DNA of 64,000 nucleotides from Loktanella sp. Alg231-35 (lineage in GTDB: Bacteria > Pseudomonadota > Alphaproteobacteria > Rhodobacterales > Rhodobacteraceae), in assembly GCF_900143545.1 (NCBI RefSeq), contig NZ_FREV01000001.1, forward strand, positions 248,001-312,000, written 5' to 3'. The notes beneath the pieces were generated by a model. That model did not search any database. It was given only the letters and a program-made list of their open reading frames with translations, and was not told the DNA's origin. This document shows positions 1-64,000 of this stretch, in pieces (the stretch's first letter is position 1; each line of letters begins with the position of its first letter). The position numbers and the translations under genes are program-made.

Positions 1-304
1 ATAGGAATGGTCGCGAATTAAAGGCATGGAACAGTTCGCGCGAATATGTGGGCAGCCGCTCAGGGTTATACTGCGTCTTAAGGTTTTCCTGCGCACGCTG
101 AAATGTCGCGCTGTCCTGATCTTCCTGCAGGGTCACCAGATCGGCTTGCACCTTGCGCAAGACGTCTTCGGGAAGAAAGTTATCGATACAGATATGGTGG
201 TACGGCTCACCGCCTTGATACTCTTCAGCAAAAGGTGCGGCAGCAGCGCGGGCCGTGTCCACGTCAATGCTCAAGCGTTCGGGATCAATATTGTAAATTG
301 ACAT
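1..304 (-). CDS. 2OG-Fe(II) oxygenase family protein (N-terminal part)
   Basis: Minus-strand frame open from ATG at 304 to the window edge, so only the first 101 residues are visible. It starts MSIYNIDPERLSIDVDTAR and continues with HHICIDNFLPEDVLRKV. That segment is the usual N-terminal strand of 2-oxoglutarate/Fe(II) hydroxylases of the prolyl-4-hydroxylase type. The HxD...H iron ligands would lie beyond the window. It diverges from the membrane-protein gene at 509. Such oxygenases are often found at the border of polysaccharide loci in Rhodobacterales; its substrate cannot be read here. The family call rests on N-terminal resemblance only. Confidence 0.6.
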   Translation of the reverse strand, partial: MSIYNIDPERLSIDVDTARAAAAPFAEEYQGGEPYHHICIDNFLPEDVLRKVQADLVTLQEDQDSATFQRAQENLKTQYNPERLPTYSRELFHAFNSRPFL

Positions 305-508
305 ATCTGGTTCCTGTCGTAATCGTAAAAAGTGGCCAACAAACCATTCTGCGCCTACGATAGCCGAGAGCAGCGCCCCGGAGAGTCGTGTTCACAGAAA
401 TCTGCCAAGACCTAGCTTGACTAATATCACATATCTAGCCCTTACGTACAAATCTCTGTCGGGTGGTTATGCCAACAACACGTCAATTACGGCGAGGACA
501 GAAACAAT

Positions 509-1126
509 ATGGAAGAAACGCAGATAATAGCACACTGCGCATTCCGCAACTGGGATGCGGGTATTGGCGATCCTACCGTTTGGGGGTGGCTGACGGTTGC
601 GATTTATGCACTTGCGGCCATTGTTGCTGGGGTGACGGCCTATCGTGGACCCTTTCCAGACATGTCGCGCACGCGCGAGCAGATATTCTGGGGATGCCTT
701 ACCGTCGGGCTGGCCTTTCTGTCCGTCAATAAACAGCTTGATCTGCAATCACTCATGACCGTCATTGGGCGCTGCTCCGCATTACAGCAAGGCTGGTACG
801 AGGATCGACACACCATTCAAGGGCTTATGATTTTGGGGTTGGGTTTGTTCGTTGTCGCAAGCGGTGTCTTCTTTCTGATCCTTTTGCGAGGCACCTTGCG
901 CCGTTCGGCTCTGCCTGTGCTGGGGGGTGCTTTTGTCAGCGGATTTGTTCTGATCCGCGCGGTCGGGTTTCACAATGTCGATCAGATGCTCGGCATGCGC
1001 CTGCCTGCGGCGCTAGGCTCTGTGAAGGTGAACTTTCTGCTCGAAGCGCCGGGCCCTTTGTTGATTATGTTCACGGGGCTGTGGCTTCTGCGACGTGCAG
1101 CGTGGAAAAGTGAATTTCCAGACTGA
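509..1126 (+). CDS. Hypothetical multi-pass membrane protein of an EPS locus
   Basis: 205 residues with ATG at 509 and a GAGGA ribosome-binding site about 10 bases upstream. Hydrophobic stretches near residues 25-47, 60-78, 105-127, 134-155 and 175-193 suggest four or five membrane helices. I recognise no catalytic motif. It runs in the same direction as the WecG-type glycosyltransferase 65 bp downstream, so it probably belongs to polysaccharide synthesis or export. Proteins of this kind recur in Rhodobacterales EPS loci without known function. I make no functional claim beyond a membrane protein. Confidence 0.75.
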   Translation: MEETQIIAHCAFRNWDAGIGDPTVWGWLTVAIYALAAIVAGVTAYRGPFPDMSRTREQIFWGCLTVGLAFLSVNKQLDLQSLMTVIGRCSALQQGWYEDRHTIQGLMILGLGLFVVASGVFFLILLRGTLRRSALPVLGGAFVSGFVLIRAVGFHNVDQMLGMRLPAALGSVKVNFLLEAPGPLLIMFTGLWLLRRAAWKSEFPD

Positions 1127-1191
1127 CTTTTGCCGTCGGCGCGGGCATAAGCAGCGCGAAGTAAGTTTGATTTCCAAGGTGCATTTGTCGT

Positions 1192-1980
1192 TTGTCTGAA
1201 ACTCCTTCCCCTCTTTTTGTGATTAATATCCGCCAAACCGGGTTCCGGTTGGGCGTGAATGTTGCCGATGCTGACGATCTGCTTGATCTGGCGCGGGTGC
1301 GGCTGCAGAACCATGACGGTTTTGCGCTGGCCACAGTTAACCTCGACCATCTGGAAAAACTGCGCCATCCGGGGCCTTTCACTGATGCTTATGCTGCACA
1401 GGATTTTGTCGTGGCAGATGGCAATCCAATTGTGTGGCTATCACGGCTTGCGGGGCGCCCGGTGTCGCTTGTGCCCGGATCAGACATGGTTTTGCCGATG
1501 GCAGCGGTTGCGGTCGAAACGGACACACCGGTTGCCTTGCTTGGCAGCACGCAAGAGGCCTTGGCCGCGTCCGCCGAAGCGCTCAAGGCTCACGCACCGG
1601 GGTTGAACATTGTTGGCACTTTTGCGCCGCCGTTCCCCTTTGATCCCGGCAGCGCCATGGCGGATGACCTGCTGGATGAAGTCGCGGCGACTGGCGCGCG
1701 GCTGGTCTATCTGGCGCTAGGGGCGCCAAAGCAAGAGATACTTGCCGCAAGGGGCCGGGCACGTGCGCCGCAATTGGGCTTCGTTTCAATTGGGGCCGGG
1801 CTCGACTTTCTTGCAGGCACGCAAACCCGCGCACCCAAATGGGTGCGCAAGCTGGCGATGGAATGGGTCTGGCGGATGCTGACAAACCCGCGCCGGTTGG
1901 CGAAACGCTATGCGCTAAGTGCGGTCATTCTGCCGGGTTTGGCCATTGATGCGCTGCGGCAACGTTGGGGCAAATCCTAG
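1192..1980 (+). CDS. WecG/TagA/CpsF family glycosyltransferase
   Basis: 262 residues, the usual length for this family of N-acetyl-hexosamine transferases, which act on undecaprenyl-linked sugars at the inner face of the membrane. Visible family marks are TVNLDHLEKLR near residue 48, DFVVADGNPIVWLSR (the DG motif) near 80, and LVYLALGAPKQEIL (the GxPxQE motif) near 175, followed by the C-terminal region KWVRKLAMEWVWRM. The start is TTG at 1192, preceded by AAGGTG. The gene ends in a CTAG that also supplies the stop codon of the convergent kinase-like gene. It probably adds the second sugar of the repeat unit. Confidence 0.88.
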   Translation: MSETPSPLFVINIRQTGFRLGVNVADADDLLDLARVRLQNHDGFALATVNLDHLEKLRHPGPFTDAYAAQDFVVADGNPIVWLSRLAGRPVSLVPGSDMVLPMAAVAVETDTPVALLGSTQEALAASAEALKAHAPGLNIVGTFAPPFPFDPGSAMADDLLDEVAATGARLVYLALGAPKQEILAARGRARAPQLGFVSIGAGLDFLAGTQTRAPKWVRKLAMEWVWRMLTNPRRLAKRYALSAVILPGLAIDALRQRWGKS

Positions 1981-2777
1981 CTGGTTTCGGGATATCTGCA
2001 TTTATTCAGCACGACGCCCAGTAGATTGGTGCGCGTTTCCAGTTCCTGCTTGCAGCGGCCAATCTCATCAAGCGTTGAGGCCTCAGCGGCCCCAATCAAC
2101 AGGGTCGCATCAACCTGATCGATGAACGCCATTGTGTCATCGGCAACCAGCACCGGCGGCATGTCGAACAGCATAACATCCGGCTGGTATTGCGCTTCGA
2201 TCGCGTCAATCACATGGGCCGCTTTTGTGCCATGCAACAGTTCTGCTGAATTGGGGGTATCTTTGCTGGCGGCGACGGCAAGGCTGGCCTTGTACCGTTT
2301 GATATGGTCGCGAGGCTGTGCGGTGCCCGACAGAACCTTGGCAAAGTTAGTGCCGTCGTCCAATTGCAGCATCCGGGCTATGGAAGGTGTGCGAAAATCA
2401 AGCTCAATCACCATGACGCGCAGATCGGTTTGCCGGGCCAGACTGAAGGCAAGGTTCAAGACAACCGTCGATTTGCCGCAATCAGTACCGGGCGAGGTGA
2501 ATGCGACCCTGCGCCAGTTCTTGCTGCGCATCTCATGCAGAAGTTTCGTGCGCATGACGTCAAAAGGTGTTGCATGCGGGTTGGCTTCCAGCGTCATGAT
2601 CCGGTTGCGCCTGAGCGACTTGGGGTTCACGTCAAATTGCGGCAGGCTGATCCAATCGTCTGTTACTGTTCCATCGACAGGGCTTGCACCCCCGGTGCCA
2701 GCCTGACCTTGGCGCTGCGTTCCGGCAGATTGGCGTTCGTGGCGTGCTTTTTCGATAGCCTCGCGAATACGTTCCAT
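1977..2777 (-). CDS. CpsD/CapB-type tyrosine-protein kinase-like ATPase
   Basis: 266 residues resembling the cytoplasmic domain of bacterial tyrosine autokinases (Wzc/CpsD), which with a Wzz-type partner control polysaccharide chain length and export. A P-loop lies at residues 94-104 (TSPGTDCGKST, Lys102), Walker A' at VMVIELDFRTP (Asp127) and Walker B at VMLFDMPP (about 201-208). Two features are odd: the position that is normally Ala/Gly in the P-loop is Pro96, and the C-terminus has only one tyrosine (Tyr262) instead of the usual cluster. It follows the Wzz gene by 3 bp. It may be an ATPase partner without classical tyrosine-tail phosphorylation. Confidence 0.85.
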   Translation of the reverse strand: MERIREAIEKARHERQSAGTQRQGQAGTGGASPVDGTVTDDWISLPQFDVNPKSLRRNRIMTLEANPHATPFDVMRTKLLHEMRSKNWRRVAFTSPGTDCGKSTVVLNLAFSLARQTDLRVMVIELDFRTPSIARMLQLDDGTNFAKVLSGTAQPRDHIKRYKASLAVAASKDTPNSAELLHGTKAAHVIDAIEAQYQPDVMLFDMPPVLVADDTMAFIDQVDATLLIGAAEASTLDEIGRCKQELETRTNLLGVVLNKCRYPETS

Positions 2778-2780
2778 GTG

Positions 2781-4307
2781 TTACGCCCCCACCATGCTGC
2801 TTATGCGTTCGATCACTGTCTCCAATGGCATGATCTGCGTATGCACCAGGTACAACAGTGCCGGCACGCCGATTGCCGCCGCGATGATCGAGAAGGCAAT
2901 CTTGAGATATCGCACCAGCGTCTGACGCGGCGTGGTCAGATATGGCAATGTCGCAAAAGGTTTTGCGCCAAAGGCATTGGTCACTTCAACCGGTCGTCTG
3001 ATACCTTGATTGAGTAACACCATCAGGAAAACCAGCGCCGCACCAGCTGCGGCACCGGCCATGACGCTGCCAGCGACGATCAGTTTGCGGTTGGGTGCAA
3101 AGGGTGTTTCCGGGACGCTCGCCTCTTCGATCACAACGATGCGCTGCCCTTTTGACAGCGCCTCGATCCGGTCGCCGGTGCGTGCTTCGGCCAAAGCGAC
3201 GGTTGCCTGATCAAACTGCTCGCTGATGTTGTCGTAATCTCGCTGCAGCGTGCCTAAGGTGATCGCGTTTTCCGGTGTCGCGTCGATGGCGTCGATCAGC
3301 TTGTCCATCTCTTCTTCTATCTGGCTTTTCTGTTCAGCAAGAAAAGAGATTTGCCCGTCGATATCGGAAATCTGCAAGGAATAAGCGGTCAGCAATCCGT
3401 TGCCTTGCACACCACGTCCAGTCTGAGCATTTACGCGCTCTTGCAGGGATTCAACCTGCGTGCGCAGCTGGATGACGCGTGGGCTTTCGGGGGAATAGAT
3501 CACAAGCGCTGCGGCAAGATCACCTTGAAGCTCACGCAACTGCCGTTGTTCGGGTGACATGCTTGCTTCGCTCAGATCAATCCGCCCGGTTTGCTCAAAA
3601 AGCTCTGTCAGGCGGGCCCGCCGGTCGCTCAGAGATGAAAACTCGCGATTGATCTGCGACACGCGTTCCTGAAGGGCGGTCAGGCGGGTTCGCTGAAACT
3701 CGACGCTTTCGGGCAGGGCATTGCGGTTCTTGAGCTGAAATTCCAGAACCCGGGCGCCCTGTTCGGCCAATTCAGTGTTCAGGCGGGCCACTTCTTGTTC
3801 GAAGAATTCAAGTGTTTGCCCAGATGCTTCTGTCCGAATTTCTACGTTCTGTTCAAGAATTTGGTTCAGGATGGCATTGGTGACATCGGCCGAAATCTTG
3901 CCAGACGAAGCCTCAAACGTGATCAGAACCAGGCCTGTGCCATCACGGGTCACAGGCACACCAATCTGAACCCGCTCTGTCATATCTTCGACGATTTCTT
4001 CGCCGGTCATTTCCGTGATGTCTTCATAGACATTATGTTCACGCGCCGTTTCCAGTAGGTTTGAACGGGTCAGAACCCGCTGCCGGACCGCGCCCAACAG
4101 CTCGGTCGAGCCTGCGCGAACGGTCGAGGCAGCCAGATCATCGGGGATCGTCGGAGACTCGACCAGCAGGCGTGCTTCGGCGCGGTAGACTTTTGGCAAT
4201 GTCACGGCGAGGTAGCTGCCCGCGGCCGCGATGCAGACCAACACCAGCAAGAAATAGTGCAGGCGCCGCAGGAACAGGGAAATGAAGAATTTGATGTCGG
4301 CGATCAT
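2781..4307 (-). CDS. Wzz/GumC-type polysaccharide chain-length determinant
   Basis: 508 residues. A first membrane helix lies near 15-35, then a Wzz periplasmic domain, then a long glutamine/glutamate-rich coiled-coil region (about 160-370) containing the EARTGDRIEALSKGQRI segment. The typical exit motif VPETPFAPNRK (about 405-415) precedes a second helix near 418-443. A third hydrophobic segment sits near 468-488. This architecture is that of inner-membrane polysaccharide co-polymerases with a separate kinase. Here the kinase is the next gene downstream. The start ATG overlaps the stop of the ExeA-like gene by 4 bases (ATGA), so the two are coupled. Confidence 0.9.
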   Translation of the reverse strand: MIADIKFFISLFLRRLHYFLLVLVCIAAAGSYLAVTLPKVYRAEARLLVESPTIPDDLAASTVRAGSTELLGAVRQRVLTRSNLLETAREHNVYEDITEMTGEEIVEDMTERVQIGVPVTRDGTGLVLITFEASSGKISADVTNAILNQILEQNVEIRTEASGQTLEFFEQEVARLNTELAEQGARVLEFQLKNRNALPESVEFQRTRLTALQERVSQINREFSSLSDRRARLTELFEQTGRIDLSEASMSPEQRQLRELQGDLAAALVIYSPESPRVIQLRTQVESLQERVNAQTGRGVQGNGLLTAYSLQISDIDGQISFLAEQKSQIEEEMDKLIDAIDATPENAITLGTLQRDYDNISEQFDQATVALAEARTGDRIEALSKGQRIVVIEEASVPETPFAPNRKLIVAGSVMAGAAAGAALVFLMVLLNQGIRRPVEVTNAFGAKPFATLPYLTTPRQTLVRYLKIAFSIIAAAIGVPALLYLVHTQIMPLETVIERISSMVGA

Positions 4308-5167
4308 TTCGTAACACTCTCTTCAGGCTCTTGCGCGGTACGACCAAAGAAGGTCCCATCATCCAGCACGACCTGCACTGTCTTTGCCGTTACGCTTTGC
4401 GCCCCGGCGGTATAGGCATACACCATCGCCAAATCACAAAGCTGATTGACCAGACGCGGCACGCCGCCTGTTGCCTGATAAACTGATGCGGCGGCGGCTT
4501 TGTTGAACAGCACTTTGTTCGCGCCGGCGATCTTCATACGGTGACGAATATATTCATAGACGGTCGCCGCATCCATATGTTTGAGGTGGAAACTGGACGA
4601 CACCCGCTGTGCAAATTGGCGCATTTCGGGCTTGCGCACCATGTCCTGAAGCTCTGGTTGCCCGATCAGGATCAGTTGCAGCAATTCGTCCTTGTTGGAG
4701 TTGATGTTGGTGAACATGCGCAGTTCTTCAAGCGACTCGTTTGTCATGTTCTGTGCTTCATCGAAGATCAGGACAACGCGTTGGCCACGGGCGTATTCCG
4801 CGATCAGGAATTCCTGAAACGCTGCAAACAGCTCTACATACCCGGCGCCCGGCTCCGGCTTTTGGTTCAGCGCCATAAGCACCCAATGCAAAAGCTCGCC
4901 CCGGTCGCCATGTGCGTTCGAGATGAGGCCGACCGTCAGGTCTTCGTCGAGGTTCTGCATCAGTTGCTGCAGCAAGGTCGTCTTGCCTGCGCCAACTTCG
5001 CCGGTAATCAGGGTGATAGGTGCGCGGGTCAGTAAACCATATTCCAGCATTGCATACGCGCGCGTATGTTGCGCGGTCCAATAAAGGAAGCTCGGGTCAG
5101 GGAGCACCGAAAACGGCCGCTCTGTCAGGCCGAAGTGCTCTGTGTATAGGTCAAATTTCTTGTTCAT
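4304..5167 (-). CDS. ExeA-like AAA ATPase of a polysaccharide locus
   Basis: 287 residues. The N-terminus YTEHFGLTERPFSVLPDPSF is the hallmark of ExeA/GspA-like ATPases. Walker A is GEVGAGKTTLLQQL (about 56-69) and Walker B is VVLIFDEAQNM (about 131-141). The C-terminal GGVPRLVNQLCDLAM is the conserved lid region. In exosortase-linked EPS loci an ATPase of this type accompanies Wzz and the tyrosine kinase, in this same order. No exosortase gene is inside the window. First gene of the minus-strand trio; its promoter should be in the 545 bp gap before it. Confidence 0.87.
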   Translation of the reverse strand: MNKKFDLYTEHFGLTERPFSVLPDPSFLYWTAQHTRAYAMLEYGLLTRAPITLITGEVGAGKTTLLQQLMQNLDEDLTVGLISNAHGDRGELLHWVLMALNQKPEPGAGYVELFAAFQEFLIAEYARGQRVVLIFDEAQNMTNESLEELRMFTNINSNKDELLQLILIGQPELQDMVRKPEMRQFAQRVSSSFHLKHMDAATVYEYIRHRMKIAGANKVLFNKAAAASVYQATGGVPRLVNQLCDLAMVYAYTAGAQSVTAKTVQVVLDDGTFFGRTAQEPEESVTK

Positions 5168-5712
5168 TGGTCGGAATGCTCAGGTTTCGATCCATCTTAA
5201 TATGCTTTTCTAAAATGACGTAGCTTAAAGCGGTTTGTCTGGCTTTTGGCCATAACGATTTTGCTTACTTGCCAACATCGAAAGCCCTGTTGGGCAGCCG
5301 TTTTGCATATCAAGATAGGGCTTCATACCGACGCGGTTTCCTCATTAACTCAGCCAACACGCCCGCTTGATACTTGCGGGTGCCAAGGCGACACAACTCG
5401 TACAGGTGTTCTTAGCAGGTTGTACCAAACCTAGCGTGAACGTCACATTTCGCCCTTTGACCTTAAAGGGATTCTTTGGTGAACAACAGGGCTACTCTGT
5501 GTTGGTGCGTTGCCAATCGCACCAGAGAACGTGAACCTCTTGAAGGCCGCAGTTGGACTGCGACGCAGTGACCCATATGTTCGCCCGAAAAGCGGTGGAG
5601 ACTCAAACCGACCTGTGCCAACATCCCGGTGATTCATTCAGAGTGATCTCTATTTTATGTACTTCTACATTCGGGCAAATCTTCATCTTCTGGCGCTGAA
5701 GAGGGGGCGGTT
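5168..5712. other. Intergenic region between divergent ExeA-like and DegT genes
   Basis: 545 bases with no convincing gene. It should hold divergent promoters for the ATPase-Wzz-kinase trio and for the aminotransferase. The only clear structure is a short inverted repeat CCCTTT-N6-AAAGGG at 5453-5470. The last bases (GAGGGGG at 5701-5707) are the ribosome-binding site for the TTG start at 5713. No repeat array or RNA gene was recognised. Confidence 0.6.
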
Positions 5713-6828
5713 TTGAAACCGGACCCCATATATGTCGCACGGCCAAGGCTGCCAGAACTGTCGGATATGATGCCGCTGCTGGAAGAGATTTGGGGCAGCC
5801 GTATCCTGACCAACCGGGGGCCGGTGCTGCAAAGATTTGAAACGGCGCTTAGTAAATATCTGGGGGTGGAGCATCTTTCCGTTGTGTCCAACGCCACGCA
5901 GGGAACGGTCCTTGCTATGCGGCAGGCGGGCATAACGTCCGGTGAAGTGATCACGACGCCGTTTTCCTTTGTGGCGACGGCGCATGCCATCCGGTTATCC
6001 GGTGCAACGCCTGTCTTTGCCGATATTGATCCTGAAACGCTCAATCTCGATCCTGCACAGGTCGAGGCAAAGATAACGCCCCAAACCCGTGCCATCTTAC
6101 CGGTGCATACATTTGGTATACCCTGCGATGTTGACGGGTTGGCAGAGGTCGCCGCCCGCCACGGGATAGCGTTGATACATGATGCGGCACATGCCTTTGG
6201 GGTGCGCCGCGATGGGCAATCGATTCTGCGGCATGGTGATATGTCCGTGCTTAGCTTCCACGCCACAAAGGTGTTCAATACCTTCGAGGGTGGCGCTGTA
6301 ATCGTGCAGGATCGGGATACAAAACTCGCCATTGATCGGCTTGCCAACTTTGGCTTTGCGGATGCGGTGTCGGTTGATGACATCGGCACCAATGCCAAGA
6401 TGAACGAATTCAACGCTGCTGTGGGTCTTGCGCAGCTTTGCGGGTTTGATGATGTGCTGGCCGCGCGACACGTGGTTGCCGGGCGTTATTCGGCGCGACT
6501 TGAAGGTGTTGCCGGATTGCGTTGTGTTTGCCCAACAGGTGTTGCGGGGCATAATTCTTACGCCTTTCCCATCCTGATTGGCCCCGATTACCACATTGAC
6601 CGGGATGCTCTTTTTGCTCGGTTGGAGGATGCGAATGTCTTTGCGCGTCGCTATTTCTACCCGCTGATTTCTGATCTGGCGCCGTACAGCGATCTGCCTT
6701 CCGCGGCGCCCGACCTTTTGCCGGTCGCAAGCAAGGCGGCGGAACAGGTTTTATGTTTGCCGCTTTACCACGATCTTGACGAAGCCGCACAGAATAGAGT
6801 CATTGATGTGATCCTGGCGGGCAGTTGA
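5713..6828 (+). CDS. DegT/DnrJ/EryC1/StrS family PLP-dependent sugar aminotransferase
   Basis: 371 residues, full length for the family, which transfers an amino group to nucleotide-linked keto sugars. Visible are SNATQGTVLAMRQAG (cofactor phosphate region), TPFSFVATAHAIRLSGATP, VHTFGIPCDVDGL, IHDAAHAFG (the Asp that contacts the PLP nitrogen) and SFHATKVFNTFEGG with the Schiff-base lysine at Lys186. The start is TTG at 5713 behind GAGGGGG. It converges on the YdcF-like gene with only 7 bp between stops. It probably supplies an amino sugar for the polysaccharide; the substrate cannot be read. Confidence 0.9.
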   Translation: MKPDPIYVARPRLPELSDMMPLLEEIWGSRILTNRGPVLQRFETALSKYLGVEHLSVVSNATQGTVLAMRQAGITSGEVITTPFSFVATAHAIRLSGATPVFADIDPETLNLDPAQVEAKITPQTRAILPVHTFGIPCDVDGLAEVAARHGIALIHDAAHAFGVRRDGQSILRHGDMSVLSFHATKVFNTFEGGAVIVQDRDTKLAIDRLANFGFADAVSVDDIGTNAKMNEFNAAVGLAQLCGFDDVLAARHVVAGRYSARLEGVAGLRCVCPTGVAGHNSYAFPILIGPDYHIDRDALFARLEDANVFARRYFYPLISDLAPYSDLPSAAPDLLPVASKAAEQVLCLPLYHDLDEAAQNRVIDVILAGS

Positions 6829-6835
6829 AGCGGCG

Positions 6836-7636
6836 TTAATCGGGGCCCGGAAATAATGTATCGAGCTTGCCGGTGAAGTAATAAAAGGCAAGACCGCGCC
6901 ATTCATGAACGGCGGTGTCGGTGAGCTGTAGCCCTGAAACGAAGTGCTGTGTGCTCAGCGGTTCGAAGGGTGGAAACCATTTGAAATCGACAGGGTAAGG
7001 TATGGGGTCAAATCCCAGACGCCGGTAGGTACCAATGAGGCGGGGCATGCGGTGTGACGGTGTGATCACCCACCAGACCTCATCACGATCCGCGCCAACC
7101 AGTGCCAGTGTATTCTGCGCCCGTGCGGCGGTTGTGGGCGCGTCCGGGTCTATCATGATCCGGCCGCCGTCAACGCCAAACGCAAGCAGGATGCGACGCA
7201 TGCCATCGGTACCACGCAAAGGGGCGGCGGGATCATTTGTGCCGTTACCGCCTGTCAGAATGATGCGCGCCTCTGGATAACGCATGGCCAAAAGTGCCGC
7301 CGTGGGAACCGCTTCGCCACCCTCTTCAAGCTCCATCAACGATCCGTAGTGGTTGGCGTGACGCTCGCTAAGCCCTGCACCTAGCACAATGATCCCAAAG
7401 GGCGGCGGGGCCTGTTCCAGATCAACGGGCGCGAAGCGCGTCTCAAGCGGGGCAATCAAAAGGTGACTAATGCTGGTCCCGCCAAAGACCAAAAAGCCGG
7501 TCAAACTGACGCTAAGGCTGGTGATTGCTGTGCGACGCCAGCGCAGAAGCAACGCAATAAGGGCAATGCAGGCAAGAAGCAGAAAGAGTGTCGAAGGTGT
7601 GGTAAGAGTGTCCAGCGTGTCTTTGATAAGGGGCAT
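6836..7636 (-). CDS. YdcF/ElyC-like (DUF218) membrane-anchored protein
   Basis: 266 residues. Two N-terminal hydrophobic segments (about 14-30 and 35-58) are followed by the DUF218 fold: GIIVLGAGLSER, ARIILTGGNGTND, APTTAARAQNTLAL and WWVITPSHRMPRLIGTYRR. ElyC-type relatives act in envelope polysaccharide and lipid-carrier homeostasis. It sits divergent to the PKS operon and convergent to the aminotransferase. The start is ATG at 7636 with only a weak ribosome-binding site. The exact reaction of this family is not established, so I claim only a family and an envelope location. Confidence 0.82.
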   Translation of the reverse strand: MPLIKDTLDTLTTPSTLFLLLACIALIALLLRWRRTAITSLSVSLTGFLVFGGTSISHLLIAPLETRFAPVDLEQAPPPFGIIVLGAGLSERHANHYGSLMELEEGGEAVPTAALLAMRYPEARIILTGGNGTNDPAAPLRGTDGMRRILLAFGVDGGRIMIDPDAPTTAARAQNTLALVGADRDEVWWVITPSHRMPRLIGTYRRLGFDPIPYPVDFKWFPPFEPLSTQHFVSGLQLTDTAVHEWRGLAFYYFTGKLDTLFPGPD

Positions 7637-7711
7637 ATGCGATCTGACTTCAGCTCTTTCGATTGATGAAACTATAGCAAGTTATTGAAGTCTCACCATT
7701 ACCTGTAAGGT

Positions 7712-7738
7712 GGTCAGGGTTTCCTGACCCTGCTTTTT
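7712..7738 (+). terminator. Terminator-like hairpin upstream of the PKS gene
   Basis: A perfect 7-bp stem GGTCAGG/CCTGACC with a GTTT loop (7712-7729) is followed four bases later by a run of five T (7734-7738). It points toward the PKS gene and lies about 100 bases before its start. It could be a leader attenuator for the biosynthetic operon, or stop transcription entering from upstream. No plus-strand gene ends nearby that would need it. Confidence 0.5.
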
Positions 7739-7808
7739 GCATAACATTGCCTTTATCATGAACGGAAAATGACATAGCTTTGTGCTTGGTTCCGAGTATT
7801 CCGATGAC

Positions 7809-7820
7809 GTTATTAATAAC
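7809..7820. promoter_or_regulatory. 12-bp palindrome just before the PKS start
   Basis: GTTATTAATAAC is a perfect palindrome ending 14 bases before the ATG at 7835. Its A+T-rich core is unlike the flanking GC-rich coding DNA. It could be an operator or part of a -10 region. No regulator gene for this operon is visible in the window. Confidence 0.35.
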
Positions 7821-7834
7821 ATGTGGTTGATATA

Positions 7835-10800
7835 ATGAGTGCGACTTTGACTGACATCGACGCGGCTGAAACTGACATTGCTATTGTCGGTATGGCCGCG
7901 CATTTGCCTGGCGCTGATACCGTCGCGGCCTATTGGGAGAACCTCAAGGCCGGGATCGAATCGATCCGCAGCTACAGCAAAGAAGAATTGCTGGCCGCTG
8001 GCGAGGCGCCGCACCGGATCAATCGTCCTGACTATGTGCCTGCTAGTGCTCCTTTGCAGGGCTACCAGAATTTTGATGGCGAATTCTTTGGCCTGTCCGC
8101 CAAGGAATCCGCGATCATGGACCCTCAGCACCGCCGTTTGCTTGAAGTGTCCTGGGAAGCGTTGGAGAACGCGGGCCACATGCCCGAGCATACCAAGGGC
8201 CCTATTGGTGTTTTTGCGGGCTGCGGCATGGGCAGCTACTTCTATTTCAACATCTGTTCCAACCCGAAACTGGTCGACAATGTTGGCCTGTTTTTGTTGC
8301 GCCATACAGGCAACGACAAGGATTTCCTCTCAACCCGGTTGAGCCATATCCTTGATCTCAAAGGCCCAAGCGTGAACGTGCAGACGGCCTGTTCCACGTC
8401 GCTTGTCGCTACTCATTATGCCGCGCAGGCATTGCTATCAGGGGAATGTGACACTGCATTGGCGGGCGGCGTCACGATCGAGTTTCCGCAAGGCCAAGGC
8501 TATATCTACAAAGAAGGCGAAGTGCTGTCCCCGGATGGCCATTGCCACGCCTTTGATCATCGCGCGCAGGGCACTGTCTTTGGGTCTGGTGCAGGTGTTG
8601 TTGTGATGCGCCGTCTCAAGGATGCAATTGCCGACGGTGATCATATCTGGGCCGTGATCAAGGGCACTGCCGTGAACAACGATGGCGCTGCAAAGGCGGG
8701 CTATCTCGCGCCGTCCGTTGATGGGCAAGCTGACGCGATTGCCGAAGCGCAGATGATCGCCGAAACCCCTGCCGATACGATTGACTATATCGAATGCCAC
8801 GGTACCGGCACCTATCTGGGCGACCCGATTGAGGTGGCGGCCCTTACGCAGGCCTTCAGCGAAACAACGGATGAGGTTGGATTCTGCCGCATTGGTTCGG
8901 TCAAAACCAACATTGGCCATTTGGACACCGCCGCAGGCGTGGCAAGTCTGATCAAGGCGTCGATGTCGCTGCATCACAAGCAAATCCCGGCCTCTTTGGG
9001 GTATGAGAAACCCAATCCTGCCATTGATTTCGAAAACTCGCCATTCAAGGTGAATGACAAACTTAGCGATTGGGTCAGCCACAAAGGACCGCGTCGCGCT
9101 GGTGTGAACTCATTGGGTGTGGGTGGGACGAATGCACATGTGGTCTTGCAGGAAGCACCTGTGCTGCCTGCGTCAGAGCCTTCGGAATGGCCTTTCCAGA
9201 TCCTCACTGTGTCTGGACGCAACAAGGCGGCTTTGGACGCGAATTCTGCCGCTCTTGCCGCGCATTTGCGCGCGAACCCCGATCAACCGCTCGCCGATGT
9301 TGCGTGGACGTTGCAGAATGGACGCCGCGCTTTTGAACGCCGCCGTGTCATTGTGGCCGAAACCCATGAAGAGGCCGCAGCACAGCTTGAAAAGAACGAC
9401 CCGCGCCGCGCCTTCAGCCATACTGCTGTGGGTGAAAACCCCGACTATGTCTTCATGTTCCCCGGCGGTGGCACGCAATACACCGGCATGGGCCGCGACC
9501 TGTACGAGACAGAGCCGGTTTTTGCTGAATGGATGGACCGTGGGCTAGAAGTCCTGCAATCCAAATTGGATTTTGACATTCGCGCTGTTTGGTTGCCCGA
9601 ACCGGGGCAGGAAGAGGCGGCAGAAGCCAAGCTAACGCAGCCTTCTGTGCAATTGCCGCTGATCGTGATTGTGGAATACGCGCTGGCGCAACTGTGGATG
9701 AACTGGGACGTGAAACCCACAGCGCTCACGGGCCACTCACTGGGTGAATATACGGCTGCATGCCTGTCCGGGGTAATGTCATTTGAGGATTGCATCGGAT
9801 TGGTGCATCTGCGCGGATCGCTTCTTGATAAAGTGCCCGGTGGCGGAATGTTGTCCGTTGCTTTGCCGGTTGATCAGTTGGAACCGCTTTTGGGTGACGA
9901 TCTGGATCTCGCGGCGGTGAATGCGCCGTCGCTCAGCGTGGCCACCGGTGCGCGCGCGCCATTGGATGCGCTTGAGGCGCAGCTGAAGGCCAAGGAAATT
10001 GATTGCCAGCGCATCCCGGTTGATGTCGCAGGCCATTCGCGGATGCTTGACCCGATCCTGAAGGATTTCGGTGACTACCTGCGTTCGATTAAGCTGAATG
10101 CGCCGCAAATCCCTTTTACCTCGAACAGCAATGGCGCGTTGATCACTGCCGATCAGGCGCAAAGCCCTGACTATTGGGTCAACCACCTGCGTGGGACGGT
10201 CTATTTCGCAGATTGCCTCAGCACACTGGCCACCGAAGAAGAACGCGTGTTCATCGAAATCGGCCCCGGTAAGGCGCTGTCTTCGCTCGCGGGACAGCAT
10301 GACAAGATTTCGGCCAATCAGGTGATATCAAGCCTGCGCCATCCCAAGGATGATATCGCAGATGATGCGTATTTCCTGGCCATGCTTGGCCGCGTTTGGG
10401 CAGTGGGCGGCAGTTTTGACTGGGCGCAAATCTGGGGCGATGCGCGGCGATTGCGTGTGCCGCTGCCCACTTACGCCTTCCAGCATACCGCCTATTTTAT
10501 CGAACCTGGCATTGCGACAACGGCAGAAGAACCCGAGTGGCTGACGCGGAGTGAAACGCCTGAAAACTGGGGTTACCGTACCGCGTGGTTGCCGCGCTAC
10601 GCGGCCTGCGATGTGGATGTCACCGGCGATTTGTCCGAGGCCGAGAAACAAATATGGCTGGTATTTGCGGATGATGCCGGGCTGACAACGGCAGCGGCCG
10701 ACCGTCTGCTCGAGGCGGGTCATGACGTGATCTCGGTGCGGTCAGGCGACACTTTCGCCCGCGACGGTGAAGGCGGATACTTCATCGCGCCAGAGCGTGG

Positions 10801-13800
10801 TCGCGAAAGTTATGACCAGCTAATTTCAGACCTCAACACCCGCGATCTGATCCCGACGCGCGTTCTGCACGGCTGGATGATCACCGCTGATGAGAGTTTC
10901 CGACCCGGATCAAGTTTCTTCCACCGCGTGCAAGAACAAGGTTTCTATAGCCTGTTCTTCCTGGCTCAGGCGATTGGTGGTGAAGACCTTTCTGACAACA
11001 TCCATATCTGTGTGCTGTCCAACGGGGCCGCCCAGCACAAGGATGAGGCGCTGCCGCACCCCGAAAAGGCCACACTGACCGGCCCGGCTCGCGTGATCCC
11101 GCGCGAGTTCCCGCAACTGACGGTCACAACCCTTGATCTGGAATTACCCGCGCCAACAGGTCGCAAGAAACGTGGATTCGCCAAGGCGGACACAGACAAG
11201 CTGGTTGATCATATCCTTGAAGATGCCTTGGCTGATCCCGGCAATGGCACTGCTTTGGTGCGCGGCGGCAAACGGTTTGAACTGACGTACCGGCCCGCCG
11301 ATCTGACCGAGCTGCCGGATGACGGCCCGTTGCCGGTTCTCAAGGACAAGGGCGTTTATCTGATCACGGGCGGTTTTGGTGGCATCGGGCTGACGCTGGC
11401 CGAGGCGCTTGTCAGGCGCTGCGGCGCGCGCATCGCGCTGCTGTCGCGTTCTGGTTTGCCACCGCGCGAGGCTTGGGAAAATACGCTCAAGAACGCGCCG
11501 CCGACGGCCTCTGTTGCGCGCGGGATTAAAGCCGCGCAAGCGCTCGAGGCGCTGGGCGGTGAGGTGCTGCCTGTTGCCGCTGACGTGAGCAACGTGGAAG
11601 ACATCCGCGAGGCGCGCGCGCAGGTCGAAGCCGCATTTGGCCCAATCAACGGTGTGATCCACGCCGCTGGTCATGTTGATGACGCCCCGATCATGGCCAA
11701 GGATATCACCAGTATCGAGGATGTTTTTGCCCCTAAAATCCACGGCACGCAGGTGCTAGATGAGGTTTTCCCGGACGGTGATCTGGATTGGCTGGTGCTC
11801 TTTGCGTCAACCTCGACGGCAACTGCCCCGATCGGACAGGTCGATTATGTTGCGGCGAATGAGTATCTGAATGCCTATGCCAAATCCCGCAGCGGTGACA
11901 AAACGGCTGTGCGCGCGATCAACTGGGGTATCTGGGCCGATGTCGGTATGGCCGCTGACGCCATGGAAGTACGCACCGGGTCTGTCGCACCCGCCGAGGT
12001 GGCAGAGGCCGACGCGCCGATGCTGGACGCAAAGACCTTTGACCGGGCTGGCAATCGTGTCTTTACCGCCACCTATCGCAGCGCCGACCGCTGGTTCCTT
12101 GATGAACACCGCACCAGTGCGGGTGATGCGCTGGTTCCCGGTACAGGCTATCTTGAGATGGCGGCAGAAGCCCTGCACGAGATGGGTGAGACAGCCGCGT
12201 TTGAAATTCGCAACCTATATTTCCTGCGGCCCTTTGCGGTCGGGGATACCGGATCAGTAGATCTGCGGTTGAGCTTGCCGCGCAGCGATGCAGGTTATGA
12301 TTTCCTTGTCGAAAGCGGTAGCGACGGGGCCTATGCGCAAAACGCGCAGGCCAGTCTGCAGTTCCTGCCGATGGAGACACCGGAACCGCTTGATATCGCA
12401 GGCATTGCCGCGCAGTGCGGCGCGCCGATTGAGGCCGGTGATCTGGGCTGGATTTCCTCCCCACAAGAGGCGCATTTGAAATTCGGGCCACGCTGGCGTG
12501 TCCTGCAATCCACAGCCTTTGGCGACGGCGAAGGCCTTGCCACGCTGGAACTGCCCGAAGCCGCGGCCCAAGACCCGGACGCAGGTTATCTGCTGCACCC
12601 CGGTATGATGGATCTGGCCACAGGCTGGGCGATGAAGCTGATCAAAGGCTACACTGCACAGCATCTTTGGGTGCCGGTGTCTTATCGGTCGGTCAAGGTT
12701 TACGCACCGCTACCCGCCCAAGTGGTCAGCTGGGTGCGCAACGCCAGTGACAACACGTCCGAAGCCGAGATTGCAAATTTTGACATCACGCTGGCCGCGC
12801 CCGACGGTACCGTTTGCGTTGAAATCACTGGGTTCTCAATCCGGCAAATGGCCGAGATGACGGGCTTTGGTGCGCAGGAACCGACAGCAGCATCGCAAAA
12901 CGACGATGAAGCCGCACGCCCCTTGTCACCCGCCGAAGAACGTCTGCGTCATAACCTGTCACAGGGTATCCGGGCAGAGGAAGGGGCGGACCTATTTTTG
13001 CGCGCCATGCTTAGCCCGCACCGGCAGATCATTCTGTCATCGCTTGATCTTGATGCTTTGATTGTTCAGGCGGGCCAGAACGATGACGACGATGGCGAAG
13101 ACGGGCAAAAGTTCTCTCGCCCGCAACTCGATAGCGATTTTGTGGAACCCGAAGGGCCCATTGAAGAACGGCTTGCCGCCTTCTGGCAGGACCTGCTTGG
13201 GGTGGATCAGATCGGGGCCGAGGACAGCTTCTTTGACCTTGGCGGGCACTCTTTGATTGCCGTGCGTTTGTTCGCGCAAATCCGCAAGGCGTTCCAGGTC
13301 GATTTCCCGATCTCGGTTCTGTTCGAGGCCCCAACGATCCGCAAATGCGCCGAATTGATCGCAGCACGCGGTGTGACTATCGAAGGCGAAGAGGCACCAG
13401 CTGATGCGCCGCAGGCTCCGACACGCCGCTTCACCCATCTGGTGCCGATGCACCAAGGCGAAGGCGGGCACAAGCCGCCGTTCTTCCTTGTCGCAGGCAT
13501 GTTCGGCAACGTCTTGAACCTGCGCCATCTGGCGCATCTGATCGGCAGTGACCGCCCGTTTTATGGGCTACAGGCGCGCGGCCTTTTGGGTGGCGAGGAA
13601 CCGCACCGCACGATTGAAGCTGCAGCAACCGATTATATCGCAGAGCTGCGGCAAGTGCAGCCGCATGGCCCGTATCACCTTGGTGGTTTCTCGGGTGGTG
13701 GCATTACCGCTTATGAAATGGCGCAGCAGTTGCGGGCGCAGGGTGAAGAGGTCGCCGCGCTTGTGCTTCTCGATTCGCCACTGCCGATCCGACCGGAGGT

Positions 13801-14275
13801 TGACCGCTCTGCTAAGTTGCGGATCAAATTGCAGGATCTTCGCCGTGGCGGCCCAAGATATGTGGCTGAATGGGCCCAATCCCGTATCGCATGGGAAATC
13901 GCAAAGCGCCGTGGTCGCGAAGAAACCGCTGATGAGGGTCAACAGTTCCATAATGTCGCGATTGAAGACGCCTTTATGGAAAGTGTGGGTGCCTATCAGG
14001 TCAAACCATGGGACGGCACCTTTGCGCTGTTCCGGCCACCCTTGGTGCCGAAATGGATCGTTGGTGGGCGACCTATCAGTGACGAGCGTCACTACCTCTA
14101 TCACGATAACGATTGGACCAAATTCGTCCCCAATATCGAAGTGTTCGAAGTGCCGGGCGATCACGACAGTATGGTGCTGGAACCCAATGTGCGTGTGCTT
14201 GCCGCGCGCATCCGCCGCTATTTGGAACGCCCCGCTACGACCAGTCCCAGCCTTTACAAAGAAGCTGCTGAATAA
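7835..14275 (+). CDS. Type I polyketide synthase, KS-AT-KR-DH-ACP-TE
   Basis: 2146 residues from ATG 7835; a GTG 12 bases upstream is possible. Ketosynthase about 10-440: Cys186 in QTACSTSL, His322 in ECHGTG, His362 in NIGHLD. Acyltransferase about 540-850 with GHSLGEY (Ser635). Ketoreductase about 1170-1360: GGFGGIG nucleotide site, VDD motif of the B-type kind, and Tyr1338. A dehydratase-like hotdog region follows (His1425 in DEHRTSAGDALVPG, Asp1593 in HPGMMD); the HxxxGxxxxP motif has one extra residue. ACP Ser1806 in GGHSL. Type I thioesterase with Ser1953 in GGFSGGG and His2110 in GDHDS. No docking domains, so it probably works iteratively and releases a hydroxy or unsaturated acyl chain. 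The KR-before-DH order is unusual. Confidence 0.93.
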   Translation: MSATLTDIDAAETDIAIVGMAAHLPGADTVAAYWENLKAGIESIRSYSKEELLAAGEAPHRINRPDYVPASAPLQGYQNFDGEFFGLSAKESAIMDPQHRRLLEVSWEALENAGHMPEHTKGPIGVFAGCGMGSYFYFNICSNPKLVDNVGLFLLRHTGNDKDFLSTRLSHILDLKGPSVNVQTACSTSLVATHYAAQALLSGECDTALAGGVTIEFPQGQGYIYKEGEVLSPDGHCHAFDHRAQGTVFGSGAGVVVMRRLKDAIADGDHIWAVIKGTAVNNDGAAKAGYLAPSVDGQADAIAEAQMIAETPADTIDYIECHGTGTYLGDPIEVAALTQAFSETTDEVGFCRIGSVKTNIGHLDTAAGVASLIKASMSLHHKQIPASLGYEKPNPAIDFENSPFKVNDKLSDWVSHKGPRRAGVNSLGVGGTNAHVVLQEAPVLPASEPSEWPFQILTVSGRNKAALDANSAALAAHLRANPDQPLADVAWTLQNGRRAFERRRVIVAETHEEAAAQLEKNDPRRAFSHTAVGENPDYVFMFPGGGTQYTGMGRDLYETEPVFAEWMDRGLEVLQSKLDFDIRAVWLPEPGQEEAAEAKLTQPSVQLPLIVIVEYALAQLWMNWDVKPTALTGHSLGEYTAACLSGVMSFEDCIGLVHLRGSLLDKVPGGGMLSVALPVDQLEPLLGDDLDLAAVNAPSLSVATGARAPLDALEAQLKAKEIDCQRIPVDVAGHSRMLDPILKDFGDYLRSIKLNAPQIPFTSNSNGALITADQAQSPDYWVNHLRGTVYFADCLSTLATEEERVFIEIGPGKALSSLAGQHDKISANQVISSLRHPKDDIADDAYFLAMLGRVWAVGGSFDWAQIWGDARRLRVPLPTYAFQHTAYFIEPGIATTAEEPEWLTRSETPENWGYRTAWLPRYAACDVDVTGDLSEAEKQIWLVFADDAGLTTAAADRLLEAGHDVISVRSGDTFARDGEGGYFIAPERGRESYDQLISDLNTRDLIPTRVLHGWMITADESFRPGSSFFHRVQEQGFYSLFFLAQAIGGEDLSDNIHICVLSNGAAQHKDEALPHPEKATLTGPARVIPREFPQLTVTTLDLELPAPTGRKKRGFAKADTDKLVDHILEDALADPGNGTALVRGGKRFELTYRPADLTELPDDGPLPVLKDKGVYLITGGFGGIGLTLAEALVRRCGARIALLSRSGLPPREAWENTLKNAPPTASVARGIKAAQALEALGGEVLPVAADVSNVEDIREARAQVEAAFGPINGVIHAAGHVDDAPIMAKDITSIEDVFAPKIHGTQVLDEVFPDGDLDWLVLFASTSTATAPIGQVDYVAANEYLNAYAKSRSGDKTAVRAINWGIWADVGMAADAMEVRTGSVAPAEVAEADAPMLDAKTFDRAGNRVFTATYRSADRWFLDEHRTSAGDALVPGTGYLEMAAEALHEMGETAAFEIRNLYFLRPFAVGDTGSVDLRLSLPRSDAGYDFLVESGSDGAYAQNAQASLQFLPMETPEPLDIAGIAAQCGAPIEAGDLGWISSPQEAHLKFGPRWRVLQSTAFGDGEGLATLELPEAAAQDPDAGYLLHPGMMDLATGWAMKLIKGYTAQHLWVPVSYRSVKVYAPLPAQVVSWVRNASDNTSEAEIANFDITLAAPDGTVCVEITGFSIRQMAEMTGFGAQEPTAASQNDDEAARPLSPAEERLRHNLSQGIRAEEGADLFLRAMLSPHRQIILSSLDLDALIVQAGQNDDDDGEDGQKFSRPQLDSDFVEPEGPIEERLAAFWQDLLGVDQIGAEDSFFDLGGHSLIAVRLFAQIRKAFQVDFPISVLFEAPTIRKCAELIAARGVTIEGEEAPADAPQAPTRRFTHLVPMHQGEGGHKPPFFLVAGMFGNVLNLRHLAHLIGSDRPFYGLQARGLLGGEEPHRTIEAAATDYIAELRQVQPHGPYHLGGFSGGGITAYEMAQQLRAQGEEVAALVLLDSPLPIRPEVDRSAKLRIKLQDLRRGGPRYVAEWAQSRIAWEIAKRRGREETADEGQQFHNVAIEDAFMESVGAYQVKPWDGTFALFRPPLVPKWIVGGRPISDERHYLYHDNDWTKFVPNIEVFEVPGDHDSMVLEPNVRVLAARIRRYLERPATTSPSLYKEAAE

Positions 14276-15265
14276 GTGTCTGATCCACGTATCCTGACCA
14301 TCGTGCTGAATTACAAAACAGCACAGATGACCCTGAAGGCCGCTGCCAGCGCGCGCGCGGCCATGCAGGGCTTGCCCGGTGAAATCGTGATTGTTGATAA
14401 CGACAGTCAGGACGGTTCGTTTGATGAGATGGCCGCCCATATCGCTGCCGAAGGTTGGGACACTACACGCGTCATCCAATCGGGCCGCAATGGCGGGTAC
14501 GGGGCAGGCAATAACGTCGGCATCCGGGCGGGCATGGCTGACGGCAGCAAACCGGATTACGTCTATATCCTGAATTCTGATGCCTTCCCTAAACCGGACG
14601 CGATCAAGGTTCTTTATGACCACCTTAATACGACACCGACCACAGGTTTCGCTGGCAGCTACATTGAGGGCGAAGATGAGGTGCAGCACCTTACGACCTT
14701 CCGCTTTCCTTCCATCTGGAGCGAATTTGAAGGTTCAATTCACTTTGGCCCTGTCAGCAAGCTGTTGAAATCCCACCGTGTCCCGCGTGATCTGAATGAG
14801 ACTGCGCAGGTTGACTGGCTTGCCGGTGCATCGGTCATGATGCGGCAGGATATCCTTGATGAAATCGGCCTCTTTGATGAGACGTTCTTTCTTTATTTCG
14901 AAGAAACCGATCTGTGCCTGCGCGCACAGAAGGCCGGGCATCAGATCATGTATCTTGCCGACAGTATTGTCACGCATATCGGGTCCGTTTCGACGGGGAT
15001 GAAGGAATGGAAACGCGTGCCGGAATACTGGTTCGACTCTCGGTGGTACTATTTCAGCAAGAACCACGGGCGGGCCTATGCGGCCTGTGCGACATCGCTG
15101 CACCTGATCGGAGGGAGCCTGAACTGGGTGCGCCGCAAGCTAACTGGCAAAACCCCCGGCGGTGCCCCGCATTTCCTACGCACGATGGCACGCCATGATG
15201 CCGCCGCCCTTTTCAAGTTTCAGCGCAGCAGACCACCCGAGGTCAGCCCGCAAATCGGAGAATAA
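14276..15265 (+). CDS. GT2 family glycosyltransferase (rhamnosyltransferase-like)
   Basis: 329 residues beginning with a GTG directly after the PKS stop codon. GT-A fold marks: TIVLNYKTAQM, EIVIVDNDSQDGS, the SGRNGGYGAGNNVGIR segment typical of WbbL-like rhamnosyltransferases, YVYILNSDAFP (DXD-like), VDWLAGASVMMRQD and FFLYFEETDLCLRAQKAG. It sits between PKS and NRPS without a gap. It therefore probably glycosylates the polyketide or lipid product, or attaches a sugar to the acceptor of that product. The rhamnose operon nearby makes dTDP-rhamnose a plausible donor; this is inference. Confidence 0.9.
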   Translation: MSDPRILTIVLNYKTAQMTLKAAASARAAMQGLPGEIVIVDNDSQDGSFDEMAAHIAAEGWDTTRVIQSGRNGGYGAGNNVGIRAGMADGSKPDYVYILNSDAFPKPDAIKVLYDHLNTTPTTGFAGSYIEGEDEVQHLTTFRFPSIWSEFEGSIHFGPVSKLLKSHRVPRDLNETAQVDWLAGASVMMRQDILDEIGLFDETFFLYFEETDLCLRAQKAGHQIMYLADSIVTHIGSVSTGMKEWKRVPEYWFDSRWYYFSKNHGRAYAACATSLHLIGGSLNWVRRKLTGKTPGGAPHFLRTMARHDAAALFKFQRSRPPEVSPQIGE

Positions 15266-15268
15266 TCC

Positions 15269-18200
15269 ATGTCCTCTTTTCGTGCAGTGATTATCGGTAA
15301 TGAATCCCTCGCCATTCAATGTGGTGAGATGCTGCGGGAGGCGGGCCATACGATTGCCGCCGTCGTTACACGCAATGCTGATGTCGAAGGCTGGGCGCAG
15401 GGTGCGGCGCTACCTGTTGTCTCATCTGATGCGGATCTTGCCGCAGCGCTGGCCGATATCCCTTGCGATTGGCTGCTGTCCATCGCCAACCTTGATATGA
15501 TCCCGGATGCGGTGCTGTCCTTGCCTGCACGCGGCACTGTGAATTTCCACGACGGCCCGCTGCCCCGTTATGCCGGATTGAACGCTCCCGTCTGGGCACT
15601 TTTGAACGGTGAGGCGGAATACGGCATTAGCTGGCATATGATCGCGGGCGGCGTCGATGAGGGCGGTCTGTTGGCGCAAAGCTTCTTTGACGTGGCCCCA
15701 GACGAAACGGTGCTGACCCTTAATACTAAATGCTATGCGGCGGCCATCGACAGCTTTGGCACGGTGATCGAAAAGCTGGCAAGCGACGCCCCTGTTGTCA
15801 CAGCGCAGGACCTGTCGCAGCGCAGCTATTTTGCCAAAAATGACCGGCCCGCCGGTGCGGCAAGGCTGGATTTCGCACAGACGGCCCGCAAGATCACGAC
15901 ATTGGTGCGCGCGCTGGATCACGGTGACTACTGGAACCCGTTGACCTGCCCCAAGATCGCCTCGGCCTCTGGTGTCTATCTTGTCAGCAAGGCCGTCGCG
16001 GGCAAGGCCGCGTCTGATGCGCCAGCGGGCACGGTGATTGCCGTAGATGAAGAAAGCCTGACGGTCGCAACTGCAACAGCGCCTGTCATGCTAAGCGGCT
16101 TGCGCGACGCGACGGGTGGTGCGGTATCGGCAACCAAGATTGTCAGCGTTGGTGATCAGCTACCAGCGCTTGATCCCGCAGAAGCAGAGAGTTTGACGGC
16201 CGCGCTTAAGGGTACGCTGAAGCAGGAACCGGACTGGCGCAATGCGCTTGCCACGATGTCATCTACAGCTTTGCCGCAAATCGATATGAGCGCTGATCAA
16301 GGTGACGTCACGCACCTGCCACTGAACGGCGCCGCCGATGATCTGGCCAAGGCTTTGCGCGTCATGGGCGATGCACTTGCAGAAGAACCCATTGCGATTG
16401 CTCTGGGCGTTGCGCACGATGCGCCGGGATACCTCAACAACTGGGTTCCACTGCACAGCGGTGACGACATCAACGATGCCAAGGCACGCGGCCCATTCGC
16501 TGCCGATCTTTGCGCGCGCATCCCCGGTGGGGTGGCGACACCGGCGTTGGGGCTGTCCGAGGCGGGGCACATCCCCGGCACTGCTTTGACGGTTTCGGGC
16601 ACTACCTTGCATGCAGATTTGGGCAAGATAAGCGCAGACCCAGCCCAGATTATGTCGGATCGGCTTGATCATATGGCGGCACAGATCGCAAAGGGTGTGG
16701 CACCAACGGTGCTGGCTGATGCAGAGCGCCAGAAGGTGCTTTTCGACTGGAACGCGACCGCCACCGACTTTCCTGCCGATCAGTGCATCCATCAGGCGTT
16801 TGAGGCGCAAGTCGCCAAGACCCCCGATGCCGAAGCGTTGGCTTTCGAAGACGAAAGCCTGACATATTCTGAATTGAACAAACGCGCCAATGCACTGGCC
16901 CATGTGCTGCGCGACAAGGGCGTCGGCCCGGATGTCATTGTTGGCCTGCATCTGCGGCGGTCCTCTGCTTTGCTGATCGGGGCTTTGGCGATCATGAAGG
17001 CGGGTGGGGCCTATCTGCCGATGGATCCAGCCTATCCGGCGGACCGTACGGCGCTCTATATTGAAGACAGCGGCACCAAGGTGATCGTAACCGACAGCGC
17101 ATTGGCCGCTGATTTGCCTGATGGCACCGCTGAAACAGTCCTTATGGACGAACAGCCAGCGGGCACCGAAACCGGGAACCCTGATAGCGGCGTCACCGGC
17201 GTACATATGGCCTATATGATCTACACCTCCGGTTCGACCGGGCGACCCAAAGGGGTAATGGTCGAGCACCGCAATGTGGCGAACTTCTTTACCGGCATGG
17301 ACGACCGCATCGCGCATGATCCCGCGGGGGTCTGGATGGCGGTCACATCGCTATCGTTTGATATCTCTGTGCTGGAACTGTTCTGGACCCTCGCGCGTGG
17401 GTTCAAGCTGGTGATCTCGGGCGATGACAGCCGTGCATTGGTTGCAGGTGAAGGCAGCGCGCCGGGCGTTGGCATGGACTTCAGCCTGTTTTACTGGGGC
17501 AATGACGATGGCGTGGGCCGAGGCAAGTACCGCTCGCTTTTGGAAGGCGCCCAATTTGCTGACAAAAACGGGTTCTGCGCGGTGTGGACGCCGGAACGGC
17601 ATTTCCACGCATTTGGCGGCCCCTATCCGAACCCATCGGTCACCGGCGCGGCTGTCGCTGCCGTCACTCAGAACCTCGCAGTGCGCGCAGGGTCTTGTGT
17701 CGCGCCGCTACACCACACAGCGCGGATTGCCGAAGAATGGGCAGTTATCGACAACCTGACCAACGGCAAAACTGGCCTTGCGATCGCTTCGGGTTGGCAG
17801 CCTGACGACTTTGTACTGCGGCCCGAAAACACGCCGCCCAAGAACAAACCGGCGATGTTCGACGCAATCCGCGATCTGCGCAAACTCTGGGCAGGCGAAA
17901 CCGTAGAATTCGCGCGGGCCGATGGCGAAATGCATGGTGTTGTCACGCAGCCGCGCCCAGTGTCCGAGAAGCTGAATGTCTGGGTGACCACGGCGGGCAA
18001 CCCAGAGACGTGGAAAGAAGCAGGCACAAACGGCTGCAACGTTTTGACCCACTTGCTGGGCCAAAGTGTGGGCGAAGTGGCGGACAAGATCGTCATCTAT
18101 CACGATGCCCTGCGGGCCGCTGGCCACAACCCTGATGATTTTACGGTCACTTTGATGCTGCATAGCTTCCTTGCAGACACCCGCGAACATGCCCGCGAAA

Positions 18201-19834
18201 TCGCACGCGAACCGATGATGGACTACCTGCGCGCCGCCGCCGGTCTGATCAAACAATACGCCTGGGCCTTCCCCGCGTTCAAAAAACCCAAAGGTGTCGA
18301 AAACCCGATGCAGATCGACCTTGGTTCTCTTGATGAGGATGAGATGGATGGCATCCTGGAGTTCGCGTTTGAACGGTATTTCAACGACAGCGGCCTGTTC
18401 GGCACGGTTGAGGATGCGATTGAGCGGGTGAAAGAGGTCAAAGCCATCGGCGTGACCGAGGTGGCCTGTCTGATCGATTATGGCATCGATGTAGACCTTG
18501 TGCTTGAGGGACTCAAACCCTTGGCCAAAGTTGTTGCGGCCAGCAATCAGGATGTGGCGGATGGTGATTATTCCATCGCTGCCCAAGTCGCCCGGCACAA
18601 GGTCACGCATCTACAATGCACGCCCTCAATGGCGCAGATGCTGACGATGAACGATGAGGCCCGTACTGCCCTTACCCAGATCAAACATATGATGGTCGGA
18701 GGAGAGGCCTTGCCCGGTGCTCTGGCGGATGAGCTGCGCAGCCTGACCGGTGGGCATATCGAGAATATGTATGGCCCGACCGAGACGACAATCTGGTCAA
18801 CAACCCAAACTGCTAGCCCCGGCCAAGGTGCGGTGCCCATCGGAACACCTATCGCAAACACCCAAGTCTATGTGCTGGGCGATGATATGGAGCCAAAACC
18901 CATTGGTGTGCCCGGTGAGCTTTATATCGGGGGTGATGGTGTGACGCGCGGCTATTTCCAGCGTGATGATTTGACTGCCGAACGCTTTGTTCCCAATCCA
19001 TTCACTGATGGCCGGATGTATCGCACCGGCGATCTGGTGCGATGGCGCGCCGACGGGCGGCTTGATTTTCTGGGCCGGGCTGACTTCCAGGTCAAACTGC
19101 GCGGTTACCGCGTGGAGCTGGGCGAGATCGAAAGCGTCATCGACCAGCAAGCGACGGTGCAGCAGTCCGTTGTCATCGCCCGCGAGGATACGCCGGGTGT
19201 CGTGCAACTGGTTGGTTATGTGCTGACCGATGGTGCATTTGATGAAGCAGCGCTGCGCAGGGATATGTTGGGGTCTCTGCCAGACTACATGGTGCCCCGC
19301 CATTTTGTGACGCTGGATGCCTTTCCGCTGACGCCCAATAAGAAGATTGATCGAAAGGCGCTCCCCCCGCCGGTTTTGGGTCAGGTAGCAACACCGGCCG
19401 AAGCGACAGCAGCAGCTCCCGCGACCAACGCGCCAGCCGCATCGGTTGATCTGGGATCAGAGGCTGAGATCAGCGAGCGGATCGCCGCGATTTGGTCTGC
19501 GATGCTTGGCGTGCCGCAGATCGGCCCAAAAGACAGCTTCTTTGATCTGGGCGGGCATTCTTTGCTGGCCGTACAGGCGCACCGGGAAATTCGCAGCACG
19601 ATGGGTGTGCAGAAGTTGTCGATCACCGATATTTTCCGCGCACCCACCTTGGGCGCATTATCCAAGATTGTGGCTGATAAGTCCGGCGTTTCCGCACGGC
19701 CCACACCCCCAGCAGCACCCAAGACAGCAGCCGAACCTGCCGTTGCCGCGGCGACACCAGTGGGATCAAGTGACACATTACAGGACGCGATGGCCCGGCG
19801 GCGCGAAATGCGCGAACGGCGGCGCAATCGGTGA
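15269..19834 (+). CDS. One-module NRPS: formyltransferase-adenylation(luciferase-like monooxygenase insert)-PCP
   Basis: 1521 residues. Residues 1-310 form a methionyl-tRNA-formyltransferase-like domain with an Asn92-His94-Asp130 triad in the same spacing as E. coli Fmt. Residues about 340-465 look like the tail of a condensation domain; no HHxxxDG motif is present. The adenylation domain begins near 490 (LTYSELNKRANALA; YTSGSTGRPKG). After SFDISVLELFW (Asp698) it is interrupted by an FMN-dependent luciferase-like monooxygenase (about 736-1090, VWTPERHFHAFGGPYPNPS). It resumes with THLQCTPSMAQM, NMYGPTETTIW and PNKKIDRKAL. PCP Ser1431 in GGHSL; no thioesterase. Read by eye, the pocket code is D-I-L-Q-M-G-M-I-W-K, close to the known glycine code. 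Expected product: a PCP-bound formylated, alpha-hydroxylated glycine. Confidence 0.92.
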   Translation: MSSFRAVIIGNESLAIQCGEMLREAGHTIAAVVTRNADVEGWAQGAALPVVSSDADLAAALADIPCDWLLSIANLDMIPDAVLSLPARGTVNFHDGPLPRYAGLNAPVWALLNGEAEYGISWHMIAGGVDEGGLLAQSFFDVAPDETVLTLNTKCYAAAIDSFGTVIEKLASDAPVVTAQDLSQRSYFAKNDRPAGAARLDFAQTARKITTLVRALDHGDYWNPLTCPKIASASGVYLVSKAVAGKAASDAPAGTVIAVDEESLTVATATAPVMLSGLRDATGGAVSATKIVSVGDQLPALDPAEAESLTAALKGTLKQEPDWRNALATMSSTALPQIDMSADQGDVTHLPLNGAADDLAKALRVMGDALAEEPIAIALGVAHDAPGYLNNWVPLHSGDDINDAKARGPFAADLCARIPGGVATPALGLSEAGHIPGTALTVSGTTLHADLGKISADPAQIMSDRLDHMAAQIAKGVAPTVLADAERQKVLFDWNATATDFPADQCIHQAFEAQVAKTPDAEALAFEDESLTYSELNKRANALAHVLRDKGVGPDVIVGLHLRRSSALLIGALAIMKAGGAYLPMDPAYPADRTALYIEDSGTKVIVTDSALAADLPDGTAETVLMDEQPAGTETGNPDSGVTGVHMAYMIYTSGSTGRPKGVMVEHRNVANFFTGMDDRIAHDPAGVWMAVTSLSFDISVLELFWTLARGFKLVISGDDSRALVAGEGSAPGVGMDFSLFYWGNDDGVGRGKYRSLLEGAQFADKNGFCAVWTPERHFHAFGGPYPNPSVTGAAVAAVTQNLAVRAGSCVAPLHHTARIAEEWAVIDNLTNGKTGLAIASGWQPDDFVLRPENTPPKNKPAMFDAIRDLRKLWAGETVEFARADGEMHGVVTQPRPVSEKLNVWVTTAGNPETWKEAGTNGCNVLTHLLGQSVGEVADKIVIYHDALRAAGHNPDDFTVTLMLHSFLADTREHAREIAREPMMDYLRAAAGLIKQYAWAFPAFKKPKGVENPMQIDLGSLDEDEMDGILEFAFERYFNDSGLFGTVEDAIERVKEVKAIGVTEVACLIDYGIDVDLVLEGLKPLAKVVAASNQDVADGDYSIAAQVARHKVTHLQCTPSMAQMLTMNDEARTALTQIKHMMVGGEALPGALADELRSLTGGHIENMYGPTETTIWSTTQTASPGQGAVPIGTPIANTQVYVLGDDMEPKPIGVPGELYIGGDGVTRGYFQRDDLTAERFVPNPFTDGRMYRTGDLVRWRADGRLDFLGRADFQVKLRGYRVELGEIESVIDQQATVQQSVVIAREDTPGVVQLVGYVLTDGAFDEAALRRDMLGSLPDYMVPRHFVTLDAFPLTPNKKIDRKALPPPVLGQVATPAEATAAAPATNAPAASVDLGSEAEISERIAAIWSAMLGVPQIGPKDSFFDLGGHSLLAVQAHREIRSTMGVQKLSITDIFRAPTLGALSKIVADKSGVSARPTPPAAPKTAAEPAVAAATPVGSSDTLQDAMARRREMRERRRNR

Positions 19835-20463
19835 TGCAAGATATCAAAGCGGCACTGGAGCGCCTACTGGGCCCCAATGTTGGAATCGGTGTCACCGATC
19901 CGCGTGACAGCCCTTCGGGCCTTTGGCCGGAAGAAGCCGCCGCTTTGCCGCGCGCAATCCCCAAACGACGGGCCGAATATGCCGCAGGCCGCCGCGCGGC
20001 CCGTCAAGCCATGGGGGCCTTGGGCCTGCCTGCCGCAGCCATCTTGAATGCCAACGATCGCGCGCCGATCTGGCCCGCGGGGCTGACCGGGTCAATTGCC
20101 CATTGCGACGATTGCTGCATCGCGGCTGTCACTCTGACTAGCGCGCATCGCGCGCTAGGCATCGATCTTGAACCGGCAAAACCGTTGGATGCTGACTTGA
20201 TTCCAACCATCTGCTGTCAGACAGAGCAGGATTGGGTGGCTGGGCAAGCGGACCCCGGTCTTGCCGCCATGACGATCTTTTGTGCCAAAGAGGCGATCTA
20301 TAAAGCACAATATCCCCTGACCGGGCAGGTGATCGGCTATGATGCCGTGACGGTGCATTTGGCGGATGGTGATTTTGCAATTACCGCGCATCCCACATTG
20401 CCGGACATGCAAGGTGCCGTGGTGATCAAAGGAGGGCTGATTTTGGCCGTTGCCTGTGCCTAA
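19834..20463 (+). CDS. 4'-phosphopantetheinyl transferase (Sfp/EntD type)
   Basis: About 209 residues. It should transfer phosphopantetheine from CoA to Ser1806 of the PKS and Ser1431 of the NRPS. Motifs seen are GSIAHCDDCCIAAV, HRALGIDLEPAK (metal-binding Asp/Glu) and FCAKEAIYKAQYP (the WxxKEAxxK-type motif). The ATG at 19834 overlaps the NRPS stop (TGATG), so it is translationally coupled; a GTG at 19831 is an alternative. A dedicated activating enzyme inside the operon supports the view that the PKS and NRPS are functional and act together. Confidence 0.93.
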   Translation: MQDIKAALERLLGPNVGIGVTDPRDSPSGLWPEEAAALPRAIPKRRAEYAAGRRAARQAMGALGLPAAAILNANDRAPIWPAGLTGSIAHCDDCCIAAVTLTSAHRALGIDLEPAKPLDADLIPTICCQTEQDWVAGQADPGLAAMTIFCAKEAIYKAQYPLTGQVIGYDAVTVHLADGDFAITAHPTLPDMQGAVVIKGGLILAVACA

Positions 20464-21382
20464 ACGCTTGATCCTGTTCCTGTTGTCGCCTGTGTTGGTG
20501 GTGCTTGGCGCACTTGGGCTTTATACGCGCGATCCCGCACCGCTTGATGCAGAGCGTTTCGAAGCGCTTTATTCAGAACCTGCGCCTGCACCGGACGGGC
20601 GGCGCCAAGTCTATCATTTGGGTCACAGCCTTGTCGGTCGCGATATGCCTGCGATGCTTGCCCAATTGGCCGGTGAAGGGCACGGATTTGCCAGCCAACT
20701 TGGCTGGGGTGCGCCGTTGCGGTCACATTGGGATGTTGATGAACCTATCAATGGGTTTGATGCGGAAAACGCTCATTCTGACTATCGCGACGCACATGAG
20801 GCCGTGGCATCCGGCGACTATGATGCGCTGGTCCTGACCGAGATGGTCGAGCTGCAAGCGGCAATCGATTATTTCGATGCCGCCCGGATGCTGCACAATT
20901 GGACCGACAAGGCGCATGGGTCAGGCATGGCCGTCTATTTCTACGAAACCTGGCATCAGTTGGACGATCCCAAAGGCTGGCGTGCGCGGTTGGATCACGA
21001 TCTTGGCGCGCTTTGGGAAGGGCAGATCATGCGGGTGGCGCTGGCCATGGAAGACACGCCGCAACCGATGTACCTGATCCCCGGCGGACAAGTCATGGCT
21101 GCCATGGCGGACGCGTTGGAAGCCAAAGGACCGCTTGGCCCGCTCGGCAGCTACCGCGATATTTTCAGCGATGAGGTGCATTACAATGACTACGGCGCCT
21201 ATCTGATCGCGCTGACGCATTACGCCGTGCTGTATCAGCAAAGCCCGGTGGGTTTGCCGCACACGCTGCTGCGCGCTGACGGCACGCCAGCCGATGATCC
21301 CGGTCCAGAGCTCGCGCGCTTTATGCAAGAGATCGTATGGGAGGTTGTTACCTCGCTCCCTCGGACTGGTGTACCGTCTTAG
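20450..21382 (+). CDS. SGNH-hydrolase-like exported or membrane-anchored protein
   Basis: 310 residues. An N-terminal hydrophobic segment (about 5-23) serves as signal or anchor. YHLGHSLVGRDMP has the position of the SGNH nucleophile block (Ser in GHS). DEVHYNDYGAYLIAL near residue 240 has the D-x-x-H spacing of block V. It could add or remove acyl groups on an extracellular polymer. The start is TTG at 20450, inside the end of the PPTase gene, behind AAAGGAGGG; GTG at 20456 is an alternative. Last gene of the PKS/NRPS operon; its stop overlaps the stop of the convergent sugar operon. The assignment as SGNH is moderate. Confidence 0.65.
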   Translation: MPVPKRLILFLLSPVLVVLGALGLYTRDPAPLDAERFEALYSEPAPAPDGRRQVYHLGHSLVGRDMPAMLAQLAGEGHGFASQLGWGAPLRSHWDVDEPINGFDAENAHSDYRDAHEAVASGDYDALVLTEMVELQAAIDYFDAARMLHNWTDKAHGSGMAVYFYETWHQLDDPKGWRARLDHDLGALWEGQIMRVALAMEDTPQPMYLIPGGQVMAAMADALEAKGPLGPLGSYRDIFSDEVHYNDYGAYLIALTHYAVLYQQSPVGLPHTLLRADGTPADDPGPELARFMQEIVWEVVTSLPRTGVPS

Positions 21383-23481
21383 AAACCAAACAGATTGGCG
21401 TCTGTAATCGCACCCGCGATCAGCTTGTCCTGATCCGTTTCGGGCATCCAACCCAGTTCATCTTTTGGTTTTGTATTGTCGAACTGCGTGAAATGCGCCC
21501 GCGATTGCCAGTCTTTCAACGAGGCACGGGTGATCCCCTTGCGCCGCAGCAGCGTGACCTTGAGCATGTGTTTCACCGCATCCGAAGCAAAGAGCGCATG
21601 CAGCGAACTGGACGTCACATTCAGGCGCGCACCCATCTGATCATGGATCGCCGCGAAATAGTCGCGAGCTGACATCATCGGATCACCCACTAGATTATAG
21701 GATTCACCCTCAATCCCGTCTTGTTCCATCATGCGGATCAACCCATCAGTCAGATCGTCGATCAGCACAAACGGCAGATTGTTCTTGCCATGGCCCCAGA
21801 TGCGCACGGCGCCCGCCCCATGCCACCGCCCGATACCCCAATGCTGCAACGGACCACCGATCCCGACAACAATACCGGGGCGCGCGATCACCAAGGGCAA
21901 TCCACGGCCTTCGTGCATCTCCAGCAATTGCCGTTCGCATTCTGCCTTTGAGCGCGCGTACATATTGCGGTCGGTCATGTCGTCGGCATAGCCCGTTGCT
22001 TCGGTGATGCTGCCGTCGGTGCTGGACATATCGTAGGATGCAATCGTGCCGGTGTAGATGAAGCGCCGCACACCTGCCGTCATCGCCGCCTCGGCAACGC
22101 CCACGCTCACGCCGACGTCGTTGATCAGCGCATCATCCCAAGTTTTGTCCATGGATTTGGCAAGGTTATAAACCGTATCGATCCCCTCCATCGCCTTGGA
22201 CATTCCGTCCACATCACGCATCGAGACCGAGACGGTTTCAACATGGTTCTGGATATCTGCAAATGGTCCGGTCCGGCCACGGCTGACAACGCGCACGTCA
22301 TGGCCGCGCGCCACCAGATCGCGGGTCAGCGCACGCCCGATAAAGCCGGTGCCGCCAATCACCATGACTTTGGGTTGCGGTTTGCCTTTGGGATGGGCGG
22401 GCACTTTGTGGGTGGGCATCATTGCCAACGCATCATCGATGCTTTGCATCACGGTCACGGCGGTCACCATGTCATAGCGTGCATCCAAGGGCCTACCGTT
22501 TGCAACGCTGTCATAGAAACTGCCAACCGCGCCGCGAAAGCTCAGCCCATACGGGGATTTACGGTTCAGCGATGTCACTTGACGGACAACATTTACCCCG
22601 CCTTCACGGAAGTGTTGCCAGCCTTGTGACAACTGCGCGCGCAGCGGGTTCACCACCAGATCGGCGGTATTTTCGCCGCGCACCACCAGCGTGTCCGATG
22701 CATAATCAAACCGCGCTTGCGCGGTCGAGCCGCGCAGGACAACGCTGCGATCATCGACGGTTTCCACCAGCGAGATGTTGAAAGTCACATCCACATCACC
22801 AACGCGCGCCAGAATGCGCCAGCCCTGATGGCGAACTTCATCACCGGGCAGGGTGATCGGCTTGCTCAACTGTAGGTGCGAAACCTCGACAGGCCCGAAA
22901 AGATCCGTCGCAAAGGCGAACAGATGCGGGCCAAGTTCCAGCAATAGGTTCTTTGGTTCGCGAAGCAGCCAGAGCCCAAAGGGGCCAGAGCGCAGCGGTG
23001 GCAGAGGGAAACACCAGTTGATCTCGGCCATTGAAATGCGCCCCAGAGCACCCGATTGCGCGGCCTTCTTAAGCCGTTCATATCCTGGCATCCCTAGAAA
23101 ATTATGCCCAGCCGCCATGAGCCGATCCGCCTTGCGGCCCACCGCGACCATGTCAGACGTCTCTGCTGCAGAGACACCAACCGGCTTTTCCACAAAGCAA
23201 TGCAGGCCTGCCTCGGCGCATTTCACGGCCAACATTTTGTGGCTGTCGGGCGGTGTCAGAATATGCACGGCATCCAGATTTGCCTTTGCGATCATTTCAT
23301 CCAGATCGCTATAGGCGTCGGCACCATATCCGCTGGCCAGAGCTTCGGCGGCACCGGCGGACATATCGCAGACGGCGGCAAGTTCCACTCCGGGCAGCGC
23401 TTTGATCGTATCGGCATGCCAGGTGGCAATGTAGCCCGCGCCAACAATACCCGCGCGCAATGGTTTATTCGCCATGTTCAT
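21379..23481 (-). CDS. Fusion of Gfo/Idh/MocA oxidoreductase and NAD-dependent epimerase (SDR)
   Basis: About 700 residues with two Rossmann enzymes in one chain. The N-terminal half (about 5-345) is a Gfo/Idh/MocA oxidoreductase: GIVGAGYIATWHAD, HILTPPDSHKML and the signature HCFVEKPVGVSAAE. The C-terminal half (about 368-700) is an extended SDR: VMVIGGTGFIGRALTRDLV, RFIYTGTIASYD, YARSKAECE (YxxxK) and ARPGIVVGIGG. Both act on NDP-sugars or related polyols, so the fusion may catalyse two successive steps. The start is ambiguous (GTG 23487, ATG 23481 or 23475). It is the last gene of the rfb operon. The stop codon overlaps that of the SGNH gene. Confidence 0.88.
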   Translation of the reverse strand: MNMANKPLRAGIVGAGYIATWHADTIKALPGVELAAVCDMSAGAAEALASGYGADAYSDLDEMIAKANLDAVHILTPPDSHKMLAVKCAEAGLHCFVEKPVGVSAAETSDMVAVGRKADRLMAAGHNFLGMPGYERLKKAAQSGALGRISMAEINWCFPLPPLRSGPFGLWLLREPKNLLLELGPHLFAFATDLFGPVEVSHLQLSKPITLPGDEVRHQGWRILARVGDVDVTFNISLVETVDDRSVVLRGSTAQARFDYASDTLVVRGENTADLVVNPLRAQLSQGWQHFREGGVNVVRQVTSLNRKSPYGLSFRGAVGSFYDSVANGRPLDARYDMVTAVTVMQSIDDALAMMPTHKVPAHPKGKPQPKVMVIGGTGFIGRALTRDLVARGHDVRVVSRGRTGPFADIQNHVETVSVSMRDVDGMSKAMEGIDTVYNLAKSMDKTWDDALINDVGVSVGVAEAAMTAGVRRFIYTGTIASYDMSSTDGSITEATGYADDMTDRNMYARSKAECERQLLEMHEGRGLPLVIARPGIVVGIGGPLQHWGIGRWHGAGAVRIWGHGKNNLPFVLIDDLTDGLIRMMEQDGIEGESYNLVGDPMMSARDYFAAIHDQMGARLNVTSSSLHALFASDAVKHMLKVTLLRRKGITRASLKDWQSRAHFTQFDNTKPKDELGWMPETDQDKLIAGAITDANLFGF

Positions 23482-23483
23482 TC

Positions 23484-24455
23484 TCACTTATACTCAATAA
23501 TCGCCATGTCGCGGTTGCGCAGTTTGCGCCAATGATAGGTCAGCAGGCCAATGAAATTTGGCAGTTTAGACAGGCTCAGAAAGACGGATTGATGCATTGC
23601 CTTTTGGCGCGGCAATTCACCGTTCTCTAGCCCACGCACTGTGCGGATGTAAGACATCAGATAAAGCGCCAGCACTGCGACCAGCAAGAGCGGGGCAAAG
23701 ATGACCCCGACGATTGCAAGGAAAGGCAGGATCGCGCCATAGACCCAGACCCGTTGGCGGGCGCGGGCGAAGTATTCCGGGTGCAGATCACCCACTTGGG
23801 CAAACCCATGGCCGGTGCGCACGGCCCGCCGCCACCATTGCCCGAAGCGCATCATATTGGCGTCATGTAGTGTCATCTTGTTAGGTAGGCGGTGGACGCG
23901 CCAACCTGCCTTGCGCACGCGCGTACAAAACTCATCGTCTTCGGCGGCAATCACGCGCGGGTTAAACCCGCCAGTCGCAACAAAGACCTCTGCGCGGACC
24001 ATCATATCGCCGCCGCAAGCCTCGATATCGCCAGCAGGGCGGTGCCATTCAAAGTCGGTCAGACCGTTGTAGACGCTGGCATCGGGGTAAATCTCGGCAC
24101 GCCAGCCGGTCACAATGCCCATATCGGGGTTCTGCTCCAATGCAGCGATGCCAGCGGCAATCCAGCCGGGTTCGATCATGCAATCGCCATCTATGAACTG
24201 TACGAAGGTCGGCTTTGGGTCGAGCGCCTCGAACCCCGCATTGCGTGCCCGTGCTGCCGTAAACGGCACGCTCAGGTCCAGTTCCACAACCTGCGCACCT
24301 GCATCACGCGCTGTTTGCATGCTATCATCGGTCGAGCCGCTGTCGACATAAACGATCTGCGCGACTTCGCCTTGCAATGACGCCAACCCCGCCGCCAGAC
24401 GCGCGCCTTCGTTGCGGCCAATCAAGACCACTGCGGTGTCGGGTGCCGTGTTCAT
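23484..24455 (-). CDS. GT2 family glycosyltransferase with C-terminal membrane segment
   Basis: 323 residues. The GT-A domain shows AVVLIGRNEGARLAAGL, IVYVDSGSTDDSM, FVQFIDGDCMIEPGW (DXD) and ACGGDMMVRAEVF, with VIAAEDDEFCTRVRKAGW as the acceptor region. Two hydrophobic stretches (about 230-270) anchor it to the inner membrane. It overlaps both neighbours by about 4 bases (ATGA type). It probably adds one sugar to the lipid-linked repeat unit. Confidence 0.9.
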   Translation of the reverse strand: MNTAPDTAVVLIGRNEGARLAAGLASLQGEVAQIVYVDSGSTDDSMQTARDAGAQVVELDLSVPFTAARARNAGFEALDPKPTFVQFIDGDCMIEPGWIAAGIAALEQNPDMGIVTGWRAEIYPDASVYNGLTDFEWHRPAGDIEACGGDMMVRAEVFVATGGFNPRVIAAEDDEFCTRVRKAGWRVHRLPNKMTLHDANMMRFGQWWRRAVRTGHGFAQVGDLHPEYFARARQRVWVYGAILPFLAIVGVIFAPLLLVAVLALYLMSYIRTVRGLENGELPRQKAMHQSVFLSLSKLPNFIGLLTYHWRKLRNRDMAIIEYK

Positions 24456-25663
24456 GCGGTGTCATCCTTGGGCTGCATCAGGATCTGCTTGAGTTTTTCC
24501 GCCTCGGTAGCAGAGGCAAATTCCGCTGCCACCTTCGCCTGCCCGGCCTGCCCCATCTTGGCGCGCAAAGCGTCATCGCCCAGTAGGGTTTTCAACGCAT
24601 CGGCCAAGGCAGGAGCGGCCCCCGGTGGAACAAGCAAACCACTGACCCTGTCTTCGACCAGTTCCGGCACCCCGGCGATCCGGCTGGTCACAACCGGGAC
24701 TTGTGCCGCCATCGCTTCCATCAGCACAACGGGTACGCCTTCGGCAAAACTGGGCAGTACGAAGATATCCGTCGCAGAAAGGGCTTCAGCGACTTCGGCT
24801 TGTGATTTGTAACCGCAGAATTCCACATGATCGGTCAGGCCCATGTTAGCCGCGCGCATCTCGAGATCGGCCCGTTCTGGCCCGTCTCCGATCAGGCGCA
24901 GCTGCATATCAGGGTGATCGGCGACCACCGACTTGAGCGCCTCAAACAACACCGGCACACCCTTTACGGCCGCCAATCGGCCAACAAATAACAAAGTTGG
25001 GCGTGCAGGGCGGGGACCGGGCGCATAACGCTCGGGCGCGACCCCGCAGTGAATGATATGCAACTTGCGCCAATGCTCTGGCGCGGAAAACACCATCGCC
25101 TGCGAGCGGCAGAAGTCGCTGATACAGGCGACAAAGCTGGCGGTTTCGATCTTTGCGTCCAGTCGCCAGTGGTTTGGTTCAAAGAAAATATCAGGCCCGT
25201 GCAGCGAGAAACTGTAAGGGATGCCTGTCATTTCAGAGGCGATCATGGCCAGTGTACAGCTTGATTTGGCAATGTGGTTATGTAGATGCTCCACATCTTC
25301 ACGGCGCAGATGATCTGCCAAAACGGCGGCCTCAAGAAAATAGAACATCTGAAAGAGAAAGTTGCGCAGACCCGGCGGTGACGTGCGGGCCGCAAGGCGG
25401 AGTGCGCGGAAATAGCGCCCCGGCTGGCGCAACGCGCGGATGTGGCAAGCAACAAGGTGGGCGGGTTTCTTGGCCGCAGCCAGAACCTTGAATGTTGCTG
25501 CCGCTTCGGCCTTTTGCTCGGGGCCGACGTGTTGCTCTGGCGGCGTCGTGCGCACCGAACAGGTGATGACGTCCATGCCCAGTTTACGCAACTCCTGCAC
25601 TTCGCGCAGGATGAAGGTGTCAGTGGCGCGAGGGTACTCACCAGTGAGATAGGCGATCTTCAT
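24452..25663 (-). CDS. GT4 family glycosyltransferase
   Basis: 403 residues with the GT-B layout: MKIAYLTGEYPRATDTFILRE at the N-terminus, HLHNHIAKSSCTLAM, IPYSFSLHGPDIFF, LLFVGRLAAVKGVPVLFEAL at the start of the donor domain, LRLIGDGPERADLEM, and the EX7E motif in PSFAEGVPVVLMEAMAAQ. It transfers a nucleotide-activated sugar with retention of configuration. Coupled by 4-base overlaps to the SDR upstream and the GT2 downstream. Confidence 0.92.
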   Translation of the reverse strand: MKIAYLTGEYPRATDTFILREVQELRKLGMDVITCSVRTTPPEQHVGPEQKAEAAATFKVLAAAKKPAHLVACHIRALRQPGRYFRALRLAARTSPPGLRNFLFQMFYFLEAAVLADHLRREDVEHLHNHIAKSSCTLAMIASEMTGIPYSFSLHGPDIFFEPNHWRLDAKIETASFVACISDFCRSQAMVFSAPEHWRKLHIIHCGVAPERYAPGPRPARPTLLFVGRLAAVKGVPVLFEALKSVVADHPDMQLRLIGDGPERADLEMRAANMGLTDHVEFCGYKSQAEVAEALSATDIFVLPSFAEGVPVVLMEAMAAQVPVVTSRIAGVPELVEDRVSGLLVPPGAAPALADALKTLLGDDALRAKMGQAGQAKVAAEFASATEAEKLKQILMQPKDDTA

Positions 25664-26601
25664 GTTTCGGCCTCGCGTGATGCCTGAATGGCTGCGTCAA
25701 ACCCTGTCAGCGCCTCGCCATCCATCAACGCCTGCATGCCAGCGGTGTCATAGCGCACTGGCATCATCCGTGCTTGGAGGATTGCAGGGTGCAGCAATCC
25801 GGGTTTCGATGAAAACGGCAAGAGCTGCCCCAGAAATGACAGTAAACGCCATGGCAGCACGACAGATGGTTTTGTCCAGCCAATGCTTTGCAGATACTGA
25901 CCACGTGCCGGTGGGTTCGGATCAATCACGTTGATCGGACCATCCGGCGCAGTTTCACAGGCCTTCACAATCGCTAAAGCACAGTTTTTGACATAGACCG
26001 TGGGCAATTCGCCAGCTTTGGTGAACTGCACCAAAACCGGACCCGCCGGCGCACCAAGATGAGCATTCCAAAGAGCATTCGGCCCGTAAACGGCACCGGG
26101 CCGCAGGATCGTTTGCGGCAGATTAAAAGACGCCGCGATCTGTTCCTGCAATAGCTTGTTCTGGCAATACACATCACGCTTTTCTGGCGTGGCTTCCAAG
26201 GCGGATGCCTCGTCAATCTTGCCACCCTCGGCGACGGCATCATGGGCATAGACGGAAACCGAACTGATCAACACCAATCGCGGTGTAGATGGCGAATCGA
26301 TCATTGCCTCGCACAGGGCTTTGGTTGCTTCCACGGTATCGCGTTTTTGCTGGGCTGCGTCACCGCTGATTGTGGCGGCTAGATGAATGACCGTGTCAGC
26401 GCCATCAAGCGCCCCTGCCAGCGCGCCCTTCTGCATTAGATCAGCAACAACGGGTGTGACGCCATCGTCCCACTCGGGGTGGATGGCCGCTTCGCGTCGT
26501 ACAACGGCGCGCACATAATGCCCGCGCGCACGGGCGCAGGCGACAACTTCGCGCCCGATGAACCCAGCGGCACCTGTGACCACAATCGTCTGTTGGGCCA
26601 T
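25660..26601 (-). CDS. NAD-dependent epimerase/dehydratase (extended SDR)
   Basis: 313 residues from ATG 26601. This start is chosen because it makes a TGATG overlap with the upstream gene and has a G-rich ribosome-binding site. Motifs are TIVVTGAAGFIGREV (nucleotide site), ADTVIHLAATISG, RLVLISSVSVYAHD, YCQNKLLQEQI (YxxxK: Tyr..Lys) and LRPGAVYGPNALWN. Probably acts on a nucleotide sugar or on a lipid-linked sugar. Substrate not identifiable from sequence alone. Confidence 0.88.
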   Translation of the reverse strand: MAQQTIVVTGAAGFIGREVVACARARGHYVRAVVRREAAIHPEWDDGVTPVVADLMQKGALAGALDGADTVIHLAATISGDAAQQKRDTVEATKALCEAMIDSPSTPRLVLISSVSVYAHDAVAEGGKIDEASALEATPEKRDVYCQNKLLQEQIAASFNLPQTILRPGAVYGPNALWNAHLGAPAGPVLVQFTKAGELPTVYVKNCALAIVKACETAPDGPINVIDPNPPARGQYLQSIGWTKPSVVLPWRLLSFLGQLLPFSSKPGLLHPAILQARMMPVRYDTAGMQALMDGEALTGFDAAIQASREAET

Positions 26602-27749
26602 CACTTGCCCCCTTTCAACGACTGCGCCCAAGGCTGCGGAGCAGGCGGTTCACAGGTCGACTGCATCGTTTGTGACCCGCTGTGCTCGCCTGCGTTCTGC
26701 AAGGCCAGCGTCACTTCGTTCACATGCAACGCCATCTGCATCGCCGGTGTGGGATCAGTACCTGCGGCAATGTCGTGCAACATCTGATCAGGGCCGAGGA
26801 AGAAATTCATGGTTGCCGCACCACCCTTAGCGGGCACCGGGTGCAGGTCCTTGCCGGGCAGGCGCATCTTGCGCGTCAGGGGCAATTCCAACAATCGCCT
26901 GCGAATGCGCATCCGCTTGCGGAACTGCACAGAGGCAAGGTTGTCCCAGCACTCATCAAGTTCCAGCACACCCCGGTCACCCACAATACGAATTTCGTGG
27001 TTATGCGGTGCAATGATTGAGCAGGTCAGGCGGGTCACCACGCCAGAGGTGTGAAACAGCGTGCCGATCGATAGGTCATGCGCTGCTGGATCATCGCCAG
27101 TCAGTTGGGCCGAGGCCGCAACAACCGTGCGCACAGGGCCGAACATCTGTATCAGCCAGGTGAGGTAATAACCGGCATGCTCCATTGTGCAGCCAACCTG
27201 AAACTCATCCTCGGCGGGCCAAGGCGCGCCAGTTTCGCTTTTCCAATGTTTGTAAGGCGCTTGCCTGATGTAGCCGTCATCAATTTCGGCATAGGCCAAA
27301 CGGATTTTTCCGGGTTTGGCGCTACGCACGGCGGCCCAAAGAGTTTGGGCCGATTGGGACAGATAGCTGCAAGGCGCTGCACCCAGATGTAGACCAAGCC
27401 CGGTGGCCAGATCAGCCAATTCCATGGCTTGCGCCATTTCCATCGCCAAAGGCTTTTCGGAATAGACATGCCGTTCGGCCAATAAACAGGCGCGCGATAC
27501 GTCAAAATGTGCATCGGGGTTTGTCAGGTTTAACACCAACCCATCAGCAGGCAGGGCCGCCAATAGTTCCTCTGCAGAACCAAAGGCAGGCAGTTTCCAA
27601 TAATTGCAGAATGTCGCCAGACGTGCGGCATCCAGATCATAGGCACCAACGATATTCAGATCAGGATAAAGCGCGATTGATTTCATATAGAAATCAGCCA
27701 CATATCCGGTCCCAATGATTGCGATGGAGGGTGTGTGCGGTACGACCAT
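26601..27749 (-). CDS. Gfo/Idh/MocA family oxidoreductase
   Basis: 382 residues. N-terminal Rossmann motif SIAIIGTGYVADFYMKS, then VLNLTNPDAHFDVSRACL and the catalytic-region signature HVYSEKPLAMEMAQ. The C-terminal domain has CTMEHAGYYLTWLIQMFGP, with the conserved histidine. Members oxidise or epimerise sugars with NAD(P), including nucleotide sugars in polysaccharide loci. The start overlaps the rfbA stop by one base (TGATG). Second enzyme of this family in the operon, the other being the fusion at the operon end. Confidence 0.9.
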   Translation of the reverse strand: MVVPHTPSIAIIGTGYVADFYMKSIALYPDLNIVGAYDLDAARLATFCNYWKLPAFGSAEELLAALPADGLVLNLTNPDAHFDVSRACLLAERHVYSEKPLAMEMAQAMELADLATGLGLHLGAAPCSYLSQSAQTLWAAVRSAKPGKIRLAYAEIDDGYIRQAPYKHWKSETGAPWPAEDEFQVGCTMEHAGYYLTWLIQMFGPVRTVVAASAQLTGDDPAAHDLSIGTLFHTSGVVTRLTCSIIAPHNHEIRIVGDRGVLELDECWDNLASVQFRKRMRIRRRLLELPLTRKMRLPGKDLHPVPAKGGAATMNFFLGPDQMLHDIAAGTDPTPAMQMALHVNEVTLALQNAGEHSGSQTMQSTCEPPAPQPWAQSLKGGK

Positions 27750-28624
27750 CAGGGATCCATCAACCCCAATAGATAGGCGCCATATTCTGTCTTGGCATAG
27801 CGGTTTGCCAATGCAGTCAGTTGCGCCTCATCAATCCAGCCTGCGCCAAAGGCAATCTCTTCAGGGCACCCTGTTTGCATGCCTTGGCGGCTTTGCAATG
27901 TCCGCACAAAGTTACCCGCATCCAGCAGGCTGGCGTGGGTGCCTGTATCGAGCCAGGCATAACCACGGCCCATGCGCTCGACGTTCAGTGCGCCCTCTTG
28001 CAGGTAGCTTTCCAACAAGGTCACGATTTCCAATTCACCACGCGGGCTTGGGGTGATCGTGCGCGCCCGATCGGGGGCTGTGCCATCAAGGAAATAAAGG
28101 CCCGTCACTGCATAGTTCGAGGGTGGCACGTCAGGTTTTTCAACAATTTCTGTCACGCGGTCATCGGCATCCATGCCAACAACGCCGTAGCGTTCGGGGT
28201 CAGCGACGCGGTAGCCAAACACGGTTGCCCCATTGGGTTGCGCATCAGCACCAGCCAACAGTTCCGGCAGACCGTGCCCAAAAAAGATGTTATCGCCCAG
28301 AACCATCGCCGATGGGCCGCCATCCAGGAAATCCTCGGCGATCAGATAGGCTTGCGCCAGACCATCGGGGCTAGGTTGGACCAGCCATGTGATCTGCACA
28401 CCCCACTGCGACCCGTCACCCAGCAGGTTCTGGAACTGCGCTTGATCCTGCGGTGTTGTGATGATCCCAATTTCGCGGATGCCCGAAAGCATCACGACAG
28501 ACAGCGGATAATAGATCATCGGCTTGTCATAGATCGGCATCAGTTGCTTGGACAAACCCTGAGTGATCGGCCAAAGCCGTGACCCCGTGCCACCAGCAAG
28601 TATCAGTCCCTTACGCATACTCAT
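27749..28624 (-). CDS. rfbA: Glucose-1-phosphate thymidylyltransferase
   Basis: 291 residues, typical RmlA length. It makes dTDP-glucose from glucose-1-phosphate and dTTP. Signature LILAGGTGSRLWPITQG and KQLMPIYDKPMIYYPLS at the N-terminus, LVQPSPDGLAQAYLIAEDF, VLGDNIFFGHGL (active-site Asp) and RGYAWLDTGTHASLLDA. It is the fourth of four rfb genes, after a 31-base gap behind rfbD. First committed step of dTDP-L-rhamnose synthesis. Confidence 0.97.
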   Translation of the reverse strand: MSMRKGLILAGGTGSRLWPITQGLSKQLMPIYDKPMIYYPLSVVMLSGIREIGIITTPQDQAQFQNLLGDGSQWGVQITWLVQPSPDGLAQAYLIAEDFLDGGPSAMVLGDNIFFGHGLPELLAGADAQPNGATVFGYRVADPERYGVVGMDADDRVTEIVEKPDVPPSNYAVTGLYFLDGTAPDRARTITPSPRGELEIVTLLESYLQEGALNVERMGRGYAWLDTGTHASLLDAGNFVRTLQSRQGMQTGCPEEIAFGAGWIDEAQLTALANRYAKTEYGAYLLGLMDP

Positions 28625-28655
28625 TACAACTTTCTATGGGCTCAATATGGTTCAG

Positions 28656-29510
28656 TTATGACGATGCGAACATGTCGCTTAGGGCAGCCTGCCAATCGGG
28701 GCGGGAAATGCCAAATGTGGTTTGCAATGATGTGCAATCCAGCCGCGAATTAGCTGGACGCGCGGCAGGTGTGGGGTAGTCCGCGGTTGGAATATCCGTA
28801 ACAGAGGTTTCGCGGCCAGCTGTTGCAAAGATCGCGCGGGCAAAATCGGCCCAGGACACATTTGGCGCACCGCTAAAATGATAGATACCGCTGCGGCCTT
28901 GGCCCGCCGCCAGCGCCTTGGCCATTGTCAGGCAGGCATCCGCGATGGCCGCCGCTGGTGTCGGCCCCCCGACTTGATCGCCCACGACTGTCAGCGCATC
29001 GCGCGTGTCAGACAGGCGCAACATGGTCGTGACAAAGTTCTTGCCAGTCGCATCGAAGACCCAAGCGGTGCGCAGGATCGCAGAGTTACCGCCTGCGGCG
29101 GTCACCTGCTGTTCTCCCGCGCGCTTTGTCCTGCCATAGGCACCCAGCGGTCCGGTCGGTGCATCCGGTGTCCAAGCGGGCCCCTCGGACCCATCAAACA
29201 CGTAATCGGTCGAGATATGCACAAAAGGCACGCCCTTTGCTGCACAGGCCTGCGCCATAGCGCCGGGTGCGTCTGCATTGATCACGTGGGCGGCGGCTTC
29301 TTGATCTTCGGCTGCATCAACTGCGGTCCATGCAGCGGCGTTAATGACAGCATCAGCTTGCGCATCGGCAATGGCAGCGGCGCAAGCGGCAGGGTTATTC
29401 AAATCCGCTTCATTACGTCCCAGGGCCGTGACTTGCACGCCATGATCGGAACCAGCCGCGATCAATGCGCGGGCAACCTGCCCGGTTTTGCCAAACACCA
29501 GAACCTTCAT
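28656..29510 (-). CDS. rfbD: dTDP-4-dehydrorhamnose reductase
   Basis: 284 residues from ATG 29510, which overlaps the rfbB stop as ATGA; an upstream in-frame start at 29564 would run deep into rfbB and is less likely. Motifs: [45 protein letters not shown] and the YGRTKRAGE active site (YxxxK). It carries out the last reduction to dTDP-L-rhamnose. Confidence 0.96.
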
Positions 29511-30544
29511 GATGTGCCCAGCCGGGTGCCAACACCGTCGCGGTCCAGCAGCGGCTGCCACCAATCGGCGTTGTTCAGATACCAGTCCACCGTCTTGGCC
29601 AAGCCTTGGTCAAGCGTGACCGACGGACGCCAGCCCAGTTCATCGCGCATCCGGCTGGGATCAATGGCATAGCGCAGGTCGTGGCCGGGCCGATCCGTGA
29701 CATAGGTGATCAAATCGGCATGTGGGGCCGCATCAGGACGGTGCTGGTCAAGCAATGCACAAATCATCTGCACAAGGTCGATATTGCGCGCCTCATTCTC
29801 ACCGCCAATGTTGTAGCTGCGACCAACTTTGCCACGGGTCAGCACGGTCAGCAGCGCGTCGGCGTGATCTTCGACATAAAGCCAGTCACGCACGTTTTCG
29901 CCCTTGCCGTAAACCGGGATCGGTTTGCCATGTAGGGCGTTCAGGATCACCACCGGGATCAGCTTTTCGGGAAAGTGATAGGGGCCGTAGTTGTTTGAGC
30001 AATTGGTGAGGACAACCGGCAGGCCATAGGTCTCTGCCCAAGCACGCACCAGATGGTCACTGGCAGCCTTAGAGGCAGAATAGGGGCTGCGCGGATCATA
30101 AGCGGTGTCTTCGGTGAACTGCCCTGTTGCACCCAGAGAGCCATAAACCTCATCGGTCGAGATATGGTGGAAACGAAACGTATCGGGCTTGCCTTGCGTA
30201 TCCCAATACTGGCGCGCGGCCTCTAGCAATGTGTAGGTGCCGGTGACGTTGGTCTGAATAAAGGCGCCCGGCCCGTCGATGGACCGGTCTACATGCGATT
30301 CCGCGGCCAGATGCATGATGGCGTCGGGTTGATGTGTGGCCAGAATTCGATCCATCGCGGCACGATCACAGATATCTGCTTGCACGAATGCATAAAGCGG
30401 GTCGTCAGCAACGCTGGCCACATTCGCCAGACAGGCGGCATAGGTCAGCGCATCAAGGTTCACAATTGCATGACCCTGGGCCACAGCCTGCCGCACGACC
30501 GCAGAGCCGATGAAACCGGCACCCCCTGTGACAAGGATTTTCAT
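29507..30544 (-). CDS. rfbB: dTDP-glucose 4,6-dehydratase
   Basis: 345 residues. Motifs: [64 protein letters not shown] (YxxxK) and [18 protein letters not shown]. Converts dTDP-glucose to dTDP-4-keto-6-deoxyglucose. The start overlaps the rfbC stop by 4 bases. The keto product could also feed the DegT-type aminotransferase at 5713. Confidence 0.97.
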
Positions 30545-31119
30545 GATGCGGGCTCGTAGGTGAAGGGCGATGCAAGATCAGTAAAGGCGGGGGCGATGGC
30601 ATCCTTGTCCGACAAGACTGCATCGTCGGTTTTAATGCCCCAATCAATCGCAAGATCAGGATCGTCAAAGCGTACCGACCCTTCGGTCGCAGGTGCGTAG
30701 GTGGCAGAGCATTTGTAAGCGACGATGCAATCCGGCGTGCGAGTGACAAAGCCGTGCAGGAACCCTTCGGGGATCAACAGCTGATTGCCCTTTTCCGCGG
30801 TCAGTTCTACCCTGACCCATTGGCCGAAACTTGGCGAGCCCAGACGTACGTCCACTGCCACATCCCAGATCACACCTTGGATCACGCGCACCAGCTTGGC
30901 CTGTGCGGCTGGAGGTGCCTGAAAATGCAGGCCGCGCACGGTGCCGATGTCTTGGCTGTATGACTGGTTGTCCTGTGAAAACTGAAAGTTGATGCCGTGT
31001 TGTGCTAGCGCATCTGCATTGTAGGTTTCGCTGAAATGCCCGCGCGCATCGGCAAACCGCCGGGGCGTGATCTCAACAACACCGGAAAGGGCGGTTTCTT
31101 CAATCATCTTGGTTGACAC
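30541..31119 (-). CDS. rfbC: dTDP-4-dehydrorhamnose 3,5-epimerase
   Basis: 192 residues, cupin fold. Motifs: [37 protein letters not shown] (catalytic His in GLHFQ), [32 protein letters not shown] and YKCSATYAP. First gene of the minus-strand operon that continues to 21379; its promoter must lie in the 333 bp gap shared with icd. Confidence 0.96.
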
Positions 31120-31452
31120 CTAACACTTTGAACATACTTTAACTTATCACTGCTGTTTAGGCGATAAAGGTCATGAAATCCATCCCTTGGACCGCCCCGC
31201 GTTGTGGTTTGCTAGCAATGTGTGTGTTGTGTTTTCCCATTGATGAAAGGTGCGTGCGCCCTTTGCAGCATTCAATGCCTCAATTGTCGCAGGTAGGCCG
31301 CGACAATGCTACTTTGCAGGTGTAGATTCTGTCCAAATACATGGGATTTTCACCGGATTCGCTATTGTATACTATTGTCTACCGAACGCAGAGCGCGTAT
31401 GCGAAGCCGGTATTCAAAGCCAGCAAACCAGATGACCAAGAGGGACAGCCAG
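31120..31452. other. Divergent regulatory region between rfbC and icd
   Basis: 333 bases without a gene. It must drive the rfb operon leftward and icd rightward. A clear inverted repeat is described separately (31283-31307). TATACT at 31368-31373 is a possible -10 element for icd, but the matching -35 is weak. AAGAGGGA before 31453 is the icd ribosome-binding site. Confidence 0.55.
31283..31307. promoter_or_regulatory. 8-bp inverted repeat upstream of icd
   Basis: ATTGTCGC-N9-GCGACAAT, perfect 8-bp arms with a 9-base centre. It lies about 60 bases before the possible -10 element TATACT of icd. Could be an operator for a dimeric regulator or an RNA hairpin in a long leader. Confidence 0.4.
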
Positions 31453-33669
31453 ATGTCAAACTCCAATCTTCGCGATATCATATACACAAAAACCGATGAA
31501 GCGCCGCAGTTGGCCTCGGCTTCGCTTTTGCCGATCCTGCAAAAGTTTCTGGGGTCGCAGGGCATCAGTATCGGAACCAAGGACATCTCGTTGGCGGGGC
31601 GCATCCTGTCAGCGTTTCCAGAACGGCTGAGTGACGACCAAAAGGTCGCGGATGACCTCGCCCTTTTGGGTGGTGTCGTGAAAGAGGCCAGCGCCAATGT
31701 CATCAAGCTGCCTAACATCTCGGCCTCGGTTCCGCAGTTGATGGAAGTCATCGCCGAATTGCAGGGCAAAGGGTATGCCATCCCCGATTATCCCAACGAT
31801 CCGCAGACCGATGCCGAAAAAGAGGCACGCCAACGCTATGATGCGGTCAAAGGCTCTGCTGTGAATCCGGTGCTGCGCGAAGGCAATTCGGATCGCCGCG
31901 CCCCGTCGTCGGTCAAGGCCTACGCCAAGGCCAACCCGCACCGCATGGGCAAATGGTCGGCTGATAGCAAGACGCGCGTATCCACGATGGGTGCAAATGA
32001 CTTCTTTTCAAATGAGACATCGGTAACGCTGTCTGAGGCGCAAACGCTGAAGATTGAACTGACCGGTGCTGACGGCGCTGTCACCACCCTAAAAGACGGC
32101 ATAGCGATGCCAGCGGGCACGATTGTTGATGCAACCTTCATGTCGGCCAAGGCGCTCAAGGCGTTCTTTCACCAACAGATCGAAGCGACGCGCGCCGAAG
32201 GCACGCTCTTTTCGCTGCACATGAAGGCAACGATGATGAAGGTCTCGGACCCGATCATATTTGGTCACGCTGTTGTGGCCTATTTGCAGCCGATCTTTGA
32301 TACATATGCCGATGATTTTGCCGCTGCCGGGATCAGCCCGAATGCGGGCTTTGGCACGTTGTTTGATGCCATCGACGCGATGCCCAATGGCGCAGCAATC
32401 CGGGCCGAGATTGACGCATTGCTGGCCGAACGCCCGCCGCTTTACATGGTCAATTCGGATCGTGGCATCACGAACTTGCATGTCCCGTCAGACGTGATCA
32501 TCGACGCCTCAATGCCTGCCGTGATCCGTGCGGGCGGCAAAGGCTGGGGGCCGGACGGCGAAGAGGACGACACCAACTGTGTGATCCCTGATAGCTCTTA
32601 TGCACCGGTTTATGACGCCTCGGTTGAATTCTGCAAAGCCAACGGCGCACTTGACCCGGTGTCCGCAGGTACGGTGCAGAACGTGGGCCTCATGGCACAG
32701 AAGGCGGAAGAATACGGCTCGCACCCAACAACTTTCGAACTCTCGCAAGCAGGCACCGTGCGCGTGATCGCGGACAACGGCGATATCCTGCACAGCCATG
32801 CGGTAGAGGCCGGTGACATCTGGCGCATGGCCTCTGCCCGCCGCGCGCCGATTGAAAACTGGATTCAGCTTGCGCTCGACCGTATGGCGACGACGGGCTA
32901 CGAGACGATCTTCTGGCTCGACCGCAACCGTGCGCATGATGCTGAACTGCTGAAATACGTCGAACCTGCGCTGGCAAAGGCAGGTGTCGCCGACAAGGTC
33001 AAGATCATGGCGCCGCGCGACGCGACGACGCGGTCATTCGAAGTGATCTACCAGGGCGACAACACTATCGCCGTCACAGGCAACGTATTGCGCGACTACT
33101 TGACCGACCTGTTCCCGATCCTTGAGGTCGGCACATCGGCCAAGATGCTGTCTGTTGTTGGTCTGATGAACGGCGGCGGCCTGTTTGAAACGGGCGCCGG
33201 CGGCTCTGCTCCCAAGCACGTGGAACAGTTGGTCGAAGAAAACCACCTGCGCTGGGATTCGCTGGGTGAATTCTGCGCATTGGGTGAAAGCCTGCGGTTT
33301 CTGGGCACTGCAAAGGGGAAACCTGCAGCCGCCATCATGGGTGACGCCGTTGATACCGCGACAGAGAAACTGCTGTCCGAAGGGCATTCACCAAAACGCA
33401 AAGTGGGACAGCCAGACAACCGGCACAGCCACTACTGGTTTGCGCGTTTCTGGGCTGAGGCCCTCGCGGCGCAATCTCAGGATGCAGCGCTGGGCGCGCA
33501 ATTCGCACCTTTGGCCGATGCTTTGGCAGCAAACGAAGACGCCATCGTGAGTGAGCTTTCGCAAGGGCGTGGTGCGGCTGTTGATCTGGGCGGTTACTAT
33601 CATACTTCTGAGGCGCTTTCCGCTGCTGTGATGCGGCCGTCAGCGACACTGAACAGCCTGATAGACTGA
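31453..33669 (+). CDS. icd: Isocitrate dehydrogenase, NADP-dependent, monomeric type
   Basis: 738 residues from ATG 31453, the size of the monomeric class (about 740). The start is chosen because AAGAGGGA precedes it and homologues begin at this point; the longer frame would add 49 poorly typed residues. Marks: [88 protein letters not shown] and [18 protein letters not shown]. Oxidises isocitrate to 2-oxoglutarate in the TCA cycle. Monocistronic, followed by a strong terminator. Confidence 0.97.
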
Positions 33670-33693
33670 TCGGCTGTCACCTTTGTTTCAATG

Positions 33694-33723
33694 AAAAGAG
33701 CGCCTGCATAAGGCGCTCTTTTT
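33694..33723 (+). terminator. Rho-independent terminator of icd
   Basis: 11-bp stem AAAAGAGCGCC/GGCGCTCTTTT with a 7-base loop, ending in a T-run, 25 bases after the icd stop. The A-tract on the left means it may also end transcription from the opposite side. Confidence 0.92.
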
Positions 33724-33811
33724 GCATCAAGAGACCACCCGTGTCTGTTGCGATGTGATCTAAGATCGTGTGTTGGTTTGCTTAGCGGTGGGCGACGGCG
33801 AAGTTCTGATC

Positions 33812-34285
33812 TTAGTCACCACCATGAACCGCAAACATATCCAGTCCCGCGTCGCGTTGTTCGATGATGCGAAAGGCTTCTTTGACGCCTGCGTCGGTTA
33901 GTTCACGGGCAACAGTGAGGATTGTGTTGGGGTCATGTTCCGCACACATATCCATCATTTGGCTCAGTTCTTCTTGGGCGGCGGGCAAGGCCGCCTCAAT
34001 GGACGGCGCGCCATACATCTCAACGAAATGCTGGGCGAGGCTGTTGACCAAGGCAGACAGCTCTGCCGGTTCAATTTGCGTGACGGCAACAAATGTCACC
34101 CGCCCAAAGGTTTCCACACCAAGCCAGCCATTGGAAAACGCCTGACGGGCCTTCCCGGTGAGGTCGCCCCCTGTCCAATTGGAAAACTCGAAGCCACCCG
34201 AAATGCACCATTCCCCGGTGCGCCCAGGCGAGTGAAAGACGTTCATGTCACTTTCGTCAAAATGGATCGCGCGCGCGAGTTTCAT
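33812..34285 (-). CDS. DUF6505 family protein
   Basis: 157 residues beginning MKLARAIHFDESDMNVF, the characteristic start of the DUF6505 family. Soluble, acidic, without membrane segments or cysteine clusters. It follows the biotin/lipoate-ligase-like gene by one base and lies at the end of the minus-strand accessory set facing the formate dehydrogenase operon. Its constant company with that operon suggests a role in formate dehydrogenase maturation or metal handling, but no function is known to me. Confidence 0.8.
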   Translation of the reverse strand: MKLARAIHFDESDMNVFHSPGRTGEWCISGGFEFSNWTGGDLTGKARQAFSNGWLGVETFGRVTFVAVTQIEPAELSALVNSLAQHFVEMYGAPSIEAALPAAQEELSQMMDMCAEHDPNTILTVARELTDAGVKEAFRIIEQRDAGLDMFAVHGGD

Positions 34286-34286
34286 A

Positions 34287-34982
34287 TCAAGCCTCCAATA
34301 GATGGGTGAGGGGGATCATATGGGTGTTGGCCCCGTCGCGCAGCAACATTCCAAAGTGTTCATCGATGCCAAGGAATTCACCGGATAAGTCAGCTTTTTC
34401 AACGGCTTGCCCAATACCGTGCGCGATGCCAGACCATTCCTTGTGCAGTGGGGCGGCACCTTCGTCACTCCAGCGGTTGACCCACACCAATGTGTGCCGC
34501 ACCCAGGCCTCCAGCAGGTCGTTTACGTCAACCTCAGCGCAACCTTCGGAGAACAACGCCGTCTGATCTGGCGTGAGCCCCGTTTCGGCGTTGTCAGGCC
34601 AAATGCGCAAGTCCAACCCGATGATGAGCCAGTCCGGTTCTTGCGTGGGATCGTTATGCGAACATGCTGCCTGCAAGTGTCCGCAGGTGCCACCGTTCAG
34701 GCGAATGGCGCCGTCCCAATCAAGATGCACACCCACCTCAGGCGGGGCAAGCGCCCCAAGGGCATTCTGGAAACCGACGCCACATATCGGCAGGATGGCC
34801 ATCGCGTCGCGCAGCGGGACTTCTGGTGCAAAGACGATGGCGGCCTGCATCCGATCATTGCTGAGGTGATAGGTCACAAGGCCCGCATCGCAGCCCAGCG
34901 TGGCCTTGTCGCGGGCCGCGCCAAACGGATCACTTGCAACAGGTGTTGCTGTGAACAGTGGGGGTAGGCTTATGTCCCTCAC
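34287..34982 (-). CDS. Biotin/lipoate A/B protein ligase-like protein (DUF4444-type)
   Basis: 231 residues. The N-terminal part aligns by eye with the ligase fold: LGCDAGLVTYHLSNDRMQ, FAPEVPLRDAMAI, VHLDWDGAIRLNGGTCG and WLIIGLDLRIWP. The C-terminal part HKEWSGIAHGIGQAVEK..GEFLGIDEHFGMLLR resembles the DUF4444/BPL C-terminal domain. The usual GRGR..W motif for biotinyl-AMP is not obvious, so the substrate may differ. The ATG overlaps the stop of the Mrp gene by 4 bases. Confidence 0.72.
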   Translation of the reverse strand: MRDISLPPLFTATPVASDPFGAARDKATLGCDAGLVTYHLSNDRMQAAIVFAPEVPLRDAMAILPICGVGFQNALGALAPPEVGVHLDWDGAIRLNGGTCGHLQAACSHNDPTQEPDWLIIGLDLRIWPDNAETGLTPDQTALFSEGCAEVDVNDLLEAWVRHTLVWVNRWSDEGAAPLHKEWSGIAHGIGQAVEKADLSGEFLGIDEHFGMLLRDGANTHMIPLTHLLEA

Positions 34983-36034
34983 GCTTTGCCTGCGTCGATC
35001 AATGCTTTGGCAACCGCACGGAAGCCCTGCGCTTGCGCGGACTCAGGCTTGGATACGACAATTGGTGCGCCACCATCTGCCGCCAACCGGATGTCCAGAT
35101 GCAGCGGGATTTCAGCCAATAGAGGAACGCCAAGTTTGTCCGCTTCGGCCGTGACGCCACCATGTCCAAAGACGTGTTCCTCGTGTCCGCAGCTTGAACA
35201 GATATGTGTGCTCATGTTCTCGATCATGCCGATGATTGGTGTTTTCATCTGATTGAACATGTCGATCCCTTTGCGGGCATCCAGCAGGGCGACGTCCTGT
35301 GGCGTCGACACGATGATCGCCCCATCAAGCTGCGCCTTTTGCGCAAGGGTCATCTGCACGTCGCCAGTGCCGGGTGGCAGATCGACGATCAGCACATCCA
35401 ACGCGCCCCATTGAACCTGCGTCAGCATTTGCTGCAACGCGCCCATCAGCATTGGACCACGCCAGACAACGGCCTGATCCTCGTTTGTCATCAGGCCGAT
35501 CGACATCATCGTGACGCCAAAGTTGCGCAATGGGAGGATCAGCTTGCCGTCTGGGCTTTGCGGGCGTCCAGATACACCAAGCATTCGCGGCTGAGAGGGG
35601 CCGTAAACGTCGGCATCCAGCATCCCCACGCGACGCCCTTCGGCGGCAAGGGCGCAAGCAAGGTTTGCCGCAACTGTTGATTTACCAACCCCGCCTTTGC
35701 CGGATGCCACAGCGATAATGCGGTCAATGCCTGCGATCTTCTCTGGGCCAGTGGGTTCTGCCTTGCGGTTTGGCTTCAGATCGGGCGGGGCTGCGGGTTT
35801 CGTATGCGCTGTCATCACGATGGAAACGGATGTCGCCCCAAGTGCGGCCAGTTTTTCCTCTGCCTCAGCTTTGATCGGCAGGTAAGGTTCGGGGCTCGCC
35901 ACTTCCATGACAAAGCGTATGGCACCGTCTTCGACATTCAGCGCGCGGACAAGCCCTGCAGACACGATGTCATTGCCGGATGGGTCCTTGATTTCTTTCA
36001 GACAGGCGAGGGTCTGATCACGCGTAACGGTCAC
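34979..36034 (-). CDS. mrp: Mrp/NBP35 (ApbC) family Fe-S cluster carrier ATPase
   Basis: 351 residues. N-terminal MIP18/DUF59-like domain (about 1-90), then the deviant Walker A motif VASGKGGVGKSTVAANLA near 111, MLDADVYGPSQPRM, VLIVDLPPGTGDVQMTL (Walker B) and the CxxC pair in HICSSCGHEEHVF that binds the transferred cluster. Such proteins deliver 4Fe-4S clusters to target enzymes. Candidates here are formate dehydrogenase and the four-cluster protein at 37032. Confidence 0.95.
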   Translation of the reverse strand: MTVTRDQTLACLKEIKDPSGNDIVSAGLVRALNVEDGAIRFVMEVASPEPYLPIKAEAEEKLAALGATSVSIVMTAHTKPAAPPDLKPNRKAEPTGPEKIAGIDRIIAVASGKGGVGKSTVAANLACALAAEGRRVGMLDADVYGPSQPRMLGVSGRPQSPDGKLILPLRNFGVTMMSIGLMTNEDQAVVWRGPMLMGALQQMLTQVQWGALDVLIVDLPPGTGDVQMTLAQKAQLDGAIIVSTPQDVALLDARKGIDMFNQMKTPIIGMIENMSTHICSSCGHEEHVFGHGGVTAEADKLGVPLLAEIPLHLDIRLAADGGAPIVVSKPESAQAQGFRAVAKALIDAGKA

Positions 36035-36226
36035 TTATGCGCCTTCTATCTTACCAGTGACCACATGTTCGAGGTCGATGTCGTTGATTGTCAGGACAAC
36101 TTTCGCATCAAAACTCTTGCCGGCTGTGCCGTTTGCGCCGCGCATCGCTTCTTCGATGACTTGCTGAGAGGTGACCCCAACCTGTTTCAAAAATTTTCGC
36201 ATCGACATGTTGAACTCTTCGCTCAT
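36035..36226 (-). CDS. DUF6494 family small protein
   Basis: 63 residues, starting MSEEFNMSMRKFLKQVGVTSQ, a hallmark of DUF6494. Acidic-basic helix pattern, no cysteine. The ATG at 36226 is chosen because it matches the family start and has AGGGAGGATCAAGGC-type purines in front; the longer frame is a shadow. Its stop directly abuts the mrp start, so it is the first gene of the minus-strand accessory operon. Function unknown. Confidence 0.82.
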   Translation of the reverse strand: MSEEFNMSMRKFLKQVGVTSQQVIEEAMRGANGTAGKSFDAKVVLTINDIDLEHVVTGKIEGA

Positions 36227-36312
36227 GCCTTGATCCTCCCTGATGTGTTGACGCTTTGACCCTAGCGACCCTAGGCTAATGCGCAAGCAAACCATTGAGG
36301 GGGGCTTGTGAC

Positions 36313-37038
36313 ATGCTGAAGGAACTACTTGTTTGTCTGGCCTTTGCAGGGTCGTCAGCAATGGCGCAGGACAAATCCTTTACGTTGCAAAGCCCGTCGG
36401 CATTGACTGATACGGGGCTTTTGAACCACATATTGCCGCGTTTCTCATTAAAGACTGGCATCCGCATTACCTTATCAGAGGACGAAGGCATCGCCGCATT
36501 TGGTCCCGACGGTGATCCTGTGTTCCGGCAAGGCGACACGATCTGGCACTTTCGCAACTCCGAGAATGACAACACCCAAGCCTTCTATGATTGGCTGACT
36601 TCTGACGTCGGCAAGCGGACGGTTGAAGGCTTCACGCCAGACGAGGGTGTGCCTTTCAGCGCGGATGTGAGCGTTCAAGTTGCTGCAGTGGTCGTGGCAT
36701 TGACGGGTGATGCGGTTCTTGGTGAAGACGTCAGCCTGTCGCGTTGCGGCCGTTGCCATGTGGTGAACGACAGCAATCGCATGAACGCCATCGGATCGAC
36801 CCCATCGTTTGCCCTGATGCGGAGTTTCTCCGATTGGGAGGGGCGGTTTCAAACGTTCTATCTGCTAAGGCCGCACGCAGCCTTTACGCAGGTGAAGGAC
36901 GTCACAGACCCGTTTCCGGACAACCTGCCTTCCCCGATCGCACCAATAGAGGTCACGCTGGATGAAATTGACGCGATTGTTGCCTATGTCGGCACGATTG
37001 CCCCGGCGGATTTGGGTGGTCCGATACAGTCTCAGTGA
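36313..37038 (+). CDS. Shortened TupA-like domain fused to a c-type cytochrome
   Basis: 241 residues with signal peptide MLKELLVCLAFAGSSAMAQ; ATG 36313 sits 8 bases behind GAGGGGGGC. Residues about 22-60 (SALTDTGLLNHILPRFSLKTGI) match the N-terminus of tungstate-binding proteins, and about 78-110 (AFYDWLTSDVGKRTVEGF) match their C-terminal segment. The roughly 130 residues between these in TupA are missing. The C-terminal third carries one CGRCH heme site (Cys145, Cys148, His149) with HVVNDSNRMNAIGSTPSF behind it. A Met-Pro axial motif is not evident; His in RPHAAF could serve. The frame is intact, so it does not look like a pseudogene. Possibly a periplasmic electron-transfer or metal sensor protein linked to formate dehydrogenase. 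Confidence 0.72.
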   Translation: MLKELLVCLAFAGSSAMAQDKSFTLQSPSALTDTGLLNHILPRFSLKTGIRITLSEDEGIAAFGPDGDPVFRQGDTIWHFRNSENDNTQAFYDWLTSDVGKRTVEGFTPDEGVPFSADVSVQVAAVVVALTGDAVLGEDVSLSRCGRCHVVNDSNRMNAIGSTPSFALMRSFSDWEGRFQTFYLLRPHAAFTQVKDVTDPFPDNLPSPIAPIEVTLDEIDAIVAYVGTIAPADLGGPIQSQ

Positions 37039-38975
37039 TCTTTGCGCTTTGACAGGTAGTCATCCGTCGTGCGTGGCTTTGGCCGCTCTGACCCCTGAAA
37101 CGGATTGTCAGTTGAATGGAACTGCGACTGAATTCGGCAGTTGTCGCACATCTGGATCATCTTTGCTGCTTGGGTGGTCGCAAACATCGCGTGCTTGCCG
37201 GCAAGTTTCTCGGTGATCTTTTCAACCGTTGATTTCGACCCGAACAGCGCACCACACTCTACACAGGCAAAGGGTTCTTCCTCGTGCAAGACGACTTCGG
37301 ACAGGGACGCTGCTGTCAGGTTCAGTTGGGGCTGCAGCGTTATCGCCTTTTCCGGGCAGATGTTGCTGCACAGGCCGCACTGTAGGCACGCATCCTCTTG
37401 AAAGCGCAGTTGCGGCATGTCGCTGTTGTCGCCAAGCGCACCCGATGGGCAAAGCGAGACGCAAGACAGACACAGTGTGCAAGCGTCTGGATCCAAGACA
37501 ACAGTACCATAAGGTGCGCCATCTGGCAGGGTGATGACCTCTGCATCAGGTTGCAGTGTCTTGGCCGACAAGCGGGCAACCTGACGGCGGCTACCTAACG
37601 GTAAAATCGGGTCACAGCCGACCATATCGGGCGCGGCTGATAGCGCATCCACCATCGCGTCGGGATCGGGTACAAAGATCATTGCAACAGCGTCACCACC
37701 AGCGACAGCTTTCGCAAGATCCGCCTGTGCCATCAACACATCCACCTCAGTGTTCGGAGACATCAGGATGTCCACATGCCCAAAGCCACACGCAAGCGCT
37801 GCGAGCATTTCGGCATGCCCAAAACCCGACAAAGCGTCGGTTTCAAACGGAATGACATCCGCAGGTAACCCCCGCCCAAAACGCGCAGCAAGAGAGATCA
37901 TTTCGTGCCCGTGGGTTGCATCATGGACCAGCAACCGTGGCGTGCCGCCACCCGCTTTGCGGTAGGTACTGGCCAGCGTGTTGAGGCGTTGAAAGATCGT
38001 GTCGACAGGTGGCGCATCATAGGAAATCGCACCAGATGGGCACACCGCCGCGCATGACCCGCAGCCAGCACAAATCATCGGATCAATCGCGACATGTTCA
38101 CCTGCCGAAGTGATTGCACCAGTTGGGCAGACATTCAGGCAATTGGAGCAGGCGGGCTGTTCTGCCCTGCTGTGTGCGCAAGCCGAGGTTTCCAATTTGA
38201 CGTAAAGCGGTTTTTCAAATGTGCCGACAATCTGGGCTGCGTCAAAAACGACCCGCGCAATTGAAGGGGCATGTCCGGGGTCAGCGCGCAGATACCCTTC
38301 GCGTTTTTCGTGCGCAGGAAACAATGGCTTTGCTCCGCTAAGATCTACCAATATGTCGCAATGCGACACTGCGCCATTTTTCGGACCAGTCAGCGAAAAT
38401 GCACCCCGACCGCCAAGAACAACTTGCTGTAATTCATCAATCTTTACGGAAAACCCGCCGAGTGCGCCGGATGCCTGACGCAGCTTGCCAATCACGCAGT
38501 CAAATCGGCGATCAGCGGGGATATCCTCGGCTGTATCGAGCAAAACCGTGACGGCAAGGGTCTCACATAGATCGCCTGCGGCGGCCAAAGCCGCAGCGCC
38601 CCCTACAATCAGGCAAGTGCCTTCTGAAATGACGTCAACGGATTTGCCCATCGGGAATGTCAGCGCAGCCTCTGCTGCTAGGGCCGCCATCTTGGCAGGG
38701 GCAGGGTTTTCGCCCCAGCCGGCGCGGTCGCGAATGTCGACAAAGCCGGGGCTGTCAGTATCAAGTTCCTGTGCCAGCCCCTCGAAGATTCGCCGTTCCT
38801 GCTGGCAGGCCATGATCACATCACCGGCCTTGATCTCCGCTGCGGCGGCGTCGATCTGATCGGTGCAAAGCGACGTGTAGACCTTTGAACAGGCCAGACC
38901 ACTTGCCTTGGAGATCAGGTCAGGATCAATTGTCTGGCTGCCCAGACAATCGCAAAGAACAAGCTTTTTCGGCAT
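37032..38975 (-). CDS. Cytoplasmic-type protein with four 4Fe-4S cluster motifs
   Basis: 647 residues from ATG 38975. Cysteine sets: CSNCLNVCP and CAGCGSCAAVCP near residues 283-315, and CTLCLSCVSLCP and CLQCGLCSNICP near 500-545. A further CVECGALF plus CDNC lie near the C-terminus, and CDCLGSQ near the N-terminus. Between the pairs is an Rossmann-like region with LLVHDATHGHEMI. It resembles HdrA/ferredoxin-type electron distributors seen beside Rhodobacterales formate dehydrogenases. It diverges from the fdh operon and overlaps the cytochrome fusion gene by 7 bases at the 3' ends. Probably moves electrons from formate oxidation into the cytoplasmic pool; inference. Confidence 0.85.
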   Translation of the reverse strand: MPKKLVLCDCLGSQTIDPDLISKASGLACSKVYTSLCTDQIDAAAAEIKAGDVIMACQQERRIFEGLAQELDTDSPGFVDIRDRAGWGENPAPAKMAALAAEAALTFPMGKSVDVISEGTCLIVGGAAALAAAGDLCETLAVTVLLDTAEDIPADRRFDCVIGKLRQASGALGGFSVKIDELQQVVLGGRGAFSLTGPKNGAVSHCDILVDLSGAKPLFPAHEKREGYLRADPGHAPSIARVVFDAAQIVGTFEKPLYVKLETSACAHSRAEQPACSNCLNVCPTGAITSAGEHVAIDPMICAGCGSCAAVCPSGAISYDAPPVDTIFQRLNTLASTYRKAGGGTPRLLVHDATHGHEMISLAARFGRGLPADVIPFETDALSGFGHAEMLAALACGFGHVDILMSPNTEVDVLMAQADLAKAVAGGDAVAMIFVPDPDAMVDALSAAPDMVGCDPILPLGSRRQVARLSAKTLQPDAEVITLPDGAPYGTVVLDPDACTLCLSCVSLCPSGALGDNSDMPQLRFQEDACLQCGLCSNICPEKAITLQPQLNLTAASLSEVVLHEEEPFACVECGALFGSKSTVEKITEKLAGKHAMFATTQAAKMIQMCDNCRIQSQFHSTDNPFQGSERPKPRTTDDYLSKRKDH

Positions 38976-39132
38976 CTCTACTCCAACCGTACGGGCTGTG
39001 AACTGCGGCCCAAGTGTCACGCTAGCCGCGATTCTGTCGCGCCGTAAACCAGATTTTCTGTGCTGACATCGGCTGGTGCTCAATGCTGCAACTGCAAATC
39101 CGCACTGTCAGGTTTTCAGCCAAGAGCATCAT

Positions 39133-39144
39133 TTACGCGCGTAA
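39133..39144. promoter_or_regulatory. 12-bp palindrome TTACGCGCGTAA
   Basis: Perfect 12-bp palindrome in the fdh divergent region. The length suits a dimeric helix-turn-helix regulator. No cognate regulator is encoded nearby. Confidence 0.35.
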
Positions 39145-39153
39145 CACTTCATT

Positions 39154-39181
39154 TTTCCGCCAGAAGTTGACCTAGCGGAAA
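39154..39181. promoter_or_regulatory. 7-bp inverted repeat TTTCCGC-N14-GCGGAAA
   Basis: Perfect 7-bp arms separated by 14 bases that include TTGACC (39167-39172), a -35-like hexamer without a matching -10. It could be a regulator site over a promoter. Confidence 0.3.
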
Positions 39182-39247
39182 TGCGGCAACGCAGCATCCC
39201 GAAATGTGATCGCGCCCAGGAAAGTTTTTCCTTTGAGAATGCCTTGA

Positions 39248-39269
39248 ATTCGGGCAGCATTCGGGCAGC
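39248..39269. repeat. Tandem 11-bp direct repeat ATTCGGGCAGC x2
   Basis: Two exact copies of ATTCGGGCAGC directly adjacent (39248-39258 and 39259-39269), ending 18 bases before the first start codon of the fdh operon. One helical turn spacing would place a protein on the same DNA face twice. Confidence 0.85.
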
Positions 39270-39275
39270 CAGAGG

Positions 39276-39288
39276 ATATAGTCTATAT
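39276..39288. promoter_or_regulatory. Inverted repeat between ribosome-binding site and TTG start of DUF3305
   Basis: ATATAG-T-CTATAT, perfect arms, running from the end of AGAGGA to the first base of the TTG codon. As DNA it could be an operator; with a one-base centre it is unlikely to fold as an RNA hairpin. Confidence 0.4.
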
Positions 39289-39851
39289 TGAATCAAGCTA
39301 TCACCACTTCTATTGCGATGCCGCTTGGCGTTGTTATCCGGCGCACCCCCGGTGTCACGCGCTGGGCGCGACATGTGTGGAAAGCGGTGGCCGTTTTGCC
39401 GGGTGCTCCGTCCGCAAACTGGAAAGAAATGCGCCGCGATGGGGATGCAGTAGAGTATCACGCGGCGACCCTGACGCTTGAACTGTTCCGCACCGATACC
39501 GAAGCCTATTTGCAGGGGTTATCCTCTCAGGCACCGGCGATTTATGTGGTGATGCGGGAAAGCGATACCGAAAATCCGCTTGATGTAACCCTTGTGACCG
39601 CTTCACCCTACGAGGCGCAGGACTACGCAGACACTGGTGAAGAGCTGGTCGAGAAGGTTCCAATGCCAGACGGCCTAGTCGCATGGATTCGTGATTTCAT
39701 CACGCTGCACCATGAGGATGAAGTGTTTGTAAAGCGCCGCCGCAACAAGGCCCGCGTTGATCAGGTGCAAGATGGGATAGGTGATGCCCGTATCCGGCAG
39801 ACCGCAGACGTTTATCGCGCACCCGCAACCCGCAAGGGGGTGCTGCATTGA
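39288..39851 (+). CDS. DUF3305 domain protein of the formate dehydrogenase operon
   Basis: 187 residues. The family core is visible in MPLGVVIRRTPGVTRWARHVWKAV, ELFRTDTEAYLQGL, PAIYVVMRE and TASPYEAQDY. DUF3305 genes are found with formate dehydrogenases and probably help maturation of the enzyme; the mechanism is unknown. Start TTG at 39288 behind AGAGGA. The stop overlaps the next TTG start (TTGA). Confidence 0.88.
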   Translation: MNQAITTSIAMPLGVVIRRTPGVTRWARHVWKAVAVLPGAPSANWKEMRRDGDAVEYHAATLTLELFRTDTEAYLQGLSSQAPAIYVVMRESDTENPLDVTLVTASPYEAQDYADTGEELVEKVPMPDGLVAWIRDFITLHHEDEVFVKRRRNKARVDQVQDGIGDARIRQTADVYRAPATRKGVLH

Positions 39852-40456
39852 ATAAGCCCGCTGATTTCTGGTCGCGCCGTCGTAATGCTGTCTTGGAAGA
39901 GACTGCTTCAGAGAGTGCTGTGCTCGAAGCAGAGGCCATCGCGCAAGAACATGCAGCTTTGGAAGATCTCAGCGAAGCGGAAGTCCTGGAAAGGCTTGAT
40001 CTGCCCAATCCCGATACCTTGAAACAAGGCGACGATTTCAGCGCGTTCATGGCAAAAGCCGTGCCAGAGGCGATCCGCCGCCGTGCCTTGCGCACATTGT
40101 GGCGTTCAAACCCAGTGCTGGCCAACGTCGATATGCTGGTCGATTACGGTGAAGACTTTACCGATAGCGCGATGGTCGTTGAAAACATGCAGACCGCCTA
40201 TCAGGTCGGCAAAGGTATGTTGAAGCATATCGAAGAGATGGCGCGTCAGGCCGCCGAGAAAGAAAACCCTGCCGCTGTCGAGGATGATGTTGACGGGGAA
40301 GAGGACGAACCAGCGGTTGCCGCACCTGAAGAGGCCGAACCTATCGCCGCGACTGCGTTGAACCCAGAACACGGCCCTTCTGACCCGGACGTTGAAGACG
40401 TTGAAGTAACCTATGCACCCCGCCGCATGACATTTCAGATTGAGGAGACAGCGTGA
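39848..40456 (+). CDS. DUF3306 domain protein of the formate dehydrogenase operon
   Basis: 202 residues. The N-terminal core ADFWSRRRNAVLEE, LEDLSEAEVLERLDLPNPDTL and PEAIRRRALRTLWRSNPVLAN is the DUF3306 signature. The C-terminal 70 residues are acidic and low in complexity. TTG start inside the DUF3305 stop; GTG of torD inside its own stop. This chain of weak start codons with overlaps suggests strict coupled, low-level translation of the accessory proteins. Confidence 0.88.
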   Translation: MNKPADFWSRRRNAVLEETASESAVLEAEAIAQEHAALEDLSEAEVLERLDLPNPDTLKQGDDFSAFMAKAVPEAIRRRALRTLWRSNPVLANVDMLVDYGEDFTDSAMVVENMQTAYQVGKGMLKHIEEMARQAAEKENPAAVEDDVDGEEDEPAVAAPEEAEPIAATALNPEHGPSDPDVEDVEVTYAPRRMTFQIEETA

Positions 40457-41058
40457 ACCTAGCTGCCGATATCACTGTGGTTCCCGAAGATCGGCTACGC
40501 GCTGATCTTTATAACTTCTTGGGGTTGTTGCTATCGGGGCCGCCTGACCAACTTTTGCTTGATCAATGTGCTGGGCTTTCGGGGGACGATACCGAACTTG
40601 GCAAAGCAACAGCCGCGCTTTCGCGTGTCGCCAAAGCATCCAAACCGGCGCGTGTTCAATCCGAGTTCAACGCGTTGTTCATCGGTTTGGGCCGTGGAGA
40701 ACTGCTGCCTTACGCCAGCTATTACCTGACGGGGTTCCTGAACGAAAAGCCGCTGGCTGCGTTGCGCGCCGACATGCTTGCCGAAGGGATGACCCGCGCC
40801 GACAACGTGTTCGAGCCTGAAGATAATATCGCATCATTGATGGAGATGATGGGAGGAATGATCGTCGGTCGATTCCGTGATCCGGCGACCTTGGACGTTC
40901 AAAAAGCGTTTTTTAACAAGCATATCGCCCCATGGGCGGGCCACTTTTTTGCCGACCTCGAAGCGGCAAAGAATTCGATCCTCTATGCATCCATCGGAAC
41001 CATGGGCAAGACATTTATGGAGATCGAACGCGAAGCGTTCAGAATGACAGCAGGGTAG
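40453..41058 (+). CDS. TorD-family redox enzyme maturation chaperone
   Basis: 201 residues, all-helical. Seen: LRADLYNFLGLLLSGPPDQ, SEFNALFIGLGRGELLPYAS, YLTGFLNEKPLAALRADM and the E-P-E-D-N segment before IASLMEMMGGMI. TorD-like proteins bind Tat signal peptides and help cofactor insertion into molybdo- or tungsto-enzymes, here most likely FdhA. GTG start overlapping DUF3306. Confidence 0.93.
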   Translation: MNLAADITVVPEDRLRADLYNFLGLLLSGPPDQLLLDQCAGLSGDDTELGKATAALSRVAKASKPARVQSEFNALFIGLGRGELLPYASYYLTGFLNEKPLAALRADMLAEGMTRADNVFEPEDNIASLMEMMGGMIVGRFRDPATLDVQKAFFNKHIAPWAGHFFADLEAAKNSILYASIGTMGKTFMEIEREAFRMTAG

Positions 41059-41115
41059 CGCCCTGCCGTAAACCGGTGGGGATGCCCGCCAAAAACAGGA
41101 AGGGGGAGACATCCC

Positions 41116-41298
41116 ATGACCAAGAAACCCGAAGGCGCAAGCCGCCGCGATTTTCTGAAACTTGCAGGCACGACTGCGCCCGTTGCTGCGGTTGCTTTGA
41201 CAGCGACGTCAGCCGAGGCCGAGCCGGTCGATCTGACCTCTGAGAAGATGCAAGACACAGCACATACACGGGCCTACCTCGAAAGCGCCAAGTTCTAG
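41116..41298 (+). CDS. Small Tat-signal protein of the formate dehydrogenase locus (FdhX-like)
   Basis: 60 residues. A twin-arginine signal ASRRDFLKLAGTTAPVAAVAL occupies most of the first half; the mature part would be only about 25 residues. It matches the small 'formate dehydrogenase region TAT target' type. Preceded by AGGAAGGGGGAG. A 6-bp inverted repeat GGGATG/CATCCC flanks that ribosome-binding site. Probably a small subunit or assembly factor exported with FdhA. Confidence 0.88.
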   Translation: MTKKPEGASRRDFLKLAGTTAPVAAVALTATSAEAEPVDLTSEKMQDTAHTRAYLESAKF

Positions 41299-41300
41299 GC

Positions 41301-41352
41301 GTGACGTTGATGATCTGACGTCGCGGGGCCGCATGACCCTGATCAACGTCAC
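41301..41352 (+). promoter_or_regulatory. 11-bp inverted repeat between the Tat peptide gene and fdhA
   Basis: GTGACGTTGAT (41301-41311) and ATCAACGTCAC (41342-41352) are perfect reverse complements separated by 30 bases. The repeat begins three bases after the stop of the small Tat gene and ends before the fdhA ribosome-binding site AAGGGAGGAA. As RNA it would form a stem with a large loop; there is no T-run, so processing or stability control is more likely than termination. Confidence 0.6.
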
Positions 41353-41395
41353 AAAAGAACTCGCCCGAGCTTTGGGCACCAAGGGAGGAAATGAG

Positions 41396-44290
41396 ATGCT
41401 AAAGAAAAAGACCAACGGGGTTGCACGACGCTCCCAGCGGACCGGCATCCTGTCAGATGTGGCAGAGAAATCCGTTGACCGCCGCGCGTTTTTGCGTGGC
41501 TCCGGACTTGCCGTCGGTGGATTGACCGCGATTGTAGCAACTGGCGGGGCCGTCGCGCCGGCAGCCGCGCAAACAGCATCGACCGTTGTTGAGACTGTCA
41601 AATCGGTCTGCACGCACTGTTCGGTTGGCTGTACAGTCATCGCAGAGGTTTCAAACGGCGTTTGGACAGGGCAAGAGCCCGGTTGGGACAGCCCGTTCAA
41701 CCTAGGTGCCCACTGTGCAAAAGGTGCTGCTGTCCGCGAACACGCCCATGGTGAACGTCGCCTGAAGTATCCCATGAAAAAGGAAAACGGCGAGTGGGTT
41801 AGGGTTTCTTGGGAGCAAGCCATCGACGAGATCGGTGATGGCATGATGAACATCCGCGAAGAAAGCGGACCGGATTCAGTCTATTGGCTGGGCTCTGCCA
41901 AACATAACAACGAACAGGCCTATCTGTTCCGCAAGTTTGCAGCTTATTGGGGCACAAATAACGTCGATCACCAAGCGCGGATTTGTCACTCAACCACCGT
42001 GGCCGGCGTGGCGAATACATGGGGCTATGGCGCCATGACAAATAGCTACAATGACATCCACAATTCCAAGGCGATCTTTGTGATCGGTGGCAACCCCGCA
42101 GAAGCGCACCCTGTATCACTGCTGCATTTGCTAAAGGCGAAAGAGCAAAACAACGCACCGCTGATTGTTTGCGATCCGCGCTTCACGCGGACGGCGGCGC
42201 ATGCTGATGAATATGTGCGCTTCCGTCCCGGCACCGATGTGGCGCTGGTTTGGGGCATCTTGTGGCATGTCTTTGAAAATGGCTGGGAAGATCAGGAATT
42301 CATCCGCACGCGCGTATGGGGCATGGACCAAATCAAGGAAGAAGTTGCGCGTTGGACACCGGAAGAGGTGGAGCGCGTCACTGGTACGCCCGGCTCTCAA
42401 CTGCGTCGCGTCGCGCGCACGATGGTCAACAACCGTCCCGGCACCGTGATTTGGTGTATGGGCGGCACGCAGCACACCAACGGCAACAACAACACGCGTG
42501 CGTATTGCGTCTTGCAGCTGGCCCTTGGAAACATGGGAACCAGCGGGGGTGGCACAAACATTTTCCGTGGTCACGACAACGTGCAGGGTGCAACGGACCT
42601 TGGCGTTCTGTCGCACACATTGCCCGGTTACTATGGCCTGTCCGCAGGTGCTTGGGCCCACTGGGGCCGCGTATGGGAAGAGGATGGCGATTGGCTCAAG
42701 GCTCAGTTCGCACCCGGTGAGAACGATGCCGACGGCAACCCAACGTCCTTGCAGAACCTAACCGGCATCCCCGTCAGTCGTTGGATTGACGGTGTTCTGG
42801 AAGACCCTGAAAACATGGATAACCCCAACAAGGTGCGGGCCATGGTGCTTTGGGGCCATGCGCCAAACTCGCAGACCCGCATGAAGGAAATGAAAACCGC
42901 GATGGAAGAGCTTGATATGCTTGTCGTCGTGGATCCATATCCGACAGTGTCCGCAGTTTTGCATGACAGGACGGATGGGGTCTATCTGCTGCCTGCATGT
43001 ACGCAGTTCGAAACACGTGGCTCTGTGACCGCATCGAACCGCTCGCTACAGTGGCGCGATAAGGTGGTTGATCCGCTGTTTGAATCGCTTCCTGATGAGG
43101 TCATCATGGCCAAGTTTGCCAACAAGTTTGGCTGGGCCGATCGTCTGTTCCGCAATATCGAGATGGAAGACGACGAAACACCTGTCGTCGAAAGCATCAC
43201 CGAAGAGTTCAACCGCGGCATGTGGACTATTGGCTACACGGGCCAAAGCCCGGAGCGGATCAAAATGCATATGGCCAACCAGCATACGTTTGACCGCACT
43301 ACATTGCGGGCAAATGGTGGCCCGGCCGATGGTGACTATTACGGGCTGCCATGGCCAAGTTGGGGCACAGCAGAGATGAACCACCCCGGCACGCCGAACC
43401 TTTATGACATGTCCAAACGTGTGTCTGAGGGTGGCCTGACGTTCCGCGCCCGCTTTGGCGTTGAACGTGATGGTGACAACCTGCTGGCCGAGGGTGTTGC
43501 ATCGTTGGATTCGGATATTCAGGATGGATACCCGGAATTCACCATGCAAATGCTGATGGACCTCGGTTGGGATGGTGAGCTGACCGCTGATGAGCGTGCA
43601 ACAATCGACGCCATTGCAGGACCGAAGACCAATTGGAAGACCGACCTTTCGGGAGGTATCCAGCGTGTTGCAATCGCCCACGAAATGGCACCCTTCGGGA
43701 ATGCAAAAGCCCGTGCAGTTGTCTGGACCTTCCCGGATCCGGTGCCACTCCACCGCGAGCCGCTTTATACCAACCGACGCGACCTTGTGGCGGACTACCC
43801 AACCTACGAAGACCGCAAGTTCTATCGTTTGCCGACCATGTATGCCTCGATCCAGAAACAGGATTTCAGCGAGGAATATCCAATGGTGCTGACGTCCGGA
43901 CGATTGGTGGAATACGAGGGTGGTGGCGATGAAAGCCGGTCTAACCCATGGCTTGCCGAACTTCAGCAAGACATGTTCGTTGAGATCAACACCCGTGATG
44001 CCAACAACCTAGGTATCCGTGATGGCACGCAAGTGTGGGTCGAAGGGCCCGAAGGTGCGAAGGTCAAAGTGATGGCCATGATCACGGAACGGGTCGGCGA
44101 AGGAGTGGCGTTCATGCCCTTCCACTTTGGTGGCCACTTTGAAGGCGAAGACCTGCGGGGCAAATACCCTGACGGCGCGGACCCTTACGTATTGGGCGAA
44201 AGCACAAACACCGCGCAGACCTATGGCTATGATTCAGTGACCCAGATGCAAGAGACGAAAGCCACTCTTTGCAAAATCTGGACAGCATAA
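41396..44290 (+). CDS. fdhA: Formate dehydrogenase alpha subunit (Mo/W-bis-MGD, Tat-exported)
   Basis: 964 residues from ATG 41396, chosen because AAGGGAGGAA lies just before it. Tat signal DRRAFLRGSGLAVGGL near residues 26-60. The 4Fe-4S motif is CTHCSVGC..HCAKGA. The active-site ligand is Cys197 in ARICHSTTV, so it is the cysteine and not the selenocysteine form. Later marks: FVIGGNPAEAHPVSLLHLLK, GNMGTSGGGTNIFRGHDN and the C-terminal cofactor domain RLVEYEGGGDESRSNPW. Periplasmic oxidation of formate to CO2. The tupBC genes in the same operon suggest tungsten rather than molybdenum; inference. Confidence 0.96.
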   Translation: MLKKKTNGVARRSQRTGILSDVAEKSVDRRAFLRGSGLAVGGLTAIVATGGAVAPAAAQTASTVVETVKSVCTHCSVGCTVIAEVSNGVWTGQEPGWDSPFNLGAHCAKGAAVREHAHGERRLKYPMKKENGEWVRVSWEQAIDEIGDGMMNIREESGPDSVYWLGSAKHNNEQAYLFRKFAAYWGTNNVDHQARICHSTTVAGVANTWGYGAMTNSYNDIHNSKAIFVIGGNPAEAHPVSLLHLLKAKEQNNAPLIVCDPRFTRTAAHADEYVRFRPGTDVALVWGILWHVFENGWEDQEFIRTRVWGMDQIKEEVARWTPEEVERVTGTPGSQLRRVARTMVNNRPGTVIWCMGGTQHTNGNNNTRAYCVLQLALGNMGTSGGGTNIFRGHDNVQGATDLGVLSHTLPGYYGLSAGAWAHWGRVWEEDGDWLKAQFAPGENDADGNPTSLQNLTGIPVSRWIDGVLEDPENMDNPNKVRAMVLWGHAPNSQTRMKEMKTAMEELDMLVVVDPYPTVSAVLHDRTDGVYLLPACTQFETRGSVTASNRSLQWRDKVVDPLFESLPDEVIMAKFANKFGWADRLFRNIEMEDDETPVVESITEEFNRGMWTIGYTGQSPERIKMHMANQHTFDRTTLRANGGPADGDYYGLPWPSWGTAEMNHPGTPNLYDMSKRVSEGGLTFRARFGVERDGDNLLAEGVASLDSDIQDGYPEFTMQMLMDLGWDGELTADERATIDAIAGPKTNWKTDLSGGIQRVAIAHEMAPFGNAKARAVVWTFPDPVPLHREPLYTNRRDLVADYPTYEDRKFYRLPTMYASIQKQDFSEEYPMVLTSGRLVEYEGGGDESRSNPWLAELQQDMFVEINTRDANNLGIRDGTQVWVEGPEGAKVKVMAMITERVGEGVAFMPFHFGGHFEGEDLRGKYPDGADPYVLGESTNTAQTYGYDSVTQMQETKATLCKIWTA

Positions 44291-44303
44291 GGGAGATTGA
44301 GAA

Positions 44304-44900
44304 ATGGGAGCTAGAGCAAAATTTCTCGTAGACGCTGAACGCTGCATCGAATGCAACGCCTGTGTCACTGCATGTAAGAACGAGCATGAGGTGCCCTGGG
44401 GCATCAACCGTCGGAAGGTTGTGACGATCAATGATGGCAAACCCGGCGAGAGGTCGATTTCGGTGGCCTGCATGCATTGTTCGGATGCGCCATGCATGGC
44501 CGTCTGCCCGGTGGATTGCTTTTACCAAAACGAAGAAGGGGTGGTTCTGCACTCCAAAGACCTTTGCATTGGGTGTGGATATTGCTTCTACGCGTGCCCC
44601 TTCGGCGCGCCGCAGTTTCCACAGGCCGGTAACTTTGGATCACGCGGCAAGATGGACAAATGTACCTTCTGCGCCGGCGGCCCAGAGGAAACGCACTCTT
44701 CCGCCGAGTTCGCCAAATATGGGCGCAACCGGATCGCAGAGGGCAAACTGCCGATCTGTGCGGAAATGTGTGCAACCAAGGCGCTGCTTGCTGGTGATGG
44801 GGACGTTGTCTCTGGCATTTATCGCGAGCGGGTCGTTGCTCGTGGTTTTGGGTCCGGCGCCTGGGGCTGGGGCACTGCCTATGATCAGAAGGGTGGCTAG
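44304..44900 (+). CDS. fdhB: Formate dehydrogenase beta (iron-sulfur) subunit
   Basis: 198 residues with four 4Fe-4S motif sets: CIECNACVTACKNE, CMHCSDAPCMAVCP, CIGCGYCFYACPFG and the C..CAEMC set near residue 155, plus KCTFC. This is the FDH3-type beta subunit, which passes electrons from FdhA to the membrane cytochrome. Strong AAGGGAG ribosome-binding site. No own signal peptide; it is probably exported with FdhA through Tat. Confidence 0.95.
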   Translation: MGARAKFLVDAERCIECNACVTACKNEHEVPWGINRRKVVTINDGKPGERSISVACMHCSDAPCMAVCPVDCFYQNEEGVVLHSKDLCIGCGYCFYACPFGAPQFPQAGNFGSRGKMDKCTFCAGGPEETHSSAEFAKYGRNRIAEGKLPICAEMCATKALLAGDGDVVSGIYRERVVARGFGSGAWGWGTAYDQKGG

Positions 44901-44931
44901 CCCCACGCACCTTCGCATGAGTTGAAAGATT

Positions 44932-44954
44932 GGGGCGGTCCGCTGGATCGCCCC
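44932..44954 (+). promoter_or_regulatory. Stem-loop between fdhB and fdhC
   Basis: 10-bp stem GGGGCGGTCC/GGATCGCCCC (one G-U pair) with a GCT loop, in the 85-base gap between the two genes. No following T-run, so it probably stabilises or separates the upstream fdhA-fdhB message and not ends it. Confidence 0.7.
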
Positions 44955-44985
44955 CGATCAAATTCTACAATTCGGGGAGTTCACC

Positions 44986-46182
44986 ATGCTGCGCGTCTTG
45001 CTCGCTCTGATGCTGACCATCGTGTTCACGTCAACCGCAACCGCACAAGATGAAGCGACGCTTGATCGGTCCGCGACGGGCGGTGCCCAGACATTGGAAG
45101 ATATCCTCGCGCGCCAGCGTGGCGAGGTGGTCGAAGATAGTTTCCGGAGCAACCTTGTTGGAAACCCTGACGCCGCGGCCGACATCACCAATCAACTTGG
45201 CACGTTGGGCGGCGCCTCTGACCCTGATCTGTGGCGGGCACTGCGCTTTGACAGCGCAGATATTACAGCGTCAAACAATGGCCCCGCCGCAACTGTGTTG
45301 ATGCAAGACGGCGGCATGCGCTGGCTTTCGTTCCGCGAAGGGCCATTGATCACCTACGGTGGCTATCTGATGATAGGTACTCTGGCATTATTGGCCGTGT
45401 TCTTTCTGATCCGTGGCCGCATTCGGATAGATGGCGAAAAGACCGGGCGCACTATTGAGCGGTTCAAATGGATTGAACGATTTGGACATTGGCTGCTCGC
45501 AGGATCTTTCATTCTATTGGGTATCACCGGTTTGGTCTCATTGATGGGGCGCAAGTTTCTGATTCCAACCTTTGGACACGACGCATTTGCTTTCATCGCG
45601 GTTTGGTCAAAATGGATCCACAACAACGTGTCATGGGCCTTTATGCTTGGCTTGATCATGATCTTTGTGATGTGGGTCTTGCATAACTTGCCAGACAGAA
45701 CCGACATCAAATGGCTGATGCAAGGCGGCGGGATATTCACCAAATCACACCCTCCGGCGAAAAAATTCAACGCCGGGCAAAAGCTGATCTTTTGGTCGGT
45801 CATCCTTCTGGGGGCATCCATTTCGGTCACCGGTCTTGCGTTGCTGTTCCCATTCGAGATCAACATGTTCGCCGCGACCTTCGCAAAGTTAAACAGCTTT
45901 GGGATCTCTGGGGCGCTTGGCCTTGGTGAACTCCCGACTGTCCTTGCGCCGCACGAAGAAATGCAGCTGGCACAGCTTTGGCATGCGATTGTCAGCTTTG
46001 TGCTGATGGCGATCGTACTTGCCCACATCTACATCGGGTCTGTTGGGATGGAAGGCGCATATGACGCCATGGGGTCCGGCGAGGTCGAAGAACAATGGGC
46101 CCGCGAACACCATTCAATTTGGGTGGATGAGGTCAAAGCAAAAGAAGGCGTTGCGCCCGAAGGTGCATCGCCCGCTGAATAG
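44986..46182 (+). CDS. fdhC: Formate dehydrogenase gamma subunit (cytochrome b556)
   Basis: 398 residues. Signal peptide MLRVLLALMLTIVFTSTATA, a periplasmic region of about 100 residues, then helices near 125-145, 168-190, 218-238, 263-285 and 328-350. Heme-binding histidines are expected in RFGHWLLAGSF, SKWIHNNVSW and LWHAIVSFV..HIYIG. It hands electrons from FdhB to quinone. The C-terminal tail WAREHHSIWVDEVKAKEG is the usual FdhC ending. Confidence 0.94.
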   Translation: MLRVLLALMLTIVFTSTATAQDEATLDRSATGGAQTLEDILARQRGEVVEDSFRSNLVGNPDAAADITNQLGTLGGASDPDLWRALRFDSADITASNNGPAATVLMQDGGMRWLSFREGPLITYGGYLMIGTLALLAVFFLIRGRIRIDGEKTGRTIERFKWIERFGHWLLAGSFILLGITGLVSLMGRKFLIPTFGHDAFAFIAVWSKWIHNNVSWAFMLGLIMIFVMWVLHNLPDRTDIKWLMQGGGIFTKSHPPAKKFNAGQKLIFWSVILLGASISVTGLALLFPFEINMFAATFAKLNSFGISGALGLGELPTVLAPHEEMQLAQLWHAIVSFVLMAIVLAHIYIGSVGMEGAYDAMGSGEVEEQWAREHHSIWVDEVKAKEGVAPEGASPAE

Positions 46183-47496
46183 ATGCACAAGGCGTGCTGC
46201 GCCTCATTGTTGTTGGCATTGCCTGTGCAAGCACAGGACTTTTTCACACTGCAAGGGCACGGCGGACCGATAATGGATATTGCCGTGTCGCCCTCTGGTC
46301 AAATCGCAACGGCGAGCTTTGACAACGCCGTTGGGGTCTGGGATCGCAGTTTACCTGTTTGGTACGACGGGCACAGGGCCGCGGTGAACGTTGCAACGTT
46401 CTGGACGGATGAGATCATATTGTCAGCCGGGGATGATTTTGATGTCTTGATCTGGACGGACCCGCAATCGCCGCGCGTGCTGGGGCAACATGACGCTAAG
46501 GTGTTGGCACTTGCAGTCTCTCATGAGGCCGAAATGGCCGCGTCCGCAAGCTGGGACGCAACCGTTGGACTATGGCCGCTAGAACTGGATGGGCAGGACG
46601 GGACTGCGGCCCCAATCAAACTTCGCGGTCACAGGCAGGGCGTCAACGATGTTGTCTTTTCGAACGATGGAAAGCGCCTATTTTCTGCATCAACTGATGG
46701 CACGATCCGGGTTTGGGATGTGGCGAGTGGCACGCAAACTCATCTTTTGGCCAGCCACGGTTTTGGGGTGAATGAGCTTGTACTGAACGAAGCGGATGGC
46801 TGGTTGGCCTATGGTGCGGTTGATGGCAGTACACGGTTCATCGACCCACATACCGGCGATCTGCTCCGAGACATCACGCTGGAACGACGCCCGATCCTGT
46901 CGCTGGCCTATGATGATAACTCTCGCCAATTGGCGGTTGGTGATGGGGATGGCTATATCATGCTGGTCGACACGACGGATATGTCCATCGCAAGGGACTT
47001 CCGCGCGACGCAGCAAGGGCCGGTTTGGGCGCTCGCCTTCTCGCCTGATGGGCTGAATATCCATGCAGGCGGCATCGATAACACCATGTACTCGTGGCCG
47101 ATTGAGACGATGTCCCTGCACGAGCCGATGAATGCCGAGATCAGGTCATTTCTTGAAGATCCAGACGTTCTTGAAAACGGAGAGCGGCAGTACAAACGCA
47201 AATGCTCGATCTGCCATACTGTGACGGAAGGCAGCGAACGGCGGGCTGGTCCGACATTGCATCAGCTTTTTGGTCGCCCGGCGGGGACCGTCCCCGACTA
47301 CAGCTACTCTGCGACGTTGCTACAAGCAGATATAGTCTGGTCAGCGGCGACGATAAATGCTTTGTTCGATGAAGGCCCAGACCACTATATTCCCGGCACG
47401 AAAATGCCAATGCAGCGGATCGCAGGCCAGCAGGATCGTGATGATCTTATTGACTATTTGCAACGCGTGACCGCCAGAAATGGAGACCTGGAATGA
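46183..47496 (+). CDS. Exported WD40-repeat protein with C-terminal c-type cytochrome
   Basis: 437 residues. Signal peptide about 1-18, then around seven WD40-like repeats (for example GHRQGVNDVVFSNDGK and STDGTIRVWDV) up to about residue 315. A single-heme cytochrome c follows with CSICH (Cys341, Cys344, His345), AGPTLHQLFGRPAGT and TKMPMQ as the axial methionine. ATG directly after the fdhC stop. The cytochrome part resembles small class I cytochromes, so it may take electrons from, or report on, the formate dehydrogenase complex. The WD40 propeller may hold it to the membrane subunit. Confidence 0.88.
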   Translation: MHKACCASLLLALPVQAQDFFTLQGHGGPIMDIAVSPSGQIATASFDNAVGVWDRSLPVWYDGHRAAVNVATFWTDEIILSAGDDFDVLIWTDPQSPRVLGQHDAKVLALAVSHEAEMAASASWDATVGLWPLELDGQDGTAAPIKLRGHRQGVNDVVFSNDGKRLFSASTDGTIRVWDVASGTQTHLLASHGFGVNELVLNEADGWLAYGAVDGSTRFIDPHTGDLLRDITLERRPILSLAYDDNSRQLAVGDGDGYIMLVDTTDMSIARDFRATQQGPVWALAFSPDGLNIHAGGIDNTMYSWPIETMSLHEPMNAEIRSFLEDPDVLENGERQYKRKCSICHTVTEGSERRAGPTLHQLFGRPAGTVPDYSYSATLLQADIVWSAATINALFDEGPDHYIPGTKMPMQRIAGQQDRDDLIDYLQRVTARNGDLE

Positions 47497-47621
47497 AAGC
47501 CATGCTGACAGCTTTTGCAGCCATTGCCGTGATCGCGGTTGGGGCAAGTATTGTTTTAGGCAACGCGGGCTTTTCCAGCCAAGAGCGTGCTGCTGGCGCA
47601 TCGGTGCGCCTTGACGATTAA
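47493..47621 (+). CDS. 42-residue small membrane protein
   Basis: Short frame MKAMLTAFAAIAVIAVGASI... with one hydrophobic helix (about 4-23) and a polar tail ending RAAGASVRLDD. Its ATG overlaps the WD40-cytochrome stop (ATGA), which supports real translation. The gap to tupB would otherwise be 154 bases. It may be a small subunit of the formate dehydrogenase complex. No homologue recognised with certainty. Confidence 0.7.
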   Translation: MKAMLTAFAAIAVIAVGASIVLGNAGFSSQERAAGASVRLDD

Positions 47622-47650
47622 CGGTAAGTATCGGGCAGGGCACTGACGAC

Positions 47651-48355
47651 ATGAACGATATCTGGGCGGGTCTTGGATCAGCGTTTTGGCTGATCGTGAC
47701 CGGTGATCCTGACCTGATAGAAATCACGCTACGGTCCTTGCAGGTGAGCGTTTCCGCGCTTGTGATTGCCTCGCTCATTGCATTGCCTTTTGGTACGTGG
47801 CTTGCCATTCGCCGCTTTCGGTTCCGGCGGGCGACAATCGCGGCACTCAACGCGTTGATGGGCCTGCCCCCGGTTGTCGTCGGGTTGATTGTTTATCTTT
47901 TGCTGTCGCGCTCTGGTCCCTTTGGGGTGCTGGGGCTGCTTTTCACGCCAACGGCGATGATCATCGCGCAGGTCATCATTATCACGCCGCTGATTGCCTC
48001 GATCACGCATCAGGCGATGCGCGAGCTTTGGGCGGAGTATCACGACCTTCTGATTTCGCTGAATACCAGCAACTGGCAGCGCGTGCGCACGTTGATCTAC
48101 GATGGCCGCCGGGCGCTGTTGACGGCGTCATTGGCAGGCTTCGGACGCGCGATTGGTGAGGTGGGCGCGATCATGATTGTCGGCGGCAACATTGATCACG
48201 CCACCCGCGTGCTAACAACCGCAATCGCGCTGGAAACTGGCAAAGGCGACTTTGCCTTGGCACTTGGTCTTGGCTTTGTCCTGATCGCGCTCGCGCTGAT
48301 CGTGAACTTTGCGATCCATGTCCTGTCCCGGACCGAGCGAGAGGGCAGGTGGTAA
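47651..48355 (+). CDS. tupB: Tungstate-type ABC transporter permease
   Basis: 234 residues with about five membrane helices. ALPFGTWLAIRRFRFRR and LNALMGLPPVVVGLIVYLLLSRSG are typical of TupB/WtpB, and FGRAIGEVGAIMIVGGNI contains the EAA-like loop that contacts the ATPase. Expected to form the inner-membrane channel for tungstate import. Its stop overlaps the tupC start (TAATG). Confidence 0.92.
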   Translation: MNDIWAGLGSAFWLIVTGDPDLIEITLRSLQVSVSALVIASLIALPFGTWLAIRRFRFRRATIAALNALMGLPPVVVGLIVYLLLSRSGPFGVLGLLFTPTAMIIAQVIIITPLIASITHQAMRELWAEYHDLLISLNTSNWQRVRTLIYDGRRALLTASLAGFGRAIGEVGAIMIVGGNIDHATRVLTTAIALETGKGDFALALGLGFVLIALALIVNFAIHVLSRTEREGRW

Positions 48356-49062
48356 TGACCCTCACTGCAAAACTCAAAGATGTTTGCGTCAAGCGGCAGC
48401 ACAAGACGATTTTGGGGCCGATCAGCTATGACCTGAACCCTGCGGGCATTACCATTGTACTGGGCCCTAATGGCGCCGGTAAGACCACCTTTCTAAAGGT
48501 GTTGCACGGTGTTGAGCGGTTGTCGTCCGGACATATGACATGGTCCGTTTCCGATGATGAAGCGCGCGCCTCTCAGGCCTATGTCTTTCAAAGCCCAATC
48601 ATGTTGCGCCGGACAGTGCGCCAAAACCTTGCCTTTCCATTGCAACTGGTCGGAATGCCCAAAGCCCAAATCGCAGAGCGGGTCGAAAGCTGGGCACAAA
48701 AAATTGGCCTTGCGCAGGCATTGGAGGTTTCCGCGCCACGTCTCTCTGGCGGAGAAAAGCAAAAACTGGCGCTGGCGCGCGCGCTGATTCGAGAACCGAA
48801 GGTCGTGTTCTTGGATGAACCTTGTGCAAATCTCGACGGGCGCTCTACCCGCGAGATCGAGGCGTTGCTGATCAAAGCCAACGAGGCTGGAACAAGTATA
48901 ATCATGACGACGCATCACATTGGGCAGGCGAAACGACTGGCTGAAAACGTCATCTTTCTTCTGGACGGCAAGATACACGACAGTGATGCAGCAGCATCAT
49001 TTTTCACCACGTCACGCACGGCCGAGGCAGGCGCATTCCTTGCAGGAGACATCGTTGAATGA
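48355..49062 (+). CDS. tupC: Tungstate-type ABC transporter ATP-binding protein
   Basis: 235 residues. Walker A is GPNGAGKTTFLKVL near residue 42, the signature LSGGEKQKLALARAL near 128, Walker B VVFLDEPCANLD and the switch histidine in MTTHHIGQAKRL. Last gene of the fdh operon. No regulatory TOBE/MOP domain at the C-terminus, in line with Tup transporters and unlike ModC. Confidence 0.93.
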   Translation: MTLTAKLKDVCVKRQHKTILGPISYDLNPAGITIVLGPNGAGKTTFLKVLHGVERLSSGHMTWSVSDDEARASQAYVFQSPIMLRRTVRQNLAFPLQLVGMPKAQIAERVESWAQKIGLAQALEVSAPRLSGGEKQKLALARALIREPKVVFLDEPCANLDGRSTREIEALLIKANEAGTSIIMTTHHIGQAKRLAENVIFLLDGKIHDSDAAASFFTTSRTAEAGAFLAGDIVE

Positions 49063-49221
49063 TCCGGCCCTAACCCCAACCTGTATGGCGTCCTAAACTG
49101 ATTGAGAATTCGGCACATCTGGTTGGTTTGATTGTGCGGCGTTCTGGCGGTTCCCCATGGCTGATTGATCAGGTGCCAGCGAAATTACGTCTGGGGTTTT
49201 GCCAAAGAAGACAAGCCCACA

Positions 49222-50094
49222 CTATGTGAACTTCCGGAACAGTTTGGTTTGGTCAAACATATCTTCTAGCTCTTCGATGCGGGCCTTGGTTTGTGTCCAG
49301 TTCAACGTTTGCGCGGCTGAAATCATCGTTTCCAATAGCAGCATCGTCGTTGTCGCACTGTCCCAAGCTGATGGCACAACGATCCGATTGCTTAGGCAAA
49401 CTGTTGCCAATTGATGCACCGGCGAACGCCACTGGTCGGTCATCAAAATGATCTGGGCCCCACGTTCATGGGCGAGTTCGGCCAGCTTTAGCGTGTTATT
49501 CTCGTATCGCCGCACGTCGAAGACGACGAAAACGTCCCCTTCCTTCGCATTCAGCAGGTAGTGGGGCCATGTGTTTGAGGTGGATTGCACATGCGTTACA
49601 TCGGGCCGGATGACTTGCATATGCAGGAACAGGTATTCCGCCAAGGTATGTGTAATCCGACCTCCGACGATAAATAGATGTCGATCCACGTCCGCCATCA
49701 AATTGCAGGCATGGTCAAAGGCTGAAGGGTCAATCTGGCCCAACGTAAGGCGGATGTTTTCTATCACCGCCTCAGTAAAGCGATTGAGGATATGACCCGA
49801 GGGTGCTGCTTCTGCCCATGTGTCATGTTTGGCAATGGGCGTTTTTACTTTAGCTTTCAGTTCCTCGCGCAATGCTGCCTGAAATTCTGGGTACCCTTTG
49901 TAGCCAAGTTTTTGAACCATGCGGGCGACGGTCGGCACGGACACGCCCGCATCTTTTGCAAGGGCGGTCAGCGGACCAAGGCCTGAGGCTGGGTAGGTTT
50001 CCAGTACAGACAACGCCAGCTGCCGCTCTGCCCGTGTCAGGTCGTCCAACATCTTGTGGATGTGATCTGATATCGTTTGTGCGGCTTCTGCCAT
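49222..50094 (-). CDS. MurR/RpiR family transcriptional regulator
   Basis: 290 residues from ATG 50094, preceded by GGAG. N-terminal helix-turn-helix (about 10-80) with LTRAERQLALSVLETYPA and AGVSVPTVARMVQKLGYKGY, then an SIS sugar-binding domain (about 120-255) with LFIVGGRITHTLAEYLFLHM and DVFVVFDVRRYENNTL. It diverges from the catabolic operon at 50210, across a 115-base A+T-rich gap where its operators probably lie. The ligand may be a phosphosugar or another small anion. Confidence 0.92.
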   Translation of the reverse strand: MAEAAQTISDHIHKMLDDLTRAERQLALSVLETYPASGLGPLTALAKDAGVSVPTVARMVQKLGYKGYPEFQAALREELKAKVKTPIAKHDTWAEAAPSGHILNRFTEAVIENIRLTLGQIDPSAFDHACNLMADVDRHLFIVGGRITHTLAEYLFLHMQVIRPDVTHVQSTSNTWPHYLLNAKEGDVFVVFDVRRYENNTLKLAELAHERGAQIILMTDQWRSPVHQLATVCLSNRIVVPSAWDSATTTMLLLETMISAAQTLNWTQTKARIEELEDMFDQTKLFRKFT

Positions 50095-50209
50095 CGTCGT
50101 CTCCAGTTTATTCACAAAAATAACAGCGCAACTTGATGTGTTAAAAATATTTCATAATTGTGTTGACATGATCATCGCATTGCAAGCACTTTAATCCCTA
50201 GAGGTGGCT

Positions 50210-50965
50210 ATGGTCGTACGTCAATCAGATGAAAGTGTTGTTGAGGTTTCGCGTGGCGAGGCCCGTTCAGCGATTGTCTTGGTTTGTGAACATGCCAGTC
50301 CCCATATTCCTGCAGCGTTGCTCGATTTGGGGATCAAACCCGCCGCAAGGCGAAGCCATGTAGCGTGGGATCCTGGTGCGATGGCCGTGGCCCAACAGCT
50401 GTCGCAACACCTAGACGCGGTGCTTGTCGCATCAACCGTGTCCCGCCTTGTCTATGATTGTAATCGCCCGCCAGAGGCTCCCGACGCGATACCGACGCGC
50501 AACGAAGCCTATGAAGTGCCGGGCAACGTAGGCCTGACTGATGAAGAGAAACACGCTCGGGTCGTGCGCTATTACATCCCATTTCGCGAAAGACTTGCAT
50601 CAGAGATTGCCCGCCGCACCGATCCTGTCATCGTCACGATTCACAGCTTCACACCGATTTACAACGGCGAAAAGCGCGATGTCGAGATCGGCGTTTTGCA
50701 TGATCGTGATAGTGTGTTGGCCGACGCGGTAATGCGGGTCGCCGACAGTCGCGATGTACGCCGCAATGCCCCATACGGCCCCGAAGACGGGGTGACACAC
50801 ACCTTGAAAGAACATGCGATCAGGTATGGTCATCTCAACGTGATGATCGAAGTGCGGAACGATTTGATCGCAGATGACGCCGGACAAACGGCCATGGCCA
50901 AGACGCTAGCAGGTTGGATCACGCAAGCGCTGGAAACCTTGGGGGTCGATACATGCAAGGCCTGA
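50210..50965 (+). CDS. N-formylglutamate amidohydrolase family protein
   Basis: 251 residues from ATG 50210 (a GTG six bases upstream is possible). Family marks are IVLVCEHASPHIPAAL, VAWDPGAMAVAQQLSQHL, VSRLVYDCNRPPEAPD, VIVTIHSFTPIYNG and NVMIEVRNDLI. The family hydrolyses N-formylglutamate to formate and glutamate in histidine breakdown, but no hut genes are here. In this cluster it may instead cleave a gamma-glutamyl or N-acyl amide made by the GlnA-like ligase at 54006; this is inference. Confidence 0.9.
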   Translation: MVVRQSDESVVEVSRGEARSAIVLVCEHASPHIPAALLDLGIKPAARRSHVAWDPGAMAVAQQLSQHLDAVLVASTVSRLVYDCNRPPEAPDAIPTRNEAYEVPGNVGLTDEEKHARVVRYYIPFRERLASEIARRTDPVIVTIHSFTPIYNGEKRDVEIGVLHDRDSVLADAVMRVADSRDVRRNAPYGPEDGVTHTLKEHAIRYGHLNVMIEVRNDLIADDAGQTAMAKTLAGWITQALETLGVDTCKA

Positions 50966-51522
50966 TGCGCGGATATATTCGCGGTGTCGATGCCGTGAAC
51001 TATCGGCTGGGCCGGGTGGCGATGTACGGGATCTTTGTGCTGATGGGAATCCTCCTGTGGTCCTCGGTCAGCAAAACGTTCTTTCTGCCAACGCTCTGGA
51101 CGCTGGAAATGGCGCAGTTCGTGATGGTTGGATACTATATCCTGGGTGGGCCATATTCCCTGCAGCTAGGCTCGAATGTGCGCATGGACTTGCTGTACGG
51201 CGACTGGTCTGTGCGGCGAAAAGCCTGGTTTGACGCGATCACAGTGCTGTTCCTGATCTTCTATCTTTGTGTGCTGATTTATGGGGCCGTCAGCTCAACT
51301 GCATATTCCCTAGGATACTGGAAAAGCGCGCCATTCTCGTTTCTTGCAGGCCTCGTCACTGGCGCTGAGGAGATCGGCACGCTGGAAAGATCGTCGTCCT
51401 CGTGGCGTCCGTATCTTTGGCCAATCAAAGTGGTGATGATTGTCGGTTTCTTCTTGATGCTGCTGCAATGCATTTCGGAGTTCTTCAAGGATATCCTGCG
51501 TCTCAAGGGTGCTGAAATCTGA
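50953..51522 (+). CDS. TRAP transporter small permease (DctQ type)
   Basis: 189 residues with four membrane helices near 20-40, 55-75, 90-112 and 152-172. The core LEMAQFVMVGYYILGGPYSLQ and NVRMDLLYGDW is typical of the DctQ subunit. It overlaps the end of the amidohydrolase gene; the start may be ATG 50953 or ATG 50965 (TGATG). Partners are the large permease and the binding protein that follow. Confidence 0.93.
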   Translation: MQGLMRGYIRGVDAVNYRLGRVAMYGIFVLMGILLWSSVSKTFFLPTLWTLEMAQFVMVGYYILGGPYSLQLGSNVRMDLLYGDWSVRRKAWFDAITVLFLIFYLCVLIYGAVSSTAYSLGYWKSAPFSFLAGLVTGAEEIGTLERSSSSWRPYLWPIKVVMIVGFFLMLLQCISEFFKDILRLKGAEI

Positions 51523-52847
51523 TGCCTTATGAGATGATCGCGACCCTCATGTTCTCGACCATGATGCTGATGCTGCTCACTGGGCAGCGGGTGTTTGGCG
51601 CAATAGGGTTTGTGGCGGTTGTCGCGGCCTTGCTGCTATGGGGCGACAAGGGCGGGTATGACATCGGCTTTGCCGCCGCGATGAAGCTGATGAAATGGTA
51701 TCCGCTTCTAACGCTGCCCATGTTCATTTTCATGGGTTACGTCTTGAGTGAATCCAAGATTGCCGATGACCTTTACAAGATGTTTCACGTCTGGATGGGC
51801 GGTTTGCGGGGCGGGCTTGCCATCGGGACGATTGGATTGATGGTGCTGATCTCGGCAATGAACGGTCTAAGCGTCGCGGGCATGGCGATTGGTGCCACAA
51901 TTGCGCTGCCCGAGTTGCTGAAACGCGGTTACGATAAGCGCATGGTAACAGGGGTCATTCAGGCGGGATCATCGCTTGGCATTCTGGTGCCGCCATCCGT
52001 CGTGCTTGTGCTTTACGCGATGATCGCGCGGCAACCGGTCGGTCAGCTATGGCTGGCCGGAGTTGTGCCGGGGCTGATGATGGCGGCAATGTTCATCCTT
52101 TACATCGTCATCCGCTGTTGGAAAAATCCCGATCTTGGACCCGCTTTGGATGCGGAAGAGCGCGACCTGCCAATGGCTGAAAAGCTGCGGTTGCTTCGCG
52201 CCGGACTGCTGCCACTGATCATCTTTGCGGTAATGATGGTGCCTTTTGTCAACGGGTGGACATCGCTGGTCGAAAGCTCTGCCATCGGCGCGATGACAGC
52301 CTTCATGGCGGCGGTGTTTAAGGGCCGCATGACCCGTGAAGTGTTCGAGAATTCGGTCCGCAATACGCTGGGCATCACCTGCATGTTCATGTGGATCATC
52401 CTTGCAGCACTGGCCTTTGGGGCGGTGTTCGATGGGCTGGGCGCTGTAAAGGCCATCGAAAGCCTGTTCACCGAACGCCTTGGCTTGAACCCGTGGGTGA
52501 TCCTGATCTTGATGCAGCTTTCGTTTATCTTGATGGGGACCTTTTTGGATGACACGGCAATGCTGGTCATCGTGGCTCCGCTGTACGTGCCGCTGGTTGG
52601 GGCGCTTGGGTTCGATTTGATCTGGTATGGGATCCTCTACACCATCACCTGCCAGATTGCGTATATGACGCCGCCATTCGGCTACAACCTGTTCCTGATG
52701 CGGGCGATGGCCCCGCCTGAGATCAGCATCCAAGACATCTATCGTTCCATCGGGCCATTTGTTCTGGTGATGATTGGGGCGCTCATCCTCGTGATGGTGT
52801 TCCCGCAACTGGCACTTTGGCTACCGACCTATGTTTACGGAAATTAA
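51522..52847 (+). CDS. TRAP transporter large permease (DctM type)
   Basis: 441 residues with about twelve hydrophobic segments, including the LPMFIFMGYVLSESKIADDL, SSLGILVPPSVVLVLYAMIA and LIWYGILYTITCQIAYMTPP regions diagnostic for DctM. Uses the sodium gradient to import the substrate captured by the periplasmic protein. ATG overlaps the small-permease stop by one base. Confidence 0.95.
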   Translation: MPYEMIATLMFSTMMLMLLTGQRVFGAIGFVAVVAALLLWGDKGGYDIGFAAAMKLMKWYPLLTLPMFIFMGYVLSESKIADDLYKMFHVWMGGLRGGLAIGTIGLMVLISAMNGLSVAGMAIGATIALPELLKRGYDKRMVTGVIQAGSSLGILVPPSVVLVLYAMIARQPVGQLWLAGVVPGLMMAAMFILYIVIRCWKNPDLGPALDAEERDLPMAEKLRLLRAGLLPLIIFAVMMVPFVNGWTSLVESSAIGAMTAFMAAVFKGRMTREVFENSVRNTLGITCMFMWIILAALAFGAVFDGLGAVKAIESLFTERLGLNPWVILILMQLSFILMGTFLDDTAMLVIVAPLYVPLVGALGFDLIWYGILYTITCQIAYMTPPFGYNLFLMRAMAPPEISIQDIYRSIGPFVLVMIGALILVMVFPQLALWLPTYVYGN

Positions 52848-52895
52848 AAACTGAGAACTCCGCCAACGGAGCTGAAATCAAACTAGGAGAGTATC

Positions 52896-53933
52896 ATGAC
52901 CACAAGACGTAACTTCATTCGGAATGCCGGCCTTGCCGGGGCCGCGACCTTGGCGGCACCTTCGGTTGCACGTGCGCAAGAAGCGATCAAATGGCGCTTT
53001 CAGACCTACGCGGGTTCTGCCCTGGGTGAGCATGTGACCAAGCCAGTCATCGACTACATTAACACCGCCGCCAACGGTGAGCTAGAAGTGGAGCTGTTCT
53101 ATGCCGATCAGATCGTCCCCACGGGCGAGCTGTTTCAGGCCCTGCAGCGGGGTACGATTGATGGCGTGCACTCTGACGACGATTCCATGGCTTCACCTAC
53201 ACCTTTGCAGCAGTTTGGTGGGTACTTCCCGTTTGCGACCAAGCACATCCTTGATGTGCCTGTGCTGTTCAACCAGTACGGCCTGAAGGAAATCTGGGAA
53301 GAAGAATATGCCAAAGTTGGTGTCAAATGGTTGTCGGCTGCGGGACAGGACCCCTGCAACTTCAACACAACCAAAGAGATCACCAGCGTGGCTGACCTTG
53401 ATGGTTTGCGGCTATATACCTTCCCCACCGCAGGCCGGTTCCTGACGCAATTTGGCGTTGTTCCGGTGAACATCCCATACGAGGATGCCGAAGTTGCCGT
53501 GCAAACAGGCGAATTGGACGGCATGGCATGGTCCGGCATCACCGAGGACTACACCGTCGGATGGGCTGACGTGACCGACTATTTCCTGACCAACAACATC
53601 TCGGGTGCTTGGATCGGGTCATGGTTCGTGAACGAAGAACGTTGGGCCGATCTACCAGAGCACCTTAAGGCTATCGTGATGGCCGCGACGGAAGCAGGAC
53701 ATACCTATCGCAACCAGTGGTACTGGGGCGGTGAAGCGGCACTGCGCGCCAATGGCGATAAGTTGCAGCTGCGGTCGGTTCCGGCGAACGAATGGGCCGA
53801 GGTTGAAAACGCTGCCAAAGAGTTCTGGGAAGAAGTGGCGCAGGAAGGCGAAGTGCATCAGAAGATCGTCAACATCTTCAAAGAGTACAATGCCGTCATC
53901 AATCAGGCCGGTGCCCCCTACAATTTCGAGTAG
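52896..53933 (+). CDS. TRAP transporter substrate-binding protein (DctP type)
   Basis: 345 residues. Twin-arginine-like signal TTRRNFIRNAGLAGAATLAA, mature part from about EAIKWRFQTYAG. Typical regions: VELFYADQIVPTGELFQAL, DLDGLRLYTFPTAGRFL (the conserved arginine that binds carboxylates) and AEVAVQTGELDGMAWSGI. The carboxylate-binding arginine suggests an organic acid or amino-acid-like substrate. Followed by a strong stem-loop (53952-53982). Confidence 0.93.
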   Translation: MTTRRNFIRNAGLAGAATLAAPSVARAQEAIKWRFQTYAGSALGEHVTKPVIDYINTAANGELEVELFYADQIVPTGELFQALQRGTIDGVHSDDDSMASPTPLQQFGGYFPFATKHILDVPVLFNQYGLKEIWEEEYAKVGVKWLSAAGQDPCNFNTTKEITSVADLDGLRLYTFPTAGRFLTQFGVVPVNIPYEDAEVAVQTGELDGMAWSGITEDYTVGWADVTDYFLTNNISGAWIGSWFVNEERWADLPEHLKAIVMAATEAGHTYRNQWYWGGEAALRANGDKLQLRSVPANEWAEVENAAKEFWEEVAQEGEVHQKIVNIFKEYNAVINQAGAPYNFE

Positions 53934-53951
53934 GGCAACGCAGAAAATATC

Positions 53952-53982
53952 AAACCATCCCGCATTGCATGCGGGGTGGTTT
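53952..53982 (+). promoter_or_regulatory. Strong stem-loop after the TRAP binding-protein gene
   Basis: 13-bp stem AAACCATCCCGCA/TGCGGGGTGGTTT (one G-U pair) with a TTGCA loop, 18 bases after the stop. There is no extra T-run, so it should act mainly as a 3' stabiliser or partial terminator that keeps the binding protein more abundant than downstream enzymes. Confidence 0.75.
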
Positions 53983-54005
53983 CAACGCGGATAAGGAAAC
54001 TGATA

Positions 54006-55370
54006 ATGGCTGGCAATCTCACGTTTGAGGCACTCAAAACGGCTGTCAAGGACGGTTCCATCGACACAGTCCTGACCTGTTTTCCAGACATGCAGGGCCG
54101 CTTGATGGGTAAACGCTTTCATGGCGTTAACTTTGTTGAGACGTCATTCAAGGAAACGCATTGCTGCAACTACCTGCTGGCCACCGATTTGGAGATGGCC
54201 ACACCTGACGGTTATGCCGCGAGCAGCTGGGAACAGGGCTATGGTGACTACATCATGGCACCCGATTTGACGACGATCCGCATTTTGCCGTGGCTTGAGG
54301 GCACGGCGATGGTCTTGTGTGACATCCTTGATCACCACACGCACGCACCGGTGCCCCATGCCCCGCGGCAGATGCTGAAAAGGCAGATTGCCCGCCTGAA
54401 AGAACTGGGCTTTGACGCGATGATGGCGACCGAGTTGGAGTTCTTTTTGTTCGAAAAGTCCTTTGACGATATCCGCAAAGGTGGCTTCCGCGATCTGACC
54501 CCGATCAGTGGGTATAACGAAGATTACAACATCCTGCAGACCACCAAGGAAGAAGGCGTGATGCGCCCGATCCGCAATCACCTGTTCGGCGCTGGTCTGC
54601 CAATTGAGAATACCAAAGGCGAGGCCGAGACCGGTCAGGAAGAGCTGAATATCCGCTATGCCGACGCCCTTGATTGCGCCGATCACCATACGATTGCGAA
54701 AAACGGGATTAAGGAAATCGCTTGGCAGCAGGGCTATGCAGCAACGTTTCTGCCAAAGTGGGACCATACAAAGGTAGGTAGCTCATCTCATGTGCATCAG
54801 TCGCTGTGGGTTGACGGCACGCCTGCATTTTTTGACGCCAATGCTGACCTCGGCATGTCTGATGTGATGCGGTATTATATGGCTGGGTTGATCGCCTATG
54901 CCCCGGATTACACGTTCTTTCTGGCCCCCTACATCAACAGCTACAAGCGTTTCGCCAAAGGCACATTTGCCCCGACAAAGACGGTCTGGTCCGTGGACAA
55001 CCGCACGGCTGGCTTCCGGTTGTGTGGCGATGGCACCAAAGGCATCCGTGCTGAATGCAGGATTGGTGGATCTGATCTGAATCCCTATCTGGCTCAGGCC
55101 GCGATGTTGGCAGCCGGAATAAAAGGGATCGAGGATAAGATGGAATTGGCCCCGCCGACTAGGGGCGATGTTTATGAGGACGCCAAGGCGCAGGACATTC
55201 CGCAAACGCTGCGCGCAGCAACCGAGACATTGCGCAACTCTGCAATGTTGCGCGCGGCGATGGGTGACGATGTGATTGATCACTACACCCGCAGCGCGGA
55301 ATGGGAACAAGAAGAATTCGACCGTGTCGTGACCGATTGGGAAATCGCGCGCGGTTTTGAAAGGGCTTAA
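54006..55370 (+). CDS. Glutamine-synthetase-family gamma-glutamyl ligase
   Basis: 454 residues from ATG 54006 behind AAGGAAAC. GS N-terminal domain with VLTCFPDMQGRLMGKRF, and catalytic domain with ATELEFFLFEKS, KWDHTKVGSSSHVHQSLW and NRTAGFRLCGDGTKGIRAECR. It is the GlnA-like class (PuuA/GlnA3/GlnA4/IpuC) that joins glutamate to an amine instead of ammonia. Together with the dehydrogenases that follow it fits gamma-glutamylation of an amine or amino alcohol. The amine is not identifiable. Confidence 0.92.
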   Translation: MAGNLTFEALKTAVKDGSIDTVLTCFPDMQGRLMGKRFHGVNFVETSFKETHCCNYLLATDLEMATPDGYAASSWEQGYGDYIMAPDLTTIRILPWLEGTAMVLCDILDHHTHAPVPHAPRQMLKRQIARLKELGFDAMMATELEFFLFEKSFDDIRKGGFRDLTPISGYNEDYNILQTTKEEGVMRPIRNHLFGAGLPIENTKGEAETGQEELNIRYADALDCADHHTIAKNGIKEIAWQQGYAATFLPKWDHTKVGSSSHVHQSLWVDGTPAFFDANADLGMSDVMRYYMAGLIAYAPDYTFFLAPYINSYKRFAKGTFAPTKTVWSVDNRTAGFRLCGDGTKGIRAECRIGGSDLNPYLAQAAMLAAGIKGIEDKMELAPPTRGDVYEDAKAQDIPQTLRAATETLRNSAMLRAAMGDDVIDHYTRSAEWEQEEFDRVVTDWEIARGFERA

Positions 55371-55372
55371 GA

Positions 55373-56740
55373 ATGATCAAATGTGTGTCCCCAATTGGCG
55401 GGTCCGTTTATGTAGAACGTCCCACGTTATCTGCCATAGATGCCAAAGCGGCCGTAGCGCGTGCAAAAGCCGCTCAAAAAGAGTGGGCTGCGCGACCGTT
55501 GGAGGACCGGATTGCCCTCGTGCAGACCGGTGTCGCGAATGTTGGTGCCATGAACGATGAAATCGTCCCTGAACTGGCGCATCAAATGGGTCGGCCCATT
55601 CGGTATGGCGGTGAATTTGGTGGGTTCAACGAGCGGGCCAGTTACATGGCCGACATCGCCAAGGATGCTTTGGCCGATATTGTTATCGAGGATAGTGATA
55701 CTTTCCGCCGTGCAATCAAACGCGTCCCACATGGCGTCGTGCTGGTCGTGGCCCCGTGGAATTACCCCTTTATGACAGCCATCAACACAGTCGCCCCAGC
55801 CCTGATTGCAGGCAACACAGTCATCCTGAAACACGCAAGCCAAACACCTTTGGCCGGCGAGCGGATGGCGCAGGCATTTCATGCCGCAGGCGTGCCGGAA
55901 GACGTGTTTCAGAATGTGTTTCTGGATCACCAGACAACGTCAGATCTGATTGCCGCAAAGTCCTTTGGCTTTGTGAACTTCACGGGCTCTGTCGGTGGGG
56001 GGCAAGCGATAGAGCGGGCCGCGGCGGGCACATTTACCGGCGTCGGGCTAGAGCTGGGCGGCAAAGACCCCGGCTATGTTTGCGATGACGCCGATCTAGA
56101 CGCCGCCGCTGAGACGTTGATTGATGGCGCGATGTTCAATGCTGGCCAGTGTTGTTGCGGGATTGAGCGGATTTATGTCGCCGAGCAGCATTTTGACGCC
56201 TTTGTCGAAAAGGCGGTGGCGATCGTCAGTGGCTACAAGCTGGGCAATCCGCTGGACCCAGAGACGACGCTGGGACCGATGGCGCACAAGCGTTTTGCAG
56301 ATGAGGTACGCCGGCAAACAGCAGAAGCGATTGCCGACGGGGCCAAGGCCCATATCGCGACTTTCGCGCAGGATGATGGCGGCGCCTACCTAACCCCTCA
56401 GATACTCACCAATGTGACCCATGATATGCGGGTGATGCGTGATGAAAGTTTTGGTCCGGTTGTGGGGATTATGCCTGTAAAGGATGACGCAGAGGCGATC
56501 CGACTGATGAACGACAGCCATTTTGGGCTGACCGCATCGGTCTGGACGGGCGATGTGGCCCGCGCTGAAGCAATCGCGGATCAGATCGAAACCGGCACCG
56601 TCTTTATGAACCGTGCGGATTATCTTGACCCGGCCCTATGCTGGACCGGCTGCAAAGACACTGGGCGGGGCGGGGGTCTTTCGTTGATCGGGTATCACAA
56701 TCTCACCCGTCCAAAATCTTACCACTTAAAGAAAGCCTAA
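55373..56740 (+). CDS. NAD-dependent aldehyde dehydrogenase
   Basis: 455 residues. VVLVVAPWNYPFMTAINTVA, GLELGGKDPGYVCDD (general base Glu) and MFNAGQCCCGIERIYV (catalytic Cys in the CCC run), LTPQILTNVTHDM and FGPVVGIMPV. Oxidises an aldehyde to the acid, here probably the aldehyde made by the neighbouring iron alcohol dehydrogenase. Directly follows the GlnA-like gene by 2 bp. Confidence 0.95.
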   Translation: MIKCVSPIGGSVYVERPTLSAIDAKAAVARAKAAQKEWAARPLEDRIALVQTGVANVGAMNDEIVPELAHQMGRPIRYGGEFGGFNERASYMADIAKDALADIVIEDSDTFRRAIKRVPHGVVLVVAPWNYPFMTAINTVAPALIAGNTVILKHASQTPLAGERMAQAFHAAGVPEDVFQNVFLDHQTTSDLIAAKSFGFVNFTGSVGGGQAIERAAAGTFTGVGLELGGKDPGYVCDDADLDAAAETLIDGAMFNAGQCCCGIERIYVAEQHFDAFVEKAVAIVSGYKLGNPLDPETTLGPMAHKRFADEVRRQTAEAIADGAKAHIATFAQDDGGAYLTPQILTNVTHDMRVMRDESFGPVVGIMPVKDDAEAIRLMNDSHFGLTASVWTGDVARAEAIADQIETGTVFMNRADYLDPALCWTGCKDTGRGGGLSLIGYHNLTRPKSYHLKKA

Positions 56741-56743
56741 GAT

Positions 56744-57889
56744 ATGTCGCTGATCGCAAATTGGTCCTACCCAACCACTATCCGTTTCGGCGCTGGCCGC
56801 ATTTCCGAGATTGCAGATGCTTGCCGCTCTGCTGGCATCAGAAAGCCACTGCTGATCACGGATCGTGGTTTGGCGAATATGGATATCACGACGAAGACGC
56901 TGGACCTGTTGGAGGCGGCGGGCCTTGGACGTGCAATCTTTGCGGATGTGGACCCGAACCCGAACGAGAAAAACGCGACGGCCGGCGTTCAGGCCTACAA
57001 GGATGGTGATCACGACGGGGTTGTTGCTTTCGGCGGCGGGTCTGGTCTTGATTTGGGGAAATTGGTGGCCTTCCTCGCGGGGCAGACACGCCCTTTGTGG
57101 GATTTTGAAGACATTGGCGATTGGTGGACCCGCGCGGATGCCGATGCCATCGCGCCGATTGTCGCTGTGCCGACGACTGCTGGAACAGGATCCGAGGTTG
57201 GCCGTGCGTCCGTCATCACCAATTCTGAGACAGAAGAGAAAAAGATCATCTTCCACCCGAAGTTTCTGCCGACGATCGTGATTTGTGACCCCGAACTGAC
57301 GGTTGGCATGCCAAAGTCGATCACGGCTGGCACTGGCCTTGATGCGTTCGCCCATTGCGTCGAGGCGTTCTGTTCACCCCACTACCACCCGATGTCGCAA
57401 GGCATGGCACTCGAAGGGATGCGGTTGGTGACGGAGTTTCTGCCGCGAGCCTTCGCAGACGGGACTGATCTGGAAGCGCGCGCTCAGATGATGTCAGCGG
57501 CAGCGATGGGCGCGACGGCATTTCAAAAGGGGTTGGGTGCGATCCATGCGCTCTCGCATCCGATTGGCGCGATTTATCACACCCATCATGGGACAACGAA
57601 CGCGGTCTGTATGCCTGCGGTCTTGCAGTTCAACAAACCCGCAATTGAAGGCATTATTACGCAAGCGTCCGACTATCTTGGGATAGCAGGCGGATTCGAT
57701 GGATTTTGCGCCCATGTAGACGATCTGAACGCGTCACTGGGTATTCCAAAGACGCTCACAGCGCTCGGCGTCACTGATCCGGATATCGACCGCATCGTTG
57801 CAGGCGCGCTGAGCGACCCCAGTACGGGCGGGAATCCTGTGGTGATGACCAAGGAAAACACCCGGGAACTGTTGCTGGCATGCTTGTGA
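56744..57889 (+). CDS. Iron-containing alcohol dehydrogenase
   Basis: 381 residues, group III ADH. FGAGRISEIADACRSAGI, FGGGSGLDLGKLVAFLA (nucleotide site) and PTTAGTGSEVGRASVI; metal ligands in GTGLDAFAHCVEAF and KGLGAIHALSHPIGAIYHTHHG. It oxidises a primary or secondary alcohol; with a gamma-glutamylated amino alcohol as substrate the product would feed the aldehyde dehydrogenase. Three bases behind the ALDH stop. Confidence 0.94.
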   Translation: MSLIANWSYPTTIRFGAGRISEIADACRSAGIRKPLLITDRGLANMDITTKTLDLLEAAGLGRAIFADVDPNPNEKNATAGVQAYKDGDHDGVVAFGGGSGLDLGKLVAFLAGQTRPLWDFEDIGDWWTRADADAIAPIVAVPTTAGTGSEVGRASVITNSETEEKKIIFHPKFLPTIVICDPELTVGMPKSITAGTGLDAFAHCVEAFCSPHYHPMSQGMALEGMRLVTEFLPRAFADGTDLEARAQMMSAAAMGATAFQKGLGAIHALSHPIGAIYHTHHGTTNAVCMPAVLQFNKPAIEGIITQASDYLGIAGGFDGFCAHVDDLNASLGIPKTLTALGVTDPDIDRIVAGALSDPSTGGNPVVMTKENTRELLLACL

Positions 57890-58050
57890 GGTTACGAAAA
57901 ATTATCGCGATGCAAGCACCGCACTGTCCAGCTAGTCGCGCGGCGCGTTTAGCTGATCAAACATAGACACATGACAGAGGTCTGACTTAATATCGTTACA
58001 AAAACCTAATCTATAACAGCAAACTGAACATCCATAGGGGGAAGAGTTCC

Positions 58051-59112
58051 ATGAAGTTTTCACTGGTATCAACCGTTACTGTTGCGGCGGCATTGACAGC
58101 ACAAATAGCGCAAGCAGATACGCTGCGGTTGCTGACTTGGGGTGGCTACGCGCCTCAAGAGGTCATCGATATGTTCGAGGCCGAGACCGGTCATACGGTC
58201 GAAGTCACGACATCTAACAATGAGGAAATGATCGCCAAGCTACGCGCCACCAACGGCAGCGGCTTTGATCTGGCCCAACCAAGCCAGGACCGGATTGCCA
58301 GCGCACAAGAAGAGTTTGGGATCTACAAGCCGATTGATATGTCGAAAGTGACCGCCGAACTGTTCATCCCGTCGATGCTTTCTGCAACGGCTGGCAACAC
58401 GACTTATGAAGGTGAGGTGTACGGCCTTCCACATGTTTGGGGCACCAGCGGTCTTGTTGTGAACACAGCGTTGGCGGGCAACGTGACCGACTACACTGAT
58501 TTGTGCGATGCATCCGTCGCCGGTCAAGTGTCCTATCGCCTGAAGCGCCCGACGCTGATCGGATTTGCTTATTCGATGGGCCTGGACCCGTTTGCCGCCT
58601 ATGGCGATCCCGACGCCTATCAAAGCATTCTCAATGAGGTCGAAGCCGAGCTGACCGAATGCAAACCGAACGTCAGAACCTACTGGGATGGCGGCGATGA
58701 GATCAAGAACCTGCTGCGTTCCGGCGAGGTTGTAGCATCTATGGCATGGGATACGGGTGGCTGGCAGTTGAACGCTGACAATCCCGATATCACCTTCGTC
58801 GCACCAGAGGCTGGCGCCTTGGGGTGGATTGACACCTTTGTACTGCCTGCACGTGGTCGCGCGGATGACGCTGCTTATGACTGGATCAACTTTGTGATGC
58901 AGCCTGAAATCGCGGCAATGATCACCAATACCGCCGGCAACTTCACAGCGGCTGTGGATGGTGATGCAGGTGTTAGCGCAGACCTTAAAGCCCGCTATCA
59001 AGGCAGCTTTGATCAGGCTGCGATCGACAACATCAAGTGGTATCCGCCCGTGCCTGCTGGTTTGGAGGCACTGGAAGGCGCGACGCTCGACCGGATCAAC
59101 GCGGCGAACTAA
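58051..59112 (+). CDS. Polyamine-type ABC transporter substrate-binding protein
   Basis: 353 residues. Signal peptide about 1-22, then LRLLTWGGYAPQEVIDMFE, GSGFDLAQPSQDRIASAQ and YWDGGDEIKNLLRSGEVVAS, the PotD/PotF pattern. Captures a cationic amine or similar solute in the periplasm. Good ribosome-binding site AGGGGGAAGAG. Separated by 161 bases from the dehydrogenase genes, so it may have its own promoter. Ends with a terminator. Confidence 0.93.
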   Translation: MKFSLVSTVTVAAALTAQIAQADTLRLLTWGGYAPQEVIDMFEAETGHTVEVTTSNNEEMIAKLRATNGSGFDLAQPSQDRIASAQEEFGIYKPIDMSKVTAELFIPSMLSATAGNTTYEGEVYGLPHVWGTSGLVVNTALAGNVTDYTDLCDASVAGQVSYRLKRPTLIGFAYSMGLDPFAAYGDPDAYQSILNEVEAELTECKPNVRTYWDGGDEIKNLLRSGEVVASMAWDTGGWQLNADNPDITFVAPEAGALGWIDTFVLPARGRADDAAYDWINFVMQPEIAAMITNTAGNFTAAVDGDAGVSADLKARYQGSFDQAAIDNIKWYPPVPAGLEALEGATLDRINAAN

Positions 59113-59131
59113 GCCCATTTGAAACCAACAT

Positions 59132-59157
59132 AAAGGGCACCTCGTGGTGCCCTTTTT
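59132..59157 (+). terminator. Rho-independent terminator after the polyamine-type binding protein
   Basis: 10-bp stem AAAGGGCACC/GGTGCCCTTT with TCGT loop, followed by TT and AAC (T-run of five). It lies 19 bases after the stop and 19 before the ATPase gene. It must be leaky, because the ATPase and permeases follow on the same strand. Confidence 0.85.
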
Positions 59158-59175
59158 AACCTGCGAGGGTGCAAT

Positions 59176-60270
59176 TTGTCCGTCCCCCATCCCGACCTTG
59201 TGTGCAGTGACCTGACGAAAGATTTCGACGCGTTTCGCGCCGTCGATCACGTCAGCTTTGAGGTTCCGCAAGGATCATTCTTTTCCATCCTCGGCCCGTC
59301 TGGCTGTGGCAAGACGACCTTATTGCGCATGATTGCAGGGTTCCAATCACCCACAAGCGGTGACCTGCGGATCAAGGGCAAGTCAATGATTGGCGTGCCG
59401 CCAAACAAGCGGCCTGTGTCGATGGTGTTTCAGCATCTGGCCCTGTTTCCGACGATGAATATCGGCGACAATGTTGGCTTTGGTTTACGCCAACGTGGTG
59501 TCGCCAAGTCTGAGATCAAGACGCGTGTAGCAGAAGTTCTTGAGCGGGTCGGCCTGCCAGGTGTGTCAGCACGGCGGATCGATCAGATATCTGGTGGGCA
59601 AAAGCAGCGCGTCGCCATTGCCCGCTGCATGGTGCTGGAGCCGGATGTGCTGTTGCTCGACGAACCTCTGGGCGCGCTCGACCTGAAGCTGCGAGAGCAT
59701 ATGAAAGTGGAGCTGAAATCGTTGCAGGCCGCTTTCAACACGACTTTTGTCTACATCACCCACGACCAGTCAGAGGCTTTGATGATGAGCGACAACATCG
59801 CGGTGATGAACAACGGCCAGTTCGAGCAGATTGGCACCCCGCACGATGTCTATCACGCGCCGAGCTCTGCTTTTGTTGCGGGCTTCGTTGGTGACGCAAA
59901 TAAGATCAATGCTAAGGTTTCAGCGGTGAACGGTGCTGTGCTGACACTGATATCTGATCGCGGATCAGAGATGAAAATCGACGCGCCGGCCAATGGGTTG
60001 AGCGTTGGGCAAAGTGCGCAGGTGTTCCTGCGGCCTGAAGCCATAGAACTGGGCGGCGCAGACGACGGCGTGAATGTGTCGCGTGGCGAGGTCGATTCCG
60101 TCCTGTTTAACGGCGCCAACAGCAGTGTGACGGTGAAAGACCAAACCGGTGACTTTTTGAAAGTCGCCTTGCCCCAAACCGGTCGTTTCGCGAACTTACG
60201 TAAAGGCGATAGTGTGTTCACCCGATGGGACCCAAAGCAGGCCCGCTGCTATCCTGCGCCGGGGGCTTGA
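59176..60270 (+). CDS. Polyamine-type ABC transporter ATP-binding protein
   Basis: 364 residues. TTG start behind GAGGGT. Walker A LGPSGCGKTTLLRM, signature ISGGQKQRVAIARC, Walker B VLLLDEPLGALD, switch His in YITHDQSEALMMSD. The C-terminal TOBE domain (about 275-360, VFLRPEAIELG) is typical for PotA/CysA-like ATPases. Energises the two permeases that follow. Confidence 0.95.
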   Translation: MSVPHPDLVCSDLTKDFDAFRAVDHVSFEVPQGSFFSILGPSGCGKTTLLRMIAGFQSPTSGDLRIKGKSMIGVPPNKRPVSMVFQHLALFPTMNIGDNVGFGLRQRGVAKSEIKTRVAEVLERVGLPGVSARRIDQISGGQKQRVAIARCMVLEPDVLLLDEPLGALDLKLREHMKVELKSLQAAFNTTFVYITHDQSEALMMSDNIAVMNNGQFEQIGTPHDVYHAPSSAFVAGFVGDANKINAKVSAVNGAVLTLISDRGSEMKIDAPANGLSVGQSAQVFLRPEAIELGGADDGVNVSRGEVDSVLFNGANSSVTVKDQTGDFLKVALPQTGRFANLRKGDSVFTRWDPKQARCYPAPGA

Positions 60271-60273
60271 GCG

Positions 60274-61140
60274 ATGGCTTCTGACACCTCTCGCCTTGGG
60301 TTCTACCTGTTGCTCGCCCCGATCCTACTTTGGCTCGTGATCCTTATTATCCTGCCGCATATCGGACTTTTCATCGTCTCTATCAGTGAAAAGATCGGGC
60401 CGCGGGAATACGAGACCGGGTTTGACAATTATGCAGCCTTCTTTGGTGAACCGCTGTACTGGCGCACCTTTGCACGCACCGCGATCATGTCGATCCTCGC
60501 GACGGTCTTGACCCTGATCCTTGGGTTTCCGATTGCCTACTACATTGCCAAACTGACGCGGGGTCGGACGAAGACCACGCTTTTCCTGATGTGCATGATC
60601 CCATTTTGGGTGTCTGAACTTGTGCGTACATTCGGCTGGATGATCCTGCTGCGCGAAACCGGGGTGATTTCTAACGCCCTTCAGTACCTTGGCCTAGTCG
60701 ATGGCCCGGTTGAGATGCTGTATAATGATGCCGCGATCATGATGGGCCTTGTTTACACCTCGATCCTGTTCATGGTCGTACCATTGGTGACCACGCTGGA
60801 CAGTCTTGACGATAGTCTGATCGAAGCGGGCTATGACTTGGGCGGGACCAGCACGTCGATTATGCGTGAGATCGTGATCCCCCACGCAATGCCTGGTATC
60901 GTGTCGGGATGTATCGTGGTCTTTATGCTGTCACTTGGGAACTATCTGACGCCGATACTGTTGGGCGGGAAAGACAGCCTGTGGTTCACGGGCATGATCT
61001 ACACCCAATTCATAACCCGCTTTAACTGGGAGTTGGGATCTGCGTTTGGGTTCTTGCTGCTGGCGCTATCGTCCCTTGTGGTTTTTGCAGGGCTAAAGCT
61101 GTCGCGCCAATCGCTGATTGAAACGATGGGGCGCACATGA
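60274..61140 (+). CDS. Polyamine-type ABC transporter permease (PotB-like)
   Basis: 288 residues, six membrane helices; first near 10-32. EAA loop in DSLDDSLIEAGYDLGGTSTS. LMCMIPFWVSELVRTFGWM is typical of the PotB/PotH class. Overlaps the next permease by 4 bases (ATGA). Confidence 0.94.
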   Translation: MASDTSRLGFYLLLAPILLWLVILIILPHIGLFIVSISEKIGPREYETGFDNYAAFFGEPLYWRTFARTAIMSILATVLTLILGFPIAYYIAKLTRGRTKTTLFLMCMIPFWVSELVRTFGWMILLRETGVISNALQYLGLVDGPVEMLYNDAAIMMGLVYTSILFMVVPLVTTLDSLDDSLIEAGYDLGGTSTSIMREIVIPHAMPGIVSGCIVVFMLSLGNYLTPILLGGKDSLWFTGMIYTQFITRFNWELGSAFGFLLLALSSLVVFAGLKLSRQSLIETMGRT

Positions 61141-61991
61141 TCCCCACTGTACCCCAACCCAGCTTTGCCAAATGGTGTTACCGCGCCTATGTCACGGCGT
61201 TCTTCGTTTACTTGGCCCTACCACTGACTGTTGTTTGTGTCTTCGCCTTTAACAACAGTGTCTTCCCGTCACTGCCGTGGGAAGGTTTCACACTCGCATG
61301 GTTCTTCGGCACCGAAGCGCCCTTTATCGGGGTGTTCCACGAACGCGCGATCATTCGGTCCATCGGCACTTCAGCTTTTGTAGCGACGTGGGTGTCCGGC
61401 CTCGCCGTGGCAGTCGGTACCTGCAACGCATTTTTGTTTGTGCGGCATGAATTCCGCGGCAAGGGGCTGCTGTATATGCTCATGCTACTGCCGCTGATCA
61501 TTCCGGGGGTAATCCTTGGGATTTCGATATTGGTGTTCTCCAGTTCGGTTGCCAACACGTTGGAAGACGCGACAGGTCTGTGGTTTGATGGCCTGCGCCC
61601 CGGTCTGATCCTCGTTATCCTCGGTCAGTTTTCGTTTATCACAACCTTCGCTACGCTGGTCATCTCGGCCAGACTGCAAAAGTTTGACCCGAGCCTAGAG
61701 GAAGCTGCCCTGAACCTTGGCGCCAGCAAATGGGGCGCCATCCGGCAGATCACGCTGCCGTTTCTAACTCCTGCCATCGTGGCCTCGGCGGTTGTGTCGG
61801 TGCTGATGAGTTTCGAGAATTTTAACACCACACTGATGCTGGTGGGATCTGACTCGCCGTTGACCATCACAATGTTCGACAAGCTCAAGCAAGGATCGAC
61901 ACCCGTTCTGAACGCGGTGTCGTTGCTATTGATCATGGTGTCGGCAGTACTTGGGATGATGTCACTATTGTTCCAAGGCAGGAAGCGTTAG
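61137..61991 (+). CDS. Polyamine-type ABC transporter permease (PotC-like)
   Basis: 284 residues, six helices. EAA loop in FDPSLEEAALNLGASKWGA. PLTVVCVFAFNNSVFPSLPW is the PotC/PotI entry region. Last gene of the importer; no terminator recognised in the 217 bases before the tRNA gene. Confidence 0.94.
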   Translation: MIPTVPQPSFAKWCYRAYVTAFFVYLALPLTVVCVFAFNNSVFPSLPWEGFTLAWFFGTEAPFIGVFHERAIIRSIGTSAFVATWVSGLAVAVGTCNAFLFVRHEFRGKGLLYMLMLLPLIIPGVILGISILVFSSSVANTLEDATGLWFDGLRPGLILVILGQFSFITTFATLVISARLQKFDPSLEEAALNLGASKWGAIRQITLPFLTPAIVASAVVSVLMSFENFNTTLMLVGSDSPLTITMFDKLKQGSTPVLNAVSLLLIMVSAVLGMMSLLFQGRKR

Positions 61992-62208
61992 CACATACGG
62001 CGCATTTCGATTGAGCTGTCAGGACAAAAGCGCGAACAACTCCGCTAGGTGAACCAGCTTCTACACGTCAAACTGCCTGCCAGCGTCTGCCACCTGATCT
62101 ATTCGCACCAGCCTATCTTCCTCCCCGCGAGAAAAGGCGGACAGGTCAATTGGGGCGAATGCAGCTCTGACCGCGCAACAAACGATAATAAACAAATATT
62201 GTGGAATT

Positions 62209-62295
62209 TGGTGCCCAGGAGAGGACTCGAACCTCCACGTCCATACAGACACCAGCACCTGAAGCTGGCGCGTCTACCAATTCCGCCACCTGGGC
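62209..62295 (-). tRNA. tRNA-Leu (anticodon CAG)
   Basis: 87 bases with acceptor stem GCCCAGG/CCTGGGC, D-arm AATTGGTAGACGC, anticodon stem CCAGC/GCTGG with loop TTCAGGT (anticodon CAG), long variable arm TGTCTGTATGGACGT as in class II tRNAs, and T-arm GGAGG-TTCGAGT-CCTCT. The 3' CCA is encoded (62209-62211). Read on the minus strand; the promoter is visible upstream. Confidence 0.97.
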
Positions 62296-62311
62296 AGGTC
62301 ACGTGAGGGGC

Positions 62312-62340
62312 GATTTACGCGCGGTTGTTGGTCCTGTCAA
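62312..62340 (-). promoter_or_regulatory. Sigma-70-type promoter of tRNA-Leu
   Basis: On the minus strand TTGACA (62340-62335), a 17-base spacer, then TAAATC (62317-62312). The -10 element ends 17 bases before the mature tRNA 5' end. Perfect -35 and spacing make this the best promoter seen in the window. Confidence 0.8.
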
Positions 62341-62449
62341 CGCGATTCGAGGTGAAAAGCGCTTTGCTTGATTGAATCATCAGGATTGCGCCTTGTCTGA
62401 CCATTGGGGGGCGGATAAACCCGTCATGGAAATCTAAGAGGTCACCCCA

Positions 62450-63433
62450 ATGTCCAACCTTGTCACGATCTTTGGCGGTTCCGGTTTTGTCGGTCGCTAT
62501 ATTGCCCTCCGCATGGCCAAAGAAGGCTGGCGTGTTCGTGTTGCTGTGCGCAACGTGAACGAGGCGATGTTCGTGCGTCCCTACGGTGTTGTGGGGCAGG
62601 TTGAACCTGTGTTCTGTAATATCCGTGATGACGCTAGCGTTGCTGCTGTGACAGACGGTGCGGATGTTATCGTCAACTGCGTTGGCGTTCTGGATGAAGT
62701 TGGCAAGAATACCTTTTCTGCCGTGCAGGCAGAGGGTGCCGAACGTATCGCCCGTGTTGCTGCTGCGCATGATGTGGCGCGGATGGTGCATATCTCGGCC
62801 ATTGGTGCGGATGCGGATGCCCAAAGTGAATACGCCCGGACCAAGGCTGCCGGTGAGGCGGGCGTTCTGGCCCATATGCCGGATGCCGTCATTCTGCGCC
62901 CTTCAATAATTTTTGGCCCTGAAGATGAATTCTTTAACCGCTTCGCCGGGATGAGTCGGTTTGGCCCTGTTCTGCCAGTCATTGGTGCTGGGACGAAGTT
63001 TCAACCTGTTTATGTCGACGATGTTGCAGCGGCTGCGACGCAGGCCGTGTTGGGTGAAGCCGCCTCCGGCATCTATGAGCTTGGTGGTCCGGAGGCGCAT
63101 AGCTTCCGCGAGTTGATGCAGTTGATGCTGGGTGTCGTTCATCGCCGCCGCTTGATCATCAACATACCGTTCTGGGCAGCCCGTGCGATGGCGTCGGTCT
63201 TTGCGATTGGCCGTGCCTTGACGCTTGGTCTGGTGAAGGGTCCTGTGACCAAGGATCAGGTGATCAATCTTGCCATCGACAATGTCGTGTCAGAGGACGC
63301 GCAGGGCTTTGACGCTTTGGGGATTGTCCCCACGGCGATGGAGGCTGTGTTGTCGGACTATCTGTGGCGTTTCCGCCCCTCTGGTCAGTACGACGCGATC
63401 AAGGATTCTGCCAAGAACCTGCGCAATACCTAG
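62450..63433 (+). CDS. NDUFA9-like NAD(P)-binding protein (complex I-associated SDR)
   Basis: 327 residues. TIFGGSGFVGRYIALRMAKE nucleotide site, IVNCVGVLDEVGKNTF, VHISAIGADADAQSEYARTK and LRPSIIFGPEDEFFNRFA. These are atypical SDRs related to mitochondrial NDUFA9, common in alphaproteobacteria. Probably binds complex I or a quinone-biosynthesis partner. GGTCACC-type purines are weak, but the ATG at 62450 matches the family start. The stop shares CTAG with uppP. Confidence 0.92.
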   Translation: MSNLVTIFGGSGFVGRYIALRMAKEGWRVRVAVRNVNEAMFVRPYGVVGQVEPVFCNIRDDASVAAVTDGADVIVNCVGVLDEVGKNTFSAVQAEGAERIARVAAAHDVARMVHISAIGADADAQSEYARTKAAGEAGVLAHMPDAVILRPSIIFGPEDEFFNRFAGMSRFGPVLPVIGAGTKFQPVYVDDVAAAATQAVLGEAASGIYELGGPEAHSFRELMQLMLGVVHRRRLIINIPFWAARAMASVFAIGRALTLGLVKGPVTKDQVINLAIDNVVSEDAQGFDALGIVPTAMEAVLSDYLWRFRPSGQYDAIKDSAKNLRNT

Positions 63434-64000
63434 GTATACGCGATCCAGAGCAGGATGACCCCGAGCCCAATCCGGTAGATCACGTAGGGTGTGAAGCTCA
63501 CTGATTTTAGCAAGCGCATCATCAGCGTTAGTGCGCACAGTGCAGCCACAAAGGACATGGCCACGACGATCCCGATATCGCGCAGCACGCTGGCGTCTGC
63601 GGTGCCGATCACATCAAGACTTAGTAATGCGCCAGAGGCGATGATCGTCGGGATCGACATCAGCATTGCAAGGCGAGCAGCGTCTGTGCGCGTGTAGCCC
63701 AACATGCGCCCGGCGGTGATTGTGATACCCGACCGCGACGTGCCGGGGATCAACGCCACAGCCTGCCAGAGCCCCATTTTGAACGCATCTTTTAGCGACC
63801 AGCGTTCGGTTGTTTTTTCTGTTGCTCCGGTCTGGTCGGCCCAATAAAGCAAGACCCCAAATATGATCATCGCCCAGCCGATGACGGTGATCCCGCGCAT
63901 TGCCTCTGACAGCCCCGTCAGTTTCAGGATCAGCCCCACGATGATCACCGGGATGGTGGCGATCAGTAGGCAGAGCGCGAGGAATGCGCCCTTGGTGTCG
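63430..64000 (-). CDS. uppP: Undecaprenyl-diphosphatase (C-terminal part)
   Basis: 190 residues visible, running off the right window edge; the true start is outside. Several membrane helices and the catalytic region IPGTSRSGITITAGRMLG are diagnostic for the UppP/BacA family. It recycles undecaprenyl pyrophosphate to the monophosphate carrier used for peptidoglycan and for the polysaccharide repeat units made elsewhere in this window. The stop overlaps the NDUFA9-like gene stop in CTAG. Confidence 0.96.
   Translation of the reverse strand, partial: DTKGAFLALCLLIATIPVIIVGLILKLTGLSEAMRGITVIGWAMIIFGVLLYWADQTGATEKTTERWSLKDAFKMGLWQAVALIPGTSRSGITITAGRMLGYTRTDAARLAMLMSIPTIIASGALLSLDVIGTADASVLRDIGIVVAMSFVAALCALTLMMRLLKSVSFTPYVIYRIGLGVILLWIAYT

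Follow-up and report, generated by a model that had tools for sequence, protein, structure and literature searches.

The window (the whole stretch of DNA that was analysed, 64,000 nucleotides) contains an open reading frame at 15269–19834 on the forward strand, which encodes an NRPS protein of 1521 residues. According to Pfam and NCBIfam profiles the domain order is formyltransferase (F), linker, N-terminal part of an adenylation (A) domain, monooxygenase (MOx), C-terminal part of the A domain and PCP; the PCP is the last domain, and the protein lacks a TE. All these parts lie on the same strand. The F domain, an Fmt/ArnA-like formyltransferase with N92, H94 and D130, spans residues 1–298 (15269–16162) and is followed by a linker which resembles the C-terminal lobe of a condensation domain (residues 299–500; 16163–16768). 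The N-terminal part of the A domain (residues 501–737; 16769–17479) carries the pocket residues D698, I699 and L702, and the C-terminal part (residues 1089–1370; 18533–19378) carries the remaining ones. The luciferase-like monooxygenase of the TIGR04020 type (residues 738–1088; 17480–18532) is an insert within the A domain, located between FDISVLELF (697–705) and NMYGPTETT (1166–1174), which we take to be A4-like and A5-like motifs. The PCP (residues 1395–1470; 19451–19678) contains the phosphopantetheine Ser1431. A basic C-terminal tail (19784–19831) closes the protein; many relatives have a similar one, which follows a linker of variable sequence. Its pattern, like M-A/S-R/K-R-R-x-M-R-A-x-R, recurs in many of these relatives and is absent from L137. 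As a guess, the tail may possibly be a docking element, perhaps onto a PKS.

The NRPS gene belongs to a group of four genes on the forward strand, found in the order PKS, GT2, NRPS, PPTase and assigned by Pfam and NCBIfam. The type I PKS (7823–14275; 2150 amino acids) has the order KS-AT-KR-DH-ACP-TE, with rounded domain limits at residues 16–445 (KS), 540–860 (AT), 1177–1373 (KR), 1395–1690 (DH), 1775–1850 (ACP) and 1870–2130 (TE). The family-2 glycosyltransferase (GT2; 14276–15265) lies between the PKS and the NRPS, and its nearest NCBIfam models (MftF and a rhamnosyltransferase) are far under their cut-offs. The 4'-phosphopantetheinyl transferase (PPTase) is encoded at 19831–20463.

Further genes surround this group. 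At 1192–5167 there is a WecG/TagA/CpsF transferase gene (NCBIfam) on the forward strand, and on the reverse strand tyrosine-autokinase-like, chain-length-determinant-like and XrtA/PEP-CTERM-type ATPase genes; the latter three (1977–5167) score below the NCBIfam cut-offs and are nearest to the XrtA/PEP-CTERM exosortase-associated set. In Ruegeria conchae, an exosortase gene, xrtD, is found some 6 kb before its copy of the four-gene group. Downstream of the PPTase gene, the forward strand contains an open reading frame (20450–21382) with an N-terminal hydrophobic segment, which was named SGNH-like by eye and, at the limits applied, matched no family in either Pfam or NCBIfam. This is followed at 21379–23487 by a fused Gfo/Idh/MocA oxidoreductase and NAD epimerase of 702 amino acids. 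The polysaccharide neighbours at 23484–31119 on the reverse strand comprise a GT2, a GT4, oxidoreductases and the dTDP-rhamnose genes rmlA, rmlD, rmlB and rmlC, each of which is over an NCBIfam cut-off.

For the comparison with other bacteria, 80 genome loci were chosen by an alignment of F and linker, and represent the best 80 of 568 confirmed relatives. They contain 75 complete NRPS and 72 complete PKS sequences, which become 76 and 73 when the window is added. Alignment A3 took 13 GT2 sequences, and alignments A5 and A6 took 36 of the 80 loci and the window, chosen by hand. A Mycetohabitans locus (L058) and one of S. meliloti (L060) were excluded from alignments A1 and A2 because their best match covers only part of the query, and L038 was excluded from A2. 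The L058 protein, of about 2500 amino acids and encoded on a megaplasmid, has an F-like start; as its match to the query stops at residue 719, before MOx, it may be a different F-containing NRPS.

Concerning the F domain, the triad N92/H94/D130 is invariant in all 76 NRPS sequences, and structure prediction models the domain as a full N- and C-terminal Fmt fold. Its best PDB match is the sugar N-formyltransferase WbkC (5vyt, 6e-15), level with Fmt (3r8x, 9e-15), while LgrA is a far weaker match (0.003). Since WbkC and Fmt are closer by sequence than LgrA, F could in principle take a substrate other than an aminoacyl-PCP. The linker, about 200 residues between F and A, has no Pfam match. It was modelled separately because a structure search with F and linker together returned mostly formyltransferases; modelled alone, its fold resembles that of a condensation domain's C-terminal lobe, based on the structure model and on the matches listed by the structure search (VIA-align), where a missing family may still match. 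No complete condensation domain was found in the linker by Pfam, structure model or structure search. A complete C domain hidden in this region was therefore rejected, given about 200 residues, no Pfam match and a model that is only C-lobe-like.

The MOx domain scores 463 bits against TIGR04020 (MupA/Atu3671 monooxygenase), whose cut-off is 244.45. Its nearest solved structure is the oxygenase of PuwE (6ket, 2.9e-94), and the alignment with 6ket spans its length of about 350 residues. Looking at each domain separately, MOx is the most conserved part of the NRPS, with 131 of 351 columns invariant and a mean pairwise identity of 0.78. This identity is about 0.64 in the A parts, 0.58 in the N-terminal part of F and 0.35 in the linker; the KS of the partner PKS matches MOx (0.78). 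As to a possible loss of FMN-binding residues, the 78% mean identity among relatives and the full-length alignment with 6ket are the findings at the level of sequence. The PuwE OX sits between PKS and NRPS parts, where its proposed substrate is a beta-amino fatty acyl chain, and PuwE has been assigned a proposed role in forming a 3-amino-2-hydroxy acyl chain (PMC4219810). According to the palmerolide paper, luciferase-like monooxygenases including TIGR04020 members have been proposed as alpha-hydroxylases, and also for alpha-hydroxylation with Baeyer–Villiger chain shortening (PMC8739492). Because of these proposals for PuwE (PMC4219810) and TIGR04020-type enzymes (PMC8739492), a first guess by analogy is that MOx is an FMN-dependent alpha-hydroxylase.

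The pocket of the A domain consists of D698, I699, L702, Q1116, M1142, G1144, M1167, I1175, W1176 and K1359. Eight of the nine counted positions are invariant in the 76 sequences; the other, position 1142, has M in 60 sequences, L in 15 and F in a single one. The tenth, G1144, is invariant in a 27-sequence set. The glycine pocket code is DILQLGLIWK. A short pocket query was used for the comparison with glycine-activating domains, since LgrA dominated the longer A-domain alignments. At E 1e-8 its sole PDB match is 5u89, labelled in the structure search as a DhbF module, which we take to be glycine-specific. At the six aligned positions the residues are Q, M, G, M, I, W here and Q, L, G, L, I, W in 5u89, so that four agree and the other two differ by Leu to Met. 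The best guess is that the A domain activates glycine. An earlier note, made from the letters of this DNA, had described an Fmt-like domain with Asn92/His94/Asp130, a glycine-like pocket, an A domain split by a luciferase-like monooxygenase and a condensation region reduced to a remnant. Profile searches found the formyltransferase, A, TIGR04020 monooxygenase and PCP domains, and together with the models, the invariant triad and the pocket comparison they bear out each of these observations. The same note had called the protein stand-alone, and this does not hold.

A PKS sequence (TE part) is present in all 80 loci (the best 80 of 568), which were chosen without it, and KS-AT is present in 77. 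In the same best 80 of 568, GT2 is found in 79 loci, MOx in 78 (the two exceptions stop at a contig edge) and PPTase in 74; of the six without PPTase, five are at a contig edge and the other is L083. The four genes nearly touch: in the 68 loci where all are complete, the median gaps are 2, 2.5 and -1 bases and the largest is 41. Between NRPS and PKS, the pairwise distances show a correlation of r = 0.91, a value obtained without a control gene, which may partly reflect species descent. Likewise without a control gene, the correlation is 0.88 for PKS and GT2 and 0.81 for NRPS and GT2, and the PPTase distances correlate less with the other three genes (r 0.57–0.73). Ser1431 of the PCP is kept in 76 of 76 NRPS sequences. 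In the PKS, C190/H326/H366, S639, K1305/S1329/Y1342/N1346, H1429/D1597, S1810 and S1957/D1984/H2114, whose catalytic roles we assign from general knowledge of the families, are each present in 73 of 73. Compared with its usual form, the DH signature has one extra residue, and the motif of the AT corresponds to neither classical type; the DH activity and the extender unit are uncertain for these reasons. The architecture is well supported: the NRPS is half of a two-protein NRPS–PKS assembly line, whose genes stay together as a cassette of four.

Among 292 genomes of the order, 125 contain a TIGR04020 match that exceeds the cut-off. From these 125, a second set of 20 Rhodobacteraceae neighbourhoods was picked by hand for different genera, mostly with high scores. 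All 20 contain the NRPS, GT2 and PKS, with PKS and GT2 adjacent, and 18 contain the PPTase; it is absent from L038, where the PKS is also cut by the contig end, and from L041. Outside the Rhodobacterales, plasmids of Aminobacter (L056) and Neorhizobium (L057) contain the NRPS, a divergent PKS and the PPTase, and a Methylobacterium plasmid (L059) has the NRPS and then the PKS. In all, plasmid regions of ten records were retrieved; three of them are unannotated, and one of these three, that of Shinella (L188), was left out of further analysis. Among the best 80 of 568, the cassette is also present at five loci with the label Hydrogenophaga or Burkholderiales (L098, L100, L102, L109 and L110), as well as on L137, a short contig labelled Verrucomicrobiales which may be mis-binned. 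The PKS frame of Hydrogenophaga pseudoflava (L110:2478-8961) looks interrupted, by sequencing error or decay. For three of these five loci, Gemmobacter L138 provides the closest NRPS and PKS outside this group among the best 80 of 568, which suggests transfer of at least the NRPS–PKS pair; in the same sample, GT2 and PPTase of these three loci have other nearest relatives.

The flanks of the cassette were screened with 20 polysaccharide proteins as queries, taken from the window and from cassette neighbourhoods, and 20 stretches of 20 kb, drawn from 14 of the same genomes, served as controls. A polysaccharide match is present in the flanks of 73 of the 80 loci (the best 80 of 568) and in none of the 20 controls, an enrichment which is partly built in because of the origin of the queries; L098, one of the 80, supplied two of them and so matches itself. 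Matches of core type (flippase, initiating transferase, chain-length, WecG and others) are found in 59 of these 80 flanks. The seven flanks of the best 80 of 568 which gave no polysaccharide match are six contig-cut loci and L070. In the second set, 16 of 20 flanks have a polysaccharide match, 14 with one of core type, and further stretches beside these loci have one in 17 of 20. The four second-set flanks where the screen gave no polysaccharide match are those of L034, L035, L043 and the contig-cut L050. The flank genes of L034 that were tested (CobS-like, GatB, SDR and DUF3458) look unrelated to polysaccharide, and the 5 kb before it (L161) also gave no polysaccharide match. L035 is adjoined by a two-component system and an AMP-binding enzyme, and the 14 kb upstream of it (L162) contain a polysaccharide match. 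L043 has a GT4-like match in a separate search, which is not counted in the screen.

In five annotated plasmid loci (two of Ruegeria, and those of Parasedimentitalea, Aminobacter and Paracoccus) the cassette lies amid sugar genes; the neighbours are sugar transferases, flippases and export or polymerisation genes, with regulators further out in two of the five, and in Aminobacter a TolC-family gene adjoins the PKS directly. The flanks in Hydrogenophaga contain WecG-type, sugar-transferase and GT4 genes, and that in Neorhizobium a flippase, glycosyltransferases and a sugar transferase. Four flanking open reading frames in Methylobacterium matched no Pfam family. Of the 80 relatives (the best 80 of 568), 39 have the SGNH-like frame close to the cassette, so that it does not belong to the fixed core; its product could modify or place the acyl group. 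The Gfo/Idh/MocA–epimerase fusion was matched near the cassette in 24 of the same 80 loci (the best 80 of 568), in some of them weakly.

Concerning the function, the NRPS should initiate a chain, because it has an N-terminal formyltransferase and no complete C domain; it could not take over an upstream chain in the usual way, and the TE is on the PKS. From both ends of the line, i.e. F at the start and no TE on the NRPS, and KS and TE on the PKS, we infer the order NRPS to PKS, as we also infer the substrate, the site and timing of oxidation, the product and its destination. The PPTase would arm the PCP and the ACP, the A domain would load glycine, and F would formylate the PCP-bound amine from 10-formyl-tetrahydrofolate. 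MOx, dependent on FMN, would oxidise the alpha carbon to give N-formyl-alpha-hydroxyglycyl-S-PCP or a precursor; as predicted from the domains, this is plausible as the simplest intermediate. The KS would accept the acyl group for one extension by a unit that the AT has loaded (probably malonyl). KR and then DH would convert the beta-keto group to a hydroxyl and an alkene, and the TE would release a small formamido acyl group, be it by hydrolysis, by cyclisation or by transfer to a sugar. In view of the GT2 and the polysaccharide surroundings, the product would be glycosylated or placed on a surface sugar. We give about even chances to this best explanation, in which an initiating NRPS makes N-formyl(alpha-hydroxy)glycyl-PCP, the PKS extends it once and the product becomes attached to a sugar or polysaccharide.

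A possible but less likely alternative is that the line makes a free small molecule (a signal, metal ligand or antibiotic); the GT2 would glycosylate it, it would be exported, and the polysaccharide genes would only be co-travellers. The cassettes without a polysaccharide gene in the flank read, those on plasmids (at least some), the TolC-family gene beside the PKS of Aminobacter, as expected of an export gene, and the presence of the cassette in Hydrogenophaga and other Burkholderiales are consistent with this. However, co-travel fits less well with the flank screen, which found polysaccharide genes at 73 of 80 loci (the best 80 of 568) and in none of 20 controls, and with the sugar genes around the cassette in the five annotated loci. 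A more specific destination, which we consider rather improbable, is a unit derived from N-formyl-alpha-hydroxyglycine and fixed on exopolysaccharide as a peptide–polyketide substituent, either through capture of the N-acyl hemiaminal hydroxyl by the GT2 or through placement on a sugar by the TE.

Two further alternatives concern the reaction of MOx. It is unlikely that MOx performs another oxidation, such as N-hydroxylation of glycine, giving a formyl-hydroxamate or oxime, or oxidation of a PKS intermediate, including Baeyer–Villiger shortening. The proposals of alpha-hydroxylation with such shortening for enzymes of this kind (PMC8739492) and of action on a PKS-derived chain for the PuwE OX (PMC4219810) speak for it, whereas MOx lies inside the A domain of the presumed first module, beside its own PCP and before the PKS. 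An MtaG-like cleavage of the hydroxylated formylglycyl-PCP to formamide and glyoxylyl-S-PCP, with extension of the glyoxylate by the PKS, seems quite unlikely: the TIGR04020 domain, the glycine-like pocket and the known fate of alpha-hydroxyglycyl amides in myxothiazol-type systems are compatible with cleavage, yet it would waste the formyl group, and the F triad is invariant in 76 of 76 sequences. The earlier note had proposed a stand-alone enzyme that makes N-formyl-alpha-hydroxyglycine on its carrier with no partner, and a protein with a terminal PCP and no TE is compatible with this. Such a reading is very improbable given the PKS in all 80 loci (the best 80 of 568), whose selection did not depend on it, and in the 20 others, and given the matching divergence of NRPS and PKS sequences (compared without a control gene). 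Overall, the interpretation in that note is supported in part.

The usual view of NRPS and PKS enzymes is that they produce rare metabolites specific to single strains, whereas here they form a recurrent unit in a large share of a major marine group, mostly amid genes for surface polysaccharides. If the product decorates polysaccharide, as in the explanation we prefer, it would be a widespread chemical modification of marine biofilm material, and the initiating module would, if the reading is true, be a case of N-formyl-alpha-hydroxyglycine chemistry.

Parts of this line resemble known systems. In LgrA of linear gramicidin, a formyltransferase before A and PCP starts the chain too, and LgrA entries are among the matches of the F and A searches. 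LgrA is not known to contain a MOx, and by sequence F here is closer to sugar N-formyltransferases, Fmt and ArnA than to LgrA and models as a full Fmt fold. MtaG and MelG of myxothiazol and melithiazol likewise have an A domain for glycine that is interrupted by a luciferase-like monooxygenase. Both are terminal modules with a complete C domain, and MtaG ends in amide release. The module here, in contrast, would be initiating, with a formyltransferase at its N-terminus and the TE on the partner PKS; MtaG and MelG, which the earlier note had taken as the model, do not fit its role, and an MtaG-type terminal module was rejected because there is no complete condensation domain between F and A.

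All parts are of known kinds, and their combination as a cassette in polysaccharide loci is apparently undescribed in the open-access literature that was searched, where we did not find a description of an F-A(MOx)-PCP, PKS, GT2 and PPTase cassette or its product. For Tritonibacter mobilis, PMC11225332 notes a T1PKS/NRPS hybrid as well as a T1PKS cluster that lacks similarity to known clusters. Either may or may not be the present cassette; the part of PMC11225332 that was consulted does not describe the domain set, the cassette or a polysaccharide link. RkpA and WcbR, type I PKSs of capsular polysaccharide loci, have no NRPS partner mentioned in the accessible part of PMC3908369; they are similar by gene setting, i.e. 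a PKS gene inside polysaccharide loci (PMC3908369). PuwE of puwainaphycin provides the nearest solved relative of MOx, but its OX is located between PKS and NRPS parts (PMC4219810) and MOx inside the A domain.
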